64,000 nt of DNA, from positions 310,001 through 374,000 of the forward strand of contig NZ_CP013634.1 of the NCBI RefSeq assembly GCF_001664485.1, written 5' to 3'. Position numbers and translations under genes: made by a program. Every line of letters starts with the position of its first letter. Position 1 is the stretch's first letter. Shown here piece after piece: positions 1 through 64,000 of this stretch. Source of the DNA: Rhizobium sp. N324. GTDB taxonomy: Bacteria > Pseudomonadota > Alphaproteobacteria > Rhizobiales > Rhizobiaceae. The notes under the pieces were generated by a model that had not been told where the DNA came from, ran no database searches, and was given only the letters and a program-made list of their open reading frames with translations.

Positions 1-294
1 GCTGGCATAGAGCCACAGCGCCAGCAAAAGCCGTGGCGAAATCGGTGGATGGCCTGGCCGGTGCTCACGCGCCTTGATCCGATCTTCGAGCGTGCTCAGA
101 TCCAGTCCCTCGACATAGTTCCAAATGACCCGCACCGCATGATCCTGGCCGATCAAGCTGTCGATATCGACGGCACGCAACTCGATCTGATCGCGCACCG
201 GCTCACGCATGCGCGCCGCTCCGCGTCCCACCTGAGCACTTCGCCGCGCTCCATGCACCGGCAATCCTTCGAACAGGTCGTCGCCCACCATCAT
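1..294 (-). CDS. IS1182-family transposase, N-terminal part
   Basis: Ninety-eight codons run off the left edge. The protein begins MMVGDDLFEG and continues through IELRAVDIDSLIGQDHAVR, WNYVEGLDLSTLEDRIKARE and HPPISPRLLLALWLYAS, which is the usual N-terminal (DUF772) region of IS1182/IS5-type DDE transposases; the catalytic part lies outside. The start at 294 (or the next ATG at 291) is chosen because the family begins this way. It lies opposite to the peptide transporter operon it has damaged. Assignment to IS1182 rests on recalled similarity and was not searched. Confidence 0.75.
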   Translation of the reverse strand, partial: MMVGDDLFEGLPVHGARRSAQVGRGAARMREPVRDQIELRAVDIDSLIGQDHAVRVIWNYVEGLDLSTLEDRIKAREHRPGHPPISPRLLLALWLYAS

Positions 295-356
295 CCCCCA
301 AGCAAATCAACGACCCAACAGAATCACAATCCAATCGCCTCCGCTACCAAACATTC
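1..356 (-). mobile_element. Insertion sequence end (IS1182-type), cut by window edge
   Basis: The left edge holds one end of an insertion sequence whose transposase reads out of the window on the minus strand. The outer boundary is approximate: the reading frame of the interrupted binding-protein gene can be followed leftwards to about position 357, and no terminal repeat could be confirmed because the other end is outside the window. The roughly 60 bases between the transposase start and the boundary would be the IS terminal region. Confidence 0.6.
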
Positions 357-1148
357 ACAGGCTCTCAGGATGGCGCGACGAAACAGGATCACGCCTTCCC
401 GAATGCAGAGACCTCGCTTCTGAGGATCGATGCCCAGATCCCACCCTTCAACGACAAGCGCGTGCGCGAAGCCCTCAATCTGGCGATCGACCGGGATGGG
501 CTTATCGGCACCATTTTTCACGAAAACGCTCAAAAAGCGATGCAGGTCGTGCCGCCGTCGGTATTCGGTTTTAACCCCGATATCCCGGTCTGGACATACG
601 ATCCGGAAAAAGCAAAGTCCCTGCTTGCCGCAGCCAAGACGGATGGCGTGCCGGTCGACAAGGAAATCGTCATCTACGGCCGCATCGGCATCTATCCCAA
701 CTCGTCGGAAAGCCTGGAAGCCATTCAGGCAATGCTGGCAGATGCCGGCTTCAACGCAAGACTAGAAATGCTGGAGACCAGCCCATGGCTGAAACGGCTG
801 CTGAAGCCGTGGGACAAGGAGCGTCAGCCGTCGATCCTTCAGACGCAGATCGACAATACCGAAGGCGACGCGGTGTTCACGCTGCCGAATCGCTTCACCA
901 GCGATGGCAACCAGTCGACCATCGCGGACGCCAAGCTCGACAAGCTGATTGCCGACGCCGCCAAGGCGACTGGAGATGAGCGCAAGAAACTTTTCCAGGA
1001 AGCGTTCAGATACATCGCCGTCGATGCGGTCAACATCGCGCCGCTCTTTCACATGGTCACGATCGCCCGCGTCGCCGAGAACGTGAACTACAGCCTCGAT
1101 GTGCAGGCCGGCAATGAAATCAAGCTGAAATCGGTCAGCTATCGCTGA
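357..1148 (+). pseudogene. Peptide/opine ABC transporter binding protein, 5'-truncated by IS
   Basis: The open frame encodes only the C-terminal portion of a family 5 extracytoplasmic solute-binding protein (SBP_bac_5). Typical pieces are SLLRIDAQIPPFNDKRVREA, ALNLAIDRDGLIG and the C-terminal FRYIAVDAVNIAPLFH. Complete members are about 500-540 residues; here about 260 remain, with no signal peptide. The frame is open back to about 357, where IS sequence begins, so the insertion removed the start and first lobe. A GTG at 462 could restart translation, but the product could not be exported or fold as a full binding protein. Two permeases and two ATPases follow from 1189, so this was the first gene of the operon. 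Confidence 0.85.
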
Positions 1149-1188
1149 CCGTCGCCCTGACGGCCTGAACGTCGCCTGAGGAGAGCGG

Positions 1189-2109
1189 ATGTCCTTCATA
1201 TACTTCCTGAAACGAGCGGGCTTCGCGGCGCTTGCGCTTGCAGCGCTGATGACATCCGCCTTTTTCCTGGTGCGGCTGACGGGGGATCCTGTCGATCTCT
1301 ACCTGCCGGTCGATGCCTCGGATGCGGCGCGCGAAGCCATGCGCGTCCGTCTCGGCCTCGACGGTTCGCTTCCGGCACAATTCCTTGATTGGGCCTGGGA
1401 CATCGTCAGACTCGATTTCGGGGTGTCGCTCTGGCACAACCGGCCGGCCATGGATGTGGTATTGGAAGCGCTGCCCAACACGCTGGCGCTCGGCGCCATT
1501 GCATTGACCCTGGCCTTCGGCGCCGCTGTCGTCATCGGATCCCTCGCCGCCTTGAATGCCGGCGGCTGGATCGATCGTGGCGTCAACCTGCTGTCGCAGG
1601 CCGCCGCCAGCGTGCCGGATTTCTGGCTCGGCCTGATGGGCGTGCTTTTATTCGCGGTCACCTTCCGTCTCTTGCCGACATCGGGCTTCGGCGGCCCGAT
1701 CTACTGGGTACTGCCGATCGCCTGTCTTTTTGCCAGGCCTTTCGGGACCCTGGTGCAGATTATCCGTGGCTCGATGATCGAAGCGCTGAACGCGACCTTC
1801 GTGCGGACCGCACGGGCCAAGGGCGCGCGCGACGGACGAGTTACCTTCGTGCATGCGCTCCGAAACGCTCTCCTGCCCGCGGTCACCGTTACCGGCGACC
1901 TTGCCGCTCAGTTTGCCGGCGGCGGCGGCGTCGTTGAGGTGGTCTTCGGGTTTCCGGGGATCGGCAAGCTTCTGATTGACGGCATCCTCAAGCGCGACTT
2001 CGCCGTCGTCCAGGCATCGATCTTCGCGGTCGCTGTCGTCATCTTCTTCATCAACATCCTGGTCGACATGCTCTATGCCTCGATCGATCCGCGCGTGAGG
2101 GTCGAATGA
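1189..2109 (+). CDS. Peptide ABC transporter permease, DppB/OppB type
   Basis: A 306-residue inner-membrane permease of the BPD_transp_1 superfamily. The N-terminal membrane segment (FLKRAGFAALALAALMTSAF) is followed by the DppB-type loop with LTGDPVDLYLP and SDAAREAMRVRLGLDGSLPAQ. The conserved cytoplasmic EAA loop is at about residues 200-220 (FVRTARAKGA), and VVEVVFGFPGIGKLL is typical of the family. It forms the channel with the next gene, which overlaps it by 4 bp. The start at 1189 is preceded by GAGAGCGG. The cognate binding protein upstream is truncated, so the channel may be idle or served by another binding protein. Confidence 0.9.
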   Translation: MSFIYFLKRAGFAALALAALMTSAFFLVRLTGDPVDLYLPVDASDAAREAMRVRLGLDGSLPAQFLDWAWDIVRLDFGVSLWHNRPAMDVVLEALPNTLALGAIALTLAFGAAVVIGSLAALNAGGWIDRGVNLLSQAAASVPDFWLGLMGVLLFAVTFRLLPTSGFGGPIYWVLPIACLFARPFGTLVQIIRGSMIEALNATFVRTARAKGARDGRVTFVHALRNALLPAVTVTGDLAAQFAGGGGVVEVVFGFPGIGKLLIDGILKRDFAVVQASIFAVAVVIFFINILVDMLYASIDPRVRVE

Positions 2110-3023
2110 CCGAGGCGTCCGCCGAACTCCTCCCGGTCCGCGAGCGCCGTAGCCGCCGTATCCTGTGGCTCGCGCGCGCGCTCGCGGGTGACCCGATGGC
2201 GATGGCTTCAACGATCTGGCTACTGATCGTCATGTTTGCCATCCTCACCGATAGCCTGGAGCTCCTGGGCGAAAACCGCATCTCGCTTAAGGCGCGCAAC
2301 CTGCCGCCCTTCGACTTCGGCCAGTCCTGGACTTTGTGGTTGGGGGCTGACGCGCTCGGACGGCCGCTCGTTATCCGTCTCATCGAGGCTGCTTCGACGA
2401 CGATTGGGATCGCCCTCACGACCGTGTTGACGAGCCTGATCGGCGGGACGCTGCTTGGTGTGATTGCGGGTTATTTCGGCGGCATTGTCGGCAACATCAT
2501 CATGCGGATCTGCGACGTCATCCTCGGCTTCCCAACCCTTCTGGTGGCGCTCTTCGGCCTCTATTTGTTCGGCCCAAGCGTCAGCAATCTAGTGATCGTG
2601 CTGGCCGTCACCCGCATGCCGGCTTATGTCCGTGTCGCAAGAGCTGAAACGCTGGAGGTCCGGGAACGGCTTTTCGTCGACGCCGCGCTCGTCTTCGGGG
2701 CCGGACCGGCGTGGATCCTGCGCAATCATATCCTGCCGAGCGTCGCTCCCACCATGCTGACACTCGCCTCCGTCAATCTCGCCATGGTTATGCTTTTTGA
2801 ATCCGGCCTGAGCTATCTTGGCCTCGGCATCCAGCCGCCTGCGGTCAGTTGGGGACTGATGGTAGCCCAGGGCCAGGGATACCTGTCGTCAGCCTGGTGG
2901 CTCGGCTTTTTCCCCGGTCTGGCCGTCATGTTCACCACCATGTCGTTCAACCTGCTCGCCAACTGGTTCCGGATCGTCAACGACCCGTCGCAGCACTGGC
3001 GGCTTGTGAGCAGGAGGCGTTGA
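2106..3023 (+). CDS. Peptide ABC transporter permease, DppC/OppC type
   Basis: A 305-residue second permease subunit of the peptide importer. It carries a first membrane segment near residues 36-55, the DppC-type stretch LGADALGRPLVIRLIEAAST, and the family hallmark ARAETLEVRERLFVDAAL (EAA loop) near residue 180; LSYLGLGIQPPAVSWGLM near the C-terminus is also characteristic. It begins inside the end of the preceding permease gene (ATGA overlap) and its stop overlaps the ATPase start at 3023, so the four genes are translationally coupled. Confidence 0.9.
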   Translation: MTEASAELLPVRERRSRRILWLARALAGDPMAMASTIWLLIVMFAILTDSLELLGENRISLKARNLPPFDFGQSWTLWLGADALGRPLVIRLIEAASTTIGIALTTVLTSLIGGTLLGVIAGYFGGIVGNIIMRICDVILGFPTLLVALFGLYLFGPSVSNLVIVLAVTRMPAYVRVARAETLEVRERLFVDAALVFGAGPAWILRNHILPSVAPTMLTLASVNLAMVMLFESGLSYLGLGIQPPAVSWGLMVAQGQGYLSSAWWLGFFPGLAVMFTTMSFNLLANWFRIVNDPSQHWRLVSRRR

Positions 3024-3994
3024 TGGCACTTCTTGAGGTCAAGGACCTGCGAGTCAGTTTCGACACGGCGGCCGGGCGCATCCTCGCCCTCAACGGCGTC
3101 TCCTTTTCGCTTAACCGCGGCGAGGTTCTGGCGCTTCTGGGTGAGAGCGGCTGCGGAAAATCGGTGACAGCCTCGGCCATCATGGATCTCGTTCCCAATC
3201 CTCCGGGGGCGATCGACCATGGGTCGATCTGCTTCGATGGCTCCGAGCTTTTACAGCTCCCGCGGCAGGAGCGACGCGATGTTTGCGGCGACCGGATCGC
3301 CCTGATCTTCCAGGATGCGCTTGCGGCACTTAATCCGGTTTACCCCGTTGGGTGGCAAATCGCCGAAATGTTTCGCATCCATGGCCGCACCCCGGAAGGC
3401 GGCGTGGAAAAAGCCGTAATCGATCTCCTGACTGCCATCGGCATTCCTGACGCCGAACGCCGGGCGCGGCAATATCCGCACGAGTTTTCCGGCGGCATGC
3501 GTCAGCGCATCATGATCGCAATGGCCGTGGCGCTCGAACCGGACGTCATCATTGCCGACGAGCCGACGACGGCTCTCGACGTGACGATTCAGGCGCAAGT
3601 GGCCGATCTTCTGGACGCCATTCGCAAACGCAGCGGTGCCGGCATGATTTTCATCACCCACGATTTGGGGGTCGTAGCAGAACTCGCGGACCGGGTGGCG
3701 GTCATGTATGCCGGCCGCATCGTCGAGACCGCAAGCGTCTTCGAACTCTTCGAGAGCGCCAGGCATCCATACAGCGTCGGATTGCTTGCCTCGCAGCCGC
3801 GTATGGATATGGACGAGGAGGAACTGGTGCCGATCCCCGGCTCCGCGCCCAATCCTGTCGCCCTCCCGTCCGGCTGTGCATTCAGGACACGCTGTCCGCG
3901 CGCAGAGAAACTCTGTTGCGAGGTTGTCCCTCACCTTGAAACCGTGGGAGCGGACCGTCAGGTCGCCTGCCACTTTCCGGTATCGCCAACATGA
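3023..3994 (+). CDS. Peptide ABC transporter ATPase, DppD/OppD type
   Basis: A 323-residue nucleotide-binding subunit. Visible motifs are Walker A GESGCGKS, the Q-loop FQDALAALNPVYPVGWQ, signature FSGGMRQR, Walker B VIIADEPTTALD and the switch histidine in FITHDLGV. The C-terminal oligopeptide-transporter domain includes GCAFRTRCPRAEKLC, whose cysteines resemble the Fe-S site of OppD/DppD proteins. The ATG at 3023 was chosen because it has AGGAGG upstream and overlaps the previous stop; the frame is open further upstream but that is permease sequence. Confidence 0.92.
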   Translation: MALLEVKDLRVSFDTAAGRILALNGVSFSLNRGEVLALLGESGCGKSVTASAIMDLVPNPPGAIDHGSICFDGSELLQLPRQERRDVCGDRIALIFQDALAALNPVYPVGWQIAEMFRIHGRTPEGGVEKAVIDLLTAIGIPDAERRARQYPHEFSGGMRQRIMIAMAVALEPDVIIADEPTTALDVTIQAQVADLLDAIRKRSGAGMIFITHDLGVVAELADRVAVMYAGRIVETASVFELFESARHPYSVGLLASQPRMDMDEEELVPIPGSAPNPVALPSGCAFRTRCPRAEKLCCEVVPHLETVGADRQVACHFPVSPT

Positions 3995-4986
3995 CCGAAC
4001 CGCTTCTTAAAGTCCAAAATCTCTCCCGGCATTTCGGCGGCGCATCGGCTCCGGTGCGCGCCGTCGATGATGTCAGCTTCGAGATTGCAGCGGGGGAGAC
4101 GTTGGGCCTCGTCGGCGAGAGCGGCTGCGGCAAGACCTCGCTGGTGCGCACGTTGCTGAAGCTCGGACCGGCAACCGGTGGCAGCGCTTTGCTTGACGGC
4201 GTCGATATCACCACGAGCAGCGGCCGGCACTTGCACGCGTTGCGCCGCAGGATGCAGGTCGTGTTCCAGGATCCCTACCAGTCGCTCAATCCCCGCATGC
4301 GGGTCGACCGGCTGATCTCGGAGCCCTGGGCGCTGCACCGTGGTGTCATGCCGAAGGCACGCTGGCGGGAAGAGACAGTCAAGCTGCTGGAATCCGTCGG
4401 TCTGCGTGGCGAACATGCGGACCGCTACCCTTCCGAATTTTCAGGTGGCCAGCGGCAGCGTCTCGGTATTGCTCGCGCTCTTGCGCTCAATCCGACGCTC
4501 CTCGTCTGCGATGAACCGGTTTCGGCCCTCGACGTTTCCGTCCAGGCGCAGGTCATCAACCTACTAGCCAAGCTGAAGCGCGAACGCAATCTGACGATGC
4601 TTTTCGTCGCGCATGATCTCGCCGTGGTGCGCCATATATCAGACCGCGTCATGGTCATGTATCTTGGCAAGATCATAGAGACCGGGCCGAAGCATTCCAT
4701 TTTCAGCGCGCCGGCTCATCCTTACACCCAGGCCTTGCTTTCCGCGGTGCCGACACCGGATCCAAGGCTTCGCGGGAAGCGCAAACGCATCGTGCTGCAG
4801 GGCGAGCTTCCGAGCCCGGTCAACCCGCCCAGCGGATGCCGCTTCCGGACCCGCTGCTGGAAGGCCACATCGATTTGCGCAGAACAGGAACCAATGTTGA
4901 TGGCGAGGACGCCGGCTCCGGGCCTGCTGACCGCGTGCCACCATGCCGATGAGCAAATTATCTCCACATCTTGTTCAACTGGATGA
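3991..4986 (+). CDS. Peptide ABC transporter ATPase, DppF/OppF type
   Basis: A 331-residue second ATPase of the peptide importer. It shows Walker A GESGCGKTS, the OppF-type FQDPYQSLNPRMRV, signature FSGGQRQRLG, Walker B LLVCDEPVSALDVSVQAQ and switch FVAHDLAVVRHIS. The C-terminus has SGCRFRTRCWKATSIC, again a cysteine-bearing oligopeptide-transporter motif. It overlaps the DppD-type gene by 4 bp (ATGA) and is the last gene of the operon. No enzyme is encoded with the transporter, so the substrate (peptide, opine or other) cannot be told from this window. Confidence 0.92.
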   Translation: MTEPLLKVQNLSRHFGGASAPVRAVDDVSFEIAAGETLGLVGESGCGKTSLVRTLLKLGPATGGSALLDGVDITTSSGRHLHALRRRMQVVFQDPYQSLNPRMRVDRLISEPWALHRGVMPKARWREETVKLLESVGLRGEHADRYPSEFSGGQRQRLGIARALALNPTLLVCDEPVSALDVSVQAQVINLLAKLKRERNLTMLFVAHDLAVVRHISDRVMVMYLGKIIETGPKHSIFSAPAHPYTQALLSAVPTPDPRLRGKRKRIVLQGELPSPVNPPSGCRFRTRCWKATSICAEQEPMLMARTPAPGLLTACHHADEQIISTSCSTG

Positions 4987-5450
4987 TGATTACTGCCTTG
5001 AGCGGATCCGAGCCGCCGACATAGTGCGACGGCGAGCGGGACTTCTCTGTGCCGACGAATGTCGTGACCGCTGTGCGAAAAGTCCGTCACCGAAACGAAT
5101 AAGCTGAAATGCCGTGCATCAGTAGAATTGAATGCTCGAAATATCGAAATCGTTGAAAGTGCTTGCCTGATTTCTGCATCAAGCATCTTTAAACCTTAAG
5201 GCGTAATTCTTACGTCCTTCATCGTCATGTCTATCAAGGCGACACCGATGTAAGATCACTCACGACCACGCCGCCCCTCATCGGGGACTCGGGACGCGCG
5301 TCGTTTTTTCCAGACAATGAGCAGCCCAAACGTTCGATACACAATTAGGTGCGTCGAACGAACAGGCGCGCCATCTCCCCGTCTTATCAACCAGCACCAA
5401 CCGGGCGGCTATCGGGTGGAACGAACCCGTGCGCCCATACGAGAGAAAAG
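4987..5450. other. Intergenic stretch, no gene recognised
   Basis: These 464 bases separate the peptide importer from the SPFH gene. Open frames here are short and overlap real genes or lack family resemblance. The region must hold the promoter of the SPFH gene, but no convincing promoter pair, repeat or strong terminator was found by eye. Confidence 0.5.
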
Positions 5451-7496
5451 ATGGAAACCTTACAATATCTGAGCCCGATGGGATGGAAGGCGATCGAAAT
5501 CGCCGTTACGCTCATCGTGCTGGCAGCCCTGTTCCGGTGGAGCGGCGTGATCCGCTATATCCCGAACGACAGGCTCGGCATTCTCGAAAAGCTGTGGAGT
5601 TTTCGCGGCTCCGTCGACACTGGCTTCATTGCGCTCTATGGCGAGGCCGGCTTCCAGCCGGAAGTCGTGCGCGGCGGCCTGCATTTCTTCATGCCGTTCC
5701 AGTATTCGATGCACCGCGCCAATCTCGTGACCATTCCGCAGGGCCAGATCGGCTATGTCTTCGCCCGCGACGGCGAGCCGTTGCCGCCAACCCAGACGCT
5801 TGCCTCGAATGTCGACGCCGATGATTTTCAGGATGTGCGCGGTTTTCTGACGAAGGGCGGCCAGAAGGGGCCGCAGCGCAAGATCCTGCGCGAAGGTACC
5901 TATGCCATCAATCTGGCGCAGTTCATCGTGCTGACCGCCCAATCGACTCACTCCGTCAACCTGAACGCATCCGAACAAAGACTGTTTGCCGACATGTCGA
6001 CCTTGATCACCGAGCGTAATGGCTTCGAGCCCGTCGTCATTCATGACGCCGAGGACCTGATCGGCGTCGTCACCATCCATGACGGTCCGGCGCTGCCGGA
6101 TGGCGAAATCATCGCGCCGACCGTTGCCAACAATCCGAAGGATCCGAACTTCCACAATAATTTCCAGGACCCGGAGAAGTTTCTCAATGCCGGCGGTTAT
6201 CGCGGCCGGCAATTGCAGGTGCTTGCCGACGGCAGTTATTTCCTCAACCGGATCTTTGCGACCGTCGAACTTGTGGAGAAGACGATCATCGAGGTCGGCA
6301 CAGTGGGTGTCGTCGTCTCCTATACCGGCCGGCGAAGCGCCGATATCTCAGGCCAGTCCTATCGCCACGGCGAGCTGGTCGAGACGGGGGCACGCGGTGT
6401 CTGGTCGACGCCGCTGCTGCCGGGCAAATATGCGTTCAACACCTATGCCGGCAATATCATCATCGTGCCGACCACCAACTTCGTGCTCAAATGGACGAAG
6501 GAACAGTTCGGCGAACACAGGCTGGACGAGAATCTTTCCGAAGTGTCGCTGATCACCAAGGATGCGTTCGAACCGGTGCTGCCGCTCTCGGTCGTCGTTC
6601 ATATCGACTATATGAAGGCGCCGCTCGTCGTGCAGCGTTTCGGCGATATCAAACGGCTGGTCGAGCAGACGCTCGATCCGATGATCTCGGCCTATTTCAA
6701 GAATATCGCCCAGACCAAGACCCTGATCGAACTGCTGCAGGAGCGCAGCGAAATCCAGCGCAAATCCGGCGATGAAATGCGCGAGAAGTTCAACTCCTAC
6801 AGCCTCGAACTGCAGGAAGTGCTGATCGGCACGCCGCGGGCCAGCAACGGCCAGAACAGCATCGAGCAGATCTTGATCCAGCTGCGCGAGCGTCAGATCG
6901 CCGTCGAAAAGGTCGAGACCTACAAATTGCAGGAGGCGGCGGCGATCCAGGAGCGCACATTGCGCGAAAAGGAAGCGCTCGCCGAACAGCAGGCGAAGAT
7001 CACGACATCGGCGCTCACCATCGAGATCAGCGAGAACGAAGGCAAGGCGCAGCTCGCCCGCACCCGCCAGCAGGCGGAAACCATTCAGGTGACCGCCAAG
7101 GCCGAAGCGGAAAAGGTGCGCCTCGCCGGCCTGGGTGAGGCCGACAGGATCAAGTCGATCGCACTTGCCGATGCCGAGCGCATCAAGGCGACCGGTTTGG
7201 CCGACGCCCAGAAGGTGCGCGCCGTCGGTCTGGCGGAAGCCGAAGCCACCGAGAAAAAAGTGGCGGCCTTCGGTGGCCCGGATTATCAGCTCCATTCGCA
7301 GGTGCTGATGCGTTTTGCCGAGGCAATCGAAAACGGGAGACTGCCGCTCGTGCCGCAGATCCAGGTCGGCGGCGCCGGCGGCGAAAAGGGCGCCGCCAAT
7401 GGCCTTGTCGAAATGATGCTGTCGATGCTGGTCGCCGACCGGCTTGGACGGCCGGCTGCACCGGCTGCGGTGCCGGCGCCGATCGAGCAGCAGTGA
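5451..7496 (+). CDS. SPFH/Band 7 (flotillin-like) membrane protein
   Basis: A 681-residue protein with one N-terminal membrane segment (about residues 11-28, GWKAIEIAVTLIVLAALF), a large SPFH/Band 7 region and a long charged coiled coil from about residue 490 to 605. Proteins of this superfamily assemble into large membrane rings or scaffolds and often influence membrane organisation or protease control; the exact role here is unknown. The coiled coil ends in four successive 11-residue repeats beginning at L561, L572, L583 and L594. The C-terminus is Gly/Ala/Pro-rich. The ATG at 5451 follows GAGAGAAAAG and places the membrane segment at the N-terminus; longer forms add an unlikely leader. No NfeD-like partner is adjacent. 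A strong hairpin follows the stop. Confidence 0.85.
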   Translation: METLQYLSPMGWKAIEIAVTLIVLAALFRWSGVIRYIPNDRLGILEKLWSFRGSVDTGFIALYGEAGFQPEVVRGGLHFFMPFQYSMHRANLVTIPQGQIGYVFARDGEPLPPTQTLASNVDADDFQDVRGFLTKGGQKGPQRKILREGTYAINLAQFIVLTAQSTHSVNLNASEQRLFADMSTLITERNGFEPVVIHDAEDLIGVVTIHDGPALPDGEIIAPTVANNPKDPNFHNNFQDPEKFLNAGGYRGRQLQVLADGSYFLNRIFATVELVEKTIIEVGTVGVVVSYTGRRSADISGQSYRHGELVETGARGVWSTPLLPGKYAFNTYAGNIIIVPTTNFVLKWTKEQFGEHRLDENLSEVSLITKDAFEPVLPLSVVVHIDYMKAPLVVQRFGDIKRLVEQTLDPMISAYFKNIAQTKTLIELLQERSEIQRKSGDEMREKFNSYSLELQEVLIGTPRASNGQNSIEQILIQLRERQIAVEKVETYKLQEAAAIQERTLREKEALAEQQAKITTSALTIEISENEGKAQLARTRQQAETIQVTAKAEAEKVRLAGLGEADRIKSIALADAERIKATGLADAQKVRAVGLAEAEATEKKVAAFGGPDYQLHSQVLMRFAEAIENGRLPLVPQIQVGGAGGEKGAANGLVEMMLSMLVADRLGRPAAPAAVPAPIEQQ

Positions 7497-7502
7497 TTAC
7501 CG

Positions 7503-7525
7503 ACGGGCCGGCTCTGCCGGCCCGT
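7503..7525 (+). terminator. Hairpin after SPFH gene
   Basis: Perfect inverted repeat with 10-base arms (ACGGGCCGGC and its complement) around a 3-base loop, starting 7 bases after the SPFH stop codon. No long T-run follows, so it is either a weak intrinsic terminator or a 3'-end stabiliser. It lies between convergent genes. Confidence 0.6.
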
Positions 7526-7538
7526 TATGTGCATGGCG

Positions 7539-7820
7539 CTAGTGAACCTCTCCACCGGGTTTCACCCTGGTGGAAAATTGGTGGACGAGCATGATACCCT
7601 GTTCGAGGAGCAGCTCGGCCGCCCGCAGATCGCGTGGCGCCAGCTCCCCGGATAGTCCTCGGATCGTATTGGCGATGCAGATGGAGTTGGCGACAAAGCG
7701 GGCGTCGCCCGCATCTTCGGCCTCCTCCGCGGTTGCCTCAAGGGCATTGGCGACGGTATCGAGCAGGCTCGATCGCTCGACAAGCGTCATGTCGTTCAGA
7801 GTTTTCGAAATGCCATTCAT
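7539..7820 (-). CDS. Small hypothetical protein (93 aa)
   Basis: The protein begins MNGISKTLNDMTLVERSSLL and is predicted mostly helical, with an Ala/Glu-rich middle (ANALEATAEEAEDAGDARFV). No domain is recognised. The ATG at 7820 is preferred because GAGGAG sits about 6 bases upstream; an in-frame ATG at 7844 would swallow that ribosome-binding site. It is convergent with the SPFH gene and not obviously in an operon with its neighbours. Confidence 0.6.
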   Translation of the reverse strand: MNGISKTLNDMTLVERSSLLDTVANALEATAEEAEDAGDARFVANSICIANTIRGLSGELAPRDLRAAELLLEQGIMLVHQFSTRVKPGGEVH

Positions 7821-7992
7821 GATCGTCTCCTCGCGCGTGCCCAAGGCGGGTCGCAGCGCCGATTTTCTCGATTTGAGAGAGGTGGCTTTGACTGTCAGAT
7901 AGGGAGGGATTCTTCAGAAGCAACGCATGGCTGCCGCGCATTTCATGCATGCGTGCAGCGAAACTGGGGGCGTAGTCAAACATTTTGTCCCA

Positions 7993-8457
7993 TCATGTCT
8001 GGCGCATCAGGAGCTCGGCAAGCATCGGTCGCTGCCCTTTCAACAGCTTTGTCTCTGCCTCGGCAGGGGAAAACCAAGCGGCGCGATCAACCTCCGGAAA
8101 GCTCTTGACCTGGCCCGATTTCGGCGGCCACTCCATTTGGAATTCAGAGCTTGGTATCGTATCGACGTCCAATATCGGATCGGCTTCGACCGACCAGACG
8201 ACGACGATCTTGCCGCCGGGTTGCCGGTATTCGCCAAGCGGCGTGAACATGCCGTCGACCGTGACGCCGAGCTCTTCGCCGGTCTCCCTAATTGCCGCCG
8301 CCAGTTCATCCTCTTCCGGTTCGACCAATCCCTTCGGGATCGACCAGGCAGCCTCGTCCTTCCGAGCCCAGAAGGGACCGCCCGGATGAACGAGAAGGAT
8401 TTCGAGGTCCTTGGACGCACGCCGATAGATGAGAAGTCCGGCGCTGCGGATTGCCAT
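7993..8457 (-). CDS. NUDIX hydrolase
   Basis: A 154-residue protein with a Nudix box at about residues 43-65: G-x5-E (GLVEPEE), then DELAAAI, RE, T, GEELGV. It matches G-x5-E-x7-R-E-U-x-E-E-x-G-U except that threonine replaces the usual aliphatic residue after RE. Such enzymes cleave a nucleoside diphosphate linked to another group. The N-terminal SAGLLIYRR and the F/W-rich substrate region resemble the diadenosine-polyphosphate or NTP pyrophosphohydrolase group common in rhizobia; the substrate is not deducible. A small cysteine-rich gene lies 24 bases upstream on the same strand and is probably co-transcribed. Confidence 0.85.
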   Translation of the reverse strand: MAIRSAGLLIYRRASKDLEILLVHPGGPFWARKDEAAWSIPKGLVEPEEDELAAAIRETGEELGVTVDGMFTPLGEYRQPGGKIVVVWSVEADPILDVDTIPSSEFQMEWPPKSGQVKSFPEVDRAAWFSPAEAETKLLKGQRPMLAELLMRQT

Positions 8458-8481
8458 CGCATTGTGCCCTTTCCGCGTTCG

Positions 8482-8649
8482 TCACGGGGCCAGACATTCC
8501 TCGCAGATGCCGCAGCCGTCATCGTCCATCCATTGGCGCCGGCGCCGGCAACAAAGGCACGCACGACTGTCCGGCCGTTCCTTTGTGTCTTCCGGAGGAA
8601 TGATCTCGATTGTCGTCTCGAATTGAGTGTCAGCTACAAGTTCCGTCAT
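8482..8649 (-). CDS. Small cysteine-rich protein (55 aa), probable zinc binder
   Basis: This 55-residue frame starts MTELVADTQF and ends CGICEECLAP. It holds CLCC at residues 31-34 followed by an Arg-rich RRRRQW and then CGICEEC at residues 46-52, a cysteine arrangement of small zinc-ribbon or treble-clef type proteins. Codon use looks like that of neighbouring genes and AGCGAG precedes the ATG. It lies 24 bases upstream of the NUDIX gene on the same strand. No family name is recognised; the function is unknown. Confidence 0.6.
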   Translation of the reverse strand: MTELVADTQFETTIEIIPPEDTKERPDSRACLCCRRRRQWMDDDGCGICEECLAP

Positions 8650-8801
8650 CTCGCTGCTCCGTCAGTCCGGTGGATATGAGATAGGAGCGGCTGGCGATGT
8701 CGGCAAGTTCCGGGCGAGAACGGCAACTTGCTGAAGGTTGCGTGTCAGGCTTGATCGCAAGCCTGGCGCAGAGGCTGCTCCCGCAGCGGGGGCTTTGAAT
8801 A

Positions 8802-9200
8802 TCAGTTGCCTGCCGGAATACGGGCGATGACCTTTATCTCGAAATCGAAGCCGGCGAGCCAGTTGACGCCGAGCGCCGTCCAATTCGGATAGGGCGGCTT
8901 GCTGAAAACCTCTTGCTTGACGGCCATGATGGTTGCGAACTGGTTTTCAGGGTCGGTGTGGAAGCTGGTGACATCGACGATATCATCCAGCGTGCAGCCG
9001 GCTGCGCTGAGCGTCGCCTTCAGATTCTCAAAGGCCAGCCTTACCTGGCTTTCGAAATCGGGTTCGGGTGTTCCGTCCGAACGGCTTCCGACCTGTCCGG
9101 ACACAAACAGCAGATCGCCCGATCGGATGGCGGCGGAATAGCCGTGCTCTTCGTAGAGAGCGTGCCTGTCGGCAGGAAAGATTGCTTCGCGTTGGGTCAT
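8802..9200 (-). CDS. RidA/YjgF-family protein
   Basis: A 132-residue protein starting MTQREAIFPADRHALYEEHG. The RidA/YjgF/UK114 fold is shown by LLFVSGQVGSRSDG, the central QVRLAFENLKATLSAAGC and the C-terminal ALGVNWLAGFDFEIKVIARI. Canonical RidA uses an arginine in an IPxxR-like motif to hydrolyse reactive enamines; here the C-terminal motif is altered, so this is probably a diverged subfamily with an unknown substrate. The ATG at 9200 matches the family N-terminus; longer frames run through the regulatory region. It is transcribed divergently from a TetR gene and is its probable target. Confidence 0.85.
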   Translation of the reverse strand: MTQREAIFPADRHALYEEHGYSAAIRSGDLLFVSGQVGSRSDGTPEPDFESQVRLAFENLKATLSAAGCTLDDIVDVTSFHTDPENQFATIMAVKQEVFSKPPYPNWTALGVNWLAGFDFEIKVIARIPAGN

Positions 9201-9262
9201 TCTGATCTCTCTTTGTTGGTGACGGCGACCGATACCCTTCACACGTCCATGCGAGATTTGGT

Positions 9263-9326
9263 ATACGGTACGTATGTGTAATATCTGGCATGCGCGGCGT
9301 ATGTCAAATAAATATACGCCGCGTAT
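9263..9326. promoter_or_regulatory. Two palindromic operators in the ridA-like/tetR intergenic region
   Basis: Two related 13-bp palindromes lie between the divergent genes: ATACGGTACGTAT at 9263-9275 and ATACGCCGCGTAT at 9314-9326. The second is a perfect 6+1+6 palindrome; the first matches in 5 of 6 pairs. They share ATACG-N3-CGTAT. Further CGTATG half-sites lie between them. The position fits autoregulation by the adjacent TetR protein and control of the RidA gene (inference). Confidence 0.7.
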
Positions 9327-9345
9327 GTGAATTGGAGAGAGTTGA

Positions 9346-9939
9346 ATGGCGACGAGACGCAGCGAATCGATGCAGGAAAACCGCCTCAAGTTGATAGCCG
9401 CTGCGCGAAAAGCGTTTGCCGAGAAGGGTTACGCCGCAGCCTCGATGGACGAGCTGACGGCGGACGCCGGTCTCACACGGGGCGCGCTCTACCACAACTT
9501 CGGCGACAAGCGCGGGCTCCTGGCGGCGGTTGTCGAGCAGATCGACACGGAGATGGCGGCGCGCGCCAAAGAGATCGGGGCTCGGGCGGGCAGCGACTGG
9601 CAGGGCCTGCTCGCCGAGGGTGCGGCCTATATCGAGATGGCGCTCAATCCGGAAGTCCAGCGCATCGTTCTGCTCGATGGGCCTGCGGTATTGGGTGATC
9701 CCTCGCAATGGCCGAGCCAGGACAATTGCCTCCAGGTCACGAAAAGCGCCGTGCAGCGCCTGATCGCCCAAGGCATCCTCAAGCCGCTTGACGCCGAGGC
9801 GACGGCCCGGTTGCTGAGCGGCGCGGCGCTCAATGCGGCTCTCTGGATTGCCGCCAGCGAAAATCCGCAAAGCGTGCTGCCGAAGGCCGTCGAGGCTTTT
9901 CAGGCCTTGGCGGCAGGTCTGCTGGTGGAGCGGTCGTGA
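9346..9939 (+). CDS. TetR-family transcriptional regulator
   Basis: A 197-residue protein with an N-terminal TetR helix-turn-helix: AARKAFAEKGYAAASMDELT followed by ADAGLTRGALYHNFGDKRGL at about residues 20-60. The C-terminal ligand/dimerisation region ends with GAALNAALWIAASENPQ. It diverges from the RidA-like gene and is flanked by two 13-bp palindromes (9263-9275, 9314-9326); the nearer one ends 19 bases before the start codon, as expected for autorepression. The inducer is unknown. Confidence 0.92.
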   Translation: MATRRSESMQENRLKLIAAARKAFAEKGYAAASMDELTADAGLTRGALYHNFGDKRGLLAAVVEQIDTEMAARAKEIGARAGSDWQGLLAEGAAYIEMALNPEVQRIVLLDGPAVLGDPSQWPSQDNCLQVTKSAVQRLIAQGILKPLDAEATARLLSGAALNAALWIAASENPQSVLPKAVEAFQALAAGLLVERS

Positions 9940-10013
9940 TCGGCAAATGCATGTTGCCGGTGCGGCGGTTCCCGGATAACGACATGCAAGGCCGGCCGAC
10001 CGTTCGCTGCATG

Positions 10014-10694
10014 TCAGCGGTCAAGGCTGCCGGCGGCGGCGATGATCTCCGCCGCGGTCGGGAAGACGGAGAGGCTGTTCGGTTCGATGAGCCCCTCTAT
10101 TTGTGCCCAGCCGATGATGCCCTTCGCATTGACCAGGAAGTGTCCGACGAGTTGGGTCCCGTGGTTCGCAAAGATCGCATGATCGGCTTCGGCAAGTTCG
10201 AAGCCGTCCTTGGCGTTGAGTATCGTGTTGGCTTCCATCGGGTGCAGCGGCTCCGGCAGTTCGCCGGTGGGGTTGATGCGTACCGCCTGGAACTGTGCCA
10301 TCGTTGCGCTGTAGGGCCATTCGGGCTGCTCGCGGCTGCCTTCGGGCAGGAACTCGGCATGCGGCACGCCGTAGGCGCGATGCGTGCGGCAGTCGGGGTC
10401 GCATAGAAGCGTTATCGGCGTCGGCCGGTGGCGGAAATACAGGCGGGCACGTTCGACCGGCGTATTGATAACGGCCACGATCTCCACCCCGGCGGCGCGC
10501 AGCGTCGGCTCGACGCCGGCAAGCTGTTCCAGCTGACGCCGGCAGAACGGGCAGTGCAGCCCGCGAAAGAAGCCGATCAGGAACGGGCGGCCGCTCAAGT
10601 CGCCGAAAGAAACCGTTCCGTCGAAGTTGGCCGAGGCCAGTGCGAATCCGGGCGCCGCTTCTCCAGGCTGCAGCGGGCGTTTCTGGTCTCCCAT
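10014..10694 (-). CDS. Peroxiredoxin-like (AhpC/TSA) redox protein
   Basis: A 226-residue thioredoxin-fold protein. PGEAAPGFAL at the N-terminus and FFRGLHCPFCRRQLEQLAG at about residues 42-60 place a CPFC motif where AhpC/TSA proteins carry their peroxidatic cysteine or CxxC. The C-terminal half (NAKDGFELAEADHAIFANHG) is the extension seen in the longer AhpC/TSA group. Predicted role: thiol-dependent peroxide reduction or disulfide exchange in the cytoplasm; there is no signal peptide. The gene is convergent with tetR, and about 120 bp upstream separate it from the duplicated ABC segment. Confidence 0.8.
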   Translation of the reverse strand: MGDQKRPLQPGEAAPGFALASANFDGTVSFGDLSGRPFLIGFFRGLHCPFCRRQLEQLAGVEPTLRAAGVEIVAVINTPVERARLYFRHRPTPITLLCDPDCRTHRAYGVPHAEFLPEGSREQPEWPYSATMAQFQAVRINPTGELPEPLHPMEANTILNAKDGFELAEADHAIFANHGTQLVGHFLVNAKGIIGWAQIEGLIEPNSLSVFPTAAEIIAAAGSLDR

Positions 10695-10818
10695 GGAATA
10701 ATTCCTCTATCGTGTCGTCCGGACAGACGATCGAAATTGAACTATACCACGTGTCGCAGGAAGGCCCATGCTCGACGTTGTGGCCGCCGCATGGAGTTCG
10801 GCATGCCATTTGCGGCCG

Positions 10819-11736
10819 TTACTCCTTCACCGCCCCGGTCATCGAGGACACGTAATAATCCACGAAGAACGAGTAGAGGATGACCACCGGCAGCGAGCCG
10901 AACAGCGCGCCCGCCATCAGCGCCCCCCATTCGAAGACATCGCCGCGCACCAGTTCGGTCAGCACGCCGACGGGAATGGTTTTATTCTCCGATGACTGAA
11001 TGAAAGTAAGGGCATAGATGAATTCGTTCCAGGATAGCGTGAAGGCGAAGATGCCGGCTGAGATCAGCCCCGGCACGGCCAGCGGCAGGATGATCTTGGT
11101 CAAAATCTGCCACCGGTTGGCGCCATCCACCAGGGCGCTTTCTTCCAGTTCGAAGGGGATCGAGCGGAAGTAACCCATCAGCAGCCAGGTGCAGAAGGGA
11201 ATGAGGAAGGTCGGATAGGTGAAGATCAGCGCCAGCCGGGAATCGTAAATCCCGAGCTTGAAGACGATGAAGGCAAGCGGGATGAAGAGGATCGAAGGCG
11301 GCACGAGATAGGCGAGGAAGATCACCAGGCCGACGGAGCGTGAGCCGGTAAAGCGGACGCGCTCGATCGCATAGGCGCCGAGGACCGACGCCACCAGCGA
11401 GAGGAAGGTGGAGCAGACCGCGACCAGCATCGTGTTCCACAGCCAGCCCGGATAGGATGTCTCGAGGAACAGGTATTTGATGTGCGCAATCGTCGGTCCG
11501 ACCACCCAGAACGGGCTGTAATTTGTATAGTCGGTCAGCTGCTCGTTGGGTTTCACCGCGGTGATCGCCATCCAGTAAAACGGGAAGAGCAGCACGAAGA
11601 CGAAAACCGCCATCGGCAGATACAGCATCACGATCCGCCGCGGCAGGCGGTTCAGATAGCTCATGCCTTCGGCATTGTCGGTCACGACCTGATCTGCGGT
11701 GTTGGCCCGATCGGCTGTGTTTGAATGTGTCGACAT
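10819..11736 (-). CDS. Sugar ABC transporter permease (MalG/CUT1 type), duplicate copy
   Basis: A 305-residue CUT1 permease whose protein sequence is identical to that at 27746-28663. Six membrane segments can be placed, and the EAA loop ELEESALVDGANRWQILTKI lies near residues 205-225. The ATG at 11736 is chosen because AGGAG is 7 bases upstream; the ATG at 11742 is too close. Unlike the other copy it has no intact partner permease, binding protein or ATPase: upstream lie only fragments (11747-12196). It may be expressed from a chance promoter or be silent. See the repeat entries for the extent of the copy. Confidence 0.85.
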   Translation of the reverse strand: MSTHSNTADRANTADQVVTDNAEGMSYLNRLPRRIVMLYLPMAVFVFVLLFPFYWMAITAVKPNEQLTDYTNYSPFWVVGPTIAHIKYLFLETSYPGWLWNTMLVAVCSTFLSLVASVLGAYAIERVRFTGSRSVGLVIFLAYLVPPSILFIPLAFIVFKLGIYDSRLALIFTYPTFLIPFCTWLLMGYFRSIPFELEESALVDGANRWQILTKIILPLAVPGLISAGIFAFTLSWNEFIYALTFIQSSENKTIPVGVLTELVRGDVFEWGALMAGALFGSLPVVILYSFFVDYYVSSMTGAVKE

Positions 11737-11746
11737 CGTCATTCTC

Positions 11747-11997
11747 CTAATCCTGGCCGCCCTGCTGCCATTTGCGCCGCTGCAGGCCGAAGAAGCTGAA
11801 CATGATCGCGCCGAGCAGGAAGGGCACCATGGCGACGGCGATCGCCGCACCCTCGCCGAGCTGGCCGCCGGGAATGCCGCGCTGGAACGACAGCGTCGCC
11901 ATCAGATGCGTGGCGTTGACGGGGCCGCCCTTGGTCAGCACGTAGATCAGCTGGAAATCGGTGAAGGTGAAAAGCACTGGTAAGGTCATCACGACGG
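11747..11997 (-). pseudogene. C-terminal fragment of MalF-type sugar permease
   Basis: This stretch matches the last third of the permease gene at 28674-29606 (protein FTFTDFQLIYVLTKGGPVNA through FFGLQRRKWQQGGQD). The rest of the gene is missing: at 11997/11998 the sequence jumps to the binding-protein gene, with 891 bp of the intact copy (28925-29815) absent. A few substitutions occur next to the junction. The fragment lacks the N-terminal membrane segments and EAA loop and cannot work as a permease. Confidence 0.9.
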
Positions 11998-12196
11998 GGC
12001 GGCGGCATACATGTCGACCAGAACGTAGTCGGCCATGGTTGCCGCCGAGGCGTAGCCGAGCGGGCCGGCATAGCCGTTCGGGCGCAGTTTTTCCGAGGCG
12101 CGCGCATAGGGCGCGTGGACCGGATCGGCGGTCCAGACCGGGTTCTTGGCGAAGGCCTTGAGCGGCTGGCAGCAATAGGCGCTGCATAGCTCGACT
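11998..12196 (-). pseudogene. C-terminal fragment of sugar-binding protein gene
   Basis: The minus-strand frame reads AYCCQPLKAFAKNPVWTADP through ATMADYVLVDMYAA, matching the C-terminal region of the binding protein encoded at 29741-31045. Upstream of AYCC the fragment carries VELC, which in the intact protein lies about 37 residues earlier (SVELCQTS), so a second internal deletion of roughly 110 bp has occurred. Homology ends near 12196. The true C-terminus is also missing because of the 11997/11998 junction. Confidence 0.85.
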
Positions 12197-12492
12197 GCCC
12201 GTCGCTCCAGGCAGAAAAAATTACGTATAAATATCAATGGCATAATTTTCGCTTCCAGTCACGGATGGCAGCGGCGCGAATCCGCTTGACTATTAGAGAG
12301 AAATGACTAACTCTTGTAATCGATTTCAATGACGTCAGACAAGGATAGATATGAAGTCATTAGTGTATATTCGGCGTATTACAGTGATATATCGGAGGTT
12401 AAACAAAGTATAGCTAGGTCTTAATGCGCCGTCATGCATGTAGTTTGTTGAGCTATAGGCGATCTTTCTAAAGAAAGAAGAGGAAATTTGAG
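12197..12492. other. AT-rich regulatory gap before the LacI-controlled operon
   Basis: This 296-base stretch is more AT-rich than its surroundings and holds no gene. It contains a TTGACT element at 12286-12291, a LacI-type operator at 12315-12328, and a 16-base inverted repeat (7-base arms TCTTTCT/AGAAAGA, 12463-12478) just before the ribosome-binding site of the next gene. The transcription start is therefore probably between about 12310 and 12460. Confidence 0.55.
12315..12328. promoter_or_regulatory. LacI-family operator (site 1)
   Basis: TGTAATCGATTTCA is a near-perfect 14-bp palindrome centred on CG, the hallmark of LacI/GalR operators (6 of 7 base pairs match). It is the exact reverse complement of the site at 17095-17108. 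It lies 165 bases before the RidA-like start codon, downstream of a TTGACT element, where a repressor would block transcription. The LacI gene at 18841 is the obvious candidate regulator. Confidence 0.75.
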
Positions 12493-12861
12493 TTGGCAGG
12501 TAATGACATCGTTCGGCATCCCATTGAAAACGGAAAATCACGCCTCACTATCTACAAGCTTCCGGGTGGCGGCGGCTTTGTTTGGTGCGTCGCCGGCCCG
12601 CCGGACACGTCCAAGGATCTGCCTGGCCAGACGCACGACATCTTGGCAGAGGTCGACAAGCGGCTGGTTGAAGGCGGGACCGACCGTTCAAGAATTGTGA
12701 AAGCTGAAGTGGTTGTCACCAACCATGATCGCAAACCCGAATTCGATGCCATCTGGCGCGAATGGATGCCCGAAGGTTGCGGTCCGGTTCGCTCGTTCGT
12801 TCAGTCGATCATGCCCGATGGCGACCAGGTTGAGGTCATCATCACCGCGGTCCTCCCTTGA
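12493..12861 (+). CDS. RidA-like protein, first gene of LacI-controlled operon
   Basis: A 122-residue protein beginning MAGNDIVRHPIENGKSRLTI from a TTG start. AGAGGAAA lies about 8 bases before this TTG and no ATG is better placed. The pattern HDILAEVDKRLVEGGTDRSR, then IVKAEVVVTNHDRKPEFDAI, and the closing PDGDQVEVIITAVLP follow the RidA/YjgF fold, but the usual catalytic arginine motif is replaced by GCGPVRSFVQ, which keeps an arginine after PV. RidA proteins remove reactive enamine/imine intermediates or act on related amines. It overlaps the amidohydrolase gene by 4 bp, so the two products probably act on the same compound. Confidence 0.8.
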   Translation: MAGNDIVRHPIENGKSRLTIYKLPGGGGFVWCVAGPPDTSKDLPGQTHDILAEVDKRLVEGGTDRSRIVKAEVVVTNHDRKPEFDAIWREWMPEGCGPVRSFVQSIMPDGDQVEVIITAVLP

Positions 12862-14153
12862 AGTTGAAATCCAACCAGTTACTCGAGCGGTGGTCGCGCA
12901 TGCATGATAGTTCCGATAACTCGCTGGCTTGCGGAAGCAGAATCGAAAGCAGACTGCAGTTGCTAGAGCAATTTTCGGCAGAGAAGGGAGCGTTAGCACG
13001 CTTCCCTCTTTCTCCTGAACTCGCCGCAGCGAATGCATTAGTGCGGGACTGGATGCAGGACGCAGGGATGACTGTCTGGCAGGATGCCGGCGCCAATATC
13101 ATTGGCCGCTATGAAGGTCATCGAGGCAGTCTCCCCGCACTGGTCTTGGGATCGCATCTCGATACTGTTCGGGACGCTGGCCGTTATGACGGTATGCTCG
13201 GGGTCGTCGCGGCTATTGAATGCGTCGATCAACTGAACCGCCGGGGTGCTCGTTTTCCGTTCGCGATCGAGGTCATTGGATTTTGCGATGAAGAGGGCGT
13301 CAGATTCGGGACGAGCATCGTCGGCAGTCGGGTGGTCGCCGGCAGTTTCGACGCTGCCGAACTGCTTCGCGCAGATGAAAACGGCGTCTTGGCATTACAG
13401 GCGCTTACCGCCTCCGGTCTCGACGCGGATCGCATGCAGACCGCTGTGAGGCGTCCTGACGAAATCCTGGCGTATGTCGAATTGCATATCGAGCAAGGCC
13501 CGGTCCTGGAACGGCTCGGTCATGGTCTCGGATGCGTCTCAGGAATAGTCGGCGCCAGCAAGTTGGAGATCGTCCTGCGCGGCGAAGCAGGACATGCAGG
13601 TACAGTTCCAATGCAAGGGCGTCGAGACGCGCTGGTCGCTGCATCGGAATGCATCTTGGGTATTGAGACGATCGCTGCAAAAACCGGGGCAGTGGCAACG
13701 GTTGGGTATGTCGACGTCGAGCCGGGCTCCAGCAACGTCATTCCTGGAAAAACGTCCTTCGCCGTAGATATCCGGTCGCTCGATGACGAAGTGCGCCGGA
13801 ACACCGTCGTACTGATCCGCGAATGCGTTGCGGAAATCTGCGCGCATCGGAAGGTCCAACCAAAATTCACCCTCGCGCAGCGTCAGACCACTCCATGCTC
13901 GGAGTGGCTGCAAAATCAGATCGTTGAAGCAATTGACCGAGTTCAGGGAGCTTGCCCGGTTTTGCCAAGCGGAGCGGGGCACGACGGTATTTGGATGAGC
14001 AAAGTCTCCGATATCGGCATGATCTTCGTTCGATGCGCTGGCGGTATCAGCCACAACCCTGCCGAGTCAGTCTCTGTCGAAGATCTCGAGGGGTGCGCCC
14101 AAGCGCTCCTTCAATTCATAGCCAATTTCGAGCCGCCTGGGAAAGCGGCATAG
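12858..14153 (+). CDS. M20-family amidohydrolase (allantoate / N-carbamoyl-amino-acid type)
   Basis: A 431-residue metal-dependent hydrolase of the allantoate amidohydrolase/N-carbamoyl-L-amino-acid hydrolase group. Visible ligands and catalytic residues are H100 and D102 (GSHLDTV), D111 (YDGMLG), E145-E146 (CDEEGVRF), H210 (VELHIEQGP), H246 in the dimerisation motif GHAGT and a C-terminal histidine in GISHNPAE. The family opens C-N bonds of ureido or amide substrates in the cytoplasm. Translation probably starts at TTG 12858, which overlaps the RidA stop; ATG 12900 is an alternative that loses only 14 poorly conserved residues. No other purine-breakdown genes are nearby, so allantoate itself is not favoured. 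Confidence 0.88.
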   Translation: MKLKSNQLLERWSRMHDSSDNSLACGSRIESRLQLLEQFSAEKGALARFPLSPELAAANALVRDWMQDAGMTVWQDAGANIIGRYEGHRGSLPALVLGSHLDTVRDAGRYDGMLGVVAAIECVDQLNRRGARFPFAIEVIGFCDEEGVRFGTSIVGSRVVAGSFDAAELLRADENGVLALQALTASGLDADRMQTAVRRPDEILAYVELHIEQGPVLERLGHGLGCVSGIVGASKLEIVLRGEAGHAGTVPMQGRRDALVAASECILGIETIAAKTGAVATVGYVDVEPGSSNVIPGKTSFAVDIRSLDDEVRRNTVVLIRECVAEICAHRKVQPKFTLAQRQTTPCSEWLQNQIVEAIDRVQGACPVLPSGAGHDGIWMSKVSDIGMIFVRCAGGISHNPAESVSVEDLEGCAQALLQFIANFEPPGKAA

Positions 14154-14202
14154 CGAAACGAATGTTCGGTCATGGGGACCAACAAAACAAAAGGGGAATA
14201 AA

Positions 14203-14994
14203 ATGAACGTCAAAAGAATTCTTACCGGCATTGCGATGACGACTGCCGTTGCTCTCTCGGCCTTGGCCGCCAAGGCTGATGTCCTCGATGACATCAAGAA
14301 GGAGGGCGTGATACAGATCGGCGTCCCGCAAGATGTACCGCCCTTCGGCATGGTAGGCCCGGACGGCACGCGTGTGGGTTACGATGTCGAAATGGCCGAA
14401 TTGATCGGCAAGAGGCTCGGAGTAACCGTGGAACTTGTTCCGGTTGCGGGCTCGAACCGGGTTCCCTTCATCGAGTCGGGCAGGGTCGCGCTCGTCATCT
14501 CGAGCCTGGGCAAGAACCCGGAGCGTGAAAAGGTGATCGACTTCACCGACGCCTATGCGCCTTTCTTCAATGGGGTTTTTGGTCCACCGGACCTTAAAGT
14601 GACGAAGGCCGAGGAACTTTCCCAAATCAAAGTCGGCGTTACCAAAGGCACGATCGAGGACCTTGAACTATCGAAGATCGCCCCTGCAGACGCTGACATT
14701 CGCCGCTACGACGGCAGCGCCGCTGCCTATAGCGCATATTTTGCTGGGCAGGTGCAAGCTATAGCCACGGGCAACGTCGTTGCCGCGTCTCTCATGGAGA
14801 CGGACCAAAGGAAGAAGATGGAGGTTAAGTTCGTAATCAACAAGTCGCCTTGCTTTATCGGCCTAAAAAAAGGCGAACCGGCGCTGCTCGAGGCCGTCAA
14901 CAAGATCATCAAGTCGGCCAAAGCTGACGGAAGCCTTAACGCGATCTCGCAAAAGTGGATGCACGCGGATTTGCCGCAAGATCTTCGCAACTGA
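14203..14994 (+). CDS. Amino-acid-type ABC transporter binding protein
   Basis: A 263-residue family 3 extracytoplasmic binding protein (SBP_bac_3). Residues 1-25 form a signal peptide (KRILTGIAMTTAVALSALAA). The mature part shows VIQIGVPQDVPPFGMVGPDG, GYDVEMAELIGKRLGV and the domain-closing GSAAAYSAYFAGQVQAIATG, all typical of polar-amino-acid importers. AAAAGGGG precedes the ATG. It is the periplasmic receptor of the importer encoded by the next three genes, and a strong stem-loop follows its stop codon. Its neighbours (amidohydrolase, glucosidase) suggest the ligand is not a simple amino acid (inference). Confidence 0.92.
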   Translation: MNVKRILTGIAMTTAVALSALAAKADVLDDIKKEGVIQIGVPQDVPPFGMVGPDGTRVGYDVEMAELIGKRLGVTVELVPVAGSNRVPFIESGRVALVISSLGKNPEREKVIDFTDAYAPFFNGVFGPPDLKVTKAEELSQIKVGVTKGTIEDLELSKIAPADADIRRYDGSAAAYSAYFAGQVQAIATGNVVAASLMETDQRKKMEVKFVINKSPCFIGLKKGEPALLEAVNKIIKSAKADGSLNAISQKWMHADLPQDLRN

Positions 14995-14999
14995 GCAAC

Positions 15000-15025
15000 T
15001 GGCCAATAGCTTTCGCTATTGGCCA
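15000..15025 (+). promoter_or_regulatory. Stem-loop between binding-protein and permease genes
   Basis: TGGCCAATAGC and its exact complement form an 11-bp stem with loop TTTC, beginning 5 bases after the binding-protein stop and ending 13 bases before the permease start. There is no T-run, so it is not a classical terminator. Hairpins in this position commonly protect the upstream mRNA and let the binding protein be made in excess over the membrane subunits. Confidence 0.75.
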
Positions 15026-15038
15026 AGCGAGGAACAAG

Positions 15039-15701
15039 ATGTTTAGTTTCAGCTGGATAGGCGAATACGCCGGTTTGCTCGCCAAATGCATCTTCGTCAC
15101 GCTGGAGCTGGCGGTCGTCAGTTCAGCGTTTGGGATGCTTTTGGGTATCCTTCTAGCGTGGGTTCTTACGTGGGGACCGAGAGTCTTTCGGCCTGCCGTA
15201 AAACTCTACATAGAATCTATCCGCAACACACCGTTCATGATCCAACTCTTCTTCCTATACTTCGGGCTGCCGCAGCTTGGAGTGGAGATGGAGGCACCAA
15301 CGGCTGCCTACCTGGCAATGATCCTCTATGTTGCGGCCTATTGCACCGAGATCATTCGCGCTGGATTGAATGCGACGCCGAGGGGCCAGGTCGAGGCTGG
15401 CGTAAGCCTTGGCATGTCGAAGAACGAAACCTTCTTCTATATCCTGCTTGTGCCAGCACTTCAGCGCGTTTGGCCGGCGCTGTCCTCGCAAATCGTCATT
15501 TCGATGCTGGGATCGGCCGTAGTGTCGCTCATTTCCGTACAGGATCTCAGTTACGCGACGTCCTTTATTGAAACCAGGAATTTCCGCTCGTTCGAAACAT
15601 ATCTCTTTTCAACGCTCGCATATCTGCTCCTCGCGGTGGCGCTTCGAAGATTGCTTGCACTCGTACCCGTGTTCTTCTTTTCGAAGGGAAGTACGCCATG
15701 A
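15039..15701 (+). CDS. Amino-acid-type ABC transporter permease (HisM/HisQ family)
   Basis: A 220-residue inner-membrane subunit. It has an N-terminal membrane segment (LLAKCIFVTLELAVVSSAFG), the family motif YIESIRNTPFMIQLFFLYFG, an EAA loop around ATPRGQVEAGVSLGMSKNET and further hydrophobic segments. The ATG at 15039 follows GCGAGGAACAAG; the frame is open upstream into the binding-protein gene but that part is not homologous. It overlaps the next permease by 4 bp. Confidence 0.9.
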   Translation: MFSFSWIGEYAGLLAKCIFVTLELAVVSSAFGMLLGILLAWVLTWGPRVFRPAVKLYIESIRNTPFMIQLFFLYFGLPQLGVEMEAPTAAYLAMILYVAAYCTEIIRAGLNATPRGQVEAGVSLGMSKNETFFYILLVPALQRVWPALSSQIVISMLGSAVVSLISVQDLSYATSFIETRNFRSFETYLFSTLAYLLLAVALRRLLALVPVFFFSKGSTP

Positions 15702-16357
15702 TCGAATATACCAACTGGGAGATATTTCGTAACCTTCTTTTGGGAACGCGGTGGACTGCATTACTATTTCTTGTGTGTCTGTTCGGAGGCGGAATCCTGG
15801 GAGTGGTTCTTCTTTTCGCAAGAATCTCCGAAAACAGATTTTATAGGAAGCTGGCATGGGGCTATATCGAATTCTTCCAAGGCACGCCTCTCCTGATGCA
15901 GTTGTTCCTGTTCTTCTTCGGACTCGCCTTGGTGGGACTAAAGCTCCCCGCTTGGGCCGCGGCCAGTATCGCGCTTATTTGTTGGGGTGCCGCTTTCCTT
16001 GCGGAGATTTGGCGGGGCTGCGTTGAATCAATTGCGAAGGGACAGTGGGAAGCGTCTGCAAGCCTTGGCATGGGACGCCTACAGCAGATGCGCTATGTCA
16101 TCGTCCCTCAGGCCACAAGAGTTGCGATCGCTCCTACGGTCGGCTTTCTCGTGCAAATCATCAAGGCAACGGCGTTAACCTCAATCATAGGGTTTGTGGA
16201 GTTGGCCCAAGCAGGAAACGTCATCGTCAATTCCACCTTCATGCCTTTCACCGTCTACGGCTACGTCGCCCTGATCTATTTCGCGCTTTGCTGGCCATTG
16301 TCGGCGGCGAGCAAGCTGATTGAGGAGAAGCTCAATGCCAATAATCGCAGTGCGTGA
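15698..16357 (+). CDS. Amino-acid-type ABC transporter permease, second subunit
   Basis: A 219-residue partner permease with YIEFFQGTPLLMQLFLFFFG and the EAA loop VESIAKGQWEASASLGMGRL near residues 110-130; LVQIIKATALTSIIGFVELA is characteristic of the C-terminal half. It overlaps the previous permease (ATGA) and extends 23 bases past the ATPase start, so translation is tightly coupled. The two permeases form the heterodimeric channel. Confidence 0.9.
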   Translation: MIEYTNWEIFRNLLLGTRWTALLFLVCLFGGGILGVVLLFARISENRFYRKLAWGYIEFFQGTPLLMQLFLFFFGLALVGLKLPAWAAASIALICWGAAFLAEIWRGCVESIAKGQWEASASLGMGRLQQMRYVIVPQATRVAIAPTVGFLVQIIKATALTSIIGFVELAQAGNVIVNSTFMPFTVYGYVALIYFALCWPLSAASKLIEEKLNANNRSA

Positions 16358-17060
16358 ACTGAGAAAAAGCTATGGCCATCTCGAGGTCCTTAAGGGGATC
16401 AACCTCGATATTGAGGCGGGCGAGGTTGTGGCCATTATCGGCAAGAGTGGTTCAGGAAAGAGTACGTTCCTCCGGTGTATCAACGGCCTTGAGACAATCT
16501 CCGACGGAACAGTGGAAGTTGCCGGCGAATACCTGGACTACAATGAAGCGCAGTTGCGAAAACTGAGGCTGAAGGTGGGCATGATCTTCCAGCAGTTCAA
16601 TCTCTTCCCCCATTTGTCGGCAGGGCGAAACGTCATGCTGGCGCAGAAGGTAGTTCGTGGCACACGTGCCTCGGAAGCCGAAGCCATTGCTCGCCAAATG
16701 CTTGCGAAGGTAGGACTTGCGGAAAAATTCGAAGCCATGCCTGGTGAACTGTCCGGCGGCCAGCAGCAGCGCGTCGCCATAGCTCGAGCGCTTGCCATGC
16801 ATCCCGTGGCCTTGCTCTGTGACGAGATCACATCGGCGCTTGATCCGGAACTTGTTTCGGAGGTTCTGGCCGTTGTTAAGGGCCTCGCGAAAACGGGTAT
16901 GACTTTAGCGATGGTCACCCATGAAATGAGATTCGCTCGCGAGGTCTGCAATCGCGTAGCCTTCATGCACCAAGGCAAGGTGCATGAAATAGGCCCGCCG
17001 GAAGAAATCTTTGTAAACCCGCAGACCCCGGAACTCAGGCAGTTCCTCGGGGCGGCGTGA
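16335..17060 (+). CDS. Amino-acid-type ABC transporter ATPase (GlnQ family)
   Basis: A 241-residue ATPase with Walker A GKSGSGKS, Q-loop FQQFNLFPHLSA, signature LSGGQQQR, Walker B ALLCDEITSALDPE and switch MVTHEMRFAREV. The length and the LFPHLSAGRNV stretch are typical of PAO-type (polar amino acid and opine) ATPases. The ATG at 16335 has GAGGAG 7 bases upstream. It ends the first transcription unit of the module; a second operator lies 35 bases downstream. Confidence 0.93.
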   Translation: MPIIAVRELRKSYGHLEVLKGINLDIEAGEVVAIIGKSGSGKSTFLRCINGLETISDGTVEVAGEYLDYNEAQLRKLRLKVGMIFQQFNLFPHLSAGRNVMLAQKVVRGTRASEAEAIARQMLAKVGLAEKFEAMPGELSGGQQQRVAIARALAMHPVALLCDEITSALDPELVSEVLAVVKGLAKTGMTLAMVTHEMRFAREVCNRVAFMHQGKVHEIGPPEEIFVNPQTPELRQFLGAA

Positions 17061-17094
17061 CGCGAAATCCCCCTCCCCGAGATCCCGTCTGATT

Positions 17095-17108
17095 TGAAAT
17101 CGATTACA
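17095..17108. promoter_or_regulatory. LacI-family operator (site 2)
   Basis: TGAAATCGATTACA is the exact reverse complement of site 1 (12315-12328). It sits 14 bases before the start codon of the alpha-glucosidase gene, in the 62-bp gap after the ATPase. It could control a separate internal promoter, act as a roadblock, or loop with site 1 about 4.8 kb away. Confidence 0.75.
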
Positions 17109-17122
17109 GATACGAGAGCGAA

Positions 17123-18817
17123 ATGAACTCTGTCCAAGCAAACGAGCAGCAAACCCCTTGGTGGAAATCCGCGGTCATTTACCAGATATACCCCAGAAGC
17201 TTCCTTGACACGAACGGTGACGGCGTAGGTGATCTGAGGGGCATTATTCAGAAGCTGCCTTACATCAAGTCGCTGGGCGTCGATGCAATCTGGCTCGGCC
17301 CGATCTGCTCTTCTCCGAATGACGACATGGGGTATGACGTCAGTGACTATCGTCAGATCATGACCGAGTTCGGAACGATGGCGGACTTCGATGAGCTCAT
17401 GAGCTTAGCAAAAGCTGCCGAGCTGAAAGTCATTGTCGACCTCGTTCTCAACCATTCCTCCGATGAGCATTCTTGGTTCATAGAGTCGAGGTCGTCGCGG
17501 GACAATCCTTATCGAGATTACTATATTTGGAGAGATGCCAAAGGTAACGGCGAGCCCTCAAATTGGGAATCGGTATTTAGCGGCTCCACCTGGGAGTTCG
17601 ATGAAGCTTCGGGTCAATACTATCTCCACCTATATAGCCGCAAGCAGCCGGATCTTAACTGGGAGAATCCCGAGGTCAGGCGTGAGCTGTTCAATGTGGT
17701 TCAGTTTTGGATAGATAAGGGCGTCGATGGATTTCGTCTCGACACAATTACGACGATTTCCAAAGCCCCAGACTTCCCGGACGCCCCGGTGGTTGATTCA
17801 ACGCGAAGCCGACAGCCTGCAACGCAGTATTACATGAATGGTCCGCGGATGATGGAATATCTTCGCGAATTCCACGATGTGTTGCTGTCCGATCCTGCGC
17901 TGGTCACGATTGGCGAAGCCCCAGGCGCCACCCCCTTGCAGGCGCTCGATCTGATCGACAGCAAGGCTGGGGTTATGGATATGGTAATCCAGTGGGAGCA
18001 TATCGAAGCCGATCCTGGCACTGGTGGAAAGTGGGGACCGGAATGGTGGACGGTTCCCCATTTCCGGAAGATTATGTCTGCCTGGCAAAGAGGCCTCGCC
18101 GGGAAAGGATGGAACACCCTCTATCTCAACAATCATGATCAGCCGAGAGCTGTATCCCGCTTCGGCGATGACGCGAAATACCACAGCGAGTCTGCCAAGA
18201 TGCTCGCAACATGCATCCATCTCCTCCAGGGCACGCCTTTCGTATACCAAGGGGAAGAAATCGGCATGACGAACGTCGCCTTTGCCTCGATTGGCGACTA
18301 CCGATGTGTCGAAACCCTCAATATGTATCAAAAGGAGCGAGCTGCTGGTGTGAGCGATGCCACGCTCATGGAACGCATCCATCGCAAGAGCCGCGATAAC
18401 GCCCGCACGCCAATGCAGTGGACGGGCAAACCTAACGGGGGCTTCACCGGGGCGAAGCCATGGATTGCCGTCAATCCGAACTATGCCGCCATCAACGTCG
18501 AAAAACAGGAAGACGATGTTCTGTCGGTCTTGAATTATTATCGAAAGCTTATCGCATTGCGGAAGTCGAATCCCGTCATCGTTCACGGCTCTTATGCGGA
18601 TGTCGATACGAATAGTGATTGGGTCTATGCCTTCAAGCGCTCGCGCGATGGGACCGAACTCCTTTGCATCAATAATTTCTCGGCCAACGACATTCCGTTC
18701 CGTGCTCCGCTCCCTTCGAACGCTGACTCCATTGAGGTGATTATCGGAAATTATGAAGATGATTACGCAAGGAGCGTGCGTCCGTTCGAAACTCGGGTGT
18801 ATAGGTATAGAACATGA
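17123..18817 (+). CDS. GH13 alpha-glucosidase
   Basis: A 564-residue cytoplasmic glycoside hydrolase family 13 enzyme of the alpha-glucosidase/oligo-1,6-glucosidase group. Conserved regions are all present: DLVLNH (106-111), the nucleophile D207 in GFRLD, the acid/base E265 in VTIGEA and D339 in NNHDQ; QPDLNW lies at 175-180 and a calcium-site-like DTNGDGVGDL at 29-38. The residue after the nucleophile is threonine, which in this group favours alpha-1,4 (or less strict) over strict alpha-1,6 linkages. No signal peptide is present, so it acts on an imported alpha-glucoside. Its operator (17095-17108) ties it to the importer and amidohydrolase. Confidence 0.92.
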   Translation: MNSVQANEQQTPWWKSAVIYQIYPRSFLDTNGDGVGDLRGIIQKLPYIKSLGVDAIWLGPICSSPNDDMGYDVSDYRQIMTEFGTMADFDELMSLAKAAELKVIVDLVLNHSSDEHSWFIESRSSRDNPYRDYYIWRDAKGNGEPSNWESVFSGSTWEFDEASGQYYLHLYSRKQPDLNWENPEVRRELFNVVQFWIDKGVDGFRLDTITTISKAPDFPDAPVVDSTRSRQPATQYYMNGPRMMEYLREFHDVLLSDPALVTIGEAPGATPLQALDLIDSKAGVMDMVIQWEHIEADPGTGGKWGPEWWTVPHFRKIMSAWQRGLAGKGWNTLYLNNHDQPRAVSRFGDDAKYHSESAKMLATCIHLLQGTPFVYQGEEIGMTNVAFASIGDYRCVETLNMYQKERAAGVSDATLMERIHRKSRDNARTPMQWTGKPNGGFTGAKPWIAVNPNYAAINVEKQEDDVLSVLNYYRKLIALRKSNPVIVHGSYADVDTNSDWVYAFKRSRDGTELLCINNFSANDIPFRAPLPSNADSIEVIIGNYEDDYARSVRPFETRVYRYRT

Positions 18818-18840
18818 ATCGCTGAAAAAGACGGGGTCTA

Positions 18841-19839
18841 ATGACGAGGAAAGTAGGGAAGCTGTCTATCCAGGACATCGCAGAGATGGCTGAGGTTTCG
18901 ACGGCAACCGTATCCAGGGTGGTCAACGGATATCCGCACATCACACCGGAGAAACGGGAGCGCGTCCTTAAGGTGATCAAGCAGATGCAGTACGAGCCAA
19001 GCTCGATTGCACGCGAGTTGCGTATGTCGCAGACGCGGCGGATCATGGTTACGGCGGCAAACCTTACTTCCCCTGTCGTCGATGAATTGTTTCGGGGGAT
19101 GGAGCGCCGAGCGACGGAAGGAGGGTACAAGGTATTTTTTGCTCCAACCTCGAAAACCTACGACCGTGAGGTAGATCTCATGGATCAACTCGCAAAACGG
19201 GTCTTTGACGGCGCAGTCCTGTTCGGTAGTACTTTATCGGCCAAGGAGCTTGAAAAGGCTGCGAAGCGGTACAACATCGTACAATGTAGCGAATTCGTGC
19301 CTGCGCGGGTTGCGGGCGTTTCGATTGACGACGAGGCTGCCGCAAAAGACCTGACGGCCTATCTCCTATCGCATGGTCATAAGAGGATTGGTTTGCTGCG
19401 CAAGAGTTCGACCTACTCTGGCCAAGCGCGTGAGCGAGGCTATCGAGCGGCTTTGAAAGAAGCAGGCATGGCTGCTGATACCCCTCTTATTTTCGAGGCT
19501 GACTACACATATCAGGGCGGTATCGATGCAACCGCTACACTTCTTTCGTCCCATCCCGACATCACGTCAATATTCTGCACCAACGACCTGATGGCATTGG
19601 GGTGCATGAATGCCCTTCGCGCTTCTGGACGAAAAGTCCCAAACGATATCACCGTCGTTGGTTTTGACGGGACGATTGAATCCACAATGTGCGAGCCACA
19701 AATAACCACTATTTCGCAGCCGCACTTTGAAATCGGATATTGTTCTATGGATACCTTGATCAATACCATTGAAAGTGGCAGGCGGCAGTCTATGCATCGC
19801 TTCTTGCCCCATACACTAACGATCCGCGGATCCGCTTAG
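18841..19839 (+). CDS. LacI-family transcriptional regulator
   Basis: A 332-residue regulator with an N-terminal LacI helix-turn-helix (LSIQDIAEMAEVSTATVSRV, then VNGYPHITPEKRERVLKVI) at about residues 8-50 and the hinge helix PSSIARELR. The periplasmic-binding-protein-like effector domain includes GAVLFGSTLS, HKRIGLLRKS, FCTNDLMALGCMNAL and VVGFDGT. It begins 24 bases after the glucosidase stop and is probably co-transcribed with it. The paired 14-bp operators in this module have the geometry bound by this family, so it likely represses both units until a sugar effector arrives. Confidence 0.92.
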   Translation: MTRKVGKLSIQDIAEMAEVSTATVSRVVNGYPHITPEKRERVLKVIKQMQYEPSSIARELRMSQTRRIMVTAANLTSPVVDELFRGMERRATEGGYKVFFAPTSKTYDREVDLMDQLAKRVFDGAVLFGSTLSAKELEKAAKRYNIVQCSEFVPARVAGVSIDDEAAAKDLTAYLLSHGHKRIGLLRKSSTYSGQARERGYRAALKEAGMAADTPLIFEADYTYQGGIDATATLLSSHPDITSIFCTNDLMALGCMNALRASGRKVPNDITVVGFDGTIESTMCEPQITTISQPHFEIGYCSMDTLINTIESGRRQSMHRFLPHTLTIRGSA

Positions 19840-20311
19840 CGGCAAAAGCGGAACACGCGGCTCCGGCAGGATCAAGCTTGCTTCGACGCGCTGACGCCAA
19901 TGCGGGTCGAAGCATAATCGAGGCCGAAATCCACTTAGCGAAACGTTGCAAGCTGTTCAGGCAAACCGAGCTATCTCTGGTAGGACCGGCGCTCCACCTC
20001 CAATAGAAGAGCCGACGTACTTTGACGGGGGCGCCTTGACCCCTTCGCAGTACTTCAGGTGACGATCGTGCCACCGCCCGGGCGGGCATGATGACCCTGA
20101 AGTGCTCCCTGATTTGGGCGGGAGCTGGAATTTCCGGGGTTATAGCTGAGTTTGGCGGGGATGCCGGTGAGCTGTTCATAAGCGAAATCGGCACTCTACC
20201 TATCGCGCTATGTTCGCCAAGTGCAGTTTTTGCATTCGAACAAGCGTTTTTTGCCACTCGTGTTCGCCTTCGGCTGGCAACTAGATTGCCGCTTGTTTGA
20301 GGGGCGGACGG
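19840..20311. other. Intergenic stretch, no gene recognised
   Basis: These 472 bases hold only frames without family resemblance on either strand; the longest (minus strand, 155 codons) has an amino-acid make-up typical of a shadow frame. A decayed gene or IS remnant is possible but nothing specific could be identified. The promoter of the EamA gene must lie near its right end. Confidence 0.45.
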
Positions 20312-21199
20312 ATGGGCGTGAGATTTGCCGATGTTCCGGCATTGGCAGGGATTCCACTGTCTTTGGCGGCTTATTTTCTATTCAGTTCCAGCGACATGCT
20401 TGTAAAGGCGTTGACGCGGGAAGTCCCGGTTTTCCAGGTTGTCCTGCTTCAGGTGGCCTTCGCGTTCATACCGTTCATGCTTGTGGTGCTCCGGCGCGGC
20501 GGCTTCAGCAGACGTATCAGAAATCGCTCGCTGGTCGCCATTCGCGGCCTGCTCGCGGGCGTCAATACGCTTTGCGGCTTCTACGCCTTCTCGGCGCTTC
20601 CCCTGGCGGAGGTCTACGCGATCGTTTTCTGCACGCCGATCGTCGTTACGCTCGCTTCCATTCCCGTTCTCGGGGAAACCGTCGGAATGCACAGGATCGC
20701 CGTCATCGTCGCCGGCTTCCTCGGAATTCTCGTCATGATCGATCCGATCGCCACCCATTTCAGCCTGGCGCATCTGTCGGCCTTCGGCAGCGTCTTGGCG
20801 AGCGCGGCCGTCATCCTGATCATGCGGAAAATCGGCAAAGAAGAGGACCGGGTCAGCATGGTCGCAGCCGTGCTGGCCGGAATCCTGCTCGTCGGTTTGC
20901 CGGGCGCGCTCGTCCAATGGCAGCCTCTGAACGGCAAGGCCCTGCTCATTGCCGCCGGTTCCGGCTTTTTCATGGGCGTTGCGCAATTCGTGTCGCTCGA
21001 AGCCCTTCGCCGGGCGCCTGCGTCGGTAATCGCGCCCCTGCAATATACGATGCTCGTCTGGGCGCTTGCCTACGGCGTCGCGATATTCGACGACCCTGTG
21101 AAAGCCAATGTGCTGGCCGGAGCGCTGATCGTCATCGCCGCCAATCTTTATAACTTCCATCGGGAGCGCCTGCGCGCCCGGCGGATTATCGAGGCGTGA
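20312..21199 (+). CDS. EamA-family (DMT) transporter
   Basis: A 295-residue membrane protein of the drug/metabolite transporter superfamily with about ten membrane segments in two EamA repeats. Landmarks are AYFLFSSSDMLVKAL at the N-terminus, LAEVYAIVFCTPIVVTLASI in the first repeat and SVIAPLQYTMLVWALAYGVA in the second. Members usually export amino acids or metabolites; the substrate is unknown. The ATG at 20312 is preferred over a TTG 15 bases upstream. It is convergent with the LysR gene, 17 bases apart. Confidence 0.88.
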   Translation: MGVRFADVPALAGIPLSLAAYFLFSSSDMLVKALTREVPVFQVVLLQVAFAFIPFMLVVLRRGGFSRRIRNRSLVAIRGLLAGVNTLCGFYAFSALPLAEVYAIVFCTPIVVTLASIPVLGETVGMHRIAVIVAGFLGILVMIDPIATHFSLAHLSAFGSVLASAAVILIMRKIGKEEDRVSMVAAVLAGILLVGLPGALVQWQPLNGKALLIAAGSGFFMGVAQFVSLEALRRAPASVIAPLQYTMLVWALAYGVAIFDDPVKANVLAGALIVIAANLYNFHRERLRARRIIEA

Positions 21200-21216
21200 G
21201 ATCGATGAGGCGACCG

Positions 21217-22092
21217 TCAGGCGCCGAGATTATCGACGAGATACTGGCGAAGTCGCGCGATGGCGGGCTCGTTCCACCGGCTCTTGGAGGCATAGAAATA
21301 ATAGGAGTCCAGGTAGGTTTCCGTTGCAACCGCTTCCACCAGCCGGCCCTGACCGATTTCGGGCGCGACCAGGATCTCGTTGGCAAGCGCCACGCCCTGG
21401 CCGATCGCCGCGGCCTCGATGACGATATGCGCGTAGCCCAGCTTCTGGCCGCCGAGCGTCGAGGGAGCCTTGACGCCATTGGCGTGCAGCCATCTCACCC
21501 AAGCGTCGGTGGTCTGCTCGTGAAGCAGGGGAACCGAGAGCAGGTCGCGCGGCTCCGCCACCGGATGGCGTTCCAGGAAGTCGCGGCTGGCGACGGCGAT
21601 ATGCCTTGGCCGATAGAGTTCGACGGAGTTGCTGTAGGCGATGTACTCCCGCCCGTAGTGAACGGCGACATCGGCTTCGAAGCGCCGGAAATCCGGAAGA
21701 TGATCGGTTGCCCGCAACAGCACGACATCGACCCGGGCGGCGCGGTTGATCTCTTCGATCCGTGGCATTAGCCACGATTTGTTGAGGCCCGGTCCGCACC
21801 ACACCTTCAGCTGCTGGTGGCCCGACGGGCGAAGCATGAATGTCGCGTCGTCGATATGGTCGAATGCCACGGCGATACGCTCGTGATACTCCTTTCCCGC
21901 ATCGGTCAAACGCGTCTCGGCAAAGTTGCTGTCGAGCAGTTTGACCCCGAGCCAATTCTCGAGCTTGCGGACATGGCGCCCCACCACGGTGTGGTGGATC
22001 GACAGATTTTCCGCGGCCGAGCGGAGACTGCCGAGCCGGGCGACGGCATCGAAGGCCCGCAAGGCGGTGAGTGGTGGCAAATTACGAGGCAT
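21217..22092 (-). CDS. LysR-family transcriptional regulator (GcvA-like)
   Basis: A 291-residue regulator. The helix-turn-helix spans LPPLTALRAFDAVARLGSLR then SAAENLSIHHTVVGRHVRKL at about residues 5-45; the effector domain contains WLMPRIEEINRAARVDVVLL and AVHYGREYI. The start MPRNLPPLTALRAF matches the GcvA-type N-terminus; in-frame ATGs at 22134 and 22140 are alternatives. It diverges from the isomerase/DUF1080/importer operon, the classical LysR layout, and a T-N11-A palindrome lies between (22155-22167). Confidence 0.9.
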   Translation of the reverse strand: MPRNLPPLTALRAFDAVARLGSLRSAAENLSIHHTVVGRHVRKLENWLGVKLLDSNFAETRLTDAGKEYHERIAVAFDHIDDATFMLRPSGHQQLKVWCGPGLNKSWLMPRIEEINRAARVDVVLLRATDHLPDFRRFEADVAVHYGREYIAYSNSVELYRPRHIAVASRDFLERHPVAEPRDLLSVPLLHEQTTDAWVRWLHANGVKAPSTLGGQKLGYAHIVIEAAAIGQGVALANEILVAPEIGQGRLVEAVATETYLDSYYFYASKSRWNEPAIARLRQYLVDNLGA

Positions 22093-22154
22093 CGAACCCA
22101 CGGTTTCGTAAGGAGGCGGGACGAAAACTATCATGTGCATTTTTCGCAGTGTGG

Positions 22155-22167
22155 TGCATTTCGTGCA
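22155..22167. promoter_or_regulatory. Candidate LysR-binding box
   Basis: TGCATTTCGTGCA is a TGCA-N5-TGCA palindrome that fits the T-N11-A rule for LysR regulators. It lies 63 bases upstream of the assumed LysR start and 120 bases upstream of the divergent operon. A further GTGCATTTTTCGCA sequence just to its left could be a second half-site. Confidence 0.45.
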
Positions 22168-22287
22168 TTCCGGTTAGCGTTTTTTGCACCTCCCCGGGGC
22201 TCACGTTCGGCGCGATGGTCTTTCGCATGGAAACAGCTGAAGCGTTTTCGTTTTCCACCAAGACATCGAACCAGAGGATCAACTCCC

Positions 22288-23223
22288 GTGAGAATCGGTT
22301 TTTACACGAACTATTCCAAGGAAACCGCCGAGTTCGCCCATGAGGTCGGCTTCACCAGTCTGCAGCTCTCCGCCTGGCCGGGTTCGGCCCTCGACGCCAA
22401 CACGACGACCGACGCCGAGCTCGCGGAAATCCGCAGGGATCTCGACAGCAAGAATATCCAGATCTCGGCTCTGGGATATTATCCCAACTACCTGCATCCC
22501 GACGATCATGAACGCGAGGCGGCGCAAGCTTACCTGCCCAAGGTCATGAACCTCGCCTCTCGCCTCGGCGTCGAGGTGGTGGCGACCTTCGCCGGCCAGG
22601 ACCCGCGGCTCAATGTCGAGGAGAACATCCCTGCTTTTAAGGAGCTTTTCTCCCGGTATTGCGATCTCGCCGAAAAATCGAACGTGAAGATCGCCCTCGA
22701 AAATTGCCCGATGATCAACGTCGTAACGATGAAGGGCAACAACATCGCCTACAGCCCGGAAATCTGGGACGTAATCTTCGACGCCGTTCCCTCCGACCGC
22801 CTCGGCCTCGAATTCGATCCGTCGCATCTCGTCTGGCAGGGCATCGATTACTGCCAGGCGATCAAGGATTATGCCAGCAAGGTATTCCATGTTCACGCCA
22901 AGGACATGGAGATCGACCGGAAGATCCTCGCCCGGAGCGGGATTCTCGGGCGCTCCTTCGCGCCGAAAAAGGGCCTCGACCGCCGCTGGTGGCGCGCGCG
23001 CGCGCCGGGTTGGGGCGAGGTCGACTGGCCGAAGTTCATCAGCGCCGTCATCGTCTCGGGCTACCAGGGCAATCTCGACATCGAGCATGAGGATGACGTC
23101 TTCGCGAGCATGCAGACGATCCACTCGATCAGGTCGGAGGCCGACGTGGTCAGCAATTACAGCCAGGAGCGCGCCGGCTTGCGGCTCGGCTACAACACGC
23201 TTTCCAAGCTGATCGTGACGTGA
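22288..23223 (+). CDS. TIM-barrel sugar isomerase/epimerase (AP endonuclease 2 family)
   Basis: A 311-residue protein beginning MRIGFYTNYSKETAEFAHEV from a GTG start. The xylose-isomerase-like/AP_endonuc_2 barrel is shown by GFTSLQLSAWPG, ALENCPMINVV (metal Glu), LGLEFDPSHLVWQGIDY (Asp/His), KVFHVHAKDMEID (His) and the C-terminal LDIEHEDD (Glu), together a plausible divalent-metal site. Relatives isomerise or epimerise sugars, or deglycosylate 3-keto-glycosides. It opens the operon divergent from LysR and is 15 bases before the DUF1080 gene, a pairing known from 3-keto-glycoside catabolism. The frame is open far upstream, but that part is antisense to LysR. Confidence 0.85.
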   Translation: MRIGFYTNYSKETAEFAHEVGFTSLQLSAWPGSALDANTTTDAELAEIRRDLDSKNIQISALGYYPNYLHPDDHEREAAQAYLPKVMNLASRLGVEVVATFAGQDPRLNVEENIPAFKELFSRYCDLAEKSNVKIALENCPMINVVTMKGNNIAYSPEIWDVIFDAVPSDRLGLEFDPSHLVWQGIDYCQAIKDYASKVFHVHAKDMEIDRKILARSGILGRSFAPKKGLDRRWWRARAPGWGEVDWPKFISAVIVSGYQGNLDIEHEDDVFASMQTIHSIRSEADVVSNYSQERAGLRLGYNTLSKLIVT

Positions 23224-23238
23224 GGCGGGGAGGTTCAG

Positions 23239-23910
23239 ATGAGCAATTCAGCCGATATTTCCACCCTTGAAATCGTCGAGCCGACTGAAAAAATCGTGCT
23301 CTTCAACGGCAAGGATCTTTCCGGATGGTTCTCGGATATTCCGGCGCGTGACGAAGACCCGTCGTCGCCCGATATCGTCGAAGTCAATGATGGCGTCATC
23401 GTCACTCCCGGCAAGGCGGTGGGACATCTGGTTTCGGAAAACGCGTTTCGGAACTACCGCCTCGAAGTGGACTACCGATTGTCCGGCGAGGGCGGTGGCG
23501 GAAGCATTCTCGTCCATGTCTCGAAGCTTCGCATGCTTCGGACGAAATCGAAGAACATTTTCCCGCAATCGCTCGACGTGAAGATCCGGCATCATGATGC
23601 AGGCGATATCTACTGCATCATCGACAACATCCTCTGTGACAATCCCGAACGGCGACCGCTGGAAAAGGGCCAAAAGCCCGGCGGCGGCGATCAGGATGGC
23701 CGCCACATCGTCAAGATCGTCGACGCCGAAGCTCCGCTCGGCGAATGGAACAGGATGGCGTTCGAGTGCAAGGGACGCGCCCTGCGCATCTGGCTGAACG
23801 GCGTCCTCGTCAACGACGGTTACGATTGCACGACCGATCACGGCAAGGTCGCGCTGCAGGTGACGGAGCAGCGCGTCGAGTTTCGCCGGGTGGAAGTTTT
23901 TCCGCTCTAA
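23239..23910 (+). CDS. DUF1080 protein (3-keto-disaccharide hydrolase family)
   Basis: A 223-residue beta-sandwich protein of PF06439. Diagnostic features are the opening IVLFNGKDLSGWFSD, the DYRLSGEGGGGSILVHVS strand region, PQSLDVKIRHHDAGDIYCI and the closing GKVALQVTEQRVEFRRVEVF. Family members hydrolyse or eliminate 3-keto-glucosides formed by oxidation at C3. There is no signal peptide, so it would act in the cytoplasm on an imported substrate. No Gfo/Idh-type 3-dehydrogenase is encoded in the operon; oxidation would have to be supplied from elsewhere, or the imported compound is already a 3-keto sugar derivative (inference). Confidence 0.85.
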   Translation: MSNSADISTLEIVEPTEKIVLFNGKDLSGWFSDIPARDEDPSSPDIVEVNDGVIVTPGKAVGHLVSENAFRNYRLEVDYRLSGEGGGGSILVHVSKLRMLRTKSKNIFPQSLDVKIRHHDAGDIYCIIDNILCDNPERRPLEKGQKPGGGDQDGRHIVKIVDAEAPLGEWNRMAFECKGRALRIWLNGVLVNDGYDCTTDHGKVALQVTEQRVEFRRVEVFPL

Positions 23911-23980
23911 TCGCCGGTATCGGCGCGCCGGCCAGCCCCGCGCGCCGATGCACCACAAACCGAAGTCGGCAGGTCTTACC

Positions 23981-24643
23981 ATGTATCAACTTCAATTTCG
24001 GGATGTGCTCTCTGCCTGGAACCTGTTCCTGGATGGGCTGCTGCTCACCTTGGGCCTGTCCGGCATTGCTCTTGGCGGCGGGCTGCTGCTCGGCATCGCC
24101 GTCGCCGTAACGCGCGTCTATGGGCCTGGATGGGCGGCAAGGACGGTCACCGTCTATATCGAGGTCATCAGGAACACGCCGCTTCTGGTTCAGCTCTTCA
24201 CAGTCTATTTCGGACTGCCGAGCCTCGGCATCCGCATCCCCGGGCTCTATGCGGCGATGATCTGCTTCGTCATGTATCTCGGGGCATATCTCGCAGAGAT
24301 CATCCGTGCCGGCATCGAGGCCGTTCCGCAATCCCAGAAGGAAGCGGGGGCATGCCTTGGACTGTCGGGCTACCAGGTGTTCCGGTACGTCGTCCTCGTG
24401 CCCGCCATCAAGGACATGTTCCCGGCGCTCGCCAGCCAGTTCGTCTTCTTCATGCTGTCGACCTCGGTGGTCTCGCAAATCGCGGTATCCGACCTGTTCC
24501 ACATGGGCTCGATCGTCCAGGCGATGACCTATCGCGACTTCGAGATCTACCTGCTCATCGGCGCGCTCTATCTGGCGCTCGCCCTTCTCTTCAGGGCCGG
24601 TTTCGCCACCATCTACCTGCTGTGCTTTGGAGGGGACGAATGA
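23981..24643 (+). CDS. Amino-acid-type ABC transporter permease
   Basis: A 220-residue HisM/HisQ-family permease. It contains VYIEVIRNTPLLVQLFTVYF, the EAA loop AVPQSQKEAGACLGLSGYQV and several membrane segments. The ATG at 23981 places the first segment (LFLDGLLLTLGLSGIALGGG) correctly. It overlaps the next permease by 4 bp and sits 70 bases after the DUF1080 gene on the same strand, so it is probably in the same operon. Confidence 0.9.
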   Translation: MYQLQFRDVLSAWNLFLDGLLLTLGLSGIALGGGLLLGIAVAVTRVYGPGWAARTVTVYIEVIRNTPLLVQLFTVYFGLPSLGIRIPGLYAAMICFVMYLGAYLAEIIRAGIEAVPQSQKEAGACLGLSGYQVFRYVVLVPAIKDMFPALASQFVFFMLSTSVVSQIAVSDLFHMGSIVQAMTYRDFEIYLLIGALYLALALLFRAGFATIYLLCFGGDE

Positions 24644-25290
24644 TCCGCGACATCCAACTGCTCGACTTGCTGACGATCGTCGAGGCCGCCGGAACCACCC
24701 TTCTCCTCTCCCTGGTGGCATTCGCCGGATCGTCTCTGCTCGGGCTTCCTATCGCCGCACTCCGCCTTTCCCGCATCCCGCCGGTCCGGTGGCTCGCGAT
24801 CGTCTATGTGCAAATCGTGCAGGGCACGCCTCTCTTGGTCTGGCTGTTCCTTCTGTTCTTCGGGCTCGCCACGCTGGGCTTCAACATTTCCGCCTGGCTC
24901 GCGGTCTCGATCGGCTTCTCGATCTACGGCGGCGCGTTTCTGGGGGAGACCTGGTACGGCGCCTTGCGATCGGTCTCGGCCACGCAATGGGAGGCGGCAT
25001 CCTCGCTCGGGCTCGGCATCGTTCACCAGTTCACGCGGGTGATCCTGCCCCAGTCCATCCGGATTGCGATTCCGCCGACAATCGGCTTTGCCGTCCAGCT
25101 TCTCAAGAACACCTCGCTCGCATCGACCATCGGCGTCTACGAACTGACCCAGAGCGGTCAATTCCTCTCCGCGGCGACCTACAAGCCGCTGCTCGCCTAT
25201 TCGATCGTCGCAGCGATCTACTTCGTCATTTGCTACCCGCTCACCACGTGGAGCCGCGGCCGGGAAAGGAAGCTTGATGTCAATCGTTGA
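24640..25290 (+). CDS. Amino-acid-type ABC transporter permease, second subunit
   Basis: A 216-residue partner permease with YVQIVQGTPLLVWLFLLFFG, the EAA loop SVSATQWEAASSLGLGIVHQ and LLKNTSLASTIGVYELTQSG. It starts within the previous gene's stop (ATGA) after GGAGGGG and runs 14 bases into the ATPase gene. Confidence 0.9.
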   Translation: MIRDIQLLDLLTIVEAAGTTLLLSLVAFAGSSLLGLPIAALRLSRIPPVRWLAIVYVQIVQGTPLLVWLFLLFFGLATLGFNISAWLAVSIGFSIYGGAFLGETWYGALRSVSATQWEAASSLGLGIVHQFTRVILPQSIRIAIPPTIGFAVQLLKNTSLASTIGVYELTQSGQFLSAATYKPLLAYSIVAAIYFVICYPLTTWSRGRERKLDVNR

Positions 25291-26008
25291 ACTGAAAAAC
25301 GTCGAGAAGCGGTTCGGGCCGCTGACGGTGCTGCACGACGTCTCCCTTGATATCCAGCCGGGCGAAATCGTATCCGTCCTCGGGCGGTCCGGCTCGGGCA
25401 AGAGCACGATGTTGCGCTGTATCAACGGCCTGGAAGCGATCCAGAACGGCTCGGTCGTCGTCGACGGAATCACCGTGAACGACCCGCAGACGGATCTCAG
25501 AAAACTGCGCCAGCAGGTCGGCATGGTTTTCCAGAGCTACAATCTGTTTCCGCACCTGACGGTGGGGCAAAACATTACCCTGGCGCCGAAGCTCGTGCAG
25601 GGCCTTCCCAAAGATGAGCTGCGCGCCCTCGCCGGGGAGGCGCTGCGGCGGGTCGGCCTCGAAGACAAGCTCGATCATTTGCCGCGCCAGCTTTCCGGCG
25701 GGCAGCAGCAGCGCGTGGCGATCGCGAGATCGCTGGCGATGAAGCCCAAGGTAATGCTGTTCGACGAGGTCACTTCCGCGCTCGATCCCGAACTGACCGG
25801 CGAGGTCCTGAAAGTCCTGGAGGACGTGGCGGCGGCAGGCATGACGATGATCCTCGTCACCCACGAAATAGGCTTTGCCAAACGTTTCGGCACCAGGGTC
25901 GTGTTCATGCACAAAGGCAAGGTGTGGGAGGACGGCCCGGCGAAAGCCGTTCTTTCCGATCCGAAGACAGCGGAGCTGAGCTCCTTCCTCAGCGCCGTCC
26001 TCCATTAA
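25277..26008 (+). CDS. Amino-acid-type ABC transporter ATPase
   Basis: A 243-residue GlnQ-type ATPase: Walker A GRSGSGKS, Q-loop FQSYNLFPHLTV, signature LSGGQQQR, Walker B VMLFDEVTSALDPE and switch LVTHEIGFAKRF. The ATG at 25277 has AGGA upstream; a TTG three bases before it gives the same protein plus one residue. It energises the importer formed with the two preceding permeases and the binding protein that follows. Confidence 0.93.
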   Translation: MSIVELKNVEKRFGPLTVLHDVSLDIQPGEIVSVLGRSGSGKSTMLRCINGLEAIQNGSVVVDGITVNDPQTDLRKLRQQVGMVFQSYNLFPHLTVGQNITLAPKLVQGLPKDELRALAGEALRRVGLEDKLDHLPRQLSGGQQQRVAIARSLAMKPKVMLFDEVTSALDPELTGEVLKVLEDVAAAGMTMILVTHEIGFAKRFGTRVVFMHKGKVWEDGPAKAVLSDPKTAELSSFLSAVLH

Positions 26009-26030
26009 TCACCAAGAAAAGGGGAACCTC

Positions 26031-26828
26031 ATGAAAAAGAAACTGATCAAAGCCCTCGCCATCGTTATCGGCGTTGCGGGTGCCGCGACGAACGCCTGGG
26101 CCGACAGGCTCCAGGACATTCTGTCGAGCGGCGTCATCCGCGTCGCCGTGTCGCTGGACAGCCCGCCCTTCGGATCCGTCGGCGCCGACGGCAAGCCCGT
26201 CGGGTTCGATATCGAAATGGCGGAAATGGTCGCCAAGGCCTTGAACGTCAAGCTCGAAACGGTCGGCGTACCATCGGCCAATCGCGTCGCCGTTCTTGTC
26301 ACCGACAAAGCGGACCTCGTGATCTCCAACCTTGGCATCACGCCGGAGCGCGCCAAGCAGGTTCTCTATTCCGCGCCCTATGTGAACACGGTGCTCGGCG
26401 TGTTCGGACCCAAGAGCCTGCCTGTTTCCACGCTCGACGATCTGAACGCCTACACGGTTTCCGCGACGCGCGGAGCCGCTGCGACGCAAGCGATCCTGTC
26501 AAGAAATCCAAGCGCCCAGGTGAAGCAATTCGAATCAGACTCCACCTCCGCAACGGCCTTCCTCTCCGGCCAGACCGATCTGCTGACGTCGAGCACGACG
26601 ACCGTCGCGGCGCTGAAGAAGCAGAATCCGGACAAGGAAATGGAGCTGCTGATCGCGCTCCGGTCCTCGCCGGCGCACATGGCGGTGCGGATGGGAGAGC
26701 TGAACTTTCTCGCCTGGGTGAACAGCTTCATCTACTACAGCCAGTTGAACGGCGATCTCGATCGCCTCAGCCAGACCTATCTCGGCCTGCCCTTACAGCC
26801 TCTTCAGCTGGGCCTTCCAACCCGTTAA
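26031..26828 (+). CDS. Amino-acid-type ABC transporter binding protein
   Basis: A 265-residue family 3 binding protein with a signal peptide (LIKALAIVIGVAGAATNAWA) and the typical VIRVAVSLDSPPFGSVGADG, GFDIEMAEMVAKALNV and SATAFLSGQTDLLTSSTTT. AAAGGGGAA precedes the ATG. It is the last gene of the operon, unlike the 14203 importer where the binding protein comes first. Its ligand is unknown; pairing with DUF1080 and a TIM-barrel isomerase suggests a glycoside rather than a plain amino acid. A modest imperfect hairpin (arms 26842-26847 and 26861-26866) follows the stop. Confidence 0.92.
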   Translation: MKKKLIKALAIVIGVAGAATNAWADRLQDILSSGVIRVAVSLDSPPFGSVGADGKPVGFDIEMAEMVAKALNVKLETVGVPSANRVAVLVTDKADLVISNLGITPERAKQVLYSAPYVNTVLGVFGPKSLPVSTLDDLNAYTVSATRGAAATQAILSRNPSAQVKQFESDSTSATAFLSGQTDLLTSSTTTVAALKKQNPDKEMELLIALRSSPAHMAVRMGELNFLAWVNSFIYYSQLNGDLDRLSQTYLGLPLQPLQLGLPTR

Positions 26829-27052
26829 GAACTTATCAGGGTCGATCACAGCTGCGCAGCGATCGATCCCGATCCATCAAGAGCACGCGCAGCTATTACG
26901 CGCTTCGAAACTGATATTGTCGACAGCATGGCCGTCCTGTGCCCGTCATCGATGCGTTCGACCCTGCGCGCCGCATCTTACCGGACTCGATCCTGCCAAA
27001 AGCAACAATGCCATTCTTCTCCTCAACCTTCTGGACAGCCTGGAGACCGCAA
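26829..27052. other. Intergenic stretch after importer operon
   Basis: No gene is visible. A weak stem (TCGATC/GATCGA with an inner GCTGCGCAGC) near 26842-26866 may terminate the operon. The right end holds GGAG before the remnant MoxR start at 27053. Confidence 0.4.
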
Positions 27053-27300
27053 ATGCCTGAAGCCGAACTTCGCCGTCCTGCAGAACAGATCTACGCTGGC
27101 GAGCTGGCCGCCCTTGCGAAGGGGCGATGACCGTCGCCGGCCCGCCAGTTGGAAGCTCTCTCCGCAGGCGGTCGTCACCTATCTCCTTGGCGGATGGAAT
27201 ACCGGTATCGGCCAAATATGTCGGGAACCGGCGATTGATCGAAACGGCCGTCGCCACGCTCGCGACGAACCGAGCACTGCTGCTGCTTGGTCTGCCGGAA
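27053..27300 (+). pseudogene. 5' remnant of a MoxR-type AAA ATPase gene, frameshifted and truncated
   Basis: Three successive plus-strand frames together read as the start of a MoxR-family ATPase: MPEAELRRPAEQIYAGELAA from 27053, then ASWKLSPQAVVTYLLGG, then SAKYVGNRRLIETAVATLAT and NRALLLLGLP. Two frameshifts separate the pieces. The sequence stops exactly where the Walker A loop should begin and passes directly into an unrelated antisense gene fragment at about 27300. GGAG lies 7 bases before the ATG. The recognition rests on recalled MoxR N-termini from rhizobial MoxR/VWA/SWIM clusters. Confidence 0.65.
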
Positions 27301-27578
27301 CGGCGAACGCAAAATCGACCTTGCCGTCGGCGCGCATCCACATCAGGGCAAGCCAATGCTTGCAGGGAAACTTCCGGCTCGGGCAACTGCATTTATAGCC
27401 GGCATTGGCTTCAGTGACGGAAATTCTGTAGGGCGTGGCGCCGGAGCCTTGGCAATCGCCCCAGATGAGGCCTGATCCGTCCTCTGCGAGCGTCGGCCAG
27501 ATCGAGAGTTTGAGAAGCTTCAGGGAGCGAGCCTTGATCCGGAGAAAGCTCCTCAATCTTTGCCAGACTCAAACTCAA
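27301..27578 (-). pseudogene. 5' remnant of a SWIM zinc-finger protein gene, frameshifted and truncated
   Basis: Reading on the minus strand from a TTG at 27578: LSLAKIEELSPDQ, then after one extra G at about 27533 the frame shifts to ARSLKLLKLSIWPTLAEDGS and GLIWGDCQGSGATPYRI. The SWIM motif follows as YKCSCPSRKFPCKHWLAL (C-x-C-xn-C-x-H). After about 27300 the homology ends and the frame runs into antisense MoxR sequence, reaching a stop at 27179. Full SWIM proteins are several hundred residues; only about 90 remain here. Confidence 0.7.
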
Positions 27579-27745
27579 TGGAACCCCCTCTCGGCCACAT
27601 CCCACGATCGCGCATTTTCTGGCATGGCATAGCAGAAAGTGCAACGCCTGCCGGCGCGACAACCCGTTATGGAGAGTGCGGAAGGCTGCGGCGTGGGTCA
27701 AAGAGCAGCCGAATTGGCGTTCCTTGATCGGCCCGGTCGGTAGGG
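27579..27745. other. Gap between SWIM remnant and duplicated segment
   Basis: About 170 bases with no recognisable gene; the duplicated ABC segment begins at 27746. The SWIM remnant's ribosome-binding region (GAGAGGGGG, minus strand) is at its left end. Confidence 0.35.
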
Positions 27746-28663
27746 CTACTCCTTCACCGCACCCGTCATCGAGGACACGTAATAATCCACGAAGAACGAG
27801 TAGAGGATGACCACCGGCAGCGAGCCGAACAGCGCGCCCGCCATCAGCGCCCCCCATTCGAAGACATCGCCGCGCACCAGTTCGGTCAGCACGCCGACGG
27901 GAATGGTTTTATTCTCCGATGACTGAATGAAAGTAAGGGCATAGATGAATTCGTTCCAGGATAGCGTGAAGGCGAAGATGCCGGCTGAGATCAGCCCCGG
28001 CACGGCCAGCGGCAGGATGATCTTGGTCAAAATCTGCCACCGGTTGGCGCCATCCACCAGGGCGCTTTCTTCCAGTTCGAAGGGGATCGAGCGGAAGTAA
28101 CCCATCAGCAGCCAGGTGCAGAAGGGAATGAGGAAGGTCGGATAGGTGAAGATCAGCGCCAGCCGGGAATCGTAAATCCCGAGCTTGAAGACGATGAAGG
28201 CAAGCGGGATGAAGAGGATCGAAGGCGGCACGAGATAGGCGAGGAAGATCACCAGGCCGACGGAGCGTGAGCCGGTAAAGCGGACGCGCTCGATCGCATA
28301 GGCGCCGAGGACCGACGCCACCAGCGAGAGGAAGGTGGAGCAGACCGCGACCAGCATCGTGTTCCACAGCCAGCCCGGATAGGATGTCTCGAGGAACAGG
28401 TATTTGATGTGCGCAATCGTCGGTCCGACCACCCAGAACGGGCTGTAATTTGTATAGTCGGTCAGCTGCTCGTTGGGTTTCACCGCGGTGATCGCCATCC
28501 AGTAAAACGGGAAGAGCAGCACGAAGACGAAAACCGCCATCGGCAGATACAGCATCACGATCCGCCGCGGCAGGCGGTTCAGATAGCTCATGCCTTCGGC
28601 ATTGTCGGTCACGACCTGATCTGCGGTGTTGGCCCGATCGGCTGTGTTTGAATGTGTCGACAT
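27746..28663 (-). CDS. Sugar ABC transporter permease (MalG/CUT1 type)
   Basis: A 305-residue inner-membrane permease, the last gene of the sugar importer operon. It has six membrane segments, the EAA loop ELEESALVDGANRWQILTKI and the C-terminal GSLPVVILYSFFVDYYVSSM. The ATG at 28663 has AGGAG 7 bases upstream. The protein is identical to that encoded at 10819-11736. It pairs with the MalF-type permease, whose stop is 10 bases upstream of this start. Confidence 0.93.
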   Translation of the reverse strand: MSTHSNTADRANTADQVVTDNAEGMSYLNRLPRRIVMLYLPMAVFVFVLLFPFYWMAITAVKPNEQLTDYTNYSPFWVVGPTIAHIKYLFLETSYPGWLWNTMLVAVCSTFLSLVASVLGAYAIERVRFTGSRSVGLVIFLAYLVPPSILFIPLAFIVFKLGIYDSRLALIFTYPTFLIPFCTWLLMGYFRSIPFELEESALVDGANRWQILTKIILPLAVPGLISAGIFAFTLSWNEFIYALTFIQSSENKTIPVGVLTELVRGDVFEWGALMAGALFGSLPVVILYSFFVDYYVSSMTGAVKE

Positions 28664-28673
28664 CGTCATTCTC

Positions 28674-29606
28674 CTAATCCTGGCCGCCCTGCTGCCATTT
28701 GCGCCGCTGCAGGCCGAAGAAGCTGAACATGATCGCGCCGAGCAGGAAGGGCACCATGGCGACGGCGATCGCCGCACCCTCGCCGAGCTGGCCGCCGGGA
28801 ATGCCGCGCTGGAACGAGAGCGTCGCCATCAGATGTGTGGCGTTGACCGGCCCGCCCTTGGTCAGCACGTAGATCAGCTGGAAATCGGTAAAGGTGAAAA
28901 GCACCGAGAAGGTCATCACGACGGCGATGATCGGCGTCAGCATCGGCAGCGTCACATAGCGGAAACGCTGCCAGCTGGTGGCGCCGTCGAGCGAGGCTGC
29001 CTCCTGCAGCGACGCCGGGATCGTCTGCAACCCCGCAAGCAGCGAGATCGCCACGAAGGGAATGCCGCGCCAGACATTGGCGACGATGACGGATATGCGC
29101 GCATTGATCGGATCGCCGAGAAAGTTGATCGGCCCGCTGATCAGCCCCAGTTTCATCAGCGACCAGGAGATGATCGAGAACTGGGAATCGTAGATCCACC
29201 AGAAGGCCAGCGCCGAAAGCACCGTCGGCACCACCCAGGGGAGCAGGACGATCGCCCGGAAGAAGGATTTATAGGGCAGATGCTGGTTGAGCAGCATCGC
29301 CAGCCAGAGGCCGAGCGCGAATTTCAGCACCGAGGCGACGAAGGTGTAGAGGACGGTGTTGAACACCGACAGCCAGAAGACCGAGTCATCCATCAGGAAC
29401 TGGTAGTTCTCCAGCCCGATGAAGATGCCGTCGCGGCCGATCCGCGTATCGGTGAAGCCGAGCCAGACCCCGAGCCCCAGCGGGTAGGTGAGAAAGCAGA
29501 CAAGGAACACCGCCGCCGGCAGCATGAACAGGAAGCCGAGCACATTGTTGTTCTGCAGGAGCGAAGAGACCGGCCCACGTCCATTCCCCGAATTTGCCAT
29601 CGACAT
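28674..29606 (-). CDS. Sugar ABC transporter permease (MalF/CUT1 type)
   Basis: A 310-residue permease with NNNVLGFLFMLPAAVFLVCF as first membrane segment, the CUT1-type PWVVPTVLSALAFWWIYDSQ and the EAA loop TIPASLQEAASLDGATSWQR. It follows the binding-protein gene after 134 bases that contain a strong stem-loop. It forms the channel with the MalG-type protein. Confidence 0.93.
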   Translation of the reverse strand: MSMANSGNGRGPVSSLLQNNNVLGFLFMLPAAVFLVCFLTYPLGLGVWLGFTDTRIGRDGIFIGLENYQFLMDDSVFWLSVFNTVLYTFVASVLKFALGLWLAMLLNQHLPYKSFFRAIVLLPWVVPTVLSALAFWWIYDSQFSIISWSLMKLGLISGPINFLGDPINARISVIVANVWRGIPFVAISLLAGLQTIPASLQEAASLDGATSWQRFRYVTLPMLTPIIAVVMTFSVLFTFTDFQLIYVLTKGGPVNATHLMATLSFQRGIPGGQLGEGAAIAVAMVPFLLGAIMFSFFGLQRRKWQQGGQD

Positions 29607-29646
29607 TGCTTATCTCCAGATCGCGTTTGGACTCTCCGAGGAGCGT

Positions 29647-29672
29647 GCGGCATGCCGACGCCGGCATGCCGC
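29647..29672 (-). promoter_or_regulatory. Stem-loop between binding-protein and permease genes
   Basis: GCGGCATGCCG and its exact complement form an 11-bp stem around a 4-base loop, about 70 bases after the binding-protein stop and 40 bases before the permease start (minus strand). No T-run follows on the minus strand. The position repeats that of the hairpins at 15000 and 47228. Confidence 0.7.
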
Positions 29673-29740
29673 TTGTTTCCATGCATGTCGGTATCCCCGG
29701 AACCGCTACACACTTCCGGGCGACATGCATTGAGCGGGGC

Positions 29741-31045
29741 CTAGACGCGATAGTAGCGGTTTGCCCGGCGTTCAGCTTCCTTCATCGCATCCTCAGGCGA
29801 CATCTGGCCGGTGACGGCGGCGGCATACATGTCGACCAGAACGTAGTCGGCCATGGTTGCCGCCGAGGCGTAGCCGAGCGGGCCGGCATAACCGTTCGGG
29901 CGCAGCTTTTCCGAGGCGCGCGCATAGGGCGCGTGGACCGGATCGGCGGTCCAGACCGGGTTCTTGGCGAAGGCCTTGAGCGGCTGGCAGCAATAGGCGC
30001 TGGAGCCCTGGATCCAGGCATTCATCTGGTCGGCTTCCATCATGAACTTGATGTAGGCCTTGGCGGCTTCCGGATATTTGGTGTGCTTGAACAGAAGCAG
30101 CGAGCTCGTCTGGCAAAGCTCGACGCTCTTGCCGACCGGGCCGATCGGGAAGTTGGTCGTGCGGATGTCCTTGGCGATCTCGGCGAGCTTCGGGTCGTTC
30201 TTGGCGGTGTAATAGACCGAAACACCGTTGGCGATCAGCGAGACTTGGCCGGCCAGGAAGGCGCGGTTGTTGTTGACGTCCTGCCAGCTTTCCGTGCCCG
30301 GAATGAAGGTCGCGTAGAGCTCCTTGGCATAGTTGATCGAAGCCAGCGTCTCCGGGCTGTTGATCGTTACCTTGCCGCCTTCGTCGACCATCTTGCCATT
30401 ATGGCTCCAGAGCAGCCAGTGGGCGTAATTGTTGCCGTCACCGACCGCCTTGCCGTGCGGGAAGCCGGCCGGCGTGCCCTTTGCCTTCATCGCCTTGCAC
30501 AGTTCGAGGAAGCCTGCGGTATCGTTGGGGAATTCGTTGAAACCGGCAGCCTTCACATGGCTGTCGCGATAGACGACGGCATTGCCGATCGCCGTCAGCG
30601 GCATGGCGATGAAGGTGTCGCCGCGCGTCGCATAGCCCTTCACGCCGTCGTACCAGCCCTCATACTTGTTGCCGAGGTAATTGCCGAGTTCGGTGAGGTC
30701 GACCAGCTTGTCCGGATATTGGTGGGCGTCGTCGAACCAGCACATGATGAGATCGGGGCCGGAACCGACATTGGCGGCAACCGCAGCCTTCGGGCGGATA
30801 TCCTCCCAGCTTTCCTTGTCGATGCGCACTTCGACGCCGGTCGCTTCGGTGAATTTCTTGGTGTTGGCGATCCAGGCCTCCTCGTCGCCCTTGACGAAAG
30901 GCGTCCAGCGCAGCAGCCGCAGGCTGGCGCCGCTTTCCGGCGTGTAGGTCGGTTCGGCCTGCGCAAAAGATGGCTTGATGCCGAAGCCGGCAGCGCCGGC
31001 AACGGCTGCCGATGCAGCAAGAAATTCACGTCTCTTGATCGTCAT
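29741..31045 (-). CDS. Sugar ABC transporter binding protein (family 1, Tat-type signal)
   Basis: A 434-residue extracytoplasmic binding protein of SBP_bac_1 type. The N-terminus MTIKRREFLAASAAVAGAAG has a twin-arginine-like RREFL motif before a hydrophobic stretch, suggesting export by the Tat pathway. The mature part includes LRLLRWTPFVKGDEEAW, GPDLIMCWFDDAHQYPD and a C-terminal EDAMKEAERRANRYYRV. AGGAGG lies 6 bases before the ATG at 31045; an upstream ATG at 31060 overlaps that site and is rejected. The regulator and dehydrogenase upstream suggest a sugar acid or related ligand. Confidence 0.9.
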   Translation of the reverse strand: MTIKRREFLAASAAVAGAAGFGIKPSFAQAEPTYTPESGASLRLLRWTPFVKGDEEAWIANTKKFTEATGVEVRIDKESWEDIRPKAAVAANVGSGPDLIMCWFDDAHQYPDKLVDLTELGNYLGNKYEGWYDGVKGYATRGDTFIAMPLTAIGNAVVYRDSHVKAAGFNEFPNDTAGFLELCKAMKAKGTPAGFPHGKAVGDGNNYAHWLLWSHNGKMVDEGGKVTINSPETLASINYAKELYATFIPGTESWQDVNNNRAFLAGQVSLIANGVSVYYTAKNDPKLAEIAKDIRTTNFPIGPVGKSVELCQTSSLLLFKHTKYPEAAKAYIKFMMEADQMNAWIQGSSAYCCQPLKAFAKNPVWTADPVHAPYARASEKLRPNGYAGPLGYASAATMADYVLVDMYAAAVTGQMSPEDAMKEAERRANRYYRV

Positions 31046-31156
31046 GAGATTCCTCCTCATTGAAACAGCGGAAGCAATTCTCCGGCGTCCACCTCCCGCT
31101 TGGGTGGACGGCGGCCTGGCATCCCCGGAGCGGAAGCGCCCACGGAATGCTTGCGC

Positions 31157-31197
31157 TCCGGCGGCGGGGAAGGCTCCTCCCCTCCCGCGCCGCCGGA
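31157..31197 (-). promoter_or_regulatory. Large nested inverted repeat after ATPase gene
   Basis: TCCGGCGGCG (31157-31166) pairs with its complement at 31188-31197, and a second GC-rich stem (GGGGA with TCCCC) can form inside. It lies directly after the ATPase stop and about 110 bases before the binding-protein start on the minus strand. It could attenuate read-through or set an RNA-processing end. Confidence 0.55.
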
Positions 31198-31202
31198 TGG
31201 CA

Positions 31203-32270
31203 TCAGTCGGTCAATCTCTGGCCGCCTTCGGCATCGAAGAGATGGACGTGCGAAGCGTCGATCGCCACGCGGATCGCTTCGCCCGGGCGGGCATTGACGC
31301 GCTCCCGGAATACGCAGCTGACATCGCTGCCGCCGAGGCGAACGGTCAGATGGGTCTCATAGCCGGTGGGTTCGATCACCACGATCTCGGCCGGCACACC
31401 GTTCGGATCGAGCGAGATATATTCGGGGCGCAGCCCATAGACGAGTTCGCGCCCCACCGCACTTGCGGGCGGATCGGCGACGGGCAGCCGCGTGCCATTG
31501 GCGGCGACGAACTGGCGGGCGTCTTCCGGGTCGAGCCTGCCCTTGATCATGTTCATCGCCGGCGAGCCGATGAAGCCGCCGACGAACAGATTGGCGGGCT
31601 TGTCGTAAAGTTCGAGCGGCGATCCGATCTGCTCGACGATGCCGTCATGCATGACGACGATCTTGTCGGCCATGGTCATCGCCTCGATCTGGTCGTGGGT
31701 GACGTAAACGGTGGTGGTTTTCAGCCGCTGGTGCAGCTCCTTGATCTCGGCGCGCATGGCGACGCGCAGCTTGGCATCGAGGTTGGAGAGCGGTTCGTCG
31801 AACAGAAAGACTTCCGGATCGCGCACGATCGCCCGGCCCATGGCGACACGCTGGCGCTGGCCGCCGGAAAGCTGGCGCGGATAGCGGTCGAGCAATTTGT
31901 CGAGACCGAGGATGCCGGCGGCATATTTCACCCGCTTTTCGGCCTCCGCCTTCGGCGCCTTGTTGAGCATCAGCGAGAAGCCCATGTTCTGCTCTACCGT
32001 CATATGCGGATAGAGCGCGTAGTTCTGAAAGACCATGGCGATGTCGCGGTCCTTCGGCGGCAGCGTGTTGACCACGCGCCCGCCGATCTTGATCTCGCCG
32101 CCGGAAATATTCTCGAGCCCTGCCAGCATCCGCAGAAGGGTCGACTTGCCGCAGCCCGAGGGGCCGACGAGGATGACGAATTCCCCATCGGCAATGTCGA
32201 TATCCACGCCCTTGATGACCGGATGCACACCGAAGGATTTCCGCACATCCGCGAATTGAACGCCTGCCAT
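31203..32270 (-). CDS. Sugar ABC transporter ATPase (MalK/UgpC type)
   Basis: A 355-residue ATPase with Walker [10 protein letters not shown]-loop [12 protein letters not shown], signature LSGGQRQR, Walker [17 protein letters not shown] and switch YVTHDQIEAMTMAD. The C-terminal TOBE/regulatory domain includes IGSPAMNMIKGRLD and LVYGLRPEYISLD. The ATG at 32270 follows GGAGGAG. It energises the CUT1 importer and lies third in the operon after the GntR regulator and the dehydrogenase. Confidence 0.94.
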   Translation of the reverse strand: MAGVQFADVRKSFGVHPVIKGVDIDIADGEFVILVGPSGCGKSTLLRMLAGLENISGGEIKIGGRVVNTLPPKDRDIAMVFQNYALYPHMTVEQNMGFSLMLNKAPKAEAEKRVKYAAGILGLDKLLDRYPRQLSGGQRQRVAMGRAIVRDPEVFLFDEPLSNLDAKLRVAMRAEIKELHQRLKTTTVYVTHDQIEAMTMADKIVVMHDGIVEQIGSPLELYDKPANLFVGGFIGSPAMNMIKGRLDPEDARQFVAANGTRLPVADPPASAVGRELVYGLRPEYISLDPNGVPAEIVVIEPTGYETHLTVRLGGSDVSCVFRERVNARPGEAIRVAIDASHVHLFDAEGGQRLTD

Positions 32271-32419
32271 ACTCACTCCTCCCAGAAATCGAGCGCTACA
32301 TGCTTTAAATATTCGTATCTCACTCTGTCTTGCCGGCGGCTGCCATCTCTCCCAACTCCGTCAGCCACCGCAATCCCGCATCTGTGGGGGTCCCGCGCGG
32401 GACCCCCTCCACCCTTTCC

Positions 32420-33412
32420 TCAATTGCCTCGGGACGCTGCCGGAGCGTCCTCGGCGAGATAGACCTCGATCAGCTCGTCGACGCTGGTTTCGGCTGTGAA
32501 ACCCAGTTGCGTCGCACGATCAGGCGTAAAGGATTTCGGCCATCCGGCGACGATCCCTTCGATGACCTCGTCGCGGCGGCGGTCGATCAGGTCGACCGCC
32601 TCGGGGCCGGCGGCGCGGCGCAATGCGGCGATCTGGTCGGCAACGGTGGCGGCAACCCCCGGCATGGTCAGCGTGCGGCGTGCACCCAGCGACGATGTGT
32701 CGAGCGTTGCGGCGTGGATCAGAAATTTGACGGCGGAACGCGGGCTTGCCAGCCAGTGCTTGACCGTCTCCTCCACGGGAAGAACCGCCCGCTGGCCGGC
32801 CAGCGGCTCTCGCAGGATTCCGGAAAAGAAGCCGGACGCGGCGGCGTTCGGCGCACCCGGCCGGATGACGATGGTCGGCAGTCGAATTCCGACGCCGTCG
32901 ACGAAGCCGCGGCGCGAATAGTCGGCCAGCAAAAGCTCGGATATCGCCTTCTGCACGCCATAGCTGGTGAGCGGCGCCTGGACATAATCGTCGGGGATCG
33001 GATCGGGAAACGGCGCGCCGTAGACCGCGATCGACGAAGAGAAGACGAGCCGGGGAACATAGGCTTGCCGGCTTCCCTCGTGCCGGATCGCCTCCAACAG
33101 CAATCGTGTGCCATCGAGATTGACCCGGTAGCCGAGGTCGAAATTGCGCTCGGCCTCGCCGGAAACGATCGCGGCGAGATGGAAGATCACGTCGGCCCGG
33201 CGAGCCGCCAGGGCTTGCGCCGCATCGCCTTCGGAAATGTCGGCCGCCAGCGCTTCGACCGAGGCAACGACGCCTGACGGCACCGGCGGCGGCGCGATAT
33301 CCACAAGCGTCATGCGGGTGATCGTTCGAGCGCCGAGGGAACCGCTGCGCGCCAAGCTGGCGGCGAGCTTCCGGCCGATCATTCCTCCCGCTCCGATAAT
33401 GAGAATATGCAT
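32420..33412 (-). CDS. NAD-dependent epimerase/dehydratase, D-erythronate dehydrogenase-like
   Basis: A 330-residue extended short-chain dehydrogenase. MHILIIGAGGMIGRKLAASL gives the N-terminal NAD-binding GxxGxxG loop, followed by ADVIFHLAAIVSGEAERNFD, LVFSSSIAVYGAPFP and the catalytic Y-x3-K in TSYGVQKAISELLLADYSRR. The stretches VSGEAE, IRPGAPNAAASGFFSGI and HWLASPRSAVKFL are what is expected of D-erythronate dehydrogenases (DenD), which oxidise D-erythronate to 2-oxo-tetronate for the OtnK/OtnC pathway. Those downstream enzymes are not in this window. The ATG at 33412 follows GGGGGAAGAGG. Predicted to act on the compound brought in by the adjacent importer. Confidence 0.8.
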   Translation of the reverse strand: MHILIIGAGGMIGRKLAASLARSGSLGARTITRMTLVDIAPPPVPSGVVASVEALAADISEGDAAQALAARRADVIFHLAAIVSGEAERNFDLGYRVNLDGTRLLLEAIRHEGSRQAYVPRLVFSSSIAVYGAPFPDPIPDDYVQAPLTSYGVQKAISELLLADYSRRGFVDGVGIRLPTIVIRPGAPNAAASGFFSGILREPLAGQRAVLPVEETVKHWLASPRSAVKFLIHAATLDTSSLGARRTLTMPGVAATVADQIAALRRAAGPEAVDLIDRRRDEVIEGIVAGWPKSFTPDRATQLGFTAETSVDELIEVYLAEDAPAASRGN

Positions 33413-33463
33413 CCTCTTCCCCCTGTCTTCGATGACGTGTCTCACCCGCTCTTTGCCTGCGAA

Positions 33464-34189
33464 CTAGGCGAGGAGCAGTTTGGTTGTCGTGTAAATGCGG
33501 GTTTCATGGATCGCGAAGGCTGCGCATGCGGCGTCCGGATCCCGCGTCTCCAGGCCGGCGAGGATCAGCCGGTGATCGGCGATGCTCGTGGCGATCGTGC
33601 CGGGCTGCGAGACGACGCGCCTGCGGTGGCTCAGAAGATAGGAATAAAGATCGGCGGCCATGTCGGCCAGAACCGCATTGCCGCTGGAACGGTAGATGGC
33701 GGTGTGAAATTCGCGGTCGCAGATCAAAAAACGGACGGGATCGTCACAGGCGGCTTCCTGTGCCGCGATCGACTTGCCGAGATAATCAAGCGTCGACGCG
33801 TCCATCTTGACCGCGGCGGCCCTGACGACCTGTGCTTCGATCAGCAGCCGCGCCTCATGAACATTGTCGAGACTATAGGCCGCAATGTCGCGATAGCGCG
33901 CCGCCTGGACAGCCAGTTCGCCGACATCTTCCGATGCCACCACCGTGCGCGTTCCCTGCGCAACCGAGAGAATACCGTGCGTGGAAAGGATGAGGATCGC
34001 GCCGCGGACGGTCTCGCGGCTGACCGAAAGCGCGCCAGCCAGTTCACGTTCGCTGGGCAGCGGATCGCCTGTCTTGAGGATGCCGGTGGCGATAAAGGTC
34101 GCGATTTTCTGGACGACGAAGTCTTTCATCGACTTCTTCGGCGCGCCGCCCAGCGTCGCAACCTCTTCGAGCATGGCCCGCACATCCAT
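33464..34189 (-). CDS. GntR/FadR-family regulator with FCD domain
   Basis: A 241-residue regulator. The winged helix spans KKSMKDFVVQKIATFIATGI, DPLPSERELAGALSVSRETV and RGAILILSTHGILSVAQGT (about residues 18-80). The C-terminal FCD domain has DREFHTAIYRSSGN and IADHRLILAGLETRD, with histidines placed as in metal-binding FCD proteins. ATG 34189 has GGAGG 8 bases upstream; ATG 34195 has a spacing of only 2. It lies 51 bases upstream of the dehydrogenase gene. The 20-bp-arm palindrome immediately upstream covers its ribosome-binding site. Confidence 0.9.
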   Translation of the reverse strand: MDVRAMLEEVATLGGAPKKSMKDFVVQKIATFIATGILKTGDPLPSERELAGALSVSRETVRGAILILSTHGILSVAQGTRTVVASEDVGELAVQAARYRDIAAYSLDNVHEARLLIEAQVVRAAAVKMDASTLDYLGKSIAAQEAACDDPVRFLICDREFHTAIYRSSGNAVLADMAADLYSYLLSHRRRVVSQPGTIATSIADHRLILAGLETRDPDAACAAFAIHETRIYTTTKLLLA

Positions 34190-34198
34190 CGCCATGCC

Positions 34199-34251
34199 CT
34201 CCCCCTGAGGTCTACTGGTCCGGTAAGTGGGCCAGTAGACCTCAGGGGGAG
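34199..34251. promoter_or_regulatory. Perfect 20-bp inverted repeat over the gntR leader
   Basis: The left arm 34199-34218 and the right arm 34232-34251 are exact complements over 20 bases, separated by 13 bases. On the minus strand the arm next to the gene contains GGGGGAG, part of the ribosome-binding site of the GntR gene. As DNA it could be the operator of the FCD regulator; as RNA it would form a very stable hairpin sequestering the ribosome-binding site. There is no T-run. The length and perfection are unusual for a simple operator. Confidence 0.75.
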
Positions 34252-34389
34252 AGGATTGTCAAACGCTTGATGTCGGCAATCCACTCCGCCGTAATTGGGA
34301 GCGGTTTTACGAAGGGCAAGACGGCACGCGGAGAAAGTTCATCCCGCTAAAACAAGCCGGTCACGGACAAGCTCTGCCGTTCGCAATGC

Positions 34390-37032
34390 TCAACCCGCGC
34401 TTAAGACTTTGCCTAAGCGTTTGATTGCCTGCTCCAGCGGGCGGTGGCCGTCGCCATAATCCTCCCAGGCCGATGATTTCGACAGCAGCGCCGGCACGGT
34501 GCGGATGGTGAAGCGTTTGGGGTCGAGATCCGATTTGACCTGGCTCCAGGTCAGCGGCATCGACACGGTGGCGCCCGGCCGGGCACGGGGCGACAAAGGT
34601 GCCACCGCCGTCGCCATCCGGTCATTGCGGAGATAGTCGAGGAAGATGCGGCCGTTCCGCAGGCTCTTGGTCATCTTGATCAGATAGAGATCGGGATTGT
34701 CGCGCGCCATCTGCTGGCAGACGTCATGCGCGAAGCTCTTCGCCTCCGCCCAGGAAAGCGGCTTGCGCTTGTTGATCGCAAGCGGCGTGACGACATGCAG
34801 GCCCTTGCCGCCTGTTGTCTTGCAGAAACCGACGAGACCGAGCGCCTCGAGACGATCGCGCATCTCGCGGGCGGCGGAAACGACCGTCGAGAACGGCACG
34901 TCGGGGCCGGGGTCGAGGTCGAACACCAGCCGGCCGGGCACCTCCGGCTTATGCGGTTCACAATTCCAGGGATGCAACTCGACGGCGCCGATCTGCGCGA
35001 CGGCGGCCAGGCCCTCGACCCGGTCGATCTGCAGATAGGGTTTCTTGTCGCCGAAGACCTTGACGAGTTCGAGAAGGTTCGAGGTGCCGGGCATCGCATG
35101 GCGCTGGAAGAACTGCTCGCCGCCGAGCCCATCGGGCGTACGGATGATCGAACAGGGACGCCCCTCGATATGCGTGATCATCCAGCCGCCGACGGCTTCA
35201 TAATAGCGGGCGAGCTCCTCCTTGGTCACCGGCCGACGGTCATTGGCATCCGGCCACAGCGGCTTGTCCGGATTGGAGATCATCACCCCCATCACCTCGG
35301 CCTTGGCGCCCATTCGGCGGGCGGGCCTCGCCTTCACCTCCGCCGCCGGCTCCGGCACCTCGGTCTCTTCAGGCCTGGCCGGCCGTTCGGCCTTGACCTC
35401 TCTCGCCGGCTTGTCCTCGCGCAAGCCCTTGAAGGCCGCTTGGCGGACGATGCCGTCGGCGGTCCAGCCGGCGAATTCGATTTCCGCCACCAGCTTGGGC
35501 TTCAGCCAGGTGACCTCGGCCTCCTTCTTCGGCGCGCCGATGCCGGTGAAGGGCGATTTCGTCGCCTCGAGCGCCTGCAGCTTCGGCAGCAGCGTTTCCA
35601 CTTTCTTGGCGCCATATCCCGTGCCGACGCGGCCGACATAGACGAAGTGGTCGCCGCGGTAGACGCCGACCAGCAGCGATCGGAATTTGCCGTTGGTCTT
35701 GGCATAGGCGCCGATCACCACTTCATGGCCGGCGCGGCATTTCGACTTCGCCCAGCTGTCGGTGCGGCCGGATTGATAGGGCGCATCGCCCTGTTTGGAG
35801 ACGATGCCTTCCAGCGACAGTTTGCAGGCGGAGCGCAGGACCGCATCGCCGCCGGTCTCGAAATGCTCGACGAAACGGATCCGAGGCTCATCGCCGGCCT
35901 CCGACAGCAGGCTTTGCAGCCGCGCCTTGCGCTCGACGACGGGCAGAGAGCGCAGGTCCTCGCCACCGTTGTAGAGAAGATCGAAGGCGAAATAAACGAG
36001 ATCGCCGGTCCTGCCTTCCGAAATGGCGGCCTGCAGGGCGGCGAAATCCGGGGCGCCATGATCGTCGAGAGCGCAGATCTCGCCGTCGATGATGGCGTCG
36101 GGCAGCGCCGATGCCGCCTCGGCGATCTCGGGATATTTGCCGGTCCAGTCGAGCCCTTTCCGGGTCTTCAGCGTCACCTCGCCCTCGAGTATGCGCATCT
36201 GGATACGGTAGCCGTCGAACTTGATCTCGTGGATCCAGCCCTCGCCGGGCGGCGGACGCTCCAGGGTCTGGCAAAGCTGTGGCGCAATGAAATCCGGGAG
36301 GTCGATTGGCGCTGTTTTCGGCGTCCTGCCGGTTCGGCCCTCCTCCTTCCTCTCTTCGGCGGCCAGCCCGTGATTGCTGTCCCAGACCGCATCCGCCTTG
36401 AGATCGCCGCCCTTGAGCATGAACGGCTTTGGCTTGCGGCCCTTGCCGGCGGCGATTGCGTCCATCGTCCGGCCGGAGGCGACAGAGGTGTCGTTCTCGT
36501 CAAGCACCGCTGCGCCGTCTTCCTCGACCGAGAATTCGTCATGGTGCTTGATCAGCAGCCAGTTGGTTCGCTTGCCGCCGTTGCGATCGTTGCGCATGCG
36601 CACCAGCACGAAGCTGCCGTGCAGCCGTTCGCCTTCCAGGGTGAACTTGAAGTCGCCCTTGGCAAGCGCCTGTTGCGGGCTCTTCTTTCCCTCGGGCTCC
36701 CAATAGCCGCGGTCCCACAGCATCACCGTGCCGCCGCCATACTGGCCTTTCGGGATCGTGCCTTCGAAGTCGCCATAATCGAGCGGGTGATCCTCGACCT
36801 CGACGGCCAGCCGCTTGTCGTGCGGATCGAGAGACGGGCCTTTGGTCACAGCCCAGGATTTGAAGACGCCGTCGAGCTCCAGCCGCAAATCGTAATGCAG
36901 CCGGGTGGCGTCATGTTTCTGGATGACGAAGCGGTGACGGTTGCTGCGGGCGATCTGCTTCTCGCCGCTCGGCTCCGCCGTCTTTTGAAAGTCGCGCTTC
37001 GATCGATATGTCGAGAGGTTGTCACTGGCCAT
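34390..37032 (-). CDS. ligD: ATP-dependent DNA ligase D
   Basis: An 880-residue multidomain enzyme of bacterial non-homologous end joining. Order: 3'-phosphoesterase domain (about 30-190, with [16 protein letters not shown] at 40-55), ATP-dependent ligase domain (about 250-540, nucleophile K271 in EIKFDGYRI, oligonucleotide-binding part around [19 protein letters not shown]), and a C-terminal primase/polymerase domain (about 600-870, with [13 protein letters not shown] carrying the catalytic aspartates and TTGGKGLHV). This phosphoesterase-ligase-polymerase order is the rhizobial one. Ku is not encoded nearby. The ATG at 37032 gives the normal N-terminus [15 protein letters not shown]. Confidence 0.95.
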
Positions 37033-37222
37033 GGTCGTTCCCGCAAGCAGCATCCACGCACGAAATGCCGGCCGGCGGCTGGAAGTTCCATGATGGCCTT
37101 TTCCAGCGGCGGTCTTGCCGGCGCATTCGGTCTGTCGGCGACAAAAGCGACGAAAAAATTTCGCCGGCGCGTCGCATCGTTCTCGTGCTTCAAACGTTAA
37201 TTGCTACCACCGGGATGCAAAC

Positions 37223-38989
37223 ATGCGCGTTGACCAATGGCTCTCTCTTCTCATCATCGCGCTCATGATGGGTGCCTTCGTATGGGGCCGTTACCGATAC
37301 GATATCGTCGCCGTGAGTTCGCTTCTCCTAGCAGTCATCGTCGGCATCGTCCCTGCTAAAATTGCCTTTTCCGGTTTTGCCGATGACATCGTCATCATCG
37401 TCGGCAGCGCGCTGATCGTCAGTGCGGCGATATCGAGATCCGGGATCATGGATCTGGCGCTGCGCCGATTTTCTCCGGAAAGACGCGGGCCGCGGATGCA
37501 GCTGATCATTCTGGTCGCCATCGTCGCCGCCCTGTCGGCTTTCGTCAAGAATATCGGGGCGCTGGCGATCATGATCCCGGTTGCCGTGCAGATGGCCCGC
37601 AAATCCCGCGTCTCGCCGTCGATGTTCCTGATGCCGATGTCTTTCGCCTCGCTGCTCGGAGGGCTGATGACGCAGATCGGCACATCGCCGAATATCATCG
37701 TTTCCCGGGTGCGCGAGGAGATCACCGGGCAGCCGTTCACGATGTTCGACTATACGCCCGTCGGCCTGGCGCTCTCGGTCGCCGGCGTTGTCTTTCTGGC
37801 GCTGTTCTACAAGCTGCTGCCTGAGAGATCGCGGGTGGAAACGTCGATGGATGAGGCGGTGGCGATCAAGAACTACACGACCGAAGCCAAGGTCATCTCG
37901 CCGTCGGCGGCGATCGGCCGCTCCGTCAGCTGGCTGCAGAAGCCGGCCGGCGGCGATGCGATGGTGACGGCGATTATCGGCGGCAGCGGCCAAAGACGAA
38001 CGCCGCTTCCCGACACCGTGCTCAAGGATGGCGATCTTCTGATTATCGAGGGCGAGCAAAGCGCCCTCGACAAGATCGTCAGCGAGGCCAGGCTGCAGCT
38101 GTCCGATCGTAAACACGAGCCGGAGATGCGCCAGGATATCAGTTCCGTCGAAGCTATCGTCGGCGAACATTCCCGCCTGATCGGCGTCAGCGCCAAAGAC
38201 GTCTCGCTCTTCCACAATACCGGCCTCAACCTTCTTGCCGTCAGCCGCCGCGACAGGCGCATCACCGAGCGTCTGGGCGAGATCAAAATCCGCAACGGCG
38301 ACGTCCTGGTGCTGCAGGGCGACTTGCAGAAGCTGCCGGATCTCTTGCGCGAATGGGGCTGCCTGCCGCTGGTCGAACGGGATTTGAAGCTCGGCAACGC
38401 CCGCAACGGCATGATCCCCGTCATCATCCTGCTGGCGACGATGGCGGCGACGGCCTTCGGCGGCATCCCCGTCGCGACGGCATTTTTCGCCGCCGCCTTT
38501 CTGATGGTGGTTACCGGGTCCATTCCCTTGCGCGAGGTCTACCATCATCTCGATGCGCCCATTCTGATCATGCTGGCCGCGCTGATCCCGATCAGCGATT
38601 CGCTCAGAACCACCGGAACGACCGACATCATCGCCGACCTGCTGTCGCGCACCGCCGAGATGCTGCCGCCGTTCGGCGCTCTGGCATTGATCCTGGTTGC
38701 GGCCATGGCCGTGACGCCGTTTTTGAACAATGCAGCGACCGTTCTGGTCATGGCGCCGATCGCCGCGACCTTTGCCGCCAAGCTCGGCTACCGGCCCGAC
38801 GCCTTTCTGATGGCGGTGGCGATCGGCGCCGGCTGTGATTTCCTCACGCCGATCGGCCACCAGTGCAACACGCTGGTCATGGCGCCGGGCGGATATCGAT
38901 TTGGCGACTATGCGCGATTGGGCCTGCCGCTCTCACTCATCGTCGTGCTGGTCAGCGTGCCGGCCCTGCTGGCCGTCTGGCCGATCTGA
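37223..38989 (+). CDS. SLC13-type transporter with two TrkA-C (RCK_C) domains
   Basis: A 588-residue membrane protein. Membrane segments at both ends flank two cytoplasmic RCK_C domains: one around WLQKPAGGDAMVTAIIGGSG to LIIEGEQSALDKI and one around SRLIGVSAKDVSLFH to LVLQGDLQKLPDLL. MSFASLLGGLMTQIGTSPNI in the first half and AIGAGCDFLTPIGHQCNTLV in the second match the paired substrate loops of CitMHS/SLC13-like (DASS) permeases. These transport dicarboxylates, sulfate or related anions. The ATG at 37223 was chosen because it precedes the first membrane segment; upstream in-frame sequence is antisense ligD leader. Confidence 0.88.
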   Translation: MRVDQWLSLLIIALMMGAFVWGRYRYDIVAVSSLLLAVIVGIVPAKIAFSGFADDIVIIVGSALIVSAAISRSGIMDLALRRFSPERRGPRMQLIILVAIVAALSAFVKNIGALAIMIPVAVQMARKSRVSPSMFLMPMSFASLLGGLMTQIGTSPNIIVSRVREEITGQPFTMFDYTPVGLALSVAGVVFLALFYKLLPERSRVETSMDEAVAIKNYTTEAKVISPSAAIGRSVSWLQKPAGGDAMVTAIIGGSGQRRTPLPDTVLKDGDLLIIEGEQSALDKIVSEARLQLSDRKHEPEMRQDISSVEAIVGEHSRLIGVSAKDVSLFHNTGLNLLAVSRRDRRITERLGEIKIRNGDVLVLQGDLQKLPDLLREWGCLPLVERDLKLGNARNGMIPVIILLATMAATAFGGIPVATAFFAAAFLMVVTGSIPLREVYHHLDAPILIMLAALIPISDSLRTTGTTDIIADLLSRTAEMLPPFGALALILVAAMAVTPFLNNAATVLVMAPIAATFAAKLGYRPDAFLMAVAIGAGCDFLTPIGHQCNTLVMAPGGYRFGDYARLGLPLSLIVVLVSVPALLAVWPI

Positions 38990-39033
38990 CCCATGCCTGA
39001 GCTGGGTGTTCGGGTAACCACTGCGAGGCAATT

Positions 39034-39058
39034 CAGGCTGCGCCGTCGGCGCAGCCTG
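39034..39058. terminator. Bidirectional hairpin between convergent genes
   Basis: CAGGCTGCGCC and its exact complement with loop GTC form an 11-bp stem, located between the transporter stop (38989) and the small gene ending at 39065. The position between convergent genes suggests a shared terminator, though T-runs are absent. Confidence 0.6.
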
Positions 39059-39064
39059 GCGGCA

Positions 39065-39307
39065 TTACTTCCACTGCGTCCCGTCGGCGCCGGCGCAGCC
39101 ATAGGGTGGCAGAGACGTGGCGAAGGTGGTTTTCAGCTTGGCGCAGCCCCAGCTGTTGATCGGGCCGGGCATGGCATTGTTGAGCGTGATGCCGATTTCA
39201 TCATAGGGGCTGTCGGTGTTGCTGACATAGCGATACCAGCGAAAACCGGTAAAGACGACGACGGCCAGAGCGATGACCAGCAGCAGGCGAAGCAATTTTC
39301 TCATCAT
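39065..39307 (-). CDS. Small membrane-anchored or exported hypothetical protein (80 aa)
   Basis: The protein opens with MMRKLLRLLLVIALAVVVFT, an evident signal peptide or membrane anchor, and ends with two cysteines in SWGCAKLKT and PPYGCAGADG that could form a disulfide in the periplasm. AAGGAAAT precedes the ATG pair. No family is recognised. Convergent with the SLC13-type gene. Confidence 0.65.
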   Translation of the reverse strand: MMRKLLRLLLVIALAVVVFTGFRWYRYVSNTDSPYDEIGITLNNAMPGPINSWGCAKLKTTFATSLPPYGCAGADGTQWK

Positions 39308-39333
39308 ATTTCCTTTAAGTGCAAACGCTGCCG

Positions 39334-39443
39334 TTTAGAGCATGTCGCGCAAAAGTGCGCAGCGGTTTTGCGACAACGACATGCGTTAAAACAAAGGCCT
39401 AAAGCACGAGAAGCGAATCTGAAAGATCGCGACGCGCTTTAGC
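39334..39443. repeat. RIME-like intergenic palindromic element
   Basis: Two adjacent imperfect palindromes make up this element: GCATGTCG...CGACATGC (39340-39384, with inner CGCAAAA/TTTTGCG) and CTAAAGC...GCTTTAG (39399-39442). The layout and the AGAGCATG start resemble the rhizobial intergenic mosaic elements, and the element at 61205-61319 has the same plan. It occupies most of the gap between the small gene and the DUF606 pair. Confidence 0.65.
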
Positions 39444-39572
39444 ACTCCGATGCCGAAGCCGAAAGCTCCGGCCGGATACAGGACGCGGCAATTCTGCAGC
39501 GTCTTTTGCGGCTCCTGAAAAGCGGCGCGCGCTGTGGTAGCAATCTGAAAAACTCCGGGCGCAATCGATTCT

Positions 39573-40073
39573 ATGACGGGATCTGCAATGACCATCGAAG
39601 CGGCACGCAATCCGCATCCCATCTATTTCATCGGCGCTTTTGCGACCGGTGGGCTTCTGACGTTTATGGTGCATCTCAATGGGGAGCTGGCACGTTACGG
39701 CAATCCGCTGTTCTCCTCCTGGACCGCTCACGGCACAGGCATGGTCGCCGCCGTCATTCTTCTTTTGGCGCTCTACCGCCGGCGCAGACCGATGGCGGGA
39801 AAAACCGGCCTCGCACCTTTGTGGGCCTATCTCGGCGGGGTATCCGGCGCCGCAACAGTCATTTTGACCTCGACGACGGTCAACTCGCCGCTCGGGCTCT
39901 CCGGCACCCTGGCTTTGGGACTGGCAGGCCAGGTCGCCTTCAGCCTGGCGGCCGACAGCTGGGGATTGTTCGGTCTGCCGAAACGGCGCCCGGATATCAG
40001 AGATATCGCCGCGCTCGGCCTGGTCGTCACCGGCGGTGCGCTCATCATCCTGTTCGGGCGAGGTGGAGCATGA
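39573..40073 (+). CDS. DUF606/YdcZ-type DMT membrane protein (first of a pair)
   Basis: A 166-residue protein with about five membrane segments: PIYFIGAFATGGLLTFMVHL, then NGELARYGNPLFSSWTAHGT typical of the DMT YdcZ family, and LGLVVTGGALIILFGRGG at the end. Members are half-size members of the drug/metabolite transporter superfamily, often encoded in pairs. It overlaps the next gene by 4 bp (ATGA). Substrate unknown. Confidence 0.82.
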   Translation: MTGSAMTIEAARNPHPIYFIGAFATGGLLTFMVHLNGELARYGNPLFSSWTAHGTGMVAAVILLLALYRRRRPMAGKTGLAPLWAYLGGVSGAATVILTSTTVNSPLGLSGTLALGLAGQVAFSLAADSWGLFGLPKRRPDIRDIAALGLVVTGGALIILFGRGGA

Positions 40074-40510
40074 TGGTCTTCATTCTCCTGGCGTGCCTCG
40101 GCGGCGTGCTCGTCGGCCTCAGCCGCCAGCTCAATGGGCGTTTGAGCATCTCCACCACGCCGCTGATCGCATCCTTCTGGAACCATGCCGTCGGCTTTGC
40201 CGTCCTCACCTGCCTCGGCCTCTTTGTCGGCGGCCTGCTTCCGGCAGGCGCCGCCGAGGCGCCCTGGTATATCTATCTCGGCGGTCCGATCGGCGTCGTC
40301 TTCGTGGCGGCGGGCAGCTGGGCGATCGCGCGCATCGGCGCGGTCAATGCGGCGCTGCTGATCATTGGCGGCCAGATGGTGACCGGGGTGGCTTTCGATT
40401 ATCTCAGCGCCGTTCCAACCTCGTTCTGGGCGAACGCGACCGGAATTGTTCTGATTATCGCCGGAATGACGGTCAGCCGCAGCCGACGCAAAACCGGCGG
40501 CTCGCGATAG
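40070..40510 (+). CDS. DUF606/YdcZ-type DMT membrane protein (second of a pair)
   Basis: A 146-residue protein beginning MMVFILLACLGGVLVGLSRQ with LNGRLSISTTPLIASFWNHA and GGPIGVVFVAAGSWAIARIG. It is homologous to the preceding protein and probably forms a heteromeric transporter with it. ATG 40070 overlaps the previous stop; an open frame further upstream runs antisense or out of frame to real genes. Confidence 0.82.
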   Translation: MMVFILLACLGGVLVGLSRQLNGRLSISTTPLIASFWNHAVGFAVLTCLGLFVGGLLPAGAAEAPWYIYLGGPIGVVFVAAGSWAIARIGAVNAALLIIGGQMVTGVAFDYLSAVPTSFWANATGIVLIIAGMTVSRSRRKTGGSR

Positions 40511-40560
40511 CCGACAGCAATGCTGCCGGCGTTGCCAGAAACAGCGGATGTTCTCGGAAT

Positions 40561-40785
40561 TTACAGGCTGGTTCGTTCGTCAAGGGTAGAAAGAGCGTCC
40601 TGCAGTCTCAGCGCCGCCAATGCCTTCGTCGCCTCGTCCGGAGACCATCCCGCCTCCAGCGCCGCGGCCAGCACCAGCGATTCCGTTTGAAGCTCGAGCT
40701 TCTCGTAAAGCGGCTCGATGGCTTCGCGCGCTGTGACGAGGTGCTGATCCGGTGGAGTGATCGATGTCGCGGCAACCGTAGGCAT
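40561..40785 (-). CDS. Small hypothetical protein (74 aa)
   Basis: A helical, Leu/Ala-rich protein beginning MPTVAATSITPPDQHLVTAR with a UBA-like stretch AALEAGWSPDEATKALAALR. AGGAGGAGC lies just before the ATG. No family is recognised. It stands alone between convergent and divergent neighbours. Confidence 0.6.
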   Translation of the reverse strand: MPTVAATSITPPDQHLVTAREAIEPLYEKLELQTESLVLAAALEAGWSPDEATKALAALRLQDALSTLDERTSL

Positions 40786-40854
40786 AATGCTCCTCCTATT
40801 GAACGCTAAGGTTCGAAACCCATTAGGGGCATCCTTGTTCCGTCTTGTTTCGTT

Positions 40855-41712
40855 TCACATCGCCTTTTTGGCCTTCGGGCGGCGTTGCGAAAAAAGACGA
40901 TACCACATATGGCGAAATTTCCTCCACCTTAGAAATGCGCGAACGAGAATTGCCGGCGGGATCTTCCTGTGATCGCCGATCGTCCCCTGCCGGGTGACCG
41001 GCGCGTTCGGATCGAGCACAAAGGCGACCAGCATGCTCGGGGCCGCCGCTTCGACCTCGAGCCTGCCCCCCGATAAAGCCAGTCCCTGTTCGCCTTCGGC
41101 GAAGGTCTGCGCGCCGGCGGCGACGGAACCGGTGAAGACGTAGAAATAGAGGTCCCGGCCCTGCTGATAGGGGAATTCCACCCTTGCGCCCGCCTCCAGC
41201 CGGATGTCGAAGACGTCGATCGTGCTGCGGACATAAAATGGCGCACCTTCTCCCTCCGGTCCGACCAGGTGCCGCCAGGTGTTTGCCGCGGCCGCCGGGA
41301 CCGGTCCGTACTGGATCTTCGGCTCGAGATCGGCTGCGCGGGGTCGAATAAGAATCTGCAGCATCCGCAGCGGCGGGTCGGATGCCAGCGTCTCTTCGGA
41401 ATGCCAGAAGCTTGCGCCGGCATTCATCACCATCAGGTGGTCGCGGTCGATCACCAGCCGGCCGGTGGCCCTGTCGTCGTGACGCATGACGCCGTCGGGC
41501 ACCCAGGAAATGATCTCGTCGTTCCGGTGCTCATGCATCGCGATCTGCCGGCCGGGATCAAGAAGGGATTCGACGACCATGGCGAGCGGGCCATGGCCGT
41601 GATCGGTCGGCCTCGGCTTCAGCCATCCCGGCATATTGACGTGGGCGACGAAGCCGCCCGCATCCCGCACCACGAAGGTTCGTTCGCCCTTGAGCAGCAC
41701 CGCATCCTCCAT
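40855..41712 (-). CDS. Pirin-family protein
   Basis: A 285-residue bicupin of the pirin family. The N-terminal cupin has the metal-binding histidines in the pattern HEHRNDEIISWVPDG with MRHDDRATGR and a further site near NAGASFWHSEE; the second cupin includes FDIRLEAGARVEFPYQQGRD and a YFYVFTGSVAAG strand. The family includes quercetinase-like oxygenases and redox sensors. The usual LxxHPH motif near the N-terminus is replaced by HGPLAMVV, so it is a diverged pirin. Single gene. Confidence 0.82.
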   Translation of the reverse strand: MEDAVLLKGERTFVVRDAGGFVAHVNMPGWLKPRPTDHGHGPLAMVVESLLDPGRQIAMHEHRNDEIISWVPDGVMRHDDRATGRLVIDRDHLMVMNAGASFWHSEETLASDPPLRMLQILIRPRAADLEPKIQYGPVPAAAANTWRHLVGPEGEGAPFYVRSTIDVFDIRLEAGARVEFPYQQGRDLYFYVFTGSVAAGAQTFAEGEQGLALSGGRLEVEAAAPSMLVAFVLDPNAPVTRQGTIGDHRKIPPAILVRAFLRWRKFRHMWYRLFSQRRPKAKKAM

Positions 41713-41835
41713 GCTTGCAAGGCGATTATGCAGCAGAAGGGCGCGTCAATGCCATCGCTGACCGTGCATGTTCATCGGCCGGCCGCAAGCCGGAAGGTGG
41801 GGAACGCCGCCCGCCGTCATTCAAGCCACGCCCTC

Positions 41836-42723
41836 TCAGGCGAGGTATTTCGTAAACCAGTCGACCGTTCGCTGCCAGGCGAGCTTGGCCGCCGCTTCGT
41901 CGTAGCGCGGCGTGGAATCATTGTGGAAGCCGTGGTTGACGTCGGGATAGACATAGGCCTCGTAGGTTTTTTGAGAGGATTTCAGCGCCGTTTCATAGGC
42001 CGGCCAGCCTTCGTTGATGCCCTTGTCCAGTCCGGCATAATGGAGAAGCAGCGGCGCCTTGATCTTCGGCACGTCCTCGGCGCGCGGCTGCCTGCCGTAG
42101 AAAGGCACGGCGGCGGCAAGTTCGGGATAGGCGACCGCCGCGGCATTGGCGACGCCGCCGCCATAGCAGAAGCCGGTGATGCCGACCTTGCCGGTGGTGA
42201 GATCGCTCTTCATCAGAAACTCCACGGCCGCGAAGAAGTCATTCATCAGCTTTTCCGGGTCGACCTTCTGCTGCAGCTCCCGCCCCTTTTCGTCATTGCC
42301 GGGGTAACCTCCGACCGACGTCAGCCCGTCCGGCGCCAGGGCGATGAAACCGGCCTTTGCCACACGCCGCGCCACGTCCTCGATATAGGGGTTGAGGCCT
42401 CTGTTCTCGTGCACGACCACGACGGCGGCGACTTTGCCGGCGGCGTTTTTCGGGCGGACGAGATAGCCGCGGACGTCGCCATTTCCTTTCGGCGAGGGAT
42501 AGGTGATGTATTCGGCTGTTATATCGGGATCGGTGAATTCGACCTGGGTCGCCAGCGCATAATCGGGGCTCAGCGACGAGAGAATGGCGGCTGCCGTCAG
42601 CCCGCCGACGGCGAATTTGCCGGCCCGGTCGAGAAACTCGCGTTTGGTGATCTTCCCATGCGCGTAATAATCGTAGAGTTCGAGAAGTTCCTGCGGGAAA
42701 TCCTTGGCTGTCATGCGGGTCAT
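41836..42723 (-). CDS. Dienelactone hydrolase family protein with Tat-like N-terminus
   Basis: A 295-residue alpha/beta hydrolase. [12 protein letters not shown] carries the nucleophile cysteine (G-x-C-x-G-G) typical of dienelactone hydrolase; [19 protein letters not shown] precedes it, and D and H appear in [13 protein letters not shown] and [11 protein letters not shown]. An extra N-terminal helix region ([20 protein letters not shown]) is followed by [19 protein letters not shown], a hydrophobic segment suggesting export. AGGAGGAG lies before the ATG at 42723. Substrate unknown. Confidence 0.88.
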
Positions 42724-42909
42724 GGTGGCTCCTCCTGGCCTCGGTTTCTCACAGCATCCTACACAGGTAAACTCGCGGTTCTTTTCAACATTTCGAGAGA
42801 TTGGCGTGAGGCCCGAATTCGCCTCCCGCCTCAGGCGCGTGCGGGCGCTCCCATGCTGCAATCCACGTCCGGCCGGTCGCGGCGCGCAATCGGCAGCCGC
42901 CTACCGATC

Positions 42910-42998
42910 TATGAAAATAAATTTCATACTCCTGCTGTGAGGCCCGTTTTCTATTGACGCCTCTCGTTTTTTGTCCCAACTTAAAGAAAATAAATTAC
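42910..42998. promoter_or_regulatory. Regulatory region with repeated GAAAATAAATT motif
   Basis: A 19-base palindrome (TATGAAA and TTTCATA around 5 bases, 42910-42928) contains GAAAATAAATTTC; a near copy, GAAAATAAATTAC, lies at 42986-42998, 73 bases away (about seven DNA turns). A TTGACG element sits between them (42954-42959). The motif resembles GAAA-N-TTTC sites of RpiR-type regulators; an RpiR gene is at 56944. Upstream of the oxidoreductase/importer operon. Confidence 0.45.
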
Positions 42999-43020
42999 CT
43001 AAACTGGGAACTTGATCGGC

Positions 43021-44178
43021 ATGAAAGTGGGAATCATCGGGCTCGGATTCCGGCTCGGCTATCTCGGCTACGTTTTCAAAGCGATCGATAGCAGCTTCGA
43101 CATTGTCGGCTATGTGGATCCGGATCCCGCCGGGCTTCCCGGATTGACGGAAAAGGGCATTTCGGTCGGCAAGGCCTATGGCTCGCCGGAAGAGCTGCTC
43201 GCTTCCGAAAAGCTCGATCTGCTGATGATCGGCTCTCCCAATCACCTGCATCTCGATCACATCAGGCTGGGGCTGCAGGCCGGCCTCAAGGTCTTCTGCG
43301 AAAAGCCGATCGTCACATCAATCGCCGAAAGCATCGAGCTTGCCCATCTGATGGCGCAGTTCGGTCACGAGCGGCTGATGGTCGGCCTGGTGCTGCGCTA
43401 CTCCCCGCTTTACAAGGATCTGCGCGCCATCCAGACCGAGGGCAAACTCGGCCAGATCGTCTCGATCGAGGCTTCCGAGCATATCGAGCCCTATCACGGC
43501 GCCTTCTTCATGCGCGACTGGCGCCGCTACGAGCGTTATTCCGGCAGCTTCATGCTGGAGAAATGCTGCCACGACCTCGACCTTTATAATGGCGTCGTCG
43601 GCGCGCGGCCGGAGCGGGTCGCCAGTTTCGGCGGCCGCAAGAGCTTCATTCCGGCCAACGACCCGGCCCGCGAGGGCATCAACGATCTCGAGCTTTTCCA
43701 TCGCAAGCCGAGCGGCTGGATGGGCTCGGACAAGGTCTTCGACAGCGATGCCGATATCATCGATTATCAGGTGGCGATCGTCGAATATGAAAATGGCGTC
43801 GGGATGAATTTTCACACCAATCTGAATGTGCCCGATCAGTTCCGCCGTTTCGCCATCATGGGTTCGCGCGGCATGGCCGAAGGCGATTTCGTCCGCGGCT
43901 ATCTCGACGTGCACGAACAGCTGACGGGCAAGAAGGTGGTGGAAAACAAATATGCCGCCACCGAACTTTCCCAGCATTACGGCGCCGACGAACAGATGGC
44001 GAGCGACCTCTTGGAAAGCGTGCGCACCGGGCTCGAACTGCCCGTGTCCACGCTGAACGCGCTCGAGGCCGGCATTCTCGCCTTGGCGATGGACGAAGCG
44101 AGGATGAAGAAAACCGTCGTCGACCTGCGTCCGATCTGGGACCGCTTCGACGAGGCCCTTCACGCAAGAGCGGCTTGA
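43021..44178 (+). CDS. Gfo/Idh/MocA-family oxidoreductase
   Basis: A 385-residue dehydrogenase. The N-terminal Rossmann fold shows MKVGIIGLGFRLGYLG, LMIGSPNHLHLDHIRLGLQA and the conserved EKPI in VFCEKPIVTS; the C-terminal alpha/beta domain contains GGSFMLEKCCHDLDLYN-like sequence (SGSFMLEKCCHDLDLYNG) with the catalytic-site histidine-aspartate pair. The family oxidises or reduces sugars, inositols and related compounds with NAD(P). It leads an operon with a CUT1 sugar importer, so it probably acts on the imported compound. ATG 43021 is preferred to a TTG at 43012. Confidence 0.9.
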   Translation: MKVGIIGLGFRLGYLGYVFKAIDSSFDIVGYVDPDPAGLPGLTEKGISVGKAYGSPEELLASEKLDLLMIGSPNHLHLDHIRLGLQAGLKVFCEKPIVTSIAESIELAHLMAQFGHERLMVGLVLRYSPLYKDLRAIQTEGKLGQIVSIEASEHIEPYHGAFFMRDWRRYERYSGSFMLEKCCHDLDLYNGVVGARPERVASFGGRKSFIPANDPAREGINDLELFHRKPSGWMGSDKVFDSDADIIDYQVAIVEYENGVGMNFHTNLNVPDQFRRFAIMGSRGMAEGDFVRGYLDVHEQLTGKKVVENKYAATELSQHYGADEQMASDLLESVRTGLELPVSTLNALEAGILALAMDEARMKKTVVDLRPIWDRFDEALHARAA

Positions 44179-44191
44179 GGACGACGGCAAG

Positions 44192-45076
44192 ATGAGTGTC
44201 CAAAGAAGCGCCTTCATCTTCGCCTGGATCCTCCTCCTTCCGGCCGTTCTCTATGTTCTCGCCATCGTCGCCTATCCCCTCGTCGACACGTTCATCCTCT
44301 CCTTCACCGATGCGTCGCTGAAGAAGACCACCAACTGGGTCGGCTGGGTCAATTACGAGAAGATCTTCAACGCCACCTTTGCCGAGGTCATCTTCCGCAC
44401 CTTCGTCTGGACCTTCTTCTCGGTCGCGCTGAAAATGGTGATCGGCACCTTCGGCGCGACGATGCTGAATGCCGCCGTGCCCGGCCGCTCGCTGTTCCGG
44501 CTGCTGACCATGCCGCCCTGGATCGTGCCGATGGCGATCGGCATCTTCATGTGGGGCTGGATGTATAATGGCCAGTTCGGGATGATATCGGGCGTCCTGC
44601 AGCGCTTCGGTCTGGTCGACGGTCCGGTCGCCTTTCTCGCCTATGGCAGCACCGCCTTCTGGGCGACGATCGTCACCGATGTCTGGATCGGCGTGCCGCT
44701 GGTGACGATTTATTTCCTGGCGGCGATCCAGTCGATCCCGAAGGACCTCTACGAGGCCGCCTGGACCGACGGCGCCGGCCGCTGGTACCGCTTCCGCCGC
44801 ATCACCCTGCCGCTGATGGTGCCCGCCATCATCACCATGTCGATGCTGTCGCTGATCGCCACCTTCAATTCCTTCGATATCATCTGGATCCTGACCCAGG
44901 GCGGCCCGAGCGGCGAGACGACGACGATGATCATCGATACCTATCAGACCGCCATCGGCTCGAAGAAATACGGCGAAGGGGCGGCGCGCGCCGTGCTGAT
45001 CTGCATCTTCCTGTCGCTCTTCTGCTTTGCCTATTTCCGCGTCACCCGCCGCCTCAACCCGGAGAAGCGCGCATGA
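44192..45076 (+). CDS. Sugar ABC transporter permease (UgpA/MalF type)
   Basis: A 294-residue CUT1 permease with AWILLLPAVLYVLAIVAYPL as first membrane segment, PWIVPMAIGIFMWGWMYNGQ, the EAA loop SIPKDLYEAAWTDGAGRWYR and the family motif NSFDIIWILTQGGP. It follows the oxidoreductase by 13 bases and overlaps the next permease by 4 bp. Confidence 0.93.
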   Translation: MSVQRSAFIFAWILLLPAVLYVLAIVAYPLVDTFILSFTDASLKKTTNWVGWVNYEKIFNATFAEVIFRTFVWTFFSVALKMVIGTFGATMLNAAVPGRSLFRLLTMPPWIVPMAIGIFMWGWMYNGQFGMISGVLQRFGLVDGPVAFLAYGSTAFWATIVTDVWIGVPLVTIYFLAAIQSIPKDLYEAAWTDGAGRWYRFRRITLPLMVPAIITMSMLSLIATFNSFDIIWILTQGGPSGETTTMIIDTYQTAIGSKKYGEGAARAVLICIFLSLFCFAYFRVTRRLNPEKRA

Positions 45077-45930
45077 GCAGCCCCGCCATGATCGACCGTT
45101 ACCGCTGGTGGGAGATCATCTTGATCTATTGCGGCATCGCGCTGTTTCTGTTCTTCGTGCTGGCGCCCTTCTTCGAAGGCTTCATGGTGTCGCTGAAGCC
45201 GCTCAGCCAGCTCTTCTCCTCGCCCTACCGCTTCTGGCCGGAGAACGGTTCCTTCGAGGCCTACCGGACGATGTGGGTCAGCGTCCCGGGTTTCGGGCGC
45301 TATATCTTCAACTCCTTCTTCATTTCGATCATCGTCACGCTGATCGTGCTCTGCCTCGTCATTCCGGCGGCCTATGCCTTTGCGAAGTTCGAGTTCAAGG
45401 GCATGGGCATCCTGCTCGGCGCCTTCCTGACGGTGAACATGTTCTCCGGCGCTGTGCTCTTGATCCCGCTCTTCCGGCTGATGCGCAGCATGGGCGTGCT
45501 CAACACCTATCTCGCCATGATCGTGCCGGGTGTCGCCTTCCTGATTCCCTCGGCGATCTGGCTGCTGCGCACCTACATGATCCGTATCCCGCAGGAGCTC
45601 AACGAAGCCGCCTATATGGATGGCGCCAGCCATTTCTACACGCTGCGCCGCGTCATCCTGCCGATTGCGATGCCGGGCATCATCGTCGTCGCCATCACCA
45701 CCTTCATCGGCGCTTACGCCCAGCAATTCATCTTCGCGCTGACCTTCAACTCGAAGACCGAATACATGCCCCTTCCGGTGGGTCTCTTTGCTTATTTCGG
45801 CAAGCAGGAGGTCATCTGGAACGAACTGATGGCGGCTTCCTTCGTCGGCATCGCGCCGGCGATGGTCGTCATCTTCTTCCTTCAGCGCTACCTTGTCGGC
45901 GGGCTGACCGCCGGTGCGGTGAAACAATAA
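45073..45930 (+). CDS. Sugar ABC transporter permease (UgpE/MalG type)
   Basis: A 285-residue CUT1 permease with IILIYCGIALFLFFVLAPFF, the EAA loop IPQELNEAAYMDGASHFYTL and the C-terminal GLFAYFGKQEVIWNELMAAS. It starts in the previous stop (ATGA) and forms the channel with that gene product. Confidence 0.93.
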   Translation: MSSPAMIDRYRWWEIILIYCGIALFLFFVLAPFFEGFMVSLKPLSQLFSSPYRFWPENGSFEAYRTMWVSVPGFGRYIFNSFFISIIVTLIVLCLVIPAAYAFAKFEFKGMGILLGAFLTVNMFSGAVLLIPLFRLMRSMGVLNTYLAMIVPGVAFLIPSAIWLLRTYMIRIPQELNEAAYMDGASHFYTLRRVILPIAMPGIIVVAITTFIGAYAQQFIFALTFNSKTEYMPLPVGLFAYFGKQEVIWNELMAASFVGIAPAMVVIFFLQRYLVGGLTAGAVKQ

Positions 45931-45976
45931 GATCAAGAAACGAGTGAACAGCTAACACAAGAACGGGAGTCACGAC

Positions 45977-47209
45977 GTGAGCATAACAATCAAGACAGGC
46001 CTTATGGCGCTCGCTTTGCTTGGTTCGACGGCATTGACCGCGGTCACTGCCCATGCGGCCGACAAGGAAATCAGCTGGATCTATTGCGGCGACACGATCG
46101 ACCCGGTCCACACCAAATACATCAAGCAGTGGGAAGAAAAGAACGCGGGCTGGAAGATCGCGCCCGAAGTCGTCGGCTGGGCCCAGTGCCAGGACAAGGC
46201 AACGACGCTGGCCGCCGCCGGCACGCCGGTCGCCATGGCCTATGTCGGCTCGCGCACGCTGAAGGAATTCGCCCAGAACGATCTCATCGTTCCGGTGCCG
46301 ATGACCGATGACGAGAAGAAGACCTATTACCCCCACATCGTCGATACGGTGACCTTCGAGGGCAACCAATGGGGCGTTCCGATCGCCTTCTCCACCAAGG
46401 CGCTTTACTGGAACAAGGACCTGTTCAAGCAGGCCGGCCTTGACCCCGAGAAGCCGCCGAAGACCTGGGCCGAAGAAATCGAGATGGCAAAGACCATCAA
46501 GGAAAAAACCGGCATTCCGGGTTATGGTCTCTCCGCCAAGACCTTCGACAACACCATGCACCAGTTCATGCATTGGGTTTACACCAATAACGGCGCGGTG
46601 ACGGATGCCGACGGCAAGGTCACGCTCGACAGCCCGCAGATTCTCGCCGCGCTGAAGGCCTATAAGGATATCGTCCCCTACTCCGAAGAAGGCCCGACAG
46701 CCTATGAGCAGAACGAAGTCCGCGCCATCTTCCTCGACGGCAAGGTGGCGATGATCCAGGCCGGCTCGGGTGCCGCCGACCGCCTGAAGAAGACGCAGAT
46801 CAGCTGGGGCATCACGACGCTGCCGCTCGGCCCCGACGCCAAGGGTCCCGGCACGCTGCTGATCACCGACAGCCTGGCGATCTTCAAGGGCTCCGGCGTC
46901 GAGGACAAGGCGACCGAGTTCGCCAAGTTCATCACCTCGCCGGATGTCCAGTCCGAATACGAGCTGCAGGGCGGCGCCGGCCTCACGCCGCTGCGCCCCT
47001 CGGCAAAGGTCGACGAGTTCGTCGCCAAGGATCCCTATTGGAAGCCGCTCATCGAGGGCATCAGCTATGGTGGTCCCGAGCCGCTCTTCACCGACTATAA
47101 GGGCTTCCAGAACTCGATGATCGAGATGATCCAGTCGGTCGTCACCGGCAAGGCCGAGCCGGAAGCCGCGCTGAAAAAGGCTGCCGGCGAAATCGAAGCC
47201 TTCAAGTAA
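45977..47209 (+). CDS. Sugar ABC transporter binding protein (family 1)
   Basis: A 410-residue extracytoplasmic binding protein with a Sec-type signal peptide ([20 protein letters not shown], about residues 8-27). The mature part shows [40 protein letters not shown] and the C-terminal SDVQ-type region [20 protein letters not shown]. The ligand is unknown, though the Gfo/Idh enzyme suggests a sugar, sugar acid or cyclitol. A strong hairpin follows the stop. Confidence 0.92.
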
Positions 47210-47227
47210 GCCCTCCTGAATCTCCCT

Positions 47228-47253
47228 GGGGTCGCGGCCTAAGCCGCGGCCCC
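47228..47253 (+). promoter_or_regulatory. Stem-loop between binding-protein and ATPase genes
   Basis: GGGGTCGCGGC pairs with GCCGCGGCCCC over 11 bp (one U-G pair) around the loop CTAA, 19 bases after the binding-protein stop and 46 bases before the ATPase start. It is followed by CTCCCC and not by a T-run. Same placement as the hairpins at 15000 and 29647. Confidence 0.7.
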
Positions 47254-47298
47254 TCCCCTATCGAATGTGCGACGAAGACCGCCGGCGGAGACAGATTT

Positions 47299-48432
<1,134 letters not shown>

Positions 48433-48557
48433 GTGGCTGGCTCCATGTCGGCGGTTCGTCCTGCCAGCAGCGGTACCGAGTCGTTGTGACCCTTCGCTTC
48501 CATTGCCATCGAAACGGGGGGCGCTCGGTGTAGCTTTGTCTCCGGAGGTTGCTAAAT

Positions 48558-50504
48558 TTAGTCCGTTTCGAAAGCCGCAGCCGTATGGATAGCCTCATCT
48601 TCAAAAAGATTGAGCCGACGAATGTGTGCTGCTGCGGTCGCTGGGTTCGCGGTGAATAGTACGACCGCCAGATCCTTCAATGCGCGAGTACAGCTCACGT
48701 AAAAGAGGCGACGTGTTCGATTCACAGTGGTTTCCTCTCCGGCCTCAATATGCTTGCGGTCATTGTCCGAGAGGTCTTTTAGACCTAGGTATTTCTCATA
48801 TGAGAATTGGAAGTGGGTGCTTTCTGCATCGTCGAGGACCACGAGAACGCGGTCGAACTCCGCCCCCTTGATCCCTTGCTGAGTCCAGAACGGGGATCGT
48901 TCTGAGATGTAGCTGTGATACGAGAGGAGTTGCCCAGCAGGGCAGCTGAGGAATGCGTCCATCGCAGCCAGCTCTTTTTCCGACTCGTCATCTTCGGGGT
49001 CGTCCTGATCGTCGGCATCTTCATTCCCCGCAGGTTGGGGAGGTGAGGCTGCAGGATCAAGATAGGACACCAGCCTAGGATCGAGCACGAGAAGTTCCGC
49101 CTCATGAACCAGCTTCAAGAGATCGCCGATCGTTGCATTTGAGCGGCCAGTGACTCCGGAAGATATCGCTGCGACCAACTCGCCAATTTGCTTGAGACGG
49201 TCGGATACATTAACACCAGCCAATTGCTCCTTATCCAACAGATAGGAGTATTCTCGGATAAGCCGCATGACTTCAAGCTGGCGATCGTTCGAGTGAGCAA
49301 TTGCAATCGGGATGAGAAACCTCACGCAGGAAGCGATGGGCCACGCAGACCCATCCAAGAACCCATCTTTGAATGCAGACGGAGCCTTGGAATTGAGTGC
49401 CGAGTAGAGTTCTCCGAACCCCAATCGTTTCGCCGCCATTTGATGGACAATGACGAGCAGCTTCACCCTAGCTTCGTCGTCGTCGCTATTCCAGTTGTCG
49501 TCGTTGGATCGCTCCGCCATCCAGCTACGCACTCTGAGAAGGTTCGCGTCTCTAGTATGGTCCGCAGGCAAAACGAAAAGGTGAGCGGAGCCTTCAGGAG
49601 TTGGGATCAAGCCATCAGGGCCAAGTCTCTCTCCCGCAATCTGAACCAAATCGTCGCCGTCACGGCGGATAGCGTTCGCCAAATTTAGGACCTTGGCAGA
49701 GCATCGAAAATTCTCAGGCTTCGGAATGTCAACCCAGTCAGCTTCTGCGTCGACGAGGCCCGTGCCCGTTACGTAGATGCGCTGCATCGGATCGCCGAAG
49801 AAGCCGAGACATAAGGAGGCGCCTGGCTCGCGTTCGACAGTTTTCAGGGCTTCGACGACCTCAGCGGTCGTGTCTTGGCTCTCGTCCACAAATATGAAAG
49901 GAAATTGACGTGCGAGAAGCGTTCGAAAGAGTGGGCGTTCGGCGATGAGATGCGGTACTAGCCTCAAAACATCGTCGTGCCCCAGAATGCCCTTTGCATA
50001 GTCGCTTCCAGTTCCGTAGCGGAAACTTTTCACTGTGTTGATGTGTGCCGATTGGCGGTGGAGACGCGCTAGGTCGCGGATGTCCTTGTCCTTGGTGCGC
50101 TGCTGCACCCGAGGGCCGTAGTTTGCCTGCTTTTGTTGAAGTGCGGCAATTTTGTCAGCGATACGTGCTACGACCCACACGCGGATGTCGTTCTGAAACG
50201 GTTTGGCGAGAAGCCACATGAAGCTGTGAATCGTAGAAACGTGGACAGTCGGGTCATTGCCCACGTCTCTCCAAATCTCTCCAGCAGCGACTTCCGTGTA
50301 GGTAATGCAGGCGACGCGCTGGCGGGCTCTCCTCAAGCGATCGCCATGCATACGGATGACTGACGAAAGCGCTTTGATCAACGATGTGGTTTTGCCCGAT
50401 CCGGCGCCAGCTTTCATTATGAAGCTGCGCGGGGGGACGCTCCCTAGACACGCCCGCAAGTCAATGTCAGCCTGTGTGTCTGGCTTGTTCGCCCTGCTAC
50501 TCAT
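48558..50504 (-). CDS. UvrD-like superfamily 1 helicase, partner of OLD nuclease
   Basis: A 648-residue helicase. Motif I GAGSGKT is at residues 33-39, motif II FVDESQD at 205-211, motif III FFGDPMQRIY at 235-244, motif IV-like NFRCSAKVLNLAN at 265-277, motif V GIKGAEFDRVLVVLDD at 544-559 and motif VI RTRRLFYVSCTRA at 596-608. An acidic low-complexity stretch (about 490-512, rich in D and E) interrupts the region before motif V. The ATG overlaps the end of the upstream nuclease gene by 4 bp (ATGA), so the two are coupled. This arrangement is known from class 2 OLD systems and Gabija (GajA/GajB) anti-phage defence; the protein is longer than typical GajB (about 500 residues). Confidence 0.85.
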   Translation of the reverse strand: MSSRANKPDTQADIDLRACLGSVPPRSFIMKAGAGSGKTTSLIKALSSVIRMHGDRLRRARQRVACITYTEVAAGEIWRDVGNDPTVHVSTIHSFMWLLAKPFQNDIRVWVVARIADKIAALQQKQANYGPRVQQRTKDKDIRDLARLHRQSAHINTVKSFRYGTGSDYAKGILGHDDVLRLVPHLIAERPLFRTLLARQFPFIFVDESQDTTAEVVEALKTVEREPGASLCLGFFGDPMQRIYVTGTGLVDAEADWVDIPKPENFRCSAKVLNLANAIRRDGDDLVQIAGERLGPDGLIPTPEGSAHLFVLPADHTRDANLLRVRSWMAERSNDDNWNSDDDEARVKLLVIVHQMAAKRLGFGELYSALNSKAPSAFKDGFLDGSAWPIASCVRFLIPIAIAHSNDRQLEVMRLIREYSYLLDKEQLAGVNVSDRLKQIGELVAAISSGVTGRSNATIGDLLKLVHEAELLVLDPRLVSYLDPAASPPQPAGNEDADDQDDPEDDESEKELAAMDAFLSCPAGQLLSYHSYISERSPFWTQQGIKGAEFDRVLVVLDDAESTHFQFSYEKYLGLKDLSDNDRKHIEAGEETTVNRTRRLFYVSCTRALKDLAVVLFTANPATAAAHIRRLNLFEDEAIHTAAAFETD

Positions 50505-52819
50505 GCCTCATCACCTTCAGCGATCTCTCCAGCATTGAGTATTTCCTCCGGCACGACAGGCTCCAACTCGATCCGAACTTCGTCTTTCAGCCAAACGAGC
50601 CCGTCACGAATGTATGTCGGGACGCGCCAATCGTTCTCGGCCTCGGTGAGAACTGCGAGAGCAAATTTCGTCTTATCAAAGCTCTTCTTCGAAACCTTGT
50701 CGTGGAGCCCCTTGGCAAGCGCCTTAGGATTGGCTGCTCCGCCCTTTACGATCAGGCCGAGAGGTCTTCTTGCAACGTCTTGAGACCACTCGGGATTCTC
50801 TAAACCAAAGTCTTCCTCGAGCGTCCGACCGCAGAGAGTCTCGGTAGACCCACTCCAAGTGACCGCACGTTCAGTCTGGTAAGCTACACGGACCTTCGCG
50901 CCGTCGTGGAGCTCGCGCGTTCTGTCTTCTGCTGAGGCGCTGCGCAGGTCCGCCAGAGTAAGCTTTCCTGGAAGCCATTTGATAAGGGTCTGATTGGAAG
51001 TGGCAGCGCCCGTTTCGCTCGGTAGACATGCCTTGCCGTACTTCGTGTTTGCGGCAGGAGCGGCGGCTTCTGGCACCTCGTTCGCATCTTCCTGTGCTTC
51101 TGCGAGGGGAGCTTCTTCCTCCACAGCTTCTGCGTCGGTGGGAATCTCGAACTCCTCGAACTCCTCGTCAGTAGCGTTATCCACTTCTGGCTGGGCAATC
51201 AGAGCGACACTGTCGATATCAGTGATGATAAGTGTCGTTAGCCCGAGGAACTCGATCAAGGATTTGAAGCGGTGCCCGAAGGCTCCGCCAACCTCCAGAA
51301 TGCAAAGGCATGCTGATCGGAGAGTTTTAGCGACCTTTCGTATCATCACAGGCAAAAGCAATCTTTCGACGTTGCCTTCAACCAGAATGGCAGCGTCTGA
51401 GAAAAAAAGATCGCAATGCGTCAACTTCAGGTAACGTTCTAGGAAGTCACGGTCGTCCGGCTGTGACTGGTAGAACGCGGACAGGTTCAGGACTTCCGTT
51501 AGCTGCTCCGCGCCCACTTTCCTCCGACGGAAATAACGGATCGGCTTGAATCCCCTTTCGTAAAGAATGTGGGGGGAGTGCGTGGTCATGACCATTTGGC
51601 TGCCGAAAATGCTTCCATCTTCACCATCGACCTTCAGTAGCTCGAGCACATTACGAATGAAAACTTGTTGGAGTTGGGCGTGTAGGTGGGCTTCAGGCTC
51701 CTCCACAAAAATCAGATGCAATGGTGGTCGGTTGTCCATCGACGCCCATCTAGCTTGGGCGTCGAGTATCTCAACAACCATATAAATCAGGTTTTTGAAA
51801 CCGAGACCGTTATAACTGTCGGGAAGAGTGGCGGCGCCTTCGTCATCACCAATCTGATAATGGACGCGCGCATCCTGACTCATGACATGAGCAGGGTCCA
51901 ACGCCGACATAATCTTCAGCTGCGGATTGTTGATACCCGGATAGCCAAGCCTGGATAACCGTTCCAACATCGGCTTGAACACACCGTCCAAGTGGATGTT
52001 GAGCGCCTGCTCGGAATCAAAAAGAGCCTTTAAGGCAGTGTGATCGTCCTGTCGCTGGCTAAGGTTGCGCTTATAAAACCGACTTAGACGTTTCGAGAGG
52101 TCTTCCGATCTACCGCCTGCTTCCGGGTTAGGGTCCGCGAGGTGCCTCTGGGCACCGAGATTGTCGATTTGGATAAGCGACCGCAAAATTGTTCCGCCAC
52201 CAGGCTCCCCGCCTAGTTCATCCGGGGAGTATTCGCCGATCTCCCGGAAGTCCTTGTCAAATCGCGTTCGGTCTAGAATGAAGTAGTTCAGCTCATACTC
52301 ATTCTTGAGCTCCCGCTGGAGGTATTCCGTCATTGAGCGAGGCCACGGGGCATATAGTGAGTCGGGCGGTAGCCCGCCCGCCTGCTCGGCTCCCTTAGCT
52401 CTGGCTTCTTGGTACCTGCGGATCAGGTCTGTAGAACTGCGTGCCCTTAGCGAAACCCTGATGCCGACTGAGGTGCCTTCCCATGCGGTGCTAGGGAGCA
52501 GAGGGATCACCAAGTAGAGGTCGGATGCGGCGACCTCGAGCCAGAGATCGAGGTCTATACTCGGTAGAGCGAACCCATCGGGAATCGGTGCGGCAAGGTC
52601 GATCCTGCCTGCGTCTTCGAATTCCTGCCAGCACGACGAACTGAAGTCATATAGACTAAAACGGTCCTTACCGCCTGTCACAAACGAATAGATCGCTTGG
52701 GTTGCGGAAGTCTTGCCGCTATTATTTGACCCTACGAATATTGAGATATCGTCAGCGAGCTCAATGTGAGCGTCTTTGAGACGACGAAAATTTTTCAGGC
52801 GGTAAGAATGAAGATGCAC
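50501..52819 (-). CDS. OLD-family ATP-dependent endonuclease (AAA + TOPRIM)
   Basis: A 772-residue protein. The N-terminal SMC/ABC-like ATPase has Walker A GSNNSGKT (30-37), a signature-like NGLGFKNLIY (337-346), Walker B FVEEPEAHLH (371-380) and the H-loop TTHSPH (412-417). The C-terminal TOPRIM domain has AAILVEGNVERLLLP (E481) and IITDIDS with D534 and D536, the metal-binding nuclease residues. Inside TOPRIM, residues about 546-592 form a very acidic Ala/Glu-rich insert. Typical GajA is about 580 residues, so this is a large variant. It precedes and overlaps the helicase gene; base composition of the pair is less GC-rich than the flanking operons, a sign of transfer. Confidence 0.87.
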   Translation of the reverse strand: MHLHSYRLKNFRRLKDAHIELADDISIFVGSNNSGKTSATQAIYSFVTGGKDRFSLYDFSSSCWQEFEDAGRIDLAAPIPDGFALPSIDLDLWLEVAASDLYLVIPLLPSTAWEGTSVGIRVSLRARSSTDLIRRYQEARAKGAEQAGGLPPDSLYAPWPRSMTEYLQRELKNEYELNYFILDRTRFDKDFREIGEYSPDELGGEPGGGTILRSLIQIDNLGAQRHLADPNPEAGGRSEDLSKRLSRFYKRNLSQRQDDHTALKALFDSEQALNIHLDGVFKPMLERLSRLGYPGINNPQLKIMSALDPAHVMSQDARVHYQIGDDEGAATLPDSYNGLGFKNLIYMVVEILDAQARWASMDNRPPLHLIFVEEPEAHLHAQLQQVFIRNVLELLKVDGEDGSIFGSQMVMTTHSPHILYERGFKPIRYFRRRKVGAEQLTEVLNLSAFYQSQPDDRDFLERYLKLTHCDLFFSDAAILVEGNVERLLLPVMIRKVAKTLRSACLCILEVGGAFGHRFKSLIEFLGLTTLIITDIDSVALIAQPEVDNATDEEFEEFEIPTDAEAVEEEAPLAEAQEDANEVPEAAAPAANTKYGKACLPSETGAATSNQTLIKWLPGKLTLADLRSASAEDRTRELHDGAKVRVAYQTERAVTWSGSTETLCGRTLEEDFGLENPEWSQDVARRPLGLIVKGGAANPKALAKGLHDKVSKKSFDKTKFALAVLTEAENDWRVPTYIRDGLVWLKDEVRIELEPVVPEEILNAGEIAEGDEA

Positions 52820-53332
52820 TATAGCCCCCCGTCTGCATCGGTTTTAGAAAATTGCATCAACCTTTGGCCGAAGTCGATACGCTTGCGACCTCGATTCCAC
52901 AGTACAAGGCCGCGATTGCCACGTTGTAGGGCTTTGTCGCCGGGGCCCCTTAAAGATGTCTTCCATCCGGTGGAGTGTACCTCGTTTCAACTGACGGTTG
53001 GCTTGGGTTCCAAATGACCCTGTCAGCGGCGCACAAAATTGGCGCCGCTCATCCCGCCGGAGGCGGTCAATATTCAAACGCAGAAACACAGCAGATCTGC
53101 GGAAGCGGTGAGGCTGCCTGAGGAATGGGCAGCTATCTGTCCAGTCCGCGCCAAGAGCGGCCAGTCAGCTTTCGGCTCCAAAGTGGACACTTGCCCGTGG
53201 AACCTATGTCCGCCATTGGCGTGAATCATCCGTCATGCCCATCCTGCGACGTCGGCGCATGTGTTCTTGCTGATGCCGAGATCTCCGGTCTTCGGCGTTC
53301 AGAGCTATATCGCCCTCAGCCGCAACCGACCC
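52820..53332. other. Gap beside defence pair, possible IS debris
   Basis: About 510 bases without a recognisable gene. The promoter of the OLD/helicase pair should lie near 52820-52900. The part around 53010-53080 (GTCAGCGGCGCACAAAATTG followed by CCGCCGGAGGCGG) looks like insertion-sequence end sequence of the IS21 sort, but no transposase or matching inverted end was found. No direct repeats flanking the pair were seen by eye. Confidence 0.35.
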
Positions 53333-54433
53333 CTACCAGACCAGCCCACGGGCCGCGACCTCCTCCACCCGGGTCACCACGCCGCCCCGATGAAACACCA
53401 TCGTGTCGAACAGGTTGGAAACCACGCAGGTATGGTTCGGGATGATGAACAGCCTCTCGCCGATCTGCGGCCGGGGGCCGGTGCAGTTTGCGAGATCGAT
53501 TACGCCGTGTTCTTCCGAGAGGCTGGTGATCCGCGCCTGGGGATAGCCAACGATCAGGCCGTAATCGCTGAAGCCCTGGAGGTCGGAGGTGAGCGCCTTC
53601 GAGCCGGCGTCGATGACGGCGCGGTCGGCGGTTGGGCGGGAGACGACGGTGGCCAGCACATGCATCGCGCAGTCGTCCTCGGTGCAATGGCCCATGCGCA
53701 CCATCTGGCGGTCGTTGTAGATATAGGTGCCGGCGCGGTGTTCGGTGGCCGAGGGGACGAGATGCGCCTCGAACAGGCTCGGCGTTCCGCCATTGCTGAC
53801 GATCGGGCAGGCGATGGCGTCGGATTGCAGGCGGTTCAGCGTCTCGGCGATGAAGGCCTCGACGGCGGCGGCCGATTGCGGCTTCGGATAGGTGACGATG
53901 CCGCCGAAGGTGAGGCCGTCGGCAGCAGTGATGCGCCTGGCGAGTGAGGCCGCTTCTTCCGGCGTCTGCACGCCGCAGCGGCCGCCGCCGGTATCGCATT
54001 CGACCAGCACGGTCAGCGGCCTGTGGCCGGAAAAATGCGCGGCGAGCCCATCGACCGTCGTTTCGCTGTCGGCGACGACCTTCAGCGCCGGGATTTTCTC
54101 GTTCAGCTTCGCCAGGCGCTCGAGCTTCTGCTGCCCGAGGATGTTGAAGGTGATGAGGATGTCGCCGAAGCCGGCTGCGGCGAAGACCTCGGCCTCCGTC
54201 ACCTTCTGGCAGTTGATGCCCTTGGCGCCGGCGGCAAGCTGGGCGACGGCGAGCGCCGGGATCTTATGCGTCTTGATATGCGGGCGGAAGTTCAGCCCGT
54301 GCTGATCCATATAGGATTGGACGCGGGCGATGTTGGCGGCCAGCCGGTCCTCGTCGATGACCGGGCGCGGCGTCGAGAGATCGGCGATCCTGTCGCCTGC
54401 CTTGGCGACGACGGCAAAGCTGGCATCAGGCAT
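53333..54433 (-). CDS. PLP-dependent D-amino-acid enzyme (D-threonine aldolase / D-serine dehydratase family)
   Basis: A 366-residue fold-type III PLP enzyme. The PLP lysine lies in RPHIKTHK (residues 50-57); VLVECDTGGGRCGVQ, IVSNGGTPSLFEAH and the C-terminal metal motif NHTCVVSNLFD are also visible. The H-x-C at the metal site is the pattern of zinc-dependent D-serine dehydratase, whereas D-threonine aldolases usually have H-x-D, so a D-serine dehydratase-like activity is somewhat favoured. Its ATG abuts the stop of the MlrC gene (TAGATG), so the two are coupled. Confidence 0.85.
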   Translation of the reverse strand: MPDASFAVVAKAGDRIADLSTPRPVIDEDRLAANIARVQSYMDQHGLNFRPHIKTHKIPALAVAQLAAGAKGINCQKVTEAEVFAAAGFGDILITFNILGQQKLERLAKLNEKIPALKVVADSETTVDGLAAHFSGHRPLTVLVECDTGGGRCGVQTPEEAASLARRITAADGLTFGGIVTYPKPQSAAAVEAFIAETLNRLQSDAIACPIVSNGGTPSLFEAHLVPSATEHRAGTYIYNDRQMVRMGHCTEDDCAMHVLATVVSRPTADRAVIDAGSKALTSDLQGFSDYGLIVGYPQARITSLSEEHGVIDLANCTGPRPQIGERLFIIPNHTCVVSNLFDTMVFHRGGVVTRVEEVAARGLVW

Positions 54434-55909
54434 CTAGGCGGCTCCGCGTTCTCTTCCGTGTGGGTCGGCGACGATCGGCCAAATCGTCTTCGGCGCCCGC
54501 CGGTACGGCGTCGTCGCCGGATTATTGGGATAGGGCGTTCCGGCGGAGCAGTAAAGGATCTCGGCGGCGATCCTGGAGAAGGAGGCGAAGAAGTGATTGG
54601 TGGATTTGATCACCAGGATCTTCTGCTTCTCGGGATCGATGCCCATCACCGAAAACAGGCTGGGATCGAAGCTCTGGGCCCGCGTCGAATTGAGGATGAT
54701 GTCGATGCCGTCGAGCACGATATGGGCGGCATCGCCGAACGGCGCCAGGCTCTCGCCGAACTGCATCTCGGCATTTTTCACCAGCTTGACGACCTTGACG
54801 GTGCCGTCGATCGGATTGCCGGTGCCGGGCGCCGATTTGGCGCCGAAGCGCAGCGGAATTTCCGCCCCCTCGCCTGCCGCAAAACAGATCTGCACCGCCA
54901 TCGGATCCCAGATGGTGCCGACCGCCGCAGTCTTGACGCCGCGGGCCATCAGCTCGGCAAGAATGACGGTGGCATCGCCGGCCGTGCCGCCGCCCGGATT
55001 GTCCCAGACATCGGCGATGACCACAGGCCACGCGGTGGCGGCCATGGCGCGCGCGACGGCTTGCCGCTCGTCGATCTGCGGCACCATGAAAGTGCCGCGC
55101 TTGGAAAAGAGTTCGAGGCCGAGGTCGCGCGCCAAGGCGGCGCCCTTCTCCGGCTTGTCGTCGGTGACGACGAGCAGCTTCGTTCCCATCTCGGGAACGT
55201 CGCCGACCATGAAGCCGTGGATCACCGAGATCGACAGGATATCGGCATCGTCCTTCTCGATCCGCATGATCTTGTCGACGAAGGAGCGCATCGGCTCGCG
55301 CGAGGTCGGAAAGACGTCGATCATCCGGCAGTCGAACACCGAGATCACGGGCTTGACCCGGCCTTCAAGTGTGTCGACGGCGATGCGCCAGAGATCCTCG
55401 GCTCGGTCGACGAAATCCGTATGCGGAAATTCCTTGAAATAGACGGCGAAATTGAGCGCCGCGACACGTTTTGCCGTGAGGTGGCTGTGCGGATCGAGTT
55501 CGGCGCAGATGAGCACATCGGGCCCGACGATGTCACGCATGCGCTGGAGAAGATCGCCTTCCGTATCCTCGTATCCGGCTGCCACCATGGCGCCATGCAG
55601 GCCCATGACGACGGCATCGACCGGCATGGCCGCTCTCAACTGGCCGAGGATTTCGTCGCGCAATTCCTCATAGGTCGCCCGGTTGACGAGGCCGGCGGGA
55701 TCGGCCCAGGTGGCAGTGCCCTCGATCAGCTGCCAACTCTTTTCCCGGGCGACGCGCCTTCCGACGGTGATCGGCGCGGTGCAGAGCGTCGGTGTCTCAG
55801 GATGCTGGCCGGGGGGCGCATAGAGCGAGGCTTCGAATGCGCGGCGATCCACGCAGATCGGGGAGAAAGTATTGGTCTCGGTCGCCAATGCCGCCGTGAA
55901 AATGCGCAA
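54434..55909 (-). CDS. M81-family peptidase (MlrC-like)
   Basis: A 491-residue protein of the MlrC/microcystinase C family (DUF1485 plus MlrC C-terminal domain). It opens with LRIFTAALATETNTFSP; VMGLHGAMVAAGYEDTEGDL, AELDPHSHLT and ADVWDNPGGGTAGDAT are the characteristic blocks, with metal ligands in the DPHSH region and H/E residues near the N-terminus. A TTG start at 55909 fits because AAGGCG lies about 7 bases upstream and no ATG is close; the open frame upstream overlaps the neighbouring gene. In soil bacteria this family usually acts on small peptides or amide-bonded compounds, not microcystin. Middle gene of a three-gene unit. Confidence 0.88.
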   Translation of the reverse strand: MRIFTAALATETNTFSPICVDRRAFEASLYAPPGQHPETPTLCTAPITVGRRVAREKSWQLIEGTATWADPAGLVNRATYEELRDEILGQLRAAMPVDAVVMGLHGAMVAAGYEDTEGDLLQRMRDIVGPDVLICAELDPHSHLTAKRVAALNFAVYFKEFPHTDFVDRAEDLWRIAVDTLEGRVKPVISVFDCRMIDVFPTSREPMRSFVDKIMRIEKDDADILSISVIHGFMVGDVPEMGTKLLVVTDDKPEKGAALARDLGLELFSKRGTFMVPQIDERQAVARAMAATAWPVVIADVWDNPGGGTAGDATVILAELMARGVKTAAVGTIWDPMAVQICFAAGEGAEIPLRFGAKSAPGTGNPIDGTVKVVKLVKNAEMQFGESLAPFGDAAHIVLDGIDIILNSTRAQSFDPSLFSVMGIDPEKQKILVIKSTNHFFASFSRIAAEILYCSAGTPYPNNPATTPYRRAPKTIWPIVADPHGRERGAA

Positions 55910-55938
55910 GAAAGTCGCCTTCGTGTTGTCTTCCCGCT

Positions 55939-56421
55939 TTAGCCCATCGGGTTCGGCAGGTAGCCGGTGAAACCTGAGATCTTCCAGCGCCCCTGGTGCA
56001 GCCGGCAATAATAGAGCGTCTGCCATTGCAGCACGTCGCGGGTGCCGTCAGCCCTGGTGATGCCGCCGTCGAATTTCTTGCGCACCAGCGCCATCTCGCC
56101 TTCGATCTCGATATCCTCGAGCGTCGTCGTGGTGAAGATCGCCGTGCGCGCATCTTCCGCGAAACGCTGCTCGGCAAAATCCTTCGCCTGCCTCAGCCAT
56201 TCCTGGCGATAGGCCGACAGCGTCGGAAAGGCCAGCCGCCACCTGTCGGGGCTGACCTGCTTCTGGGCATCGATGCCGATGAAGCCCTCTTCGACGAAAT
56301 CATCCTCGACCTTTGACCAGTCGGCGGCGAGAAAAGCGTCGATATCGCGCGGAACGAGCATTTCCCAGATCGCCTGCCGGGCGCTGTCGGAGGGGAAGGG
56401 ATTCTGGAAAGGGTCGCGCAT
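55939..56421 (-). CDS. NTF2/SnoaL-like hypothetical protein
   Basis: A 160-residue protein beginning MRDPFQNPFPSDSARQAIWE. The sequence ADWSKVEDDFVEEGFIGIDA with later FTTTTLEDIEIEGEMALVRK and RLHQGRWKISGFTGYLPNPM follows the cone-fold pattern of NTF2/SnoaL-like proteins, but no specific family is recognised. It is the first gene of the minus-strand unit, 29 bases before the assumed MlrC start, and diverges from the RidA/RpiR/SDR genes. Confidence 0.65.
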   Translation of the reverse strand: MRDPFQNPFPSDSARQAIWEMLVPRDIDAFLAADWSKVEDDFVEEGFIGIDAQKQVSPDRWRLAFPTLSAYRQEWLRQAKDFAEQRFAEDARTAIFTTTTLEDIEIEGEMALVRKKFDGGITRADGTRDVLQWQTLYYCRLHQGRWKISGFTGYLPNPMG

Positions 56422-56434
56422 ATCAGCCCCGGAT

Positions 56435-56520
56435 TGAAATTCTTTTCATAATCCATGTTTTTCACTGGTCAAATTCTGCTTTCTATGGTCATTTGTCAAC
56501 TTATCAAGAAAATAATTTGC
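56435..56520. promoter_or_regulatory. Divergent promoter region with GAAA/TTTC sites
   Basis: TGAAATTCTTTTCA (56435-56448) is a palindrome with 5-base arms around 4 bases, and GAAAATAATTTGC (56508-56520) resembles the repeated motif at 42913 and 42986. The sites flank the 112-base gap between the divergent genes, AT-rich in this GC-rich region. A TTGTCA element lies at 56494-56499. The RpiR regulator encoded 0.4 kb to the right is the likely ligand-controlled binder. Confidence 0.45.
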
Positions 56521-56532
56521 AAGGACTTCAGC

Positions 56533-56922
56533 ATGCCCATCAAGCGCTATGGCACTGTTCAAACGGGGGCCGGCGGCAAGGCGCTGCCTTTCGCGCGTGC
56601 GGTCGAGGCCGACGGATGGCTCTATGTTTCCGGCCAGGTTGCAATGGAAGATGGCGAGATCATCGACGGCAACATCATCGCCCAGACCCACAAGACGATC
56701 GCCAATGTGCTTGAGATTCTCGAAGAGGCCGGATACGGCGTCGAGGATGTCGTGCGCGTCGGCGTCTGGCTCGACGATCCGCGCGACTTCTGGACCTTCA
56801 ACAAGATCTATCAGGAGTATTTCGGCGAGCATCCGCCGGCGCGCGCCTGTGTGCAATCGTCGATGATGGTCGATTGCAAGGTTGAGATCGACTGCGTGGC
56901 CTATAAGAAGAAGGGTGCATAG
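56533..56922 (+). CDS. RidA-family protein
   Basis: A 129-residue protein starting MPIKRYGTVQTGAGGKALPF. The RidA fold shows in GWLYVSGQVAMEDGEIIDGN, QTHKTIANVLEILEEAGYGV and the active-site region PPARACVQSSMMVDCKVEID, which keeps the canonical arginine (P-A-R-A/S) and the neighbouring residues, so enamine/imine deaminase activity is plausible. AAGGA lies 7 bases before ATG 56533. It is the first gene of the plus-strand unit and faces the PLP enzyme unit; RidA commonly detoxifies enamines released by PLP dehydratases such as the one at 53333. Confidence 0.9.
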   Translation: MPIKRYGTVQTGAGGKALPFARAVEADGWLYVSGQVAMEDGEIIDGNIIAQTHKTIANVLEILEEAGYGVEDVVRVGVWLDDPRDFWTFNKIYQEYFGEHPPARACVQSSMMVDCKVEIDCVAYKKKGA

Positions 56923-56943
56923 GGAATAAGGGCGGGAGCGGCT

Positions 56944-57807
56944 TTGGATATCTTTTCGACATTGCAGGAAGACAAGGGCCGGCTCTCTCCCTCCGAAAGC
57001 CGCATCGCCGAGATCATCGTCAACGATTTCGAGTTCGCCGTGAACGCCTCGATCATCGAGCTCGCCGAACGCGCCGAAGTGTCGCCGCCGACCGTCACCC
57101 GCTTCTGCCGGCGGCTGGGCTGCGAGAGTTTTTCCGACTTCAAGGTGCAGCTCGCCCGCACCGCCCATATCGGCGTGCGCTATCTGAAGCCGGAATCGAA
57201 AAGCACCGATCCGGCCGACGTCGCCCAGGATATCATCACCAAGGCGCAGAACGCGCTGTTTCTGCTGCACCGGTCGCTCGATCTGGCGGCGATCGAAGCG
57301 GCCGTTTCGCATATCGCCAAGGCCGACATGATCTATGCCTTCGGCTCGGGCGGCAATTCGTCGATGATCGCCGACGAGCTGCAGAACCGGCTCTTCCGGC
57401 TCGGGCTTCGCATCACCGCCAGTTCCGATCACAGCATGCAGCTGATGATGGCGGCGGCGGCCCGGCCGGGCGACGTGCTGATCGGCTCGTCCTTCTCCGG
57501 GCGCAATCTGGAGCTGGTGCGGGCCTTCGAGCTTGCCCGCGGCGCCAAGGTGAAAACGATCGCGCTGACCCAGACGGCAAGCCCGGTGGCCAAGGCGGCC
57601 GAAATCGTCGTGCCGATCGACCTTCCGGAAGGCAATAATATCTATCGTCCGACCTCGACGCGCATCGCCTACATCGCGACGGTCGATATTCTCTCGAGCC
57701 TGGTCGCCTATGCCGTTCAGCCGAAGGCGACGACCACGCTGCGGCGCATCAAGCAGCAGCTTGTCATCCACCGCGACGGCGACGACCGGCAATTGCTTGG
57801 AGATTGA
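56944..57807 (+). CDS. RpiR/MurR-family transcriptional regulator
   Basis: A 287-residue regulator with an N-terminal HTH_6 domain (LSPSESRIAEIIVNDFEFAV, then ELAERAEVSPPTVTRFCRRL) and a C-terminal SIS sugar-phosphate-binding domain (KADMIYAFGSGGNSSMIADE and DVLIGSSFSGRNLELVRAF). The start is a TTG at 56944 with GGGAGCGG upstream. It is 21 bases after the RidA gene and 25 bases before the SDR gene. The SIS domain normally senses a phosphosugar. Confidence 0.92.
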   Translation: MDIFSTLQEDKGRLSPSESRIAEIIVNDFEFAVNASIIELAERAEVSPPTVTRFCRRLGCESFSDFKVQLARTAHIGVRYLKPESKSTDPADVAQDIITKAQNALFLLHRSLDLAAIEAAVSHIAKADMIYAFGSGGNSSMIADELQNRLFRLGLRITASSDHSMQLMMAAAARPGDVLIGSSFSGRNLELVRAFELARGAKVKTIALTQTASPVAKAAEIVVPIDLPEGNNIYRPTSTRIAYIATVDILSSLVAYAVQPKATTTLRRIKQQLVIHRDGDDRQLLGD

Positions 57808-57832
57808 GGCTCATGAACGGGAGCGACGGAAC

Positions 57833-58609
57833 ATGACGAAGTCGATAGCCATCGTGACCGGCGCTGCCGGCGATATAGGTGCTGCGATCGCCGCCCGCCT
57901 CGCCGATGACCATGATGTCGTGCTGCTCGCCGATATCGATGCCGCCGCGGCGGCAGCCGTCGCCTCGAAGCTCGGGCCGGCCGATCGCTTCGTGGCCGCC
58001 GGATGCGATGTGACCAGCGAGGCGAGCATATCGGAATTGGCCGGACGCGCCGCCGAGGACGGCGTGGTGCGAACGCTGGTCAACAATGCCGGGGCCGCGC
58101 GGGCCACCAGCCTGCACGAGACGACGCCGGAGATCTGGCGGGCGGATAATGCGCTCAATCTCGAAGCGGCCTTCCTGTGTTTCCGCGCCTTCGAGCCGAT
58201 GCTGAAGATCTCGAAAGGCTCCGTCGTCAACATCGCCTCGGTCAACGGCATGCATGTCTTCGGGCATCCGGCCTATAGCGCCGCCAAGGCCGGCCTTCTG
58301 CATTTCACCCGGCTGGTCGCCGTCGAATACGGCAAGTTCGGCATCCGCTCCAATGCCGTCGCGCCCGGCACGGTGAAGACGCAGGCCTGGGAGAAACGCG
58401 CCGCCGCCAATCCGAATGTCTTCGAGGAGGCGCGCCGCTGGTATCCGCTGCAGCGCGTCGTCGATCCCCGGGATGTCGCCAATGCCGTCGGCTTCCTGGC
58501 CGGTCCGCTCGCCGCAGCAATCACCGGTGTCTGCCTGCCCGTCGATTGCGGCCTGACCGCCGGCCAGGCCGAACTTGCGAGAACCTTCTCGCAATCGGAA
58601 CATTACTGA
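57833..58609 (+). CDS. Short-chain dehydrogenase/reductase
   Basis: A 258-residue classical SDR: cofactor loop TGAAGDIGAAIA (residues 9-20), acidic DIDAAAAA favouring NAD, LVNNAGAA, catalytic Ser in NIASVNGMHVFG and Tyr-x3-Lys in AYSAAKAGLLHF, and the C-terminal VCLPVDCGLTAG. It follows the RpiR gene by 25 bases in the same direction. Probably oxidises or reduces a sugar or sugar alcohol of the same pathway as the 43021 operon. Confidence 0.92.
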   Translation: MTKSIAIVTGAAGDIGAAIAARLADDHDVVLLADIDAAAAAAVASKLGPADRFVAAGCDVTSEASISELAGRAAEDGVVRTLVNNAGAARATSLHETTPEIWRADNALNLEAAFLCFRAFEPMLKISKGSVVNIASVNGMHVFGHPAYSAAKAGLLHFTRLVAVEYGKFGIRSNAVAPGTVKTQAWEKRAAANPNVFEEARRWYPLQRVVDPRDVANAVGFLAGPLAAAITGVCLPVDCGLTAGQAELARTFSQSEHY

Positions 58610-58705
58610 TATTCAGGCTCCAATCTCCGAGCCGAAACATGACATGATTTTCGAGACTGCCCGCCGCGGCCGCGCCTGCCGATTTCCCTGACGATTGATG
58701 ACCCC

Positions 58706-59929
58706 ATGAGCCGCCTCTTCCCCGACGTTTTCCGCAACCCGGCGATCCGCGCCAGCATGATCGCCATTTTCACTTTTGGCATGGCGGGGGCGATGACGGC
58801 GCCCTATCGCTCGATCGTCGGCATCCGCGAATTGGGTTTGAGCGACGGCCTCTATTCTTTCCTGAGCTTCGCTTCGGCGGCGGTCAACGTCGTCGTCAGC
58901 GTCCTGCTCGGCAACCTCGCCGATCGGCTCGGCGAGTATCGATCGGCGATGATCGGCGCCTGCATTTTCGGCATTGTCGGTTACGGCATGGTCTATGCCT
59001 TTCCGAGCGCAGCGATCTTCGCCATTAGCGGGCTGCTGCCGCTGCCGATCTTCGGGGCGCTGAATTCGCTGCTCTTTGCCAATGCGCGCGCGGCGATGCA
59101 GGGCATGAACCGCAATGACATGGTGACGGCCAATTCCGGCGTGCGCGCGATGATCTCGCTCTCCTGGGTATTGATTCCGGGCATTACCGGCCTTGTGCTC
59201 TCCGGTGCATCGAGCATGCTGCCGGCCTATCTCTTCGCGGCCATCGCCTGCCTTCTGTGCCAGGGCATCATCCTCTTCGCCCTGCCGAAACGGGCCGGAG
59301 CGAAAATGGCCGCGGTTCATCACCTCAGCTATCTCGGTGCGCTCAGGCAGGTGGTTTCGCCGCGGATTTCGGCGCATATCGCAGGCGTGGCGCTGATATC
59401 AAGCACGCTGCATCTGAACGACGCGCTTCTGCCGCTGATCGCCACCGGCGCCGCCCATGCCGCGCTGAGTGACGTCGGCATTCTGGTCGGCATCGTCGCC
59501 CTGCTGGAGATCGTCTTCATCATCGTCTGGTCGCGGATTGCCCGCAGCGCCGGCCAGATGACGGCGCTTGCCGCCGGCACCATCATTTATGCCGTGTTCC
59601 TCAGCCTTCTCGGTTTTGCCTCCGAGCCGTGGCACCTCTATGCGCTCACCTTGCTCGCCGGCATCGGCGCCGCGGCGATCATCAGCATTCCGATCACCTA
59701 TCTGCAGGATCTGATTGCCGATCGGCCGGGGCTCGGCAGCGCCCTGATCTCCGTCAATATCTTTGCCAGCGCCGGCATCGGCGCGCTGGTCTTTGCTTCA
59801 GGCACTTGGGCGACCGGTTATTCCGGAACCGCCATCCTCAGCGCCGTCACCGGCCTGTCGGGGATCGCAATCCTCGGCCTCTTGCAGCGGCGCAATGCCG
59901 TTGCGCCTGCCGATGCCAATGTTGAATAG
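58706..59929 (+). CDS. MFS transporter
   Basis: A 407-residue major facilitator with 12 predicted membrane segments. The cytoplasmic loop GNLADRLGEYRSAMIGACIF is the usual G-x3-D-R-x-G motif after segment 2. The N-terminus (FRNPAIRASMIAIFTFGMAG) and the pattern of short loops resemble sugar-efflux (SetA/SotB-like) transporters. It starts 96 bases after the SDR gene and ends 75 bases before the ROK gene. Substrate unknown. Confidence 0.88.
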   Translation: MSRLFPDVFRNPAIRASMIAIFTFGMAGAMTAPYRSIVGIRELGLSDGLYSFLSFASAAVNVVVSVLLGNLADRLGEYRSAMIGACIFGIVGYGMVYAFPSAAIFAISGLLPLPIFGALNSLLFANARAAMQGMNRNDMVTANSGVRAMISLSWVLIPGITGLVLSGASSMLPAYLFAAIACLLCQGIILFALPKRAGAKMAAVHHLSYLGALRQVVSPRISAHIAGVALISSTLHLNDALLPLIATGAAHAALSDVGILVGIVALLEIVFIIVWSRIARSAGQMTALAAGTIIYAVFLSLLGFASEPWHLYALTLLAGIGAAAIISIPITYLQDLIADRPGLGSALISVNIFASAGIGALVFASGTWATGYSGTAILSAVTGLSGIAILGLLQRRNAVAPADANVE

Positions 59930-60004
59930 ACCCGACGAAGAATGTGGCTTTCATCGCTATCCGTCTTGTGACAAGGGTGAGGCACCATTTCCTTTGAAGG
60001 CGAC

Positions 60005-61207
60005 ATGAAGGCGATCTCCGGCACGAATCTCGAGCAGGCCAAGTCTCACAACCGGCGTGTGGTGATCGAGGCCGTCCGCACGCACGGTCCCCTGTCGCGC
60101 GCGGCGATCGCCCGGATGACGGCGCTGACCGCCCAGACCGTGTCGAATATCGTCGAGGAACTGGAGCGGTCGCATCTTCTCGTGCCGGCCGAGGCGCAGA
60201 AGCTGGCGCGGGGACAGCCGATCATCCCCTATTCGATCAATCCCGCCGGCGCCTATTCGATCGGCCTCGAACTCGGCCGCCAGCGTGCCAGCGGCGTCCT
60301 GACGGATCTCTCCGGTGCCGTCTGCGCCCGCATCGAGCGTCATGTCGAACATCCCGATCCGCAAAGGGCGCTGCCGGTTCTCCAAGCACTCGTCGAGGAT
60401 CTGCAGCGGGCCTTCGCCTTCGACCGGAACCGGTTGCTCGGCGTTGGCATGGCCCTGCCCGGCCGCTATGCCGATGGCGGCACCACCTCTCTCAGCCCGC
60501 AGAGCCTGCCCGGCTGGCAGGATTTTCCCGTCGGCCACGAGCTGGAACAGCGGGTCAGGGTGCCGGTGCTGGTCGAAAACGACGCGACCGCGGCTGCGAT
60601 CGGCGAACGGCTTCACGGCGTTGCCCGCGGCTTGGCCAGCTTCGTCTATCTGTTTCTCGCCGGCGGCGGCGGCATCGGCGCCGGCATGTTCCTCGACGGC
60701 CACCTCTACAAGGGCAGCCGCAACAATGCCGGCGAGATCGGCCATATCATCGTTGAGCCGCACGGCAAACTCTGCAGCTGCGGCAAGCGCGGCTGCCTGG
60801 ACCGCTACGTCTCACCGACCGTCGCTTACGAATTCATGGGCATCGCCAATGCCGAGGAGCTGTCGCCTGACGATCTCGACACGCTGATCGCCAGGGGCGG
60901 CGAAGGCCTGGATGCCTGGCTCGACCAGGCCGTCCAGCCGCTGCGGCAGACCCTCGACTTTCTCGAACTTGCCTTCGACCCGCAGACCATCGTGCTCGGC
61001 GGCAGCCTGTCGACAGCGCTGATGCGCCGGCTTGCCGAACGGCTGGAGCCGCTGCACACCCCGATCGACCCCAACCGCAAACAGACCATTCCACGCGTCA
61101 TGATCGGCATGACCGGCAAGGACACGGCCATCCTCGGCGCCGCCGCCCTGCCGATCTTTTCCGAAACCAATCCGCGCTTCGACGTGCTGCAGAAGCCGGT
61201 CGGCTAG
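60005..61207 (+). CDS. ROK-family protein (NagC-like repressor)
   Basis: A 400-residue protein with an N-terminal winged helix (SRAAIARMTALTAQTVSNIV) and a ROK sugar-kinase-like domain. VLVENDATAAAIGERL, the glycine loop LFLAGGGGIGAG, EIGHIIVEPHGKLCSCGKRG (zinc-binding C-x-C-x4-C motif with upstream His) and AFDPQTIVLGGSLS are present. The helix-turn-helix marks it as a regulator of the NagC/Mlc type rather than a plain kinase. A neighbouring GH20 hexosaminidase gene (62515) would fit control by amino sugars. Its stop codon lies inside a RIME-like element. Confidence 0.9.
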   Translation: MKAISGTNLEQAKSHNRRVVIEAVRTHGPLSRAAIARMTALTAQTVSNIVEELERSHLLVPAEAQKLARGQPIIPYSINPAGAYSIGLELGRQRASGVLTDLSGAVCARIERHVEHPDPQRALPVLQALVEDLQRAFAFDRNRLLGVGMALPGRYADGGTTSLSPQSLPGWQDFPVGHELEQRVRVPVLVENDATAAAIGERLHGVARGLASFVYLFLAGGGGIGAGMFLDGHLYKGSRNNAGEIGHIIVEPHGKLCSCGKRGCLDRYVSPTVAYEFMGIANAEELSPDDLDTLIARGGEGLDAWLDQAVQPLRQTLDFLELAFDPQTIVLGGSLSTALMRRLAERLEPLHTPIDPNRKQTIPRVMIGMTGKDTAILGAAALPIFSETNPRFDVLQKPVG

Positions 61208-61319
61208 AGCATGATGCCGAAAAGTGTGAGCGGTTTTCGGGCGACATCATGCTCTAACCCTTTAATTTAGAACAGGATTCAGATTTTAGGCCGACCGGAC
61301 CTAAAATCATCCCGTTCTA
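61205..61319. repeat. RIME-like intergenic palindromic element
   Basis: Two palindromes in tandem: TAGAGCATGATG...CATCATGCTCTA (61205-61256, with inner CCGAAAA/TTTTCGG) and TAGAAC...GTTCTA (61268-61319, with inner ATTTTAGG/CCTAAAAT). This is the plan of the rhizobial intergenic mosaic element (RIME1). The first bases, TAG, serve as the stop codon of the ROK gene, so the element inserted at, or supplied, the very end of that gene. It ends 17 bases before the methyltransferase stop codon. Confidence 0.8.
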
Positions 61320-61335
61320 GGCGAAGGCTCACCGG

Positions 61336-62358
61336 CTATTCAAACAGAATGAGGCTTGCCGGCGTTGGCGGCATCGGTTTGACCGTGACGCCGGCAAGGC
61401 CGGCCAGTTTTGCCATCTCGGTCAGCTCACTTTGCGTATAAGCGTCGCCCGCCGGTGTGCCGGCGAGCATCTCCCAGGAGAAGGCCGCCGGAAAAGGCGG
61501 CGACACGCGATCTTCGTTCGGCACGAAATCGACCGCAACGATCCGGCCATCCTCTGCAAGGCTCGCGATGATCTTTCGCAGCAGCCCTGCGCATGTCGGC
61601 AGATCGAAGTGGTGCAGAAAATTTGGCAGCAGGACGAGATCGTAATCCCTGCCCCAGTCGACATCGAAGGCACTGCCGGCAATCGTTCGATACCGATCAG
61701 CCACGCCGGCTCTACCCGCATTCTGCCGCGACAGCTCCAATACCGCGGCCCAGTCGACGGCGACGATCTCTGCCGATGGAAAGGCCTTGGCAATTTCGAT
61801 GCCGAAAAGACCTGGACCTGCGGCGATGTCCAGAACCTTTTTGGGAGACCCCCGCCAGCTGGAGATTTCGTCCGCCAGTATTTTGGCGCTGAGGCCGGTG
61901 AAGGAGCCCATGCCGCGCGCGAACTTCAACCACACGGGATTGTCCGGCGACATGTTCGCGAGCCCGGGCGAACCGCCGTTTCGCACGACGGCGGCCGGAT
62001 CGCGCAGAAAATTATCCAGTATTTCGGGTGCGGCGACGAACTCGATAGCGGAGCCCATATAGGCCGGCGAATTGCGATCGAGGAACATTTTGGTCGCCGG
62101 GGTCATCCGGTACTGCCCGCTCTCCTTCGTCAGGAAGCCATGGACCACGAGGTAGTCGCAGAGGATGCGCACGCCGCGCTCCGCAGCACTTGTTGCCGAC
62201 GCCAGCGATGCTGCCGTTTTGCCCTCGCCGATATGCGTAAACAGATCGAGCTCGATGGCCGCCCTGATCGCTGCCGTCTTCCGGCATGCAAACAGGGCGT
62301 CGACCACGAGTTCGGGCGACACGACGCCGGCTTGGGCGTCCTCGACGATTGTTTCCAT
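61336..62358 (-). CDS. SAM-dependent O-methyltransferase
   Basis: A 340-residue methyltransferase of the acetylserotonin/plant-type O-methyltransferase class. The N-terminal dimerisation helix domain has DALFACRKTAAIRAAIELDL and GVRILCDYLVVHGFLTKESG; the SAM loop is KVLDIAAGPGLFGIEIAK near residues 193-210, followed by IVAVDWAAVLELSRQNA and LPNFLHHFDLPTCAGLLRKI. Cytoplasmic; the substrate, usually a hydroxylated aromatic or polyketide-like compound, is unknown. Single gene, convergent with ROK. Confidence 0.9.
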   Translation of the reverse strand: METIVEDAQAGVVSPELVVDALFACRKTAAIRAAIELDLFTHIGEGKTAASLASATSAAERGVRILCDYLVVHGFLTKESGQYRMTPATKMFLDRNSPAYMGSAIEFVAAPEILDNFLRDPAAVVRNGGSPGLANMSPDNPVWLKFARGMGSFTGLSAKILADEISSWRGSPKKVLDIAAGPGLFGIEIAKAFPSAEIVAVDWAAVLELSRQNAGRAGVADRYRTIAGSAFDVDWGRDYDLVLLPNFLHHFDLPTCAGLLRKIIASLAEDGRIVAVDFVPNEDRVSPPFPAAFSWEMLAGTPAGDAYTQSELTEMAKLAGLAGVTVKPMPPTPASLILFE

Positions 62359-62514
62359 GGGAATACCCCCGAAGCTCGCGATCGGTCTTGCCTGGCAGCG
62401 CCAGCCGCAGGGATTATGCGTACATTCGCATATTCTACAAGACTTACCACGCTAACCCGATCGGGTGCCTCAGAAGCCGATCGGGACCGTTCCGTCACGG
62501 TCCCGGTCGTCGCC

Positions 62515-64000
62515 TTACGACTGCTGCAGCCCGTAAAGCAGCGGCATCAGCCCGGCGAGCGCTTTGAAGCGTTCCCATGATTTGGAAGAGGGTTTCGTCC
62601 AGCCGGTTTCGGCAAGCCCCGAGATGCGCGGGAAAACGAGGCGGTCGAAAACGGCGCGGTCCGTCATCGGTTCGGACCAGATGCAGGCCTGAATGCCGAG
62701 CAGCTTCTGTTTCTGCGCTGGCGTCCAGCCACTGAGCGGATCGAAATTGTAGAGTTTTTCCGCATCCGACGTTCCCGCCCAGCTGGCGCCCGGCTCGTCC
62801 CAATCGGGCCTCAGCGCCATGTCGAGGTAATAGACCTGGCCGGGGCAGACGACCATTTGATAGCCGCGTTCGGCGAGCTCGGCCGAGACCTCGACATTGC
62901 GCCAGCTGCAGAGATAGCTCTTCTCCTTGTCGATGACATCGCCGTGCGCCGCCTCTTCCCAGCCGCCGGTGATGCAGCCCTTGCTCGCCAGGAAGCGCTG
63001 CACGCGTTCCAGAAATTCCGCCTGCAGGATCGCGGCACCCGAGCCATGAATATCGTCGGCGCCATGCGTGTTGGTCACGACGTTCAGCCGCTTGGCATGC
63101 GCGTCGGCAACCGCGTCGCCGGCCACCGCCCGTAGGCGCGCGAGCGCGGCCGGCGAGCCGGACCACGCACCGAGCGGCACCTCGTCGGCGCCGAGATGGA
63201 TCACCTTGAACGGGAAGAGCTCGATGAGTTCCGAAAGGATGGTCTCGACGATCTCGTAGGTCTTCTCGAGGGCGGGATTGATGCAATTGTCGGGAAAGCC
63301 CTGAACCGAATAATAGCTGCCGGTCTCGGCCGGGTCGCGCAGCTCCGGGATCGCCTGCTGCATGGCGTAGCAATGGCCGGGCATGTCGATCTCCGGCACG
63401 ATCTCGACGCCGAAGCTCTTGGCCGCAGCGACGATCTCGCGGATGACCGATTTGGGATAGTAGCCGCCGGTTCGGGCCGGGCTGGACCCAAGCAGCGGCG
63501 GCACCGCAAGGCCGTGGCCGCGCCAGGCGCCGATCTCGGTCAGGGCGGGATAGGCGTCGATCTCGACGCGCCAGGCCTCATCGTCGGACAGGTGCCAGTG
63601 GAAGCGGTTGAGCTTGTTCCAGGCCAGCACCGCGATCAGCTTCTTGACCTCGGCCGCGCCGTAAAACTGGCGGGCGACATCGAGATGCAGGCCGCGCCAG
63701 CCCATCGCCGGCTCATCGACGATCTCGCCCGAGGCCGGAAACTGAAAGACGCCGGGGTGCAGTCTGGCGCCGCGCCAGATCTGGCCGAGGGTCACCAGGC
63801 CGTAGAGAAAGCCGGTGCGGCTGCTCGCCTCGACCGTCAGCCTCTCCTCGTCGAAGCTCAGCCGATAGGCTTCGGGACCGAAGCCGGCGGCATCCTTCAG
63901 GATGACCGGTACTGCGCCTTCGGCTTCGGTGCGCACGATGCCTTCGACGGCGAAGAGATGGTCGACCAGCGCCGCAAAGCCTTGCGCCGCCGCCTCGCCT
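62515..64000 (-). CDS. GH20 beta-N-acetylhexosaminidase, N-terminus outside window
   Basis: The minus-strand frame is open from the right edge (EAAAQGFAALVDHLFAVEGI) to the stop at 62515, 495 codons seen. The N-terminal carbohydrate-binding-like domain (GLVTLGQIWRGARLH at its end) leads into the GH20 barrel: GLHLDVARQFYGAAEVKKLI, LNRFHWHLSDDEAWR, EIVPEIDMPGHCYAM and the catalytic Asp-Glu pair in HLGADEVPLGAW; GWTPAQKQKLLGIQACIWSE is close to the C-terminus. It releases terminal GlcNAc/GalNAc residues from chitin-derived or glycan oligomers. An internal GTG at 63936 is not taken as start because coding sequence continues past it. Confidence 0.93.
   Translation of the reverse strand, partial: GEAAAQGFAALVDHLFAVEGIVRTEAEGAVPVILKDAAGFGPEAYRLSFDEERLTVEASSRTGFLYGLVTLGQIWRGARLHPGVFQFPASGEIVDEPAMGWRGLHLDVARQFYGAAEVKKLIAVLAWNKLNRFHWHLSDDEAWRVEIDAYPALTEIGAWRGHGLAVPPLLGSSPARTGGYYPKSVIREIVAAAKSFGVEIVPEIDMPGHCYAMQQAIPELRDPAETGSYYSVQGFPDNCINPALEKTYEIVETILSELIELFPFKVIHLGADEVPLGAWSGSPAALARLRAVAGDAVADAHAKRLNVVTNTHGADDIHGSGAAILQAEFLERVQRFLASKGCITGGWEEAAHGDVIDKEKSYLCSWRNVEVSAELAERGYQMVVCPGQVYYLDMALRPDWDEPGASWAGTSDAEKLYNFDPLSGWTPAQKQKLLGIQACIWSEPMTDRAVFDRLVFPRISGLAETGWTKPSSKSWERFKALAGLMPLLYGLQQS

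Follow-up and report, generated by a model that had tools for sequence, protein, structure and literature searches.

A horizontally acquired gene module of Rhizobium sp. N324 that may couple ureide scavenging to an alpha-glucosidase under a predicted LacI repressor

The window analysed here, a stretch of 64,000 nucleotides of Rhizobium sp. N324, contains at positions 12493-19839 eight intact and nearly contiguous genes, which were all read on the plus strand as open reading frames and assigned to families with Pfam and NCBIfam. The first encodes a RidA-family protein of a divergent type with a TTG start (12493-12861; PF01042), followed by an M20 amidohydrolase of the allantoate amidohydrolase type with intact family motifs (12858-14153; NF006775). 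Next comes a complete PAAT importer, consisting of a periplasmic binding protein (SBP; 14203-14994; SBP_bac_3, PF00497, alignment and motif survey), permease 1 (15039-15701; PF00528), permease 2 (15698-16357; PF00528) and an ATPase (16335-17060; PF00005). The last two genes encode a GH13 alpha-glucosidase (17123-18817; PF00128) and a LacI-family repressor (18841-19839; PF00356 and PF00532/PF13377), the presumed regulator of two operators. The start codons of permease 1 and the ATPase were set by the annotation of R. etli bv. phaseoli IE4803, in which the M20 gene starts at the equivalent of position 12900 (12858 here). A sequence-only reading of this DNA had pointed to these gene families and their unusual combination, and both were borne out.

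The identical eight-gene order is annotated on plasmid d of strain IE4803, a bean-nodule isolate and the only other named carrier found. The module forms the left 8 kb (to 20221) of an acquired segment at 12219-26901 that is common to IE4803 with 96.8% identity, and a 1178-bp direct repeat of host sugar-ABC genes lies on both sides of this segment (left copy 10820-11997, right copy 27747-28924; 99.15% identity). The G+C content of the module genes is 0.526-0.577 each, compared with 0.611 in the next gene, EamA. Among 394 family genomes GH13 was matched at E<=1e-180 in the own genome only (1/394), and the same was true of the M20 protein at E<=1e-100 among 148 genus genomes (1/148); at E<=1e-170, GH13 was matched in one further genus genome (48% identity). 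The eight-gene module is thus a real acquired unit and a chance cluster is excluded, the gene content and the horizontal acquisition being visible in the sequence itself.

A LacI-type palindrome, TTGTAATCGATTTCAA (operator 1; 12314-12329), lies upstream of the RidA-M20-PAAT genes, and its inverted copy, TTGAAATCGATTACAG (operator 2; 17094-17109; 15/16 bases the same), ends 13 bases upstream of the start codon of GH13. Within the 6.97-Mb genome the exact core TGWAATCGATTWCA has two occurrences, both of them in the module, and five further sites match it with one mismatch; the one of these that was examined lies inside a reading frame. The two intergenic regions have a common word of at least 15 bases, the longest length searched by the script, while the maximum in 5000 single-base shuffles was 13. 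Both operators are unchanged in IE4803, though the neighbouring spacer differs, and the central-CG palindrome is repeated at the target promoters, as for a LacI repressor with a local regulon. Relatives of the LacI protein were of no use for predicting function, as the one ranked next on plasmids shares 36% identity. Because the paired operators are confined to the module and unchanged in IE4803, the predicted co-regulation of the RidA-M20-PAAT genes and GH13 is well supported, and the LacI protein is the probable binder of both predicted operators. One regulator for all genes had been proposed in the sequence-only reading, with independent expression of the glucosidase as a counter-indication; the two copies of one operator, which is not repeated exactly anywhere else in the genome, agree with this proposal, and the copy owned by GH13 suggests that the glucosidase is not controlled independently.

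The M20 protein scored 497.7 bits against NF006775 (PRK09290.2-5), the NCBIfam allantoate amidohydrolase model, which is above the curated cut-off of 479, but it reached 217 bits against the AllC equivalog TIGR03176, far under the cut-off of 597.75, and is therefore not classed as an AllC orthologue (31% identity to E. coli AllC). The motifs GSHLDT, DEEG, HIEQG, HAG, NVIP, DIR, GAGHD and SHNPAE, which we take to be metal-ligand and carboxylate-binding sites, are intact in the alignment with AllC, 3n5f and 4pxe. The protein is also a member of the broader hydantoinase/carbamoylase family TIGR01879, and its best solved structure match is L-carbamoylase 3n5f. Two relatives, P0062 (52%) and P0093 (51%), are fused to OHCU decarboxylase, and in a tree of 15 sequences the M20 protein was placed between the OHCU-fusion group and a group with the Sagittula M20, L-carbamoylase and AllC. 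It is probably an allantoate amidohydrolase, with allantoate as the predicted substrate, although the module differs from the known system in having no allantoinase.

The RidA-family protein passed PF01042 (36.4 bits; cut-off 27.3) and matched none of the NCBIfam models. It keeps the Arg of the GPVRS motif, and by eye Ile apparently occupies the aligned position of the Glu that serves as its catalytic partner. The protein may act as an imine or enamine deaminase and help to clear imine. Seven of the eight class loci with the RidA family are without AllE, and RidA alone was rejected as a substrate guide, its relatives occurring in several contexts.

The importer resembles other PAAT ABC importers in its SBP_bac_3 protein, two BPD permeases and GlnQ-like ATPase, but its SBP differs from AncQR at the ligand pocket. 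The Arg is kept, whereas TDN of AncQR reads TGN here, and Gly also replaces the first Thr of the AGMTIT stretch. The Asp of TDN presumably holds the alpha-amino group of the ligand, so that the SBP lacks the residue expected of PAAT amino-acid importers. Gly occupies this position in all 22 relatives of at least 55% identity and in 13 of the 14 rows of a second survey, in which L127 has Ser (L053 was counted in both surveys). The kept Arg and the Gly in place of Asp fit a carboxylated ureide without an ordinary alpha-amino group as the predicted ligand.

In a class sample of 385 genomes, OHCU decarboxylase was found within about 8 kb of 9/25 M20 loci and near none of the 13 PAAT loci, which are all those of the sample except the module itself (L097 belongs to both sets). 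Ureide genes are present at five of these 13 PAAT loci: L097 has an M20 neighbour, L119-L121 of one genus have allantoicase (TIGR02961; 371.4 bits against a cut-off of 277.9) together with ureidoglycolate lyase, and L126 has AllE and ureidoglycolate lyase. The locus L128 has an Asp/Glu/hydantoin racemase, and several PAAT relatives have an FCD-GntR regulator in contrast to the LacI of this module. No ureide marker was in reach at 8/13 loci of the importer subfamily in the class sample and 22/24 in another set, neither AllE nor ureidoglycolate lyase occurred at any of the 25 M20 loci, and the importer was present at only one of them. A close parallel to the nitrogen part is a ureide locus of Sagittula stellata (NZ_CP155730; hydA - ABC - ridA - allE - M20, with a divergent PAAT), where PAAT (SBP 56%), RidA (58%) and M20 (42%; 447.8 bits, below the NF006775 cut-off of 479) of the module's families are found together. 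Unlike the module, it carries AllE, a GntR regulator and a hydantoinase-type enzyme above the D-hydantoinase cut-off (TIGR02033), and no GH13 or LacI match was found inside its 18-kb stretch. In the own genome, AllE (same contig, 47 kb away), ureidoglycolate lyase (contig 1) and a TIGR03212 protein, presumably the allantoinase PuuE, scored above their cut-offs; the allantoicase search of this genome gave no match, and the control genomes likewise gave none. The OHCU fusions, the ureide neighbourhoods, the SBP motif and the Sagittula locus bear out the earlier suggestion that the amidohydrolase is of a ureide type and that the PAAT ligand is non-standard. The expected co-occurrence of all families elsewhere held for PAAT, RidA and M20 in Sagittula and failed for GH13.

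The best solved match of GH13 is the oligo-1,6-glucosidase 9u7v, and its named matches at about 54-58% identity are oligo-1,6-glucosidases or alpha-glucosidases of Firmicutes. The catalytic motifs are present, but in GFRLDT the nucleophile Asp is followed by Thr in place of the Val of MalL-type oligo-1,6-glucosidases (isomaltases); an excerpt of PMC6981392 gives Val at this position as the isomaltase and Thr as the maltase-type signature. The N-terminus has no signal-peptide-like features. The protein is thus predicted to be a cytosolic maltase-type glucosidase with a correspondingly predicted substrate. The trehalose-6-phosphate hydrolase TreC was rejected as its identity (TIGR02403; 659.1 bits, below the cut-off of 799.05), and the broader NF008183 was passed (590 against 535). 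Leaving aside the near-identical IE4803 copy, none of 83 loci had GH13 nearby; this set included 20 loci that do not belong to the importer subfamily. The two closest relatives of GH13 (78% and 73% identity) lie on contigs of 44597 and 21252 bases, which were absent among those listed for the best 120 M20/SBP matches; the comparison is indirect, since each cluster was represented by its longest contig alone.

The paired operators, the conserved catalytic motifs and the ureide neighbourhoods of relatives are read directly from DNA, and we assign a probability of about 0.6 to the explanation that this horizontally acquired module works as a LacI-repressed operon that scavenges a ureide, most likely allantoate, and is coupled to an alpha-glucosidase. 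The PAAT importer would take up the carboxylated ureide, and hydrolysis of allantoate by the M20 protein would yield ureidoglycine, ammonia and CO2. RidA may assist in removing reactive imine from the unstable ureidoglycine, and AllE and ureidoglycolate lyase of the host could carry out the remaining steps, with glyoxylate, urea and ammonia as products. LacI would act on the matching operators before RidA and before GH13, and because it would bind both, a plant alpha-glucoside or its product, the likely inducer, would jointly induce nitrogen scavenging and the cytosolic glucosidase.

It is possible, although unlikely, that the importer and the M20 protein serve hydantoin-derived N-carbamoyl amino acids and not allantoate, with the other steps the same; the TIGR01879 membership, the match to 3n5f, the TIGR02033 enzyme of Sagittula and the racemase at L128 are consistent with this, but the neighbouring genes for allantoicase, ureidoglycolate lyase, AllE and OHCU decarboxylase are part of the purine/ureide route. 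We consider it quite improbable that the module consists of two adjacent but functionally separate units, in which a GH13-LacI sugar cassette arrived together with a ureide operon. GH13 with its own operator and lacI does form a self-contained pair, and the contigs of its 73-78% relatives (the longest per cluster) are absent among the best M20/SBP matches listed; against this, the same operator precedes RidA, has no other exact genome copy and is kept in IE4803, where the gene order is also kept, and all eight genes are low in G+C. Least credible is the single nitrogen-containing alpha-glucoside of the sequence-only reading, that is, an undescribed catabolic route in which a glucosylated ureide, or another alpha-glucoside with an N-carbamoyl group, sensed by LacI as inducer, enters through PAAT, loses its glucose to GH13 in the cytosol and leaves an aglycone for M20 and RidA: the common operator, the non-standard SBP pocket and an apparently cytosolic GH13, whose substrate must therefore be imported with PAAT as the sole transporter in the module, speak for it, but GH13 was near 0/83 loci, importers of the same family adjoin plain ureide enzymes without GH13, and we know of no natural nitrogen-containing alpha-glucoside of this kind.

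The literature search gave no paper combining alpha-glucosidase, allantoate amidohydrolase and LacI, and no title or abstract opening among the matches listed reports such an operon. According to an excerpt of PMC9464200, common bean uses allantoin and allantoate to export fixed nitrogen. If the preferred allantoate-scavenging explanation is true, an acquired importer and hydrolase for allantoate would allow one to ask directly whether some symbionts retake nitrogen packed for export, and a sugar-responsive switch over these genes would link nitrogen theft to carbon supply in an unusual way. As a point against it, the preferred explanation has no need of GH13. For an importer subfamily labelled 'polar amino acid' in the sources, the neighbourhoods of the relatives moreover point to a class of ligands that can be tested.

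The eight plus-strand genes at 12493-19839 (RidA, M20 amidohydrolase, binding protein, two permeases, ATPase, GH13 and LacI) had been read from the sequence alone as a real, co-regulated unit, and this was borne out by matching operators before the RidA and GH13 genes. The palindrome TTGTAATCGATTTCAA (12314-12329) is located upstream of the RidA gene. A near-exact inverse copy occupies 17094-17109, its end 13 bases 5' of the GH13 start. Genome-wide, the operator core TGWAATCGATTWCA has two exact sites, both at the module, and five further sites with one mismatch, while a reversed-pattern control gave no site in the whole genome. The two intergenic regions have a 15-base word in common (15 being the script maximum); in 5000 single-base shuffles of these regions the longest common word was 13 bases, reached once. 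Both operators are conserved without change in the module copy of R. etli bv. phaseoli IE4803, whereas the adjacent spacer bases vary. We infer that the neighbouring LacI protein binds both operators. In per-gene composition the module block (G+C 0.526-0.577, third-position G+C 0.589-0.689) is distinct from the next gene downstream, EamA (0.611 and 0.754).

The window covers 310001-374000 of contig 5 (504141 bases), likely a plasmid, in a genome of 6.97 Mb in six contigs. The nearest named relative across the module, IE4803 plasmid d, aligned to the window as a single piece (12219-26901), and the alignment of Rhizobium sp. K102, in which a GH32 gene stands upstream instead of the module, was restricted to 20221-26827; the matches of S. 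fredii GR64 and S. americanum CCGM7 likewise start at 20221. From the IE4803 and K102 alignments, the acquired segment is thus 14.7 kb long, and the module is a separable unit that makes up its left 8 kb. This segment is flanked by a direct repeat of 1178 bp (10820-11997 and 27747-28924, 99.15% identity) and a second of 187 bp (98.9%), both of host sugar-transport genes, which suggests a recent integration with duplication. The repeat regions span 10820-12184 and 27747-30002, and the left copy holds a cut permease gene joined to a piece matching the same-operon binding-protein gene of Rhizobium sp. BT03. The host sequence on the left flank has an ordinary RidA gene of its own (8802-9209, minus strand; PF01042, 108.4 bits), apparently unrelated to the module.

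GH13 was found in 2 of 148 genus genomes at E<=1e-170 (our own and one with 48% identity) and in 1 of 394 family genomes at E<=1e-180, and M20 in 1 of 148 genus genomes at E<=1e-100. In the plasmid search the close copies of M20, binding protein and GH13 were those of IE4803 (95.4%, 99.6% and 97.7%). The remaining 80 of 81 M20 records were below 60%; for the binding protein 34 of 299 records were at 60-80% and 264 lower (next-ranked row 58.6%), and for GH13 1 of 860 was at 60-80% and 858 lower. A database protein, P0001, is 98% identical to M20.

It had also been proposed that the substrate is a glucosylated amine; the evidence points instead to a plain ureide, of which allantoate is the most likely. 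The M20 protein, with its family motifs intact, passed the NF006775 cut-off (497.7 against 479) and stayed below the AllC equivalog cut-off in the profile search. In two related proteins M20 is fused to OHCU decarboxylase, the enzyme preceding allantoin in urate breakdown. In a 15-sequence tree, the window M20 and its relative P0006 were placed between the OHCU-fusion group and a group with Sagittula M20, 3n5f, 4pxe and AllC; the Sagittula M20 itself is under the NF006775 cut-off (447.8). From a class sample of 385 genomes, 25 M20 loci other than that of the module were retrieved, several ending at contig edges; OHCU was present within about 8 kb in nine (L093, L100, L101, L102, L106, L107, L109, L116, L117), a PAAT importer in one (L097), and AllE or ureidoglycolate lyase in none. 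In 11 of the 25 (L094-L098, L101, L102, L105, L107, L109, L117), the allantoate-type M20 has a second M20 enzyme next to it or close by; this one is of ArgE/DapE type, at 63-90% to the copy in Azospirillum.

The binding protein (14203-14994) retains the arginine of SSLGKNxER and has Gly at the position of Asp in the alignment reference AncQR; we take this Asp and Arg to be the contacts to the ligand amino and carboxyl groups. The same Gly was found in the best match of each of 24 subfamily loci (L006-L029) and in L053 and L056, a set in which all 22 relatives of at least 55% identity have it, and, in a separate alignment, in 13 of 14 rows (exception L127); a second such protein in L017 (43%) has Ser. 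The class sample contains 13 PAAT loci other than that of the module. Five of them (L097, L126 and, from one genus, L119-L121) carry ureide genes at a distance of up to about 8 kb, for example an allantoicase above cut-off with ureidoglycolate lyase in L119 and AllE with ureidoglycolate lyase in L126, and the markers were absent from the other eight within that reach. Of these eight, L118 has a distant ureidoglycolate-dehydrogenase-family gene, below the cut-off of that model (185.7 versus 496.2), and L128 a racemase gene. In a separate named set, two of the 24 subfamily loci (L014, L025) have M20 at 38-39%; the other 22 have no marker, and neither do 20 loci (L030-L049) that do not belong to the subfamily. 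Contig 6 of our genome carries a second member of the subfamily, adjoining an FCD-GntR gene. In three species of one genus (L119 5798-11362, L120, L121), a divergent PAAT importer, an FCD-GntR regulator, allantoicase and ureidoglycolate lyase form a candidate compact allantoate uptake locus.

RidA relatives at E<=1e-15 were found in 9 of 385 class genomes, our own included. RidA adjoins AllE in Roseomonas and L082, and the Sagittula relative has a PotD/PotF-type ABC importer on one side and allE with M20 on the other, with an oppositely oriented PAAT importer. Since AllE is missing from the other seven of eight fetched class RidA loci, RidA supports the ureide reading only in combination. Our genome also encodes AllE (contig 5, 275217-275972) and ureidoglycolate lyase (contig 1, 3431085-3431558), the latter close to an above-cut-off TIGR03212 protein, presumably the allantoinase PuuE. 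Three further, more distant full-length M20 relatives (35-36%) mean that the genome may already own an allantoate hydrolase apart from the module. On the module's contig, one stretch at about 268-276 kb (L087 3765-11982) combines a peptide-type ABC importer, a RidA-like protein, a SelA-like PLP enzyme and AllE, and asparaginase-like and aspartase-like genes were identified nearby by eye.

GH13 was near none of the 83 loci examined and none of 10 RidA loci (Sagittula belongs to both sets), and its N-terminus has no signal-peptide-like sequence. DTITTISK is common to P0124, a database relative, and the two closest GH13 relatives, and Thr directly follows the nucleophile. According to a yeast-enzyme rule in PMC6981392, this residue is Thr or Ala in maltases and maltase-isomaltases and Val in isomaltases. 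That an alpha-glucosidase shares the switch would be explained if LacI senses a plant alpha-glucoside and couples nitrogen scavenging to it. The literature search returned alpha-glucosidase, allantoate amidohydrolase and LacI together in no one publication. PMC5017803 describes soybean Methylobacterium as using ureides and as possibly parasitic.

The same acquired segment holds a second cluster (20297-26828), present without the module in K102, with EamA, LysR, a xylose-isomerase-like TIM barrel, a 3-keto-disaccharide hydrolase (PF06439) and another PAAT importer, so that a second 'amino-acid' importer adjoins a sugar enzyme.
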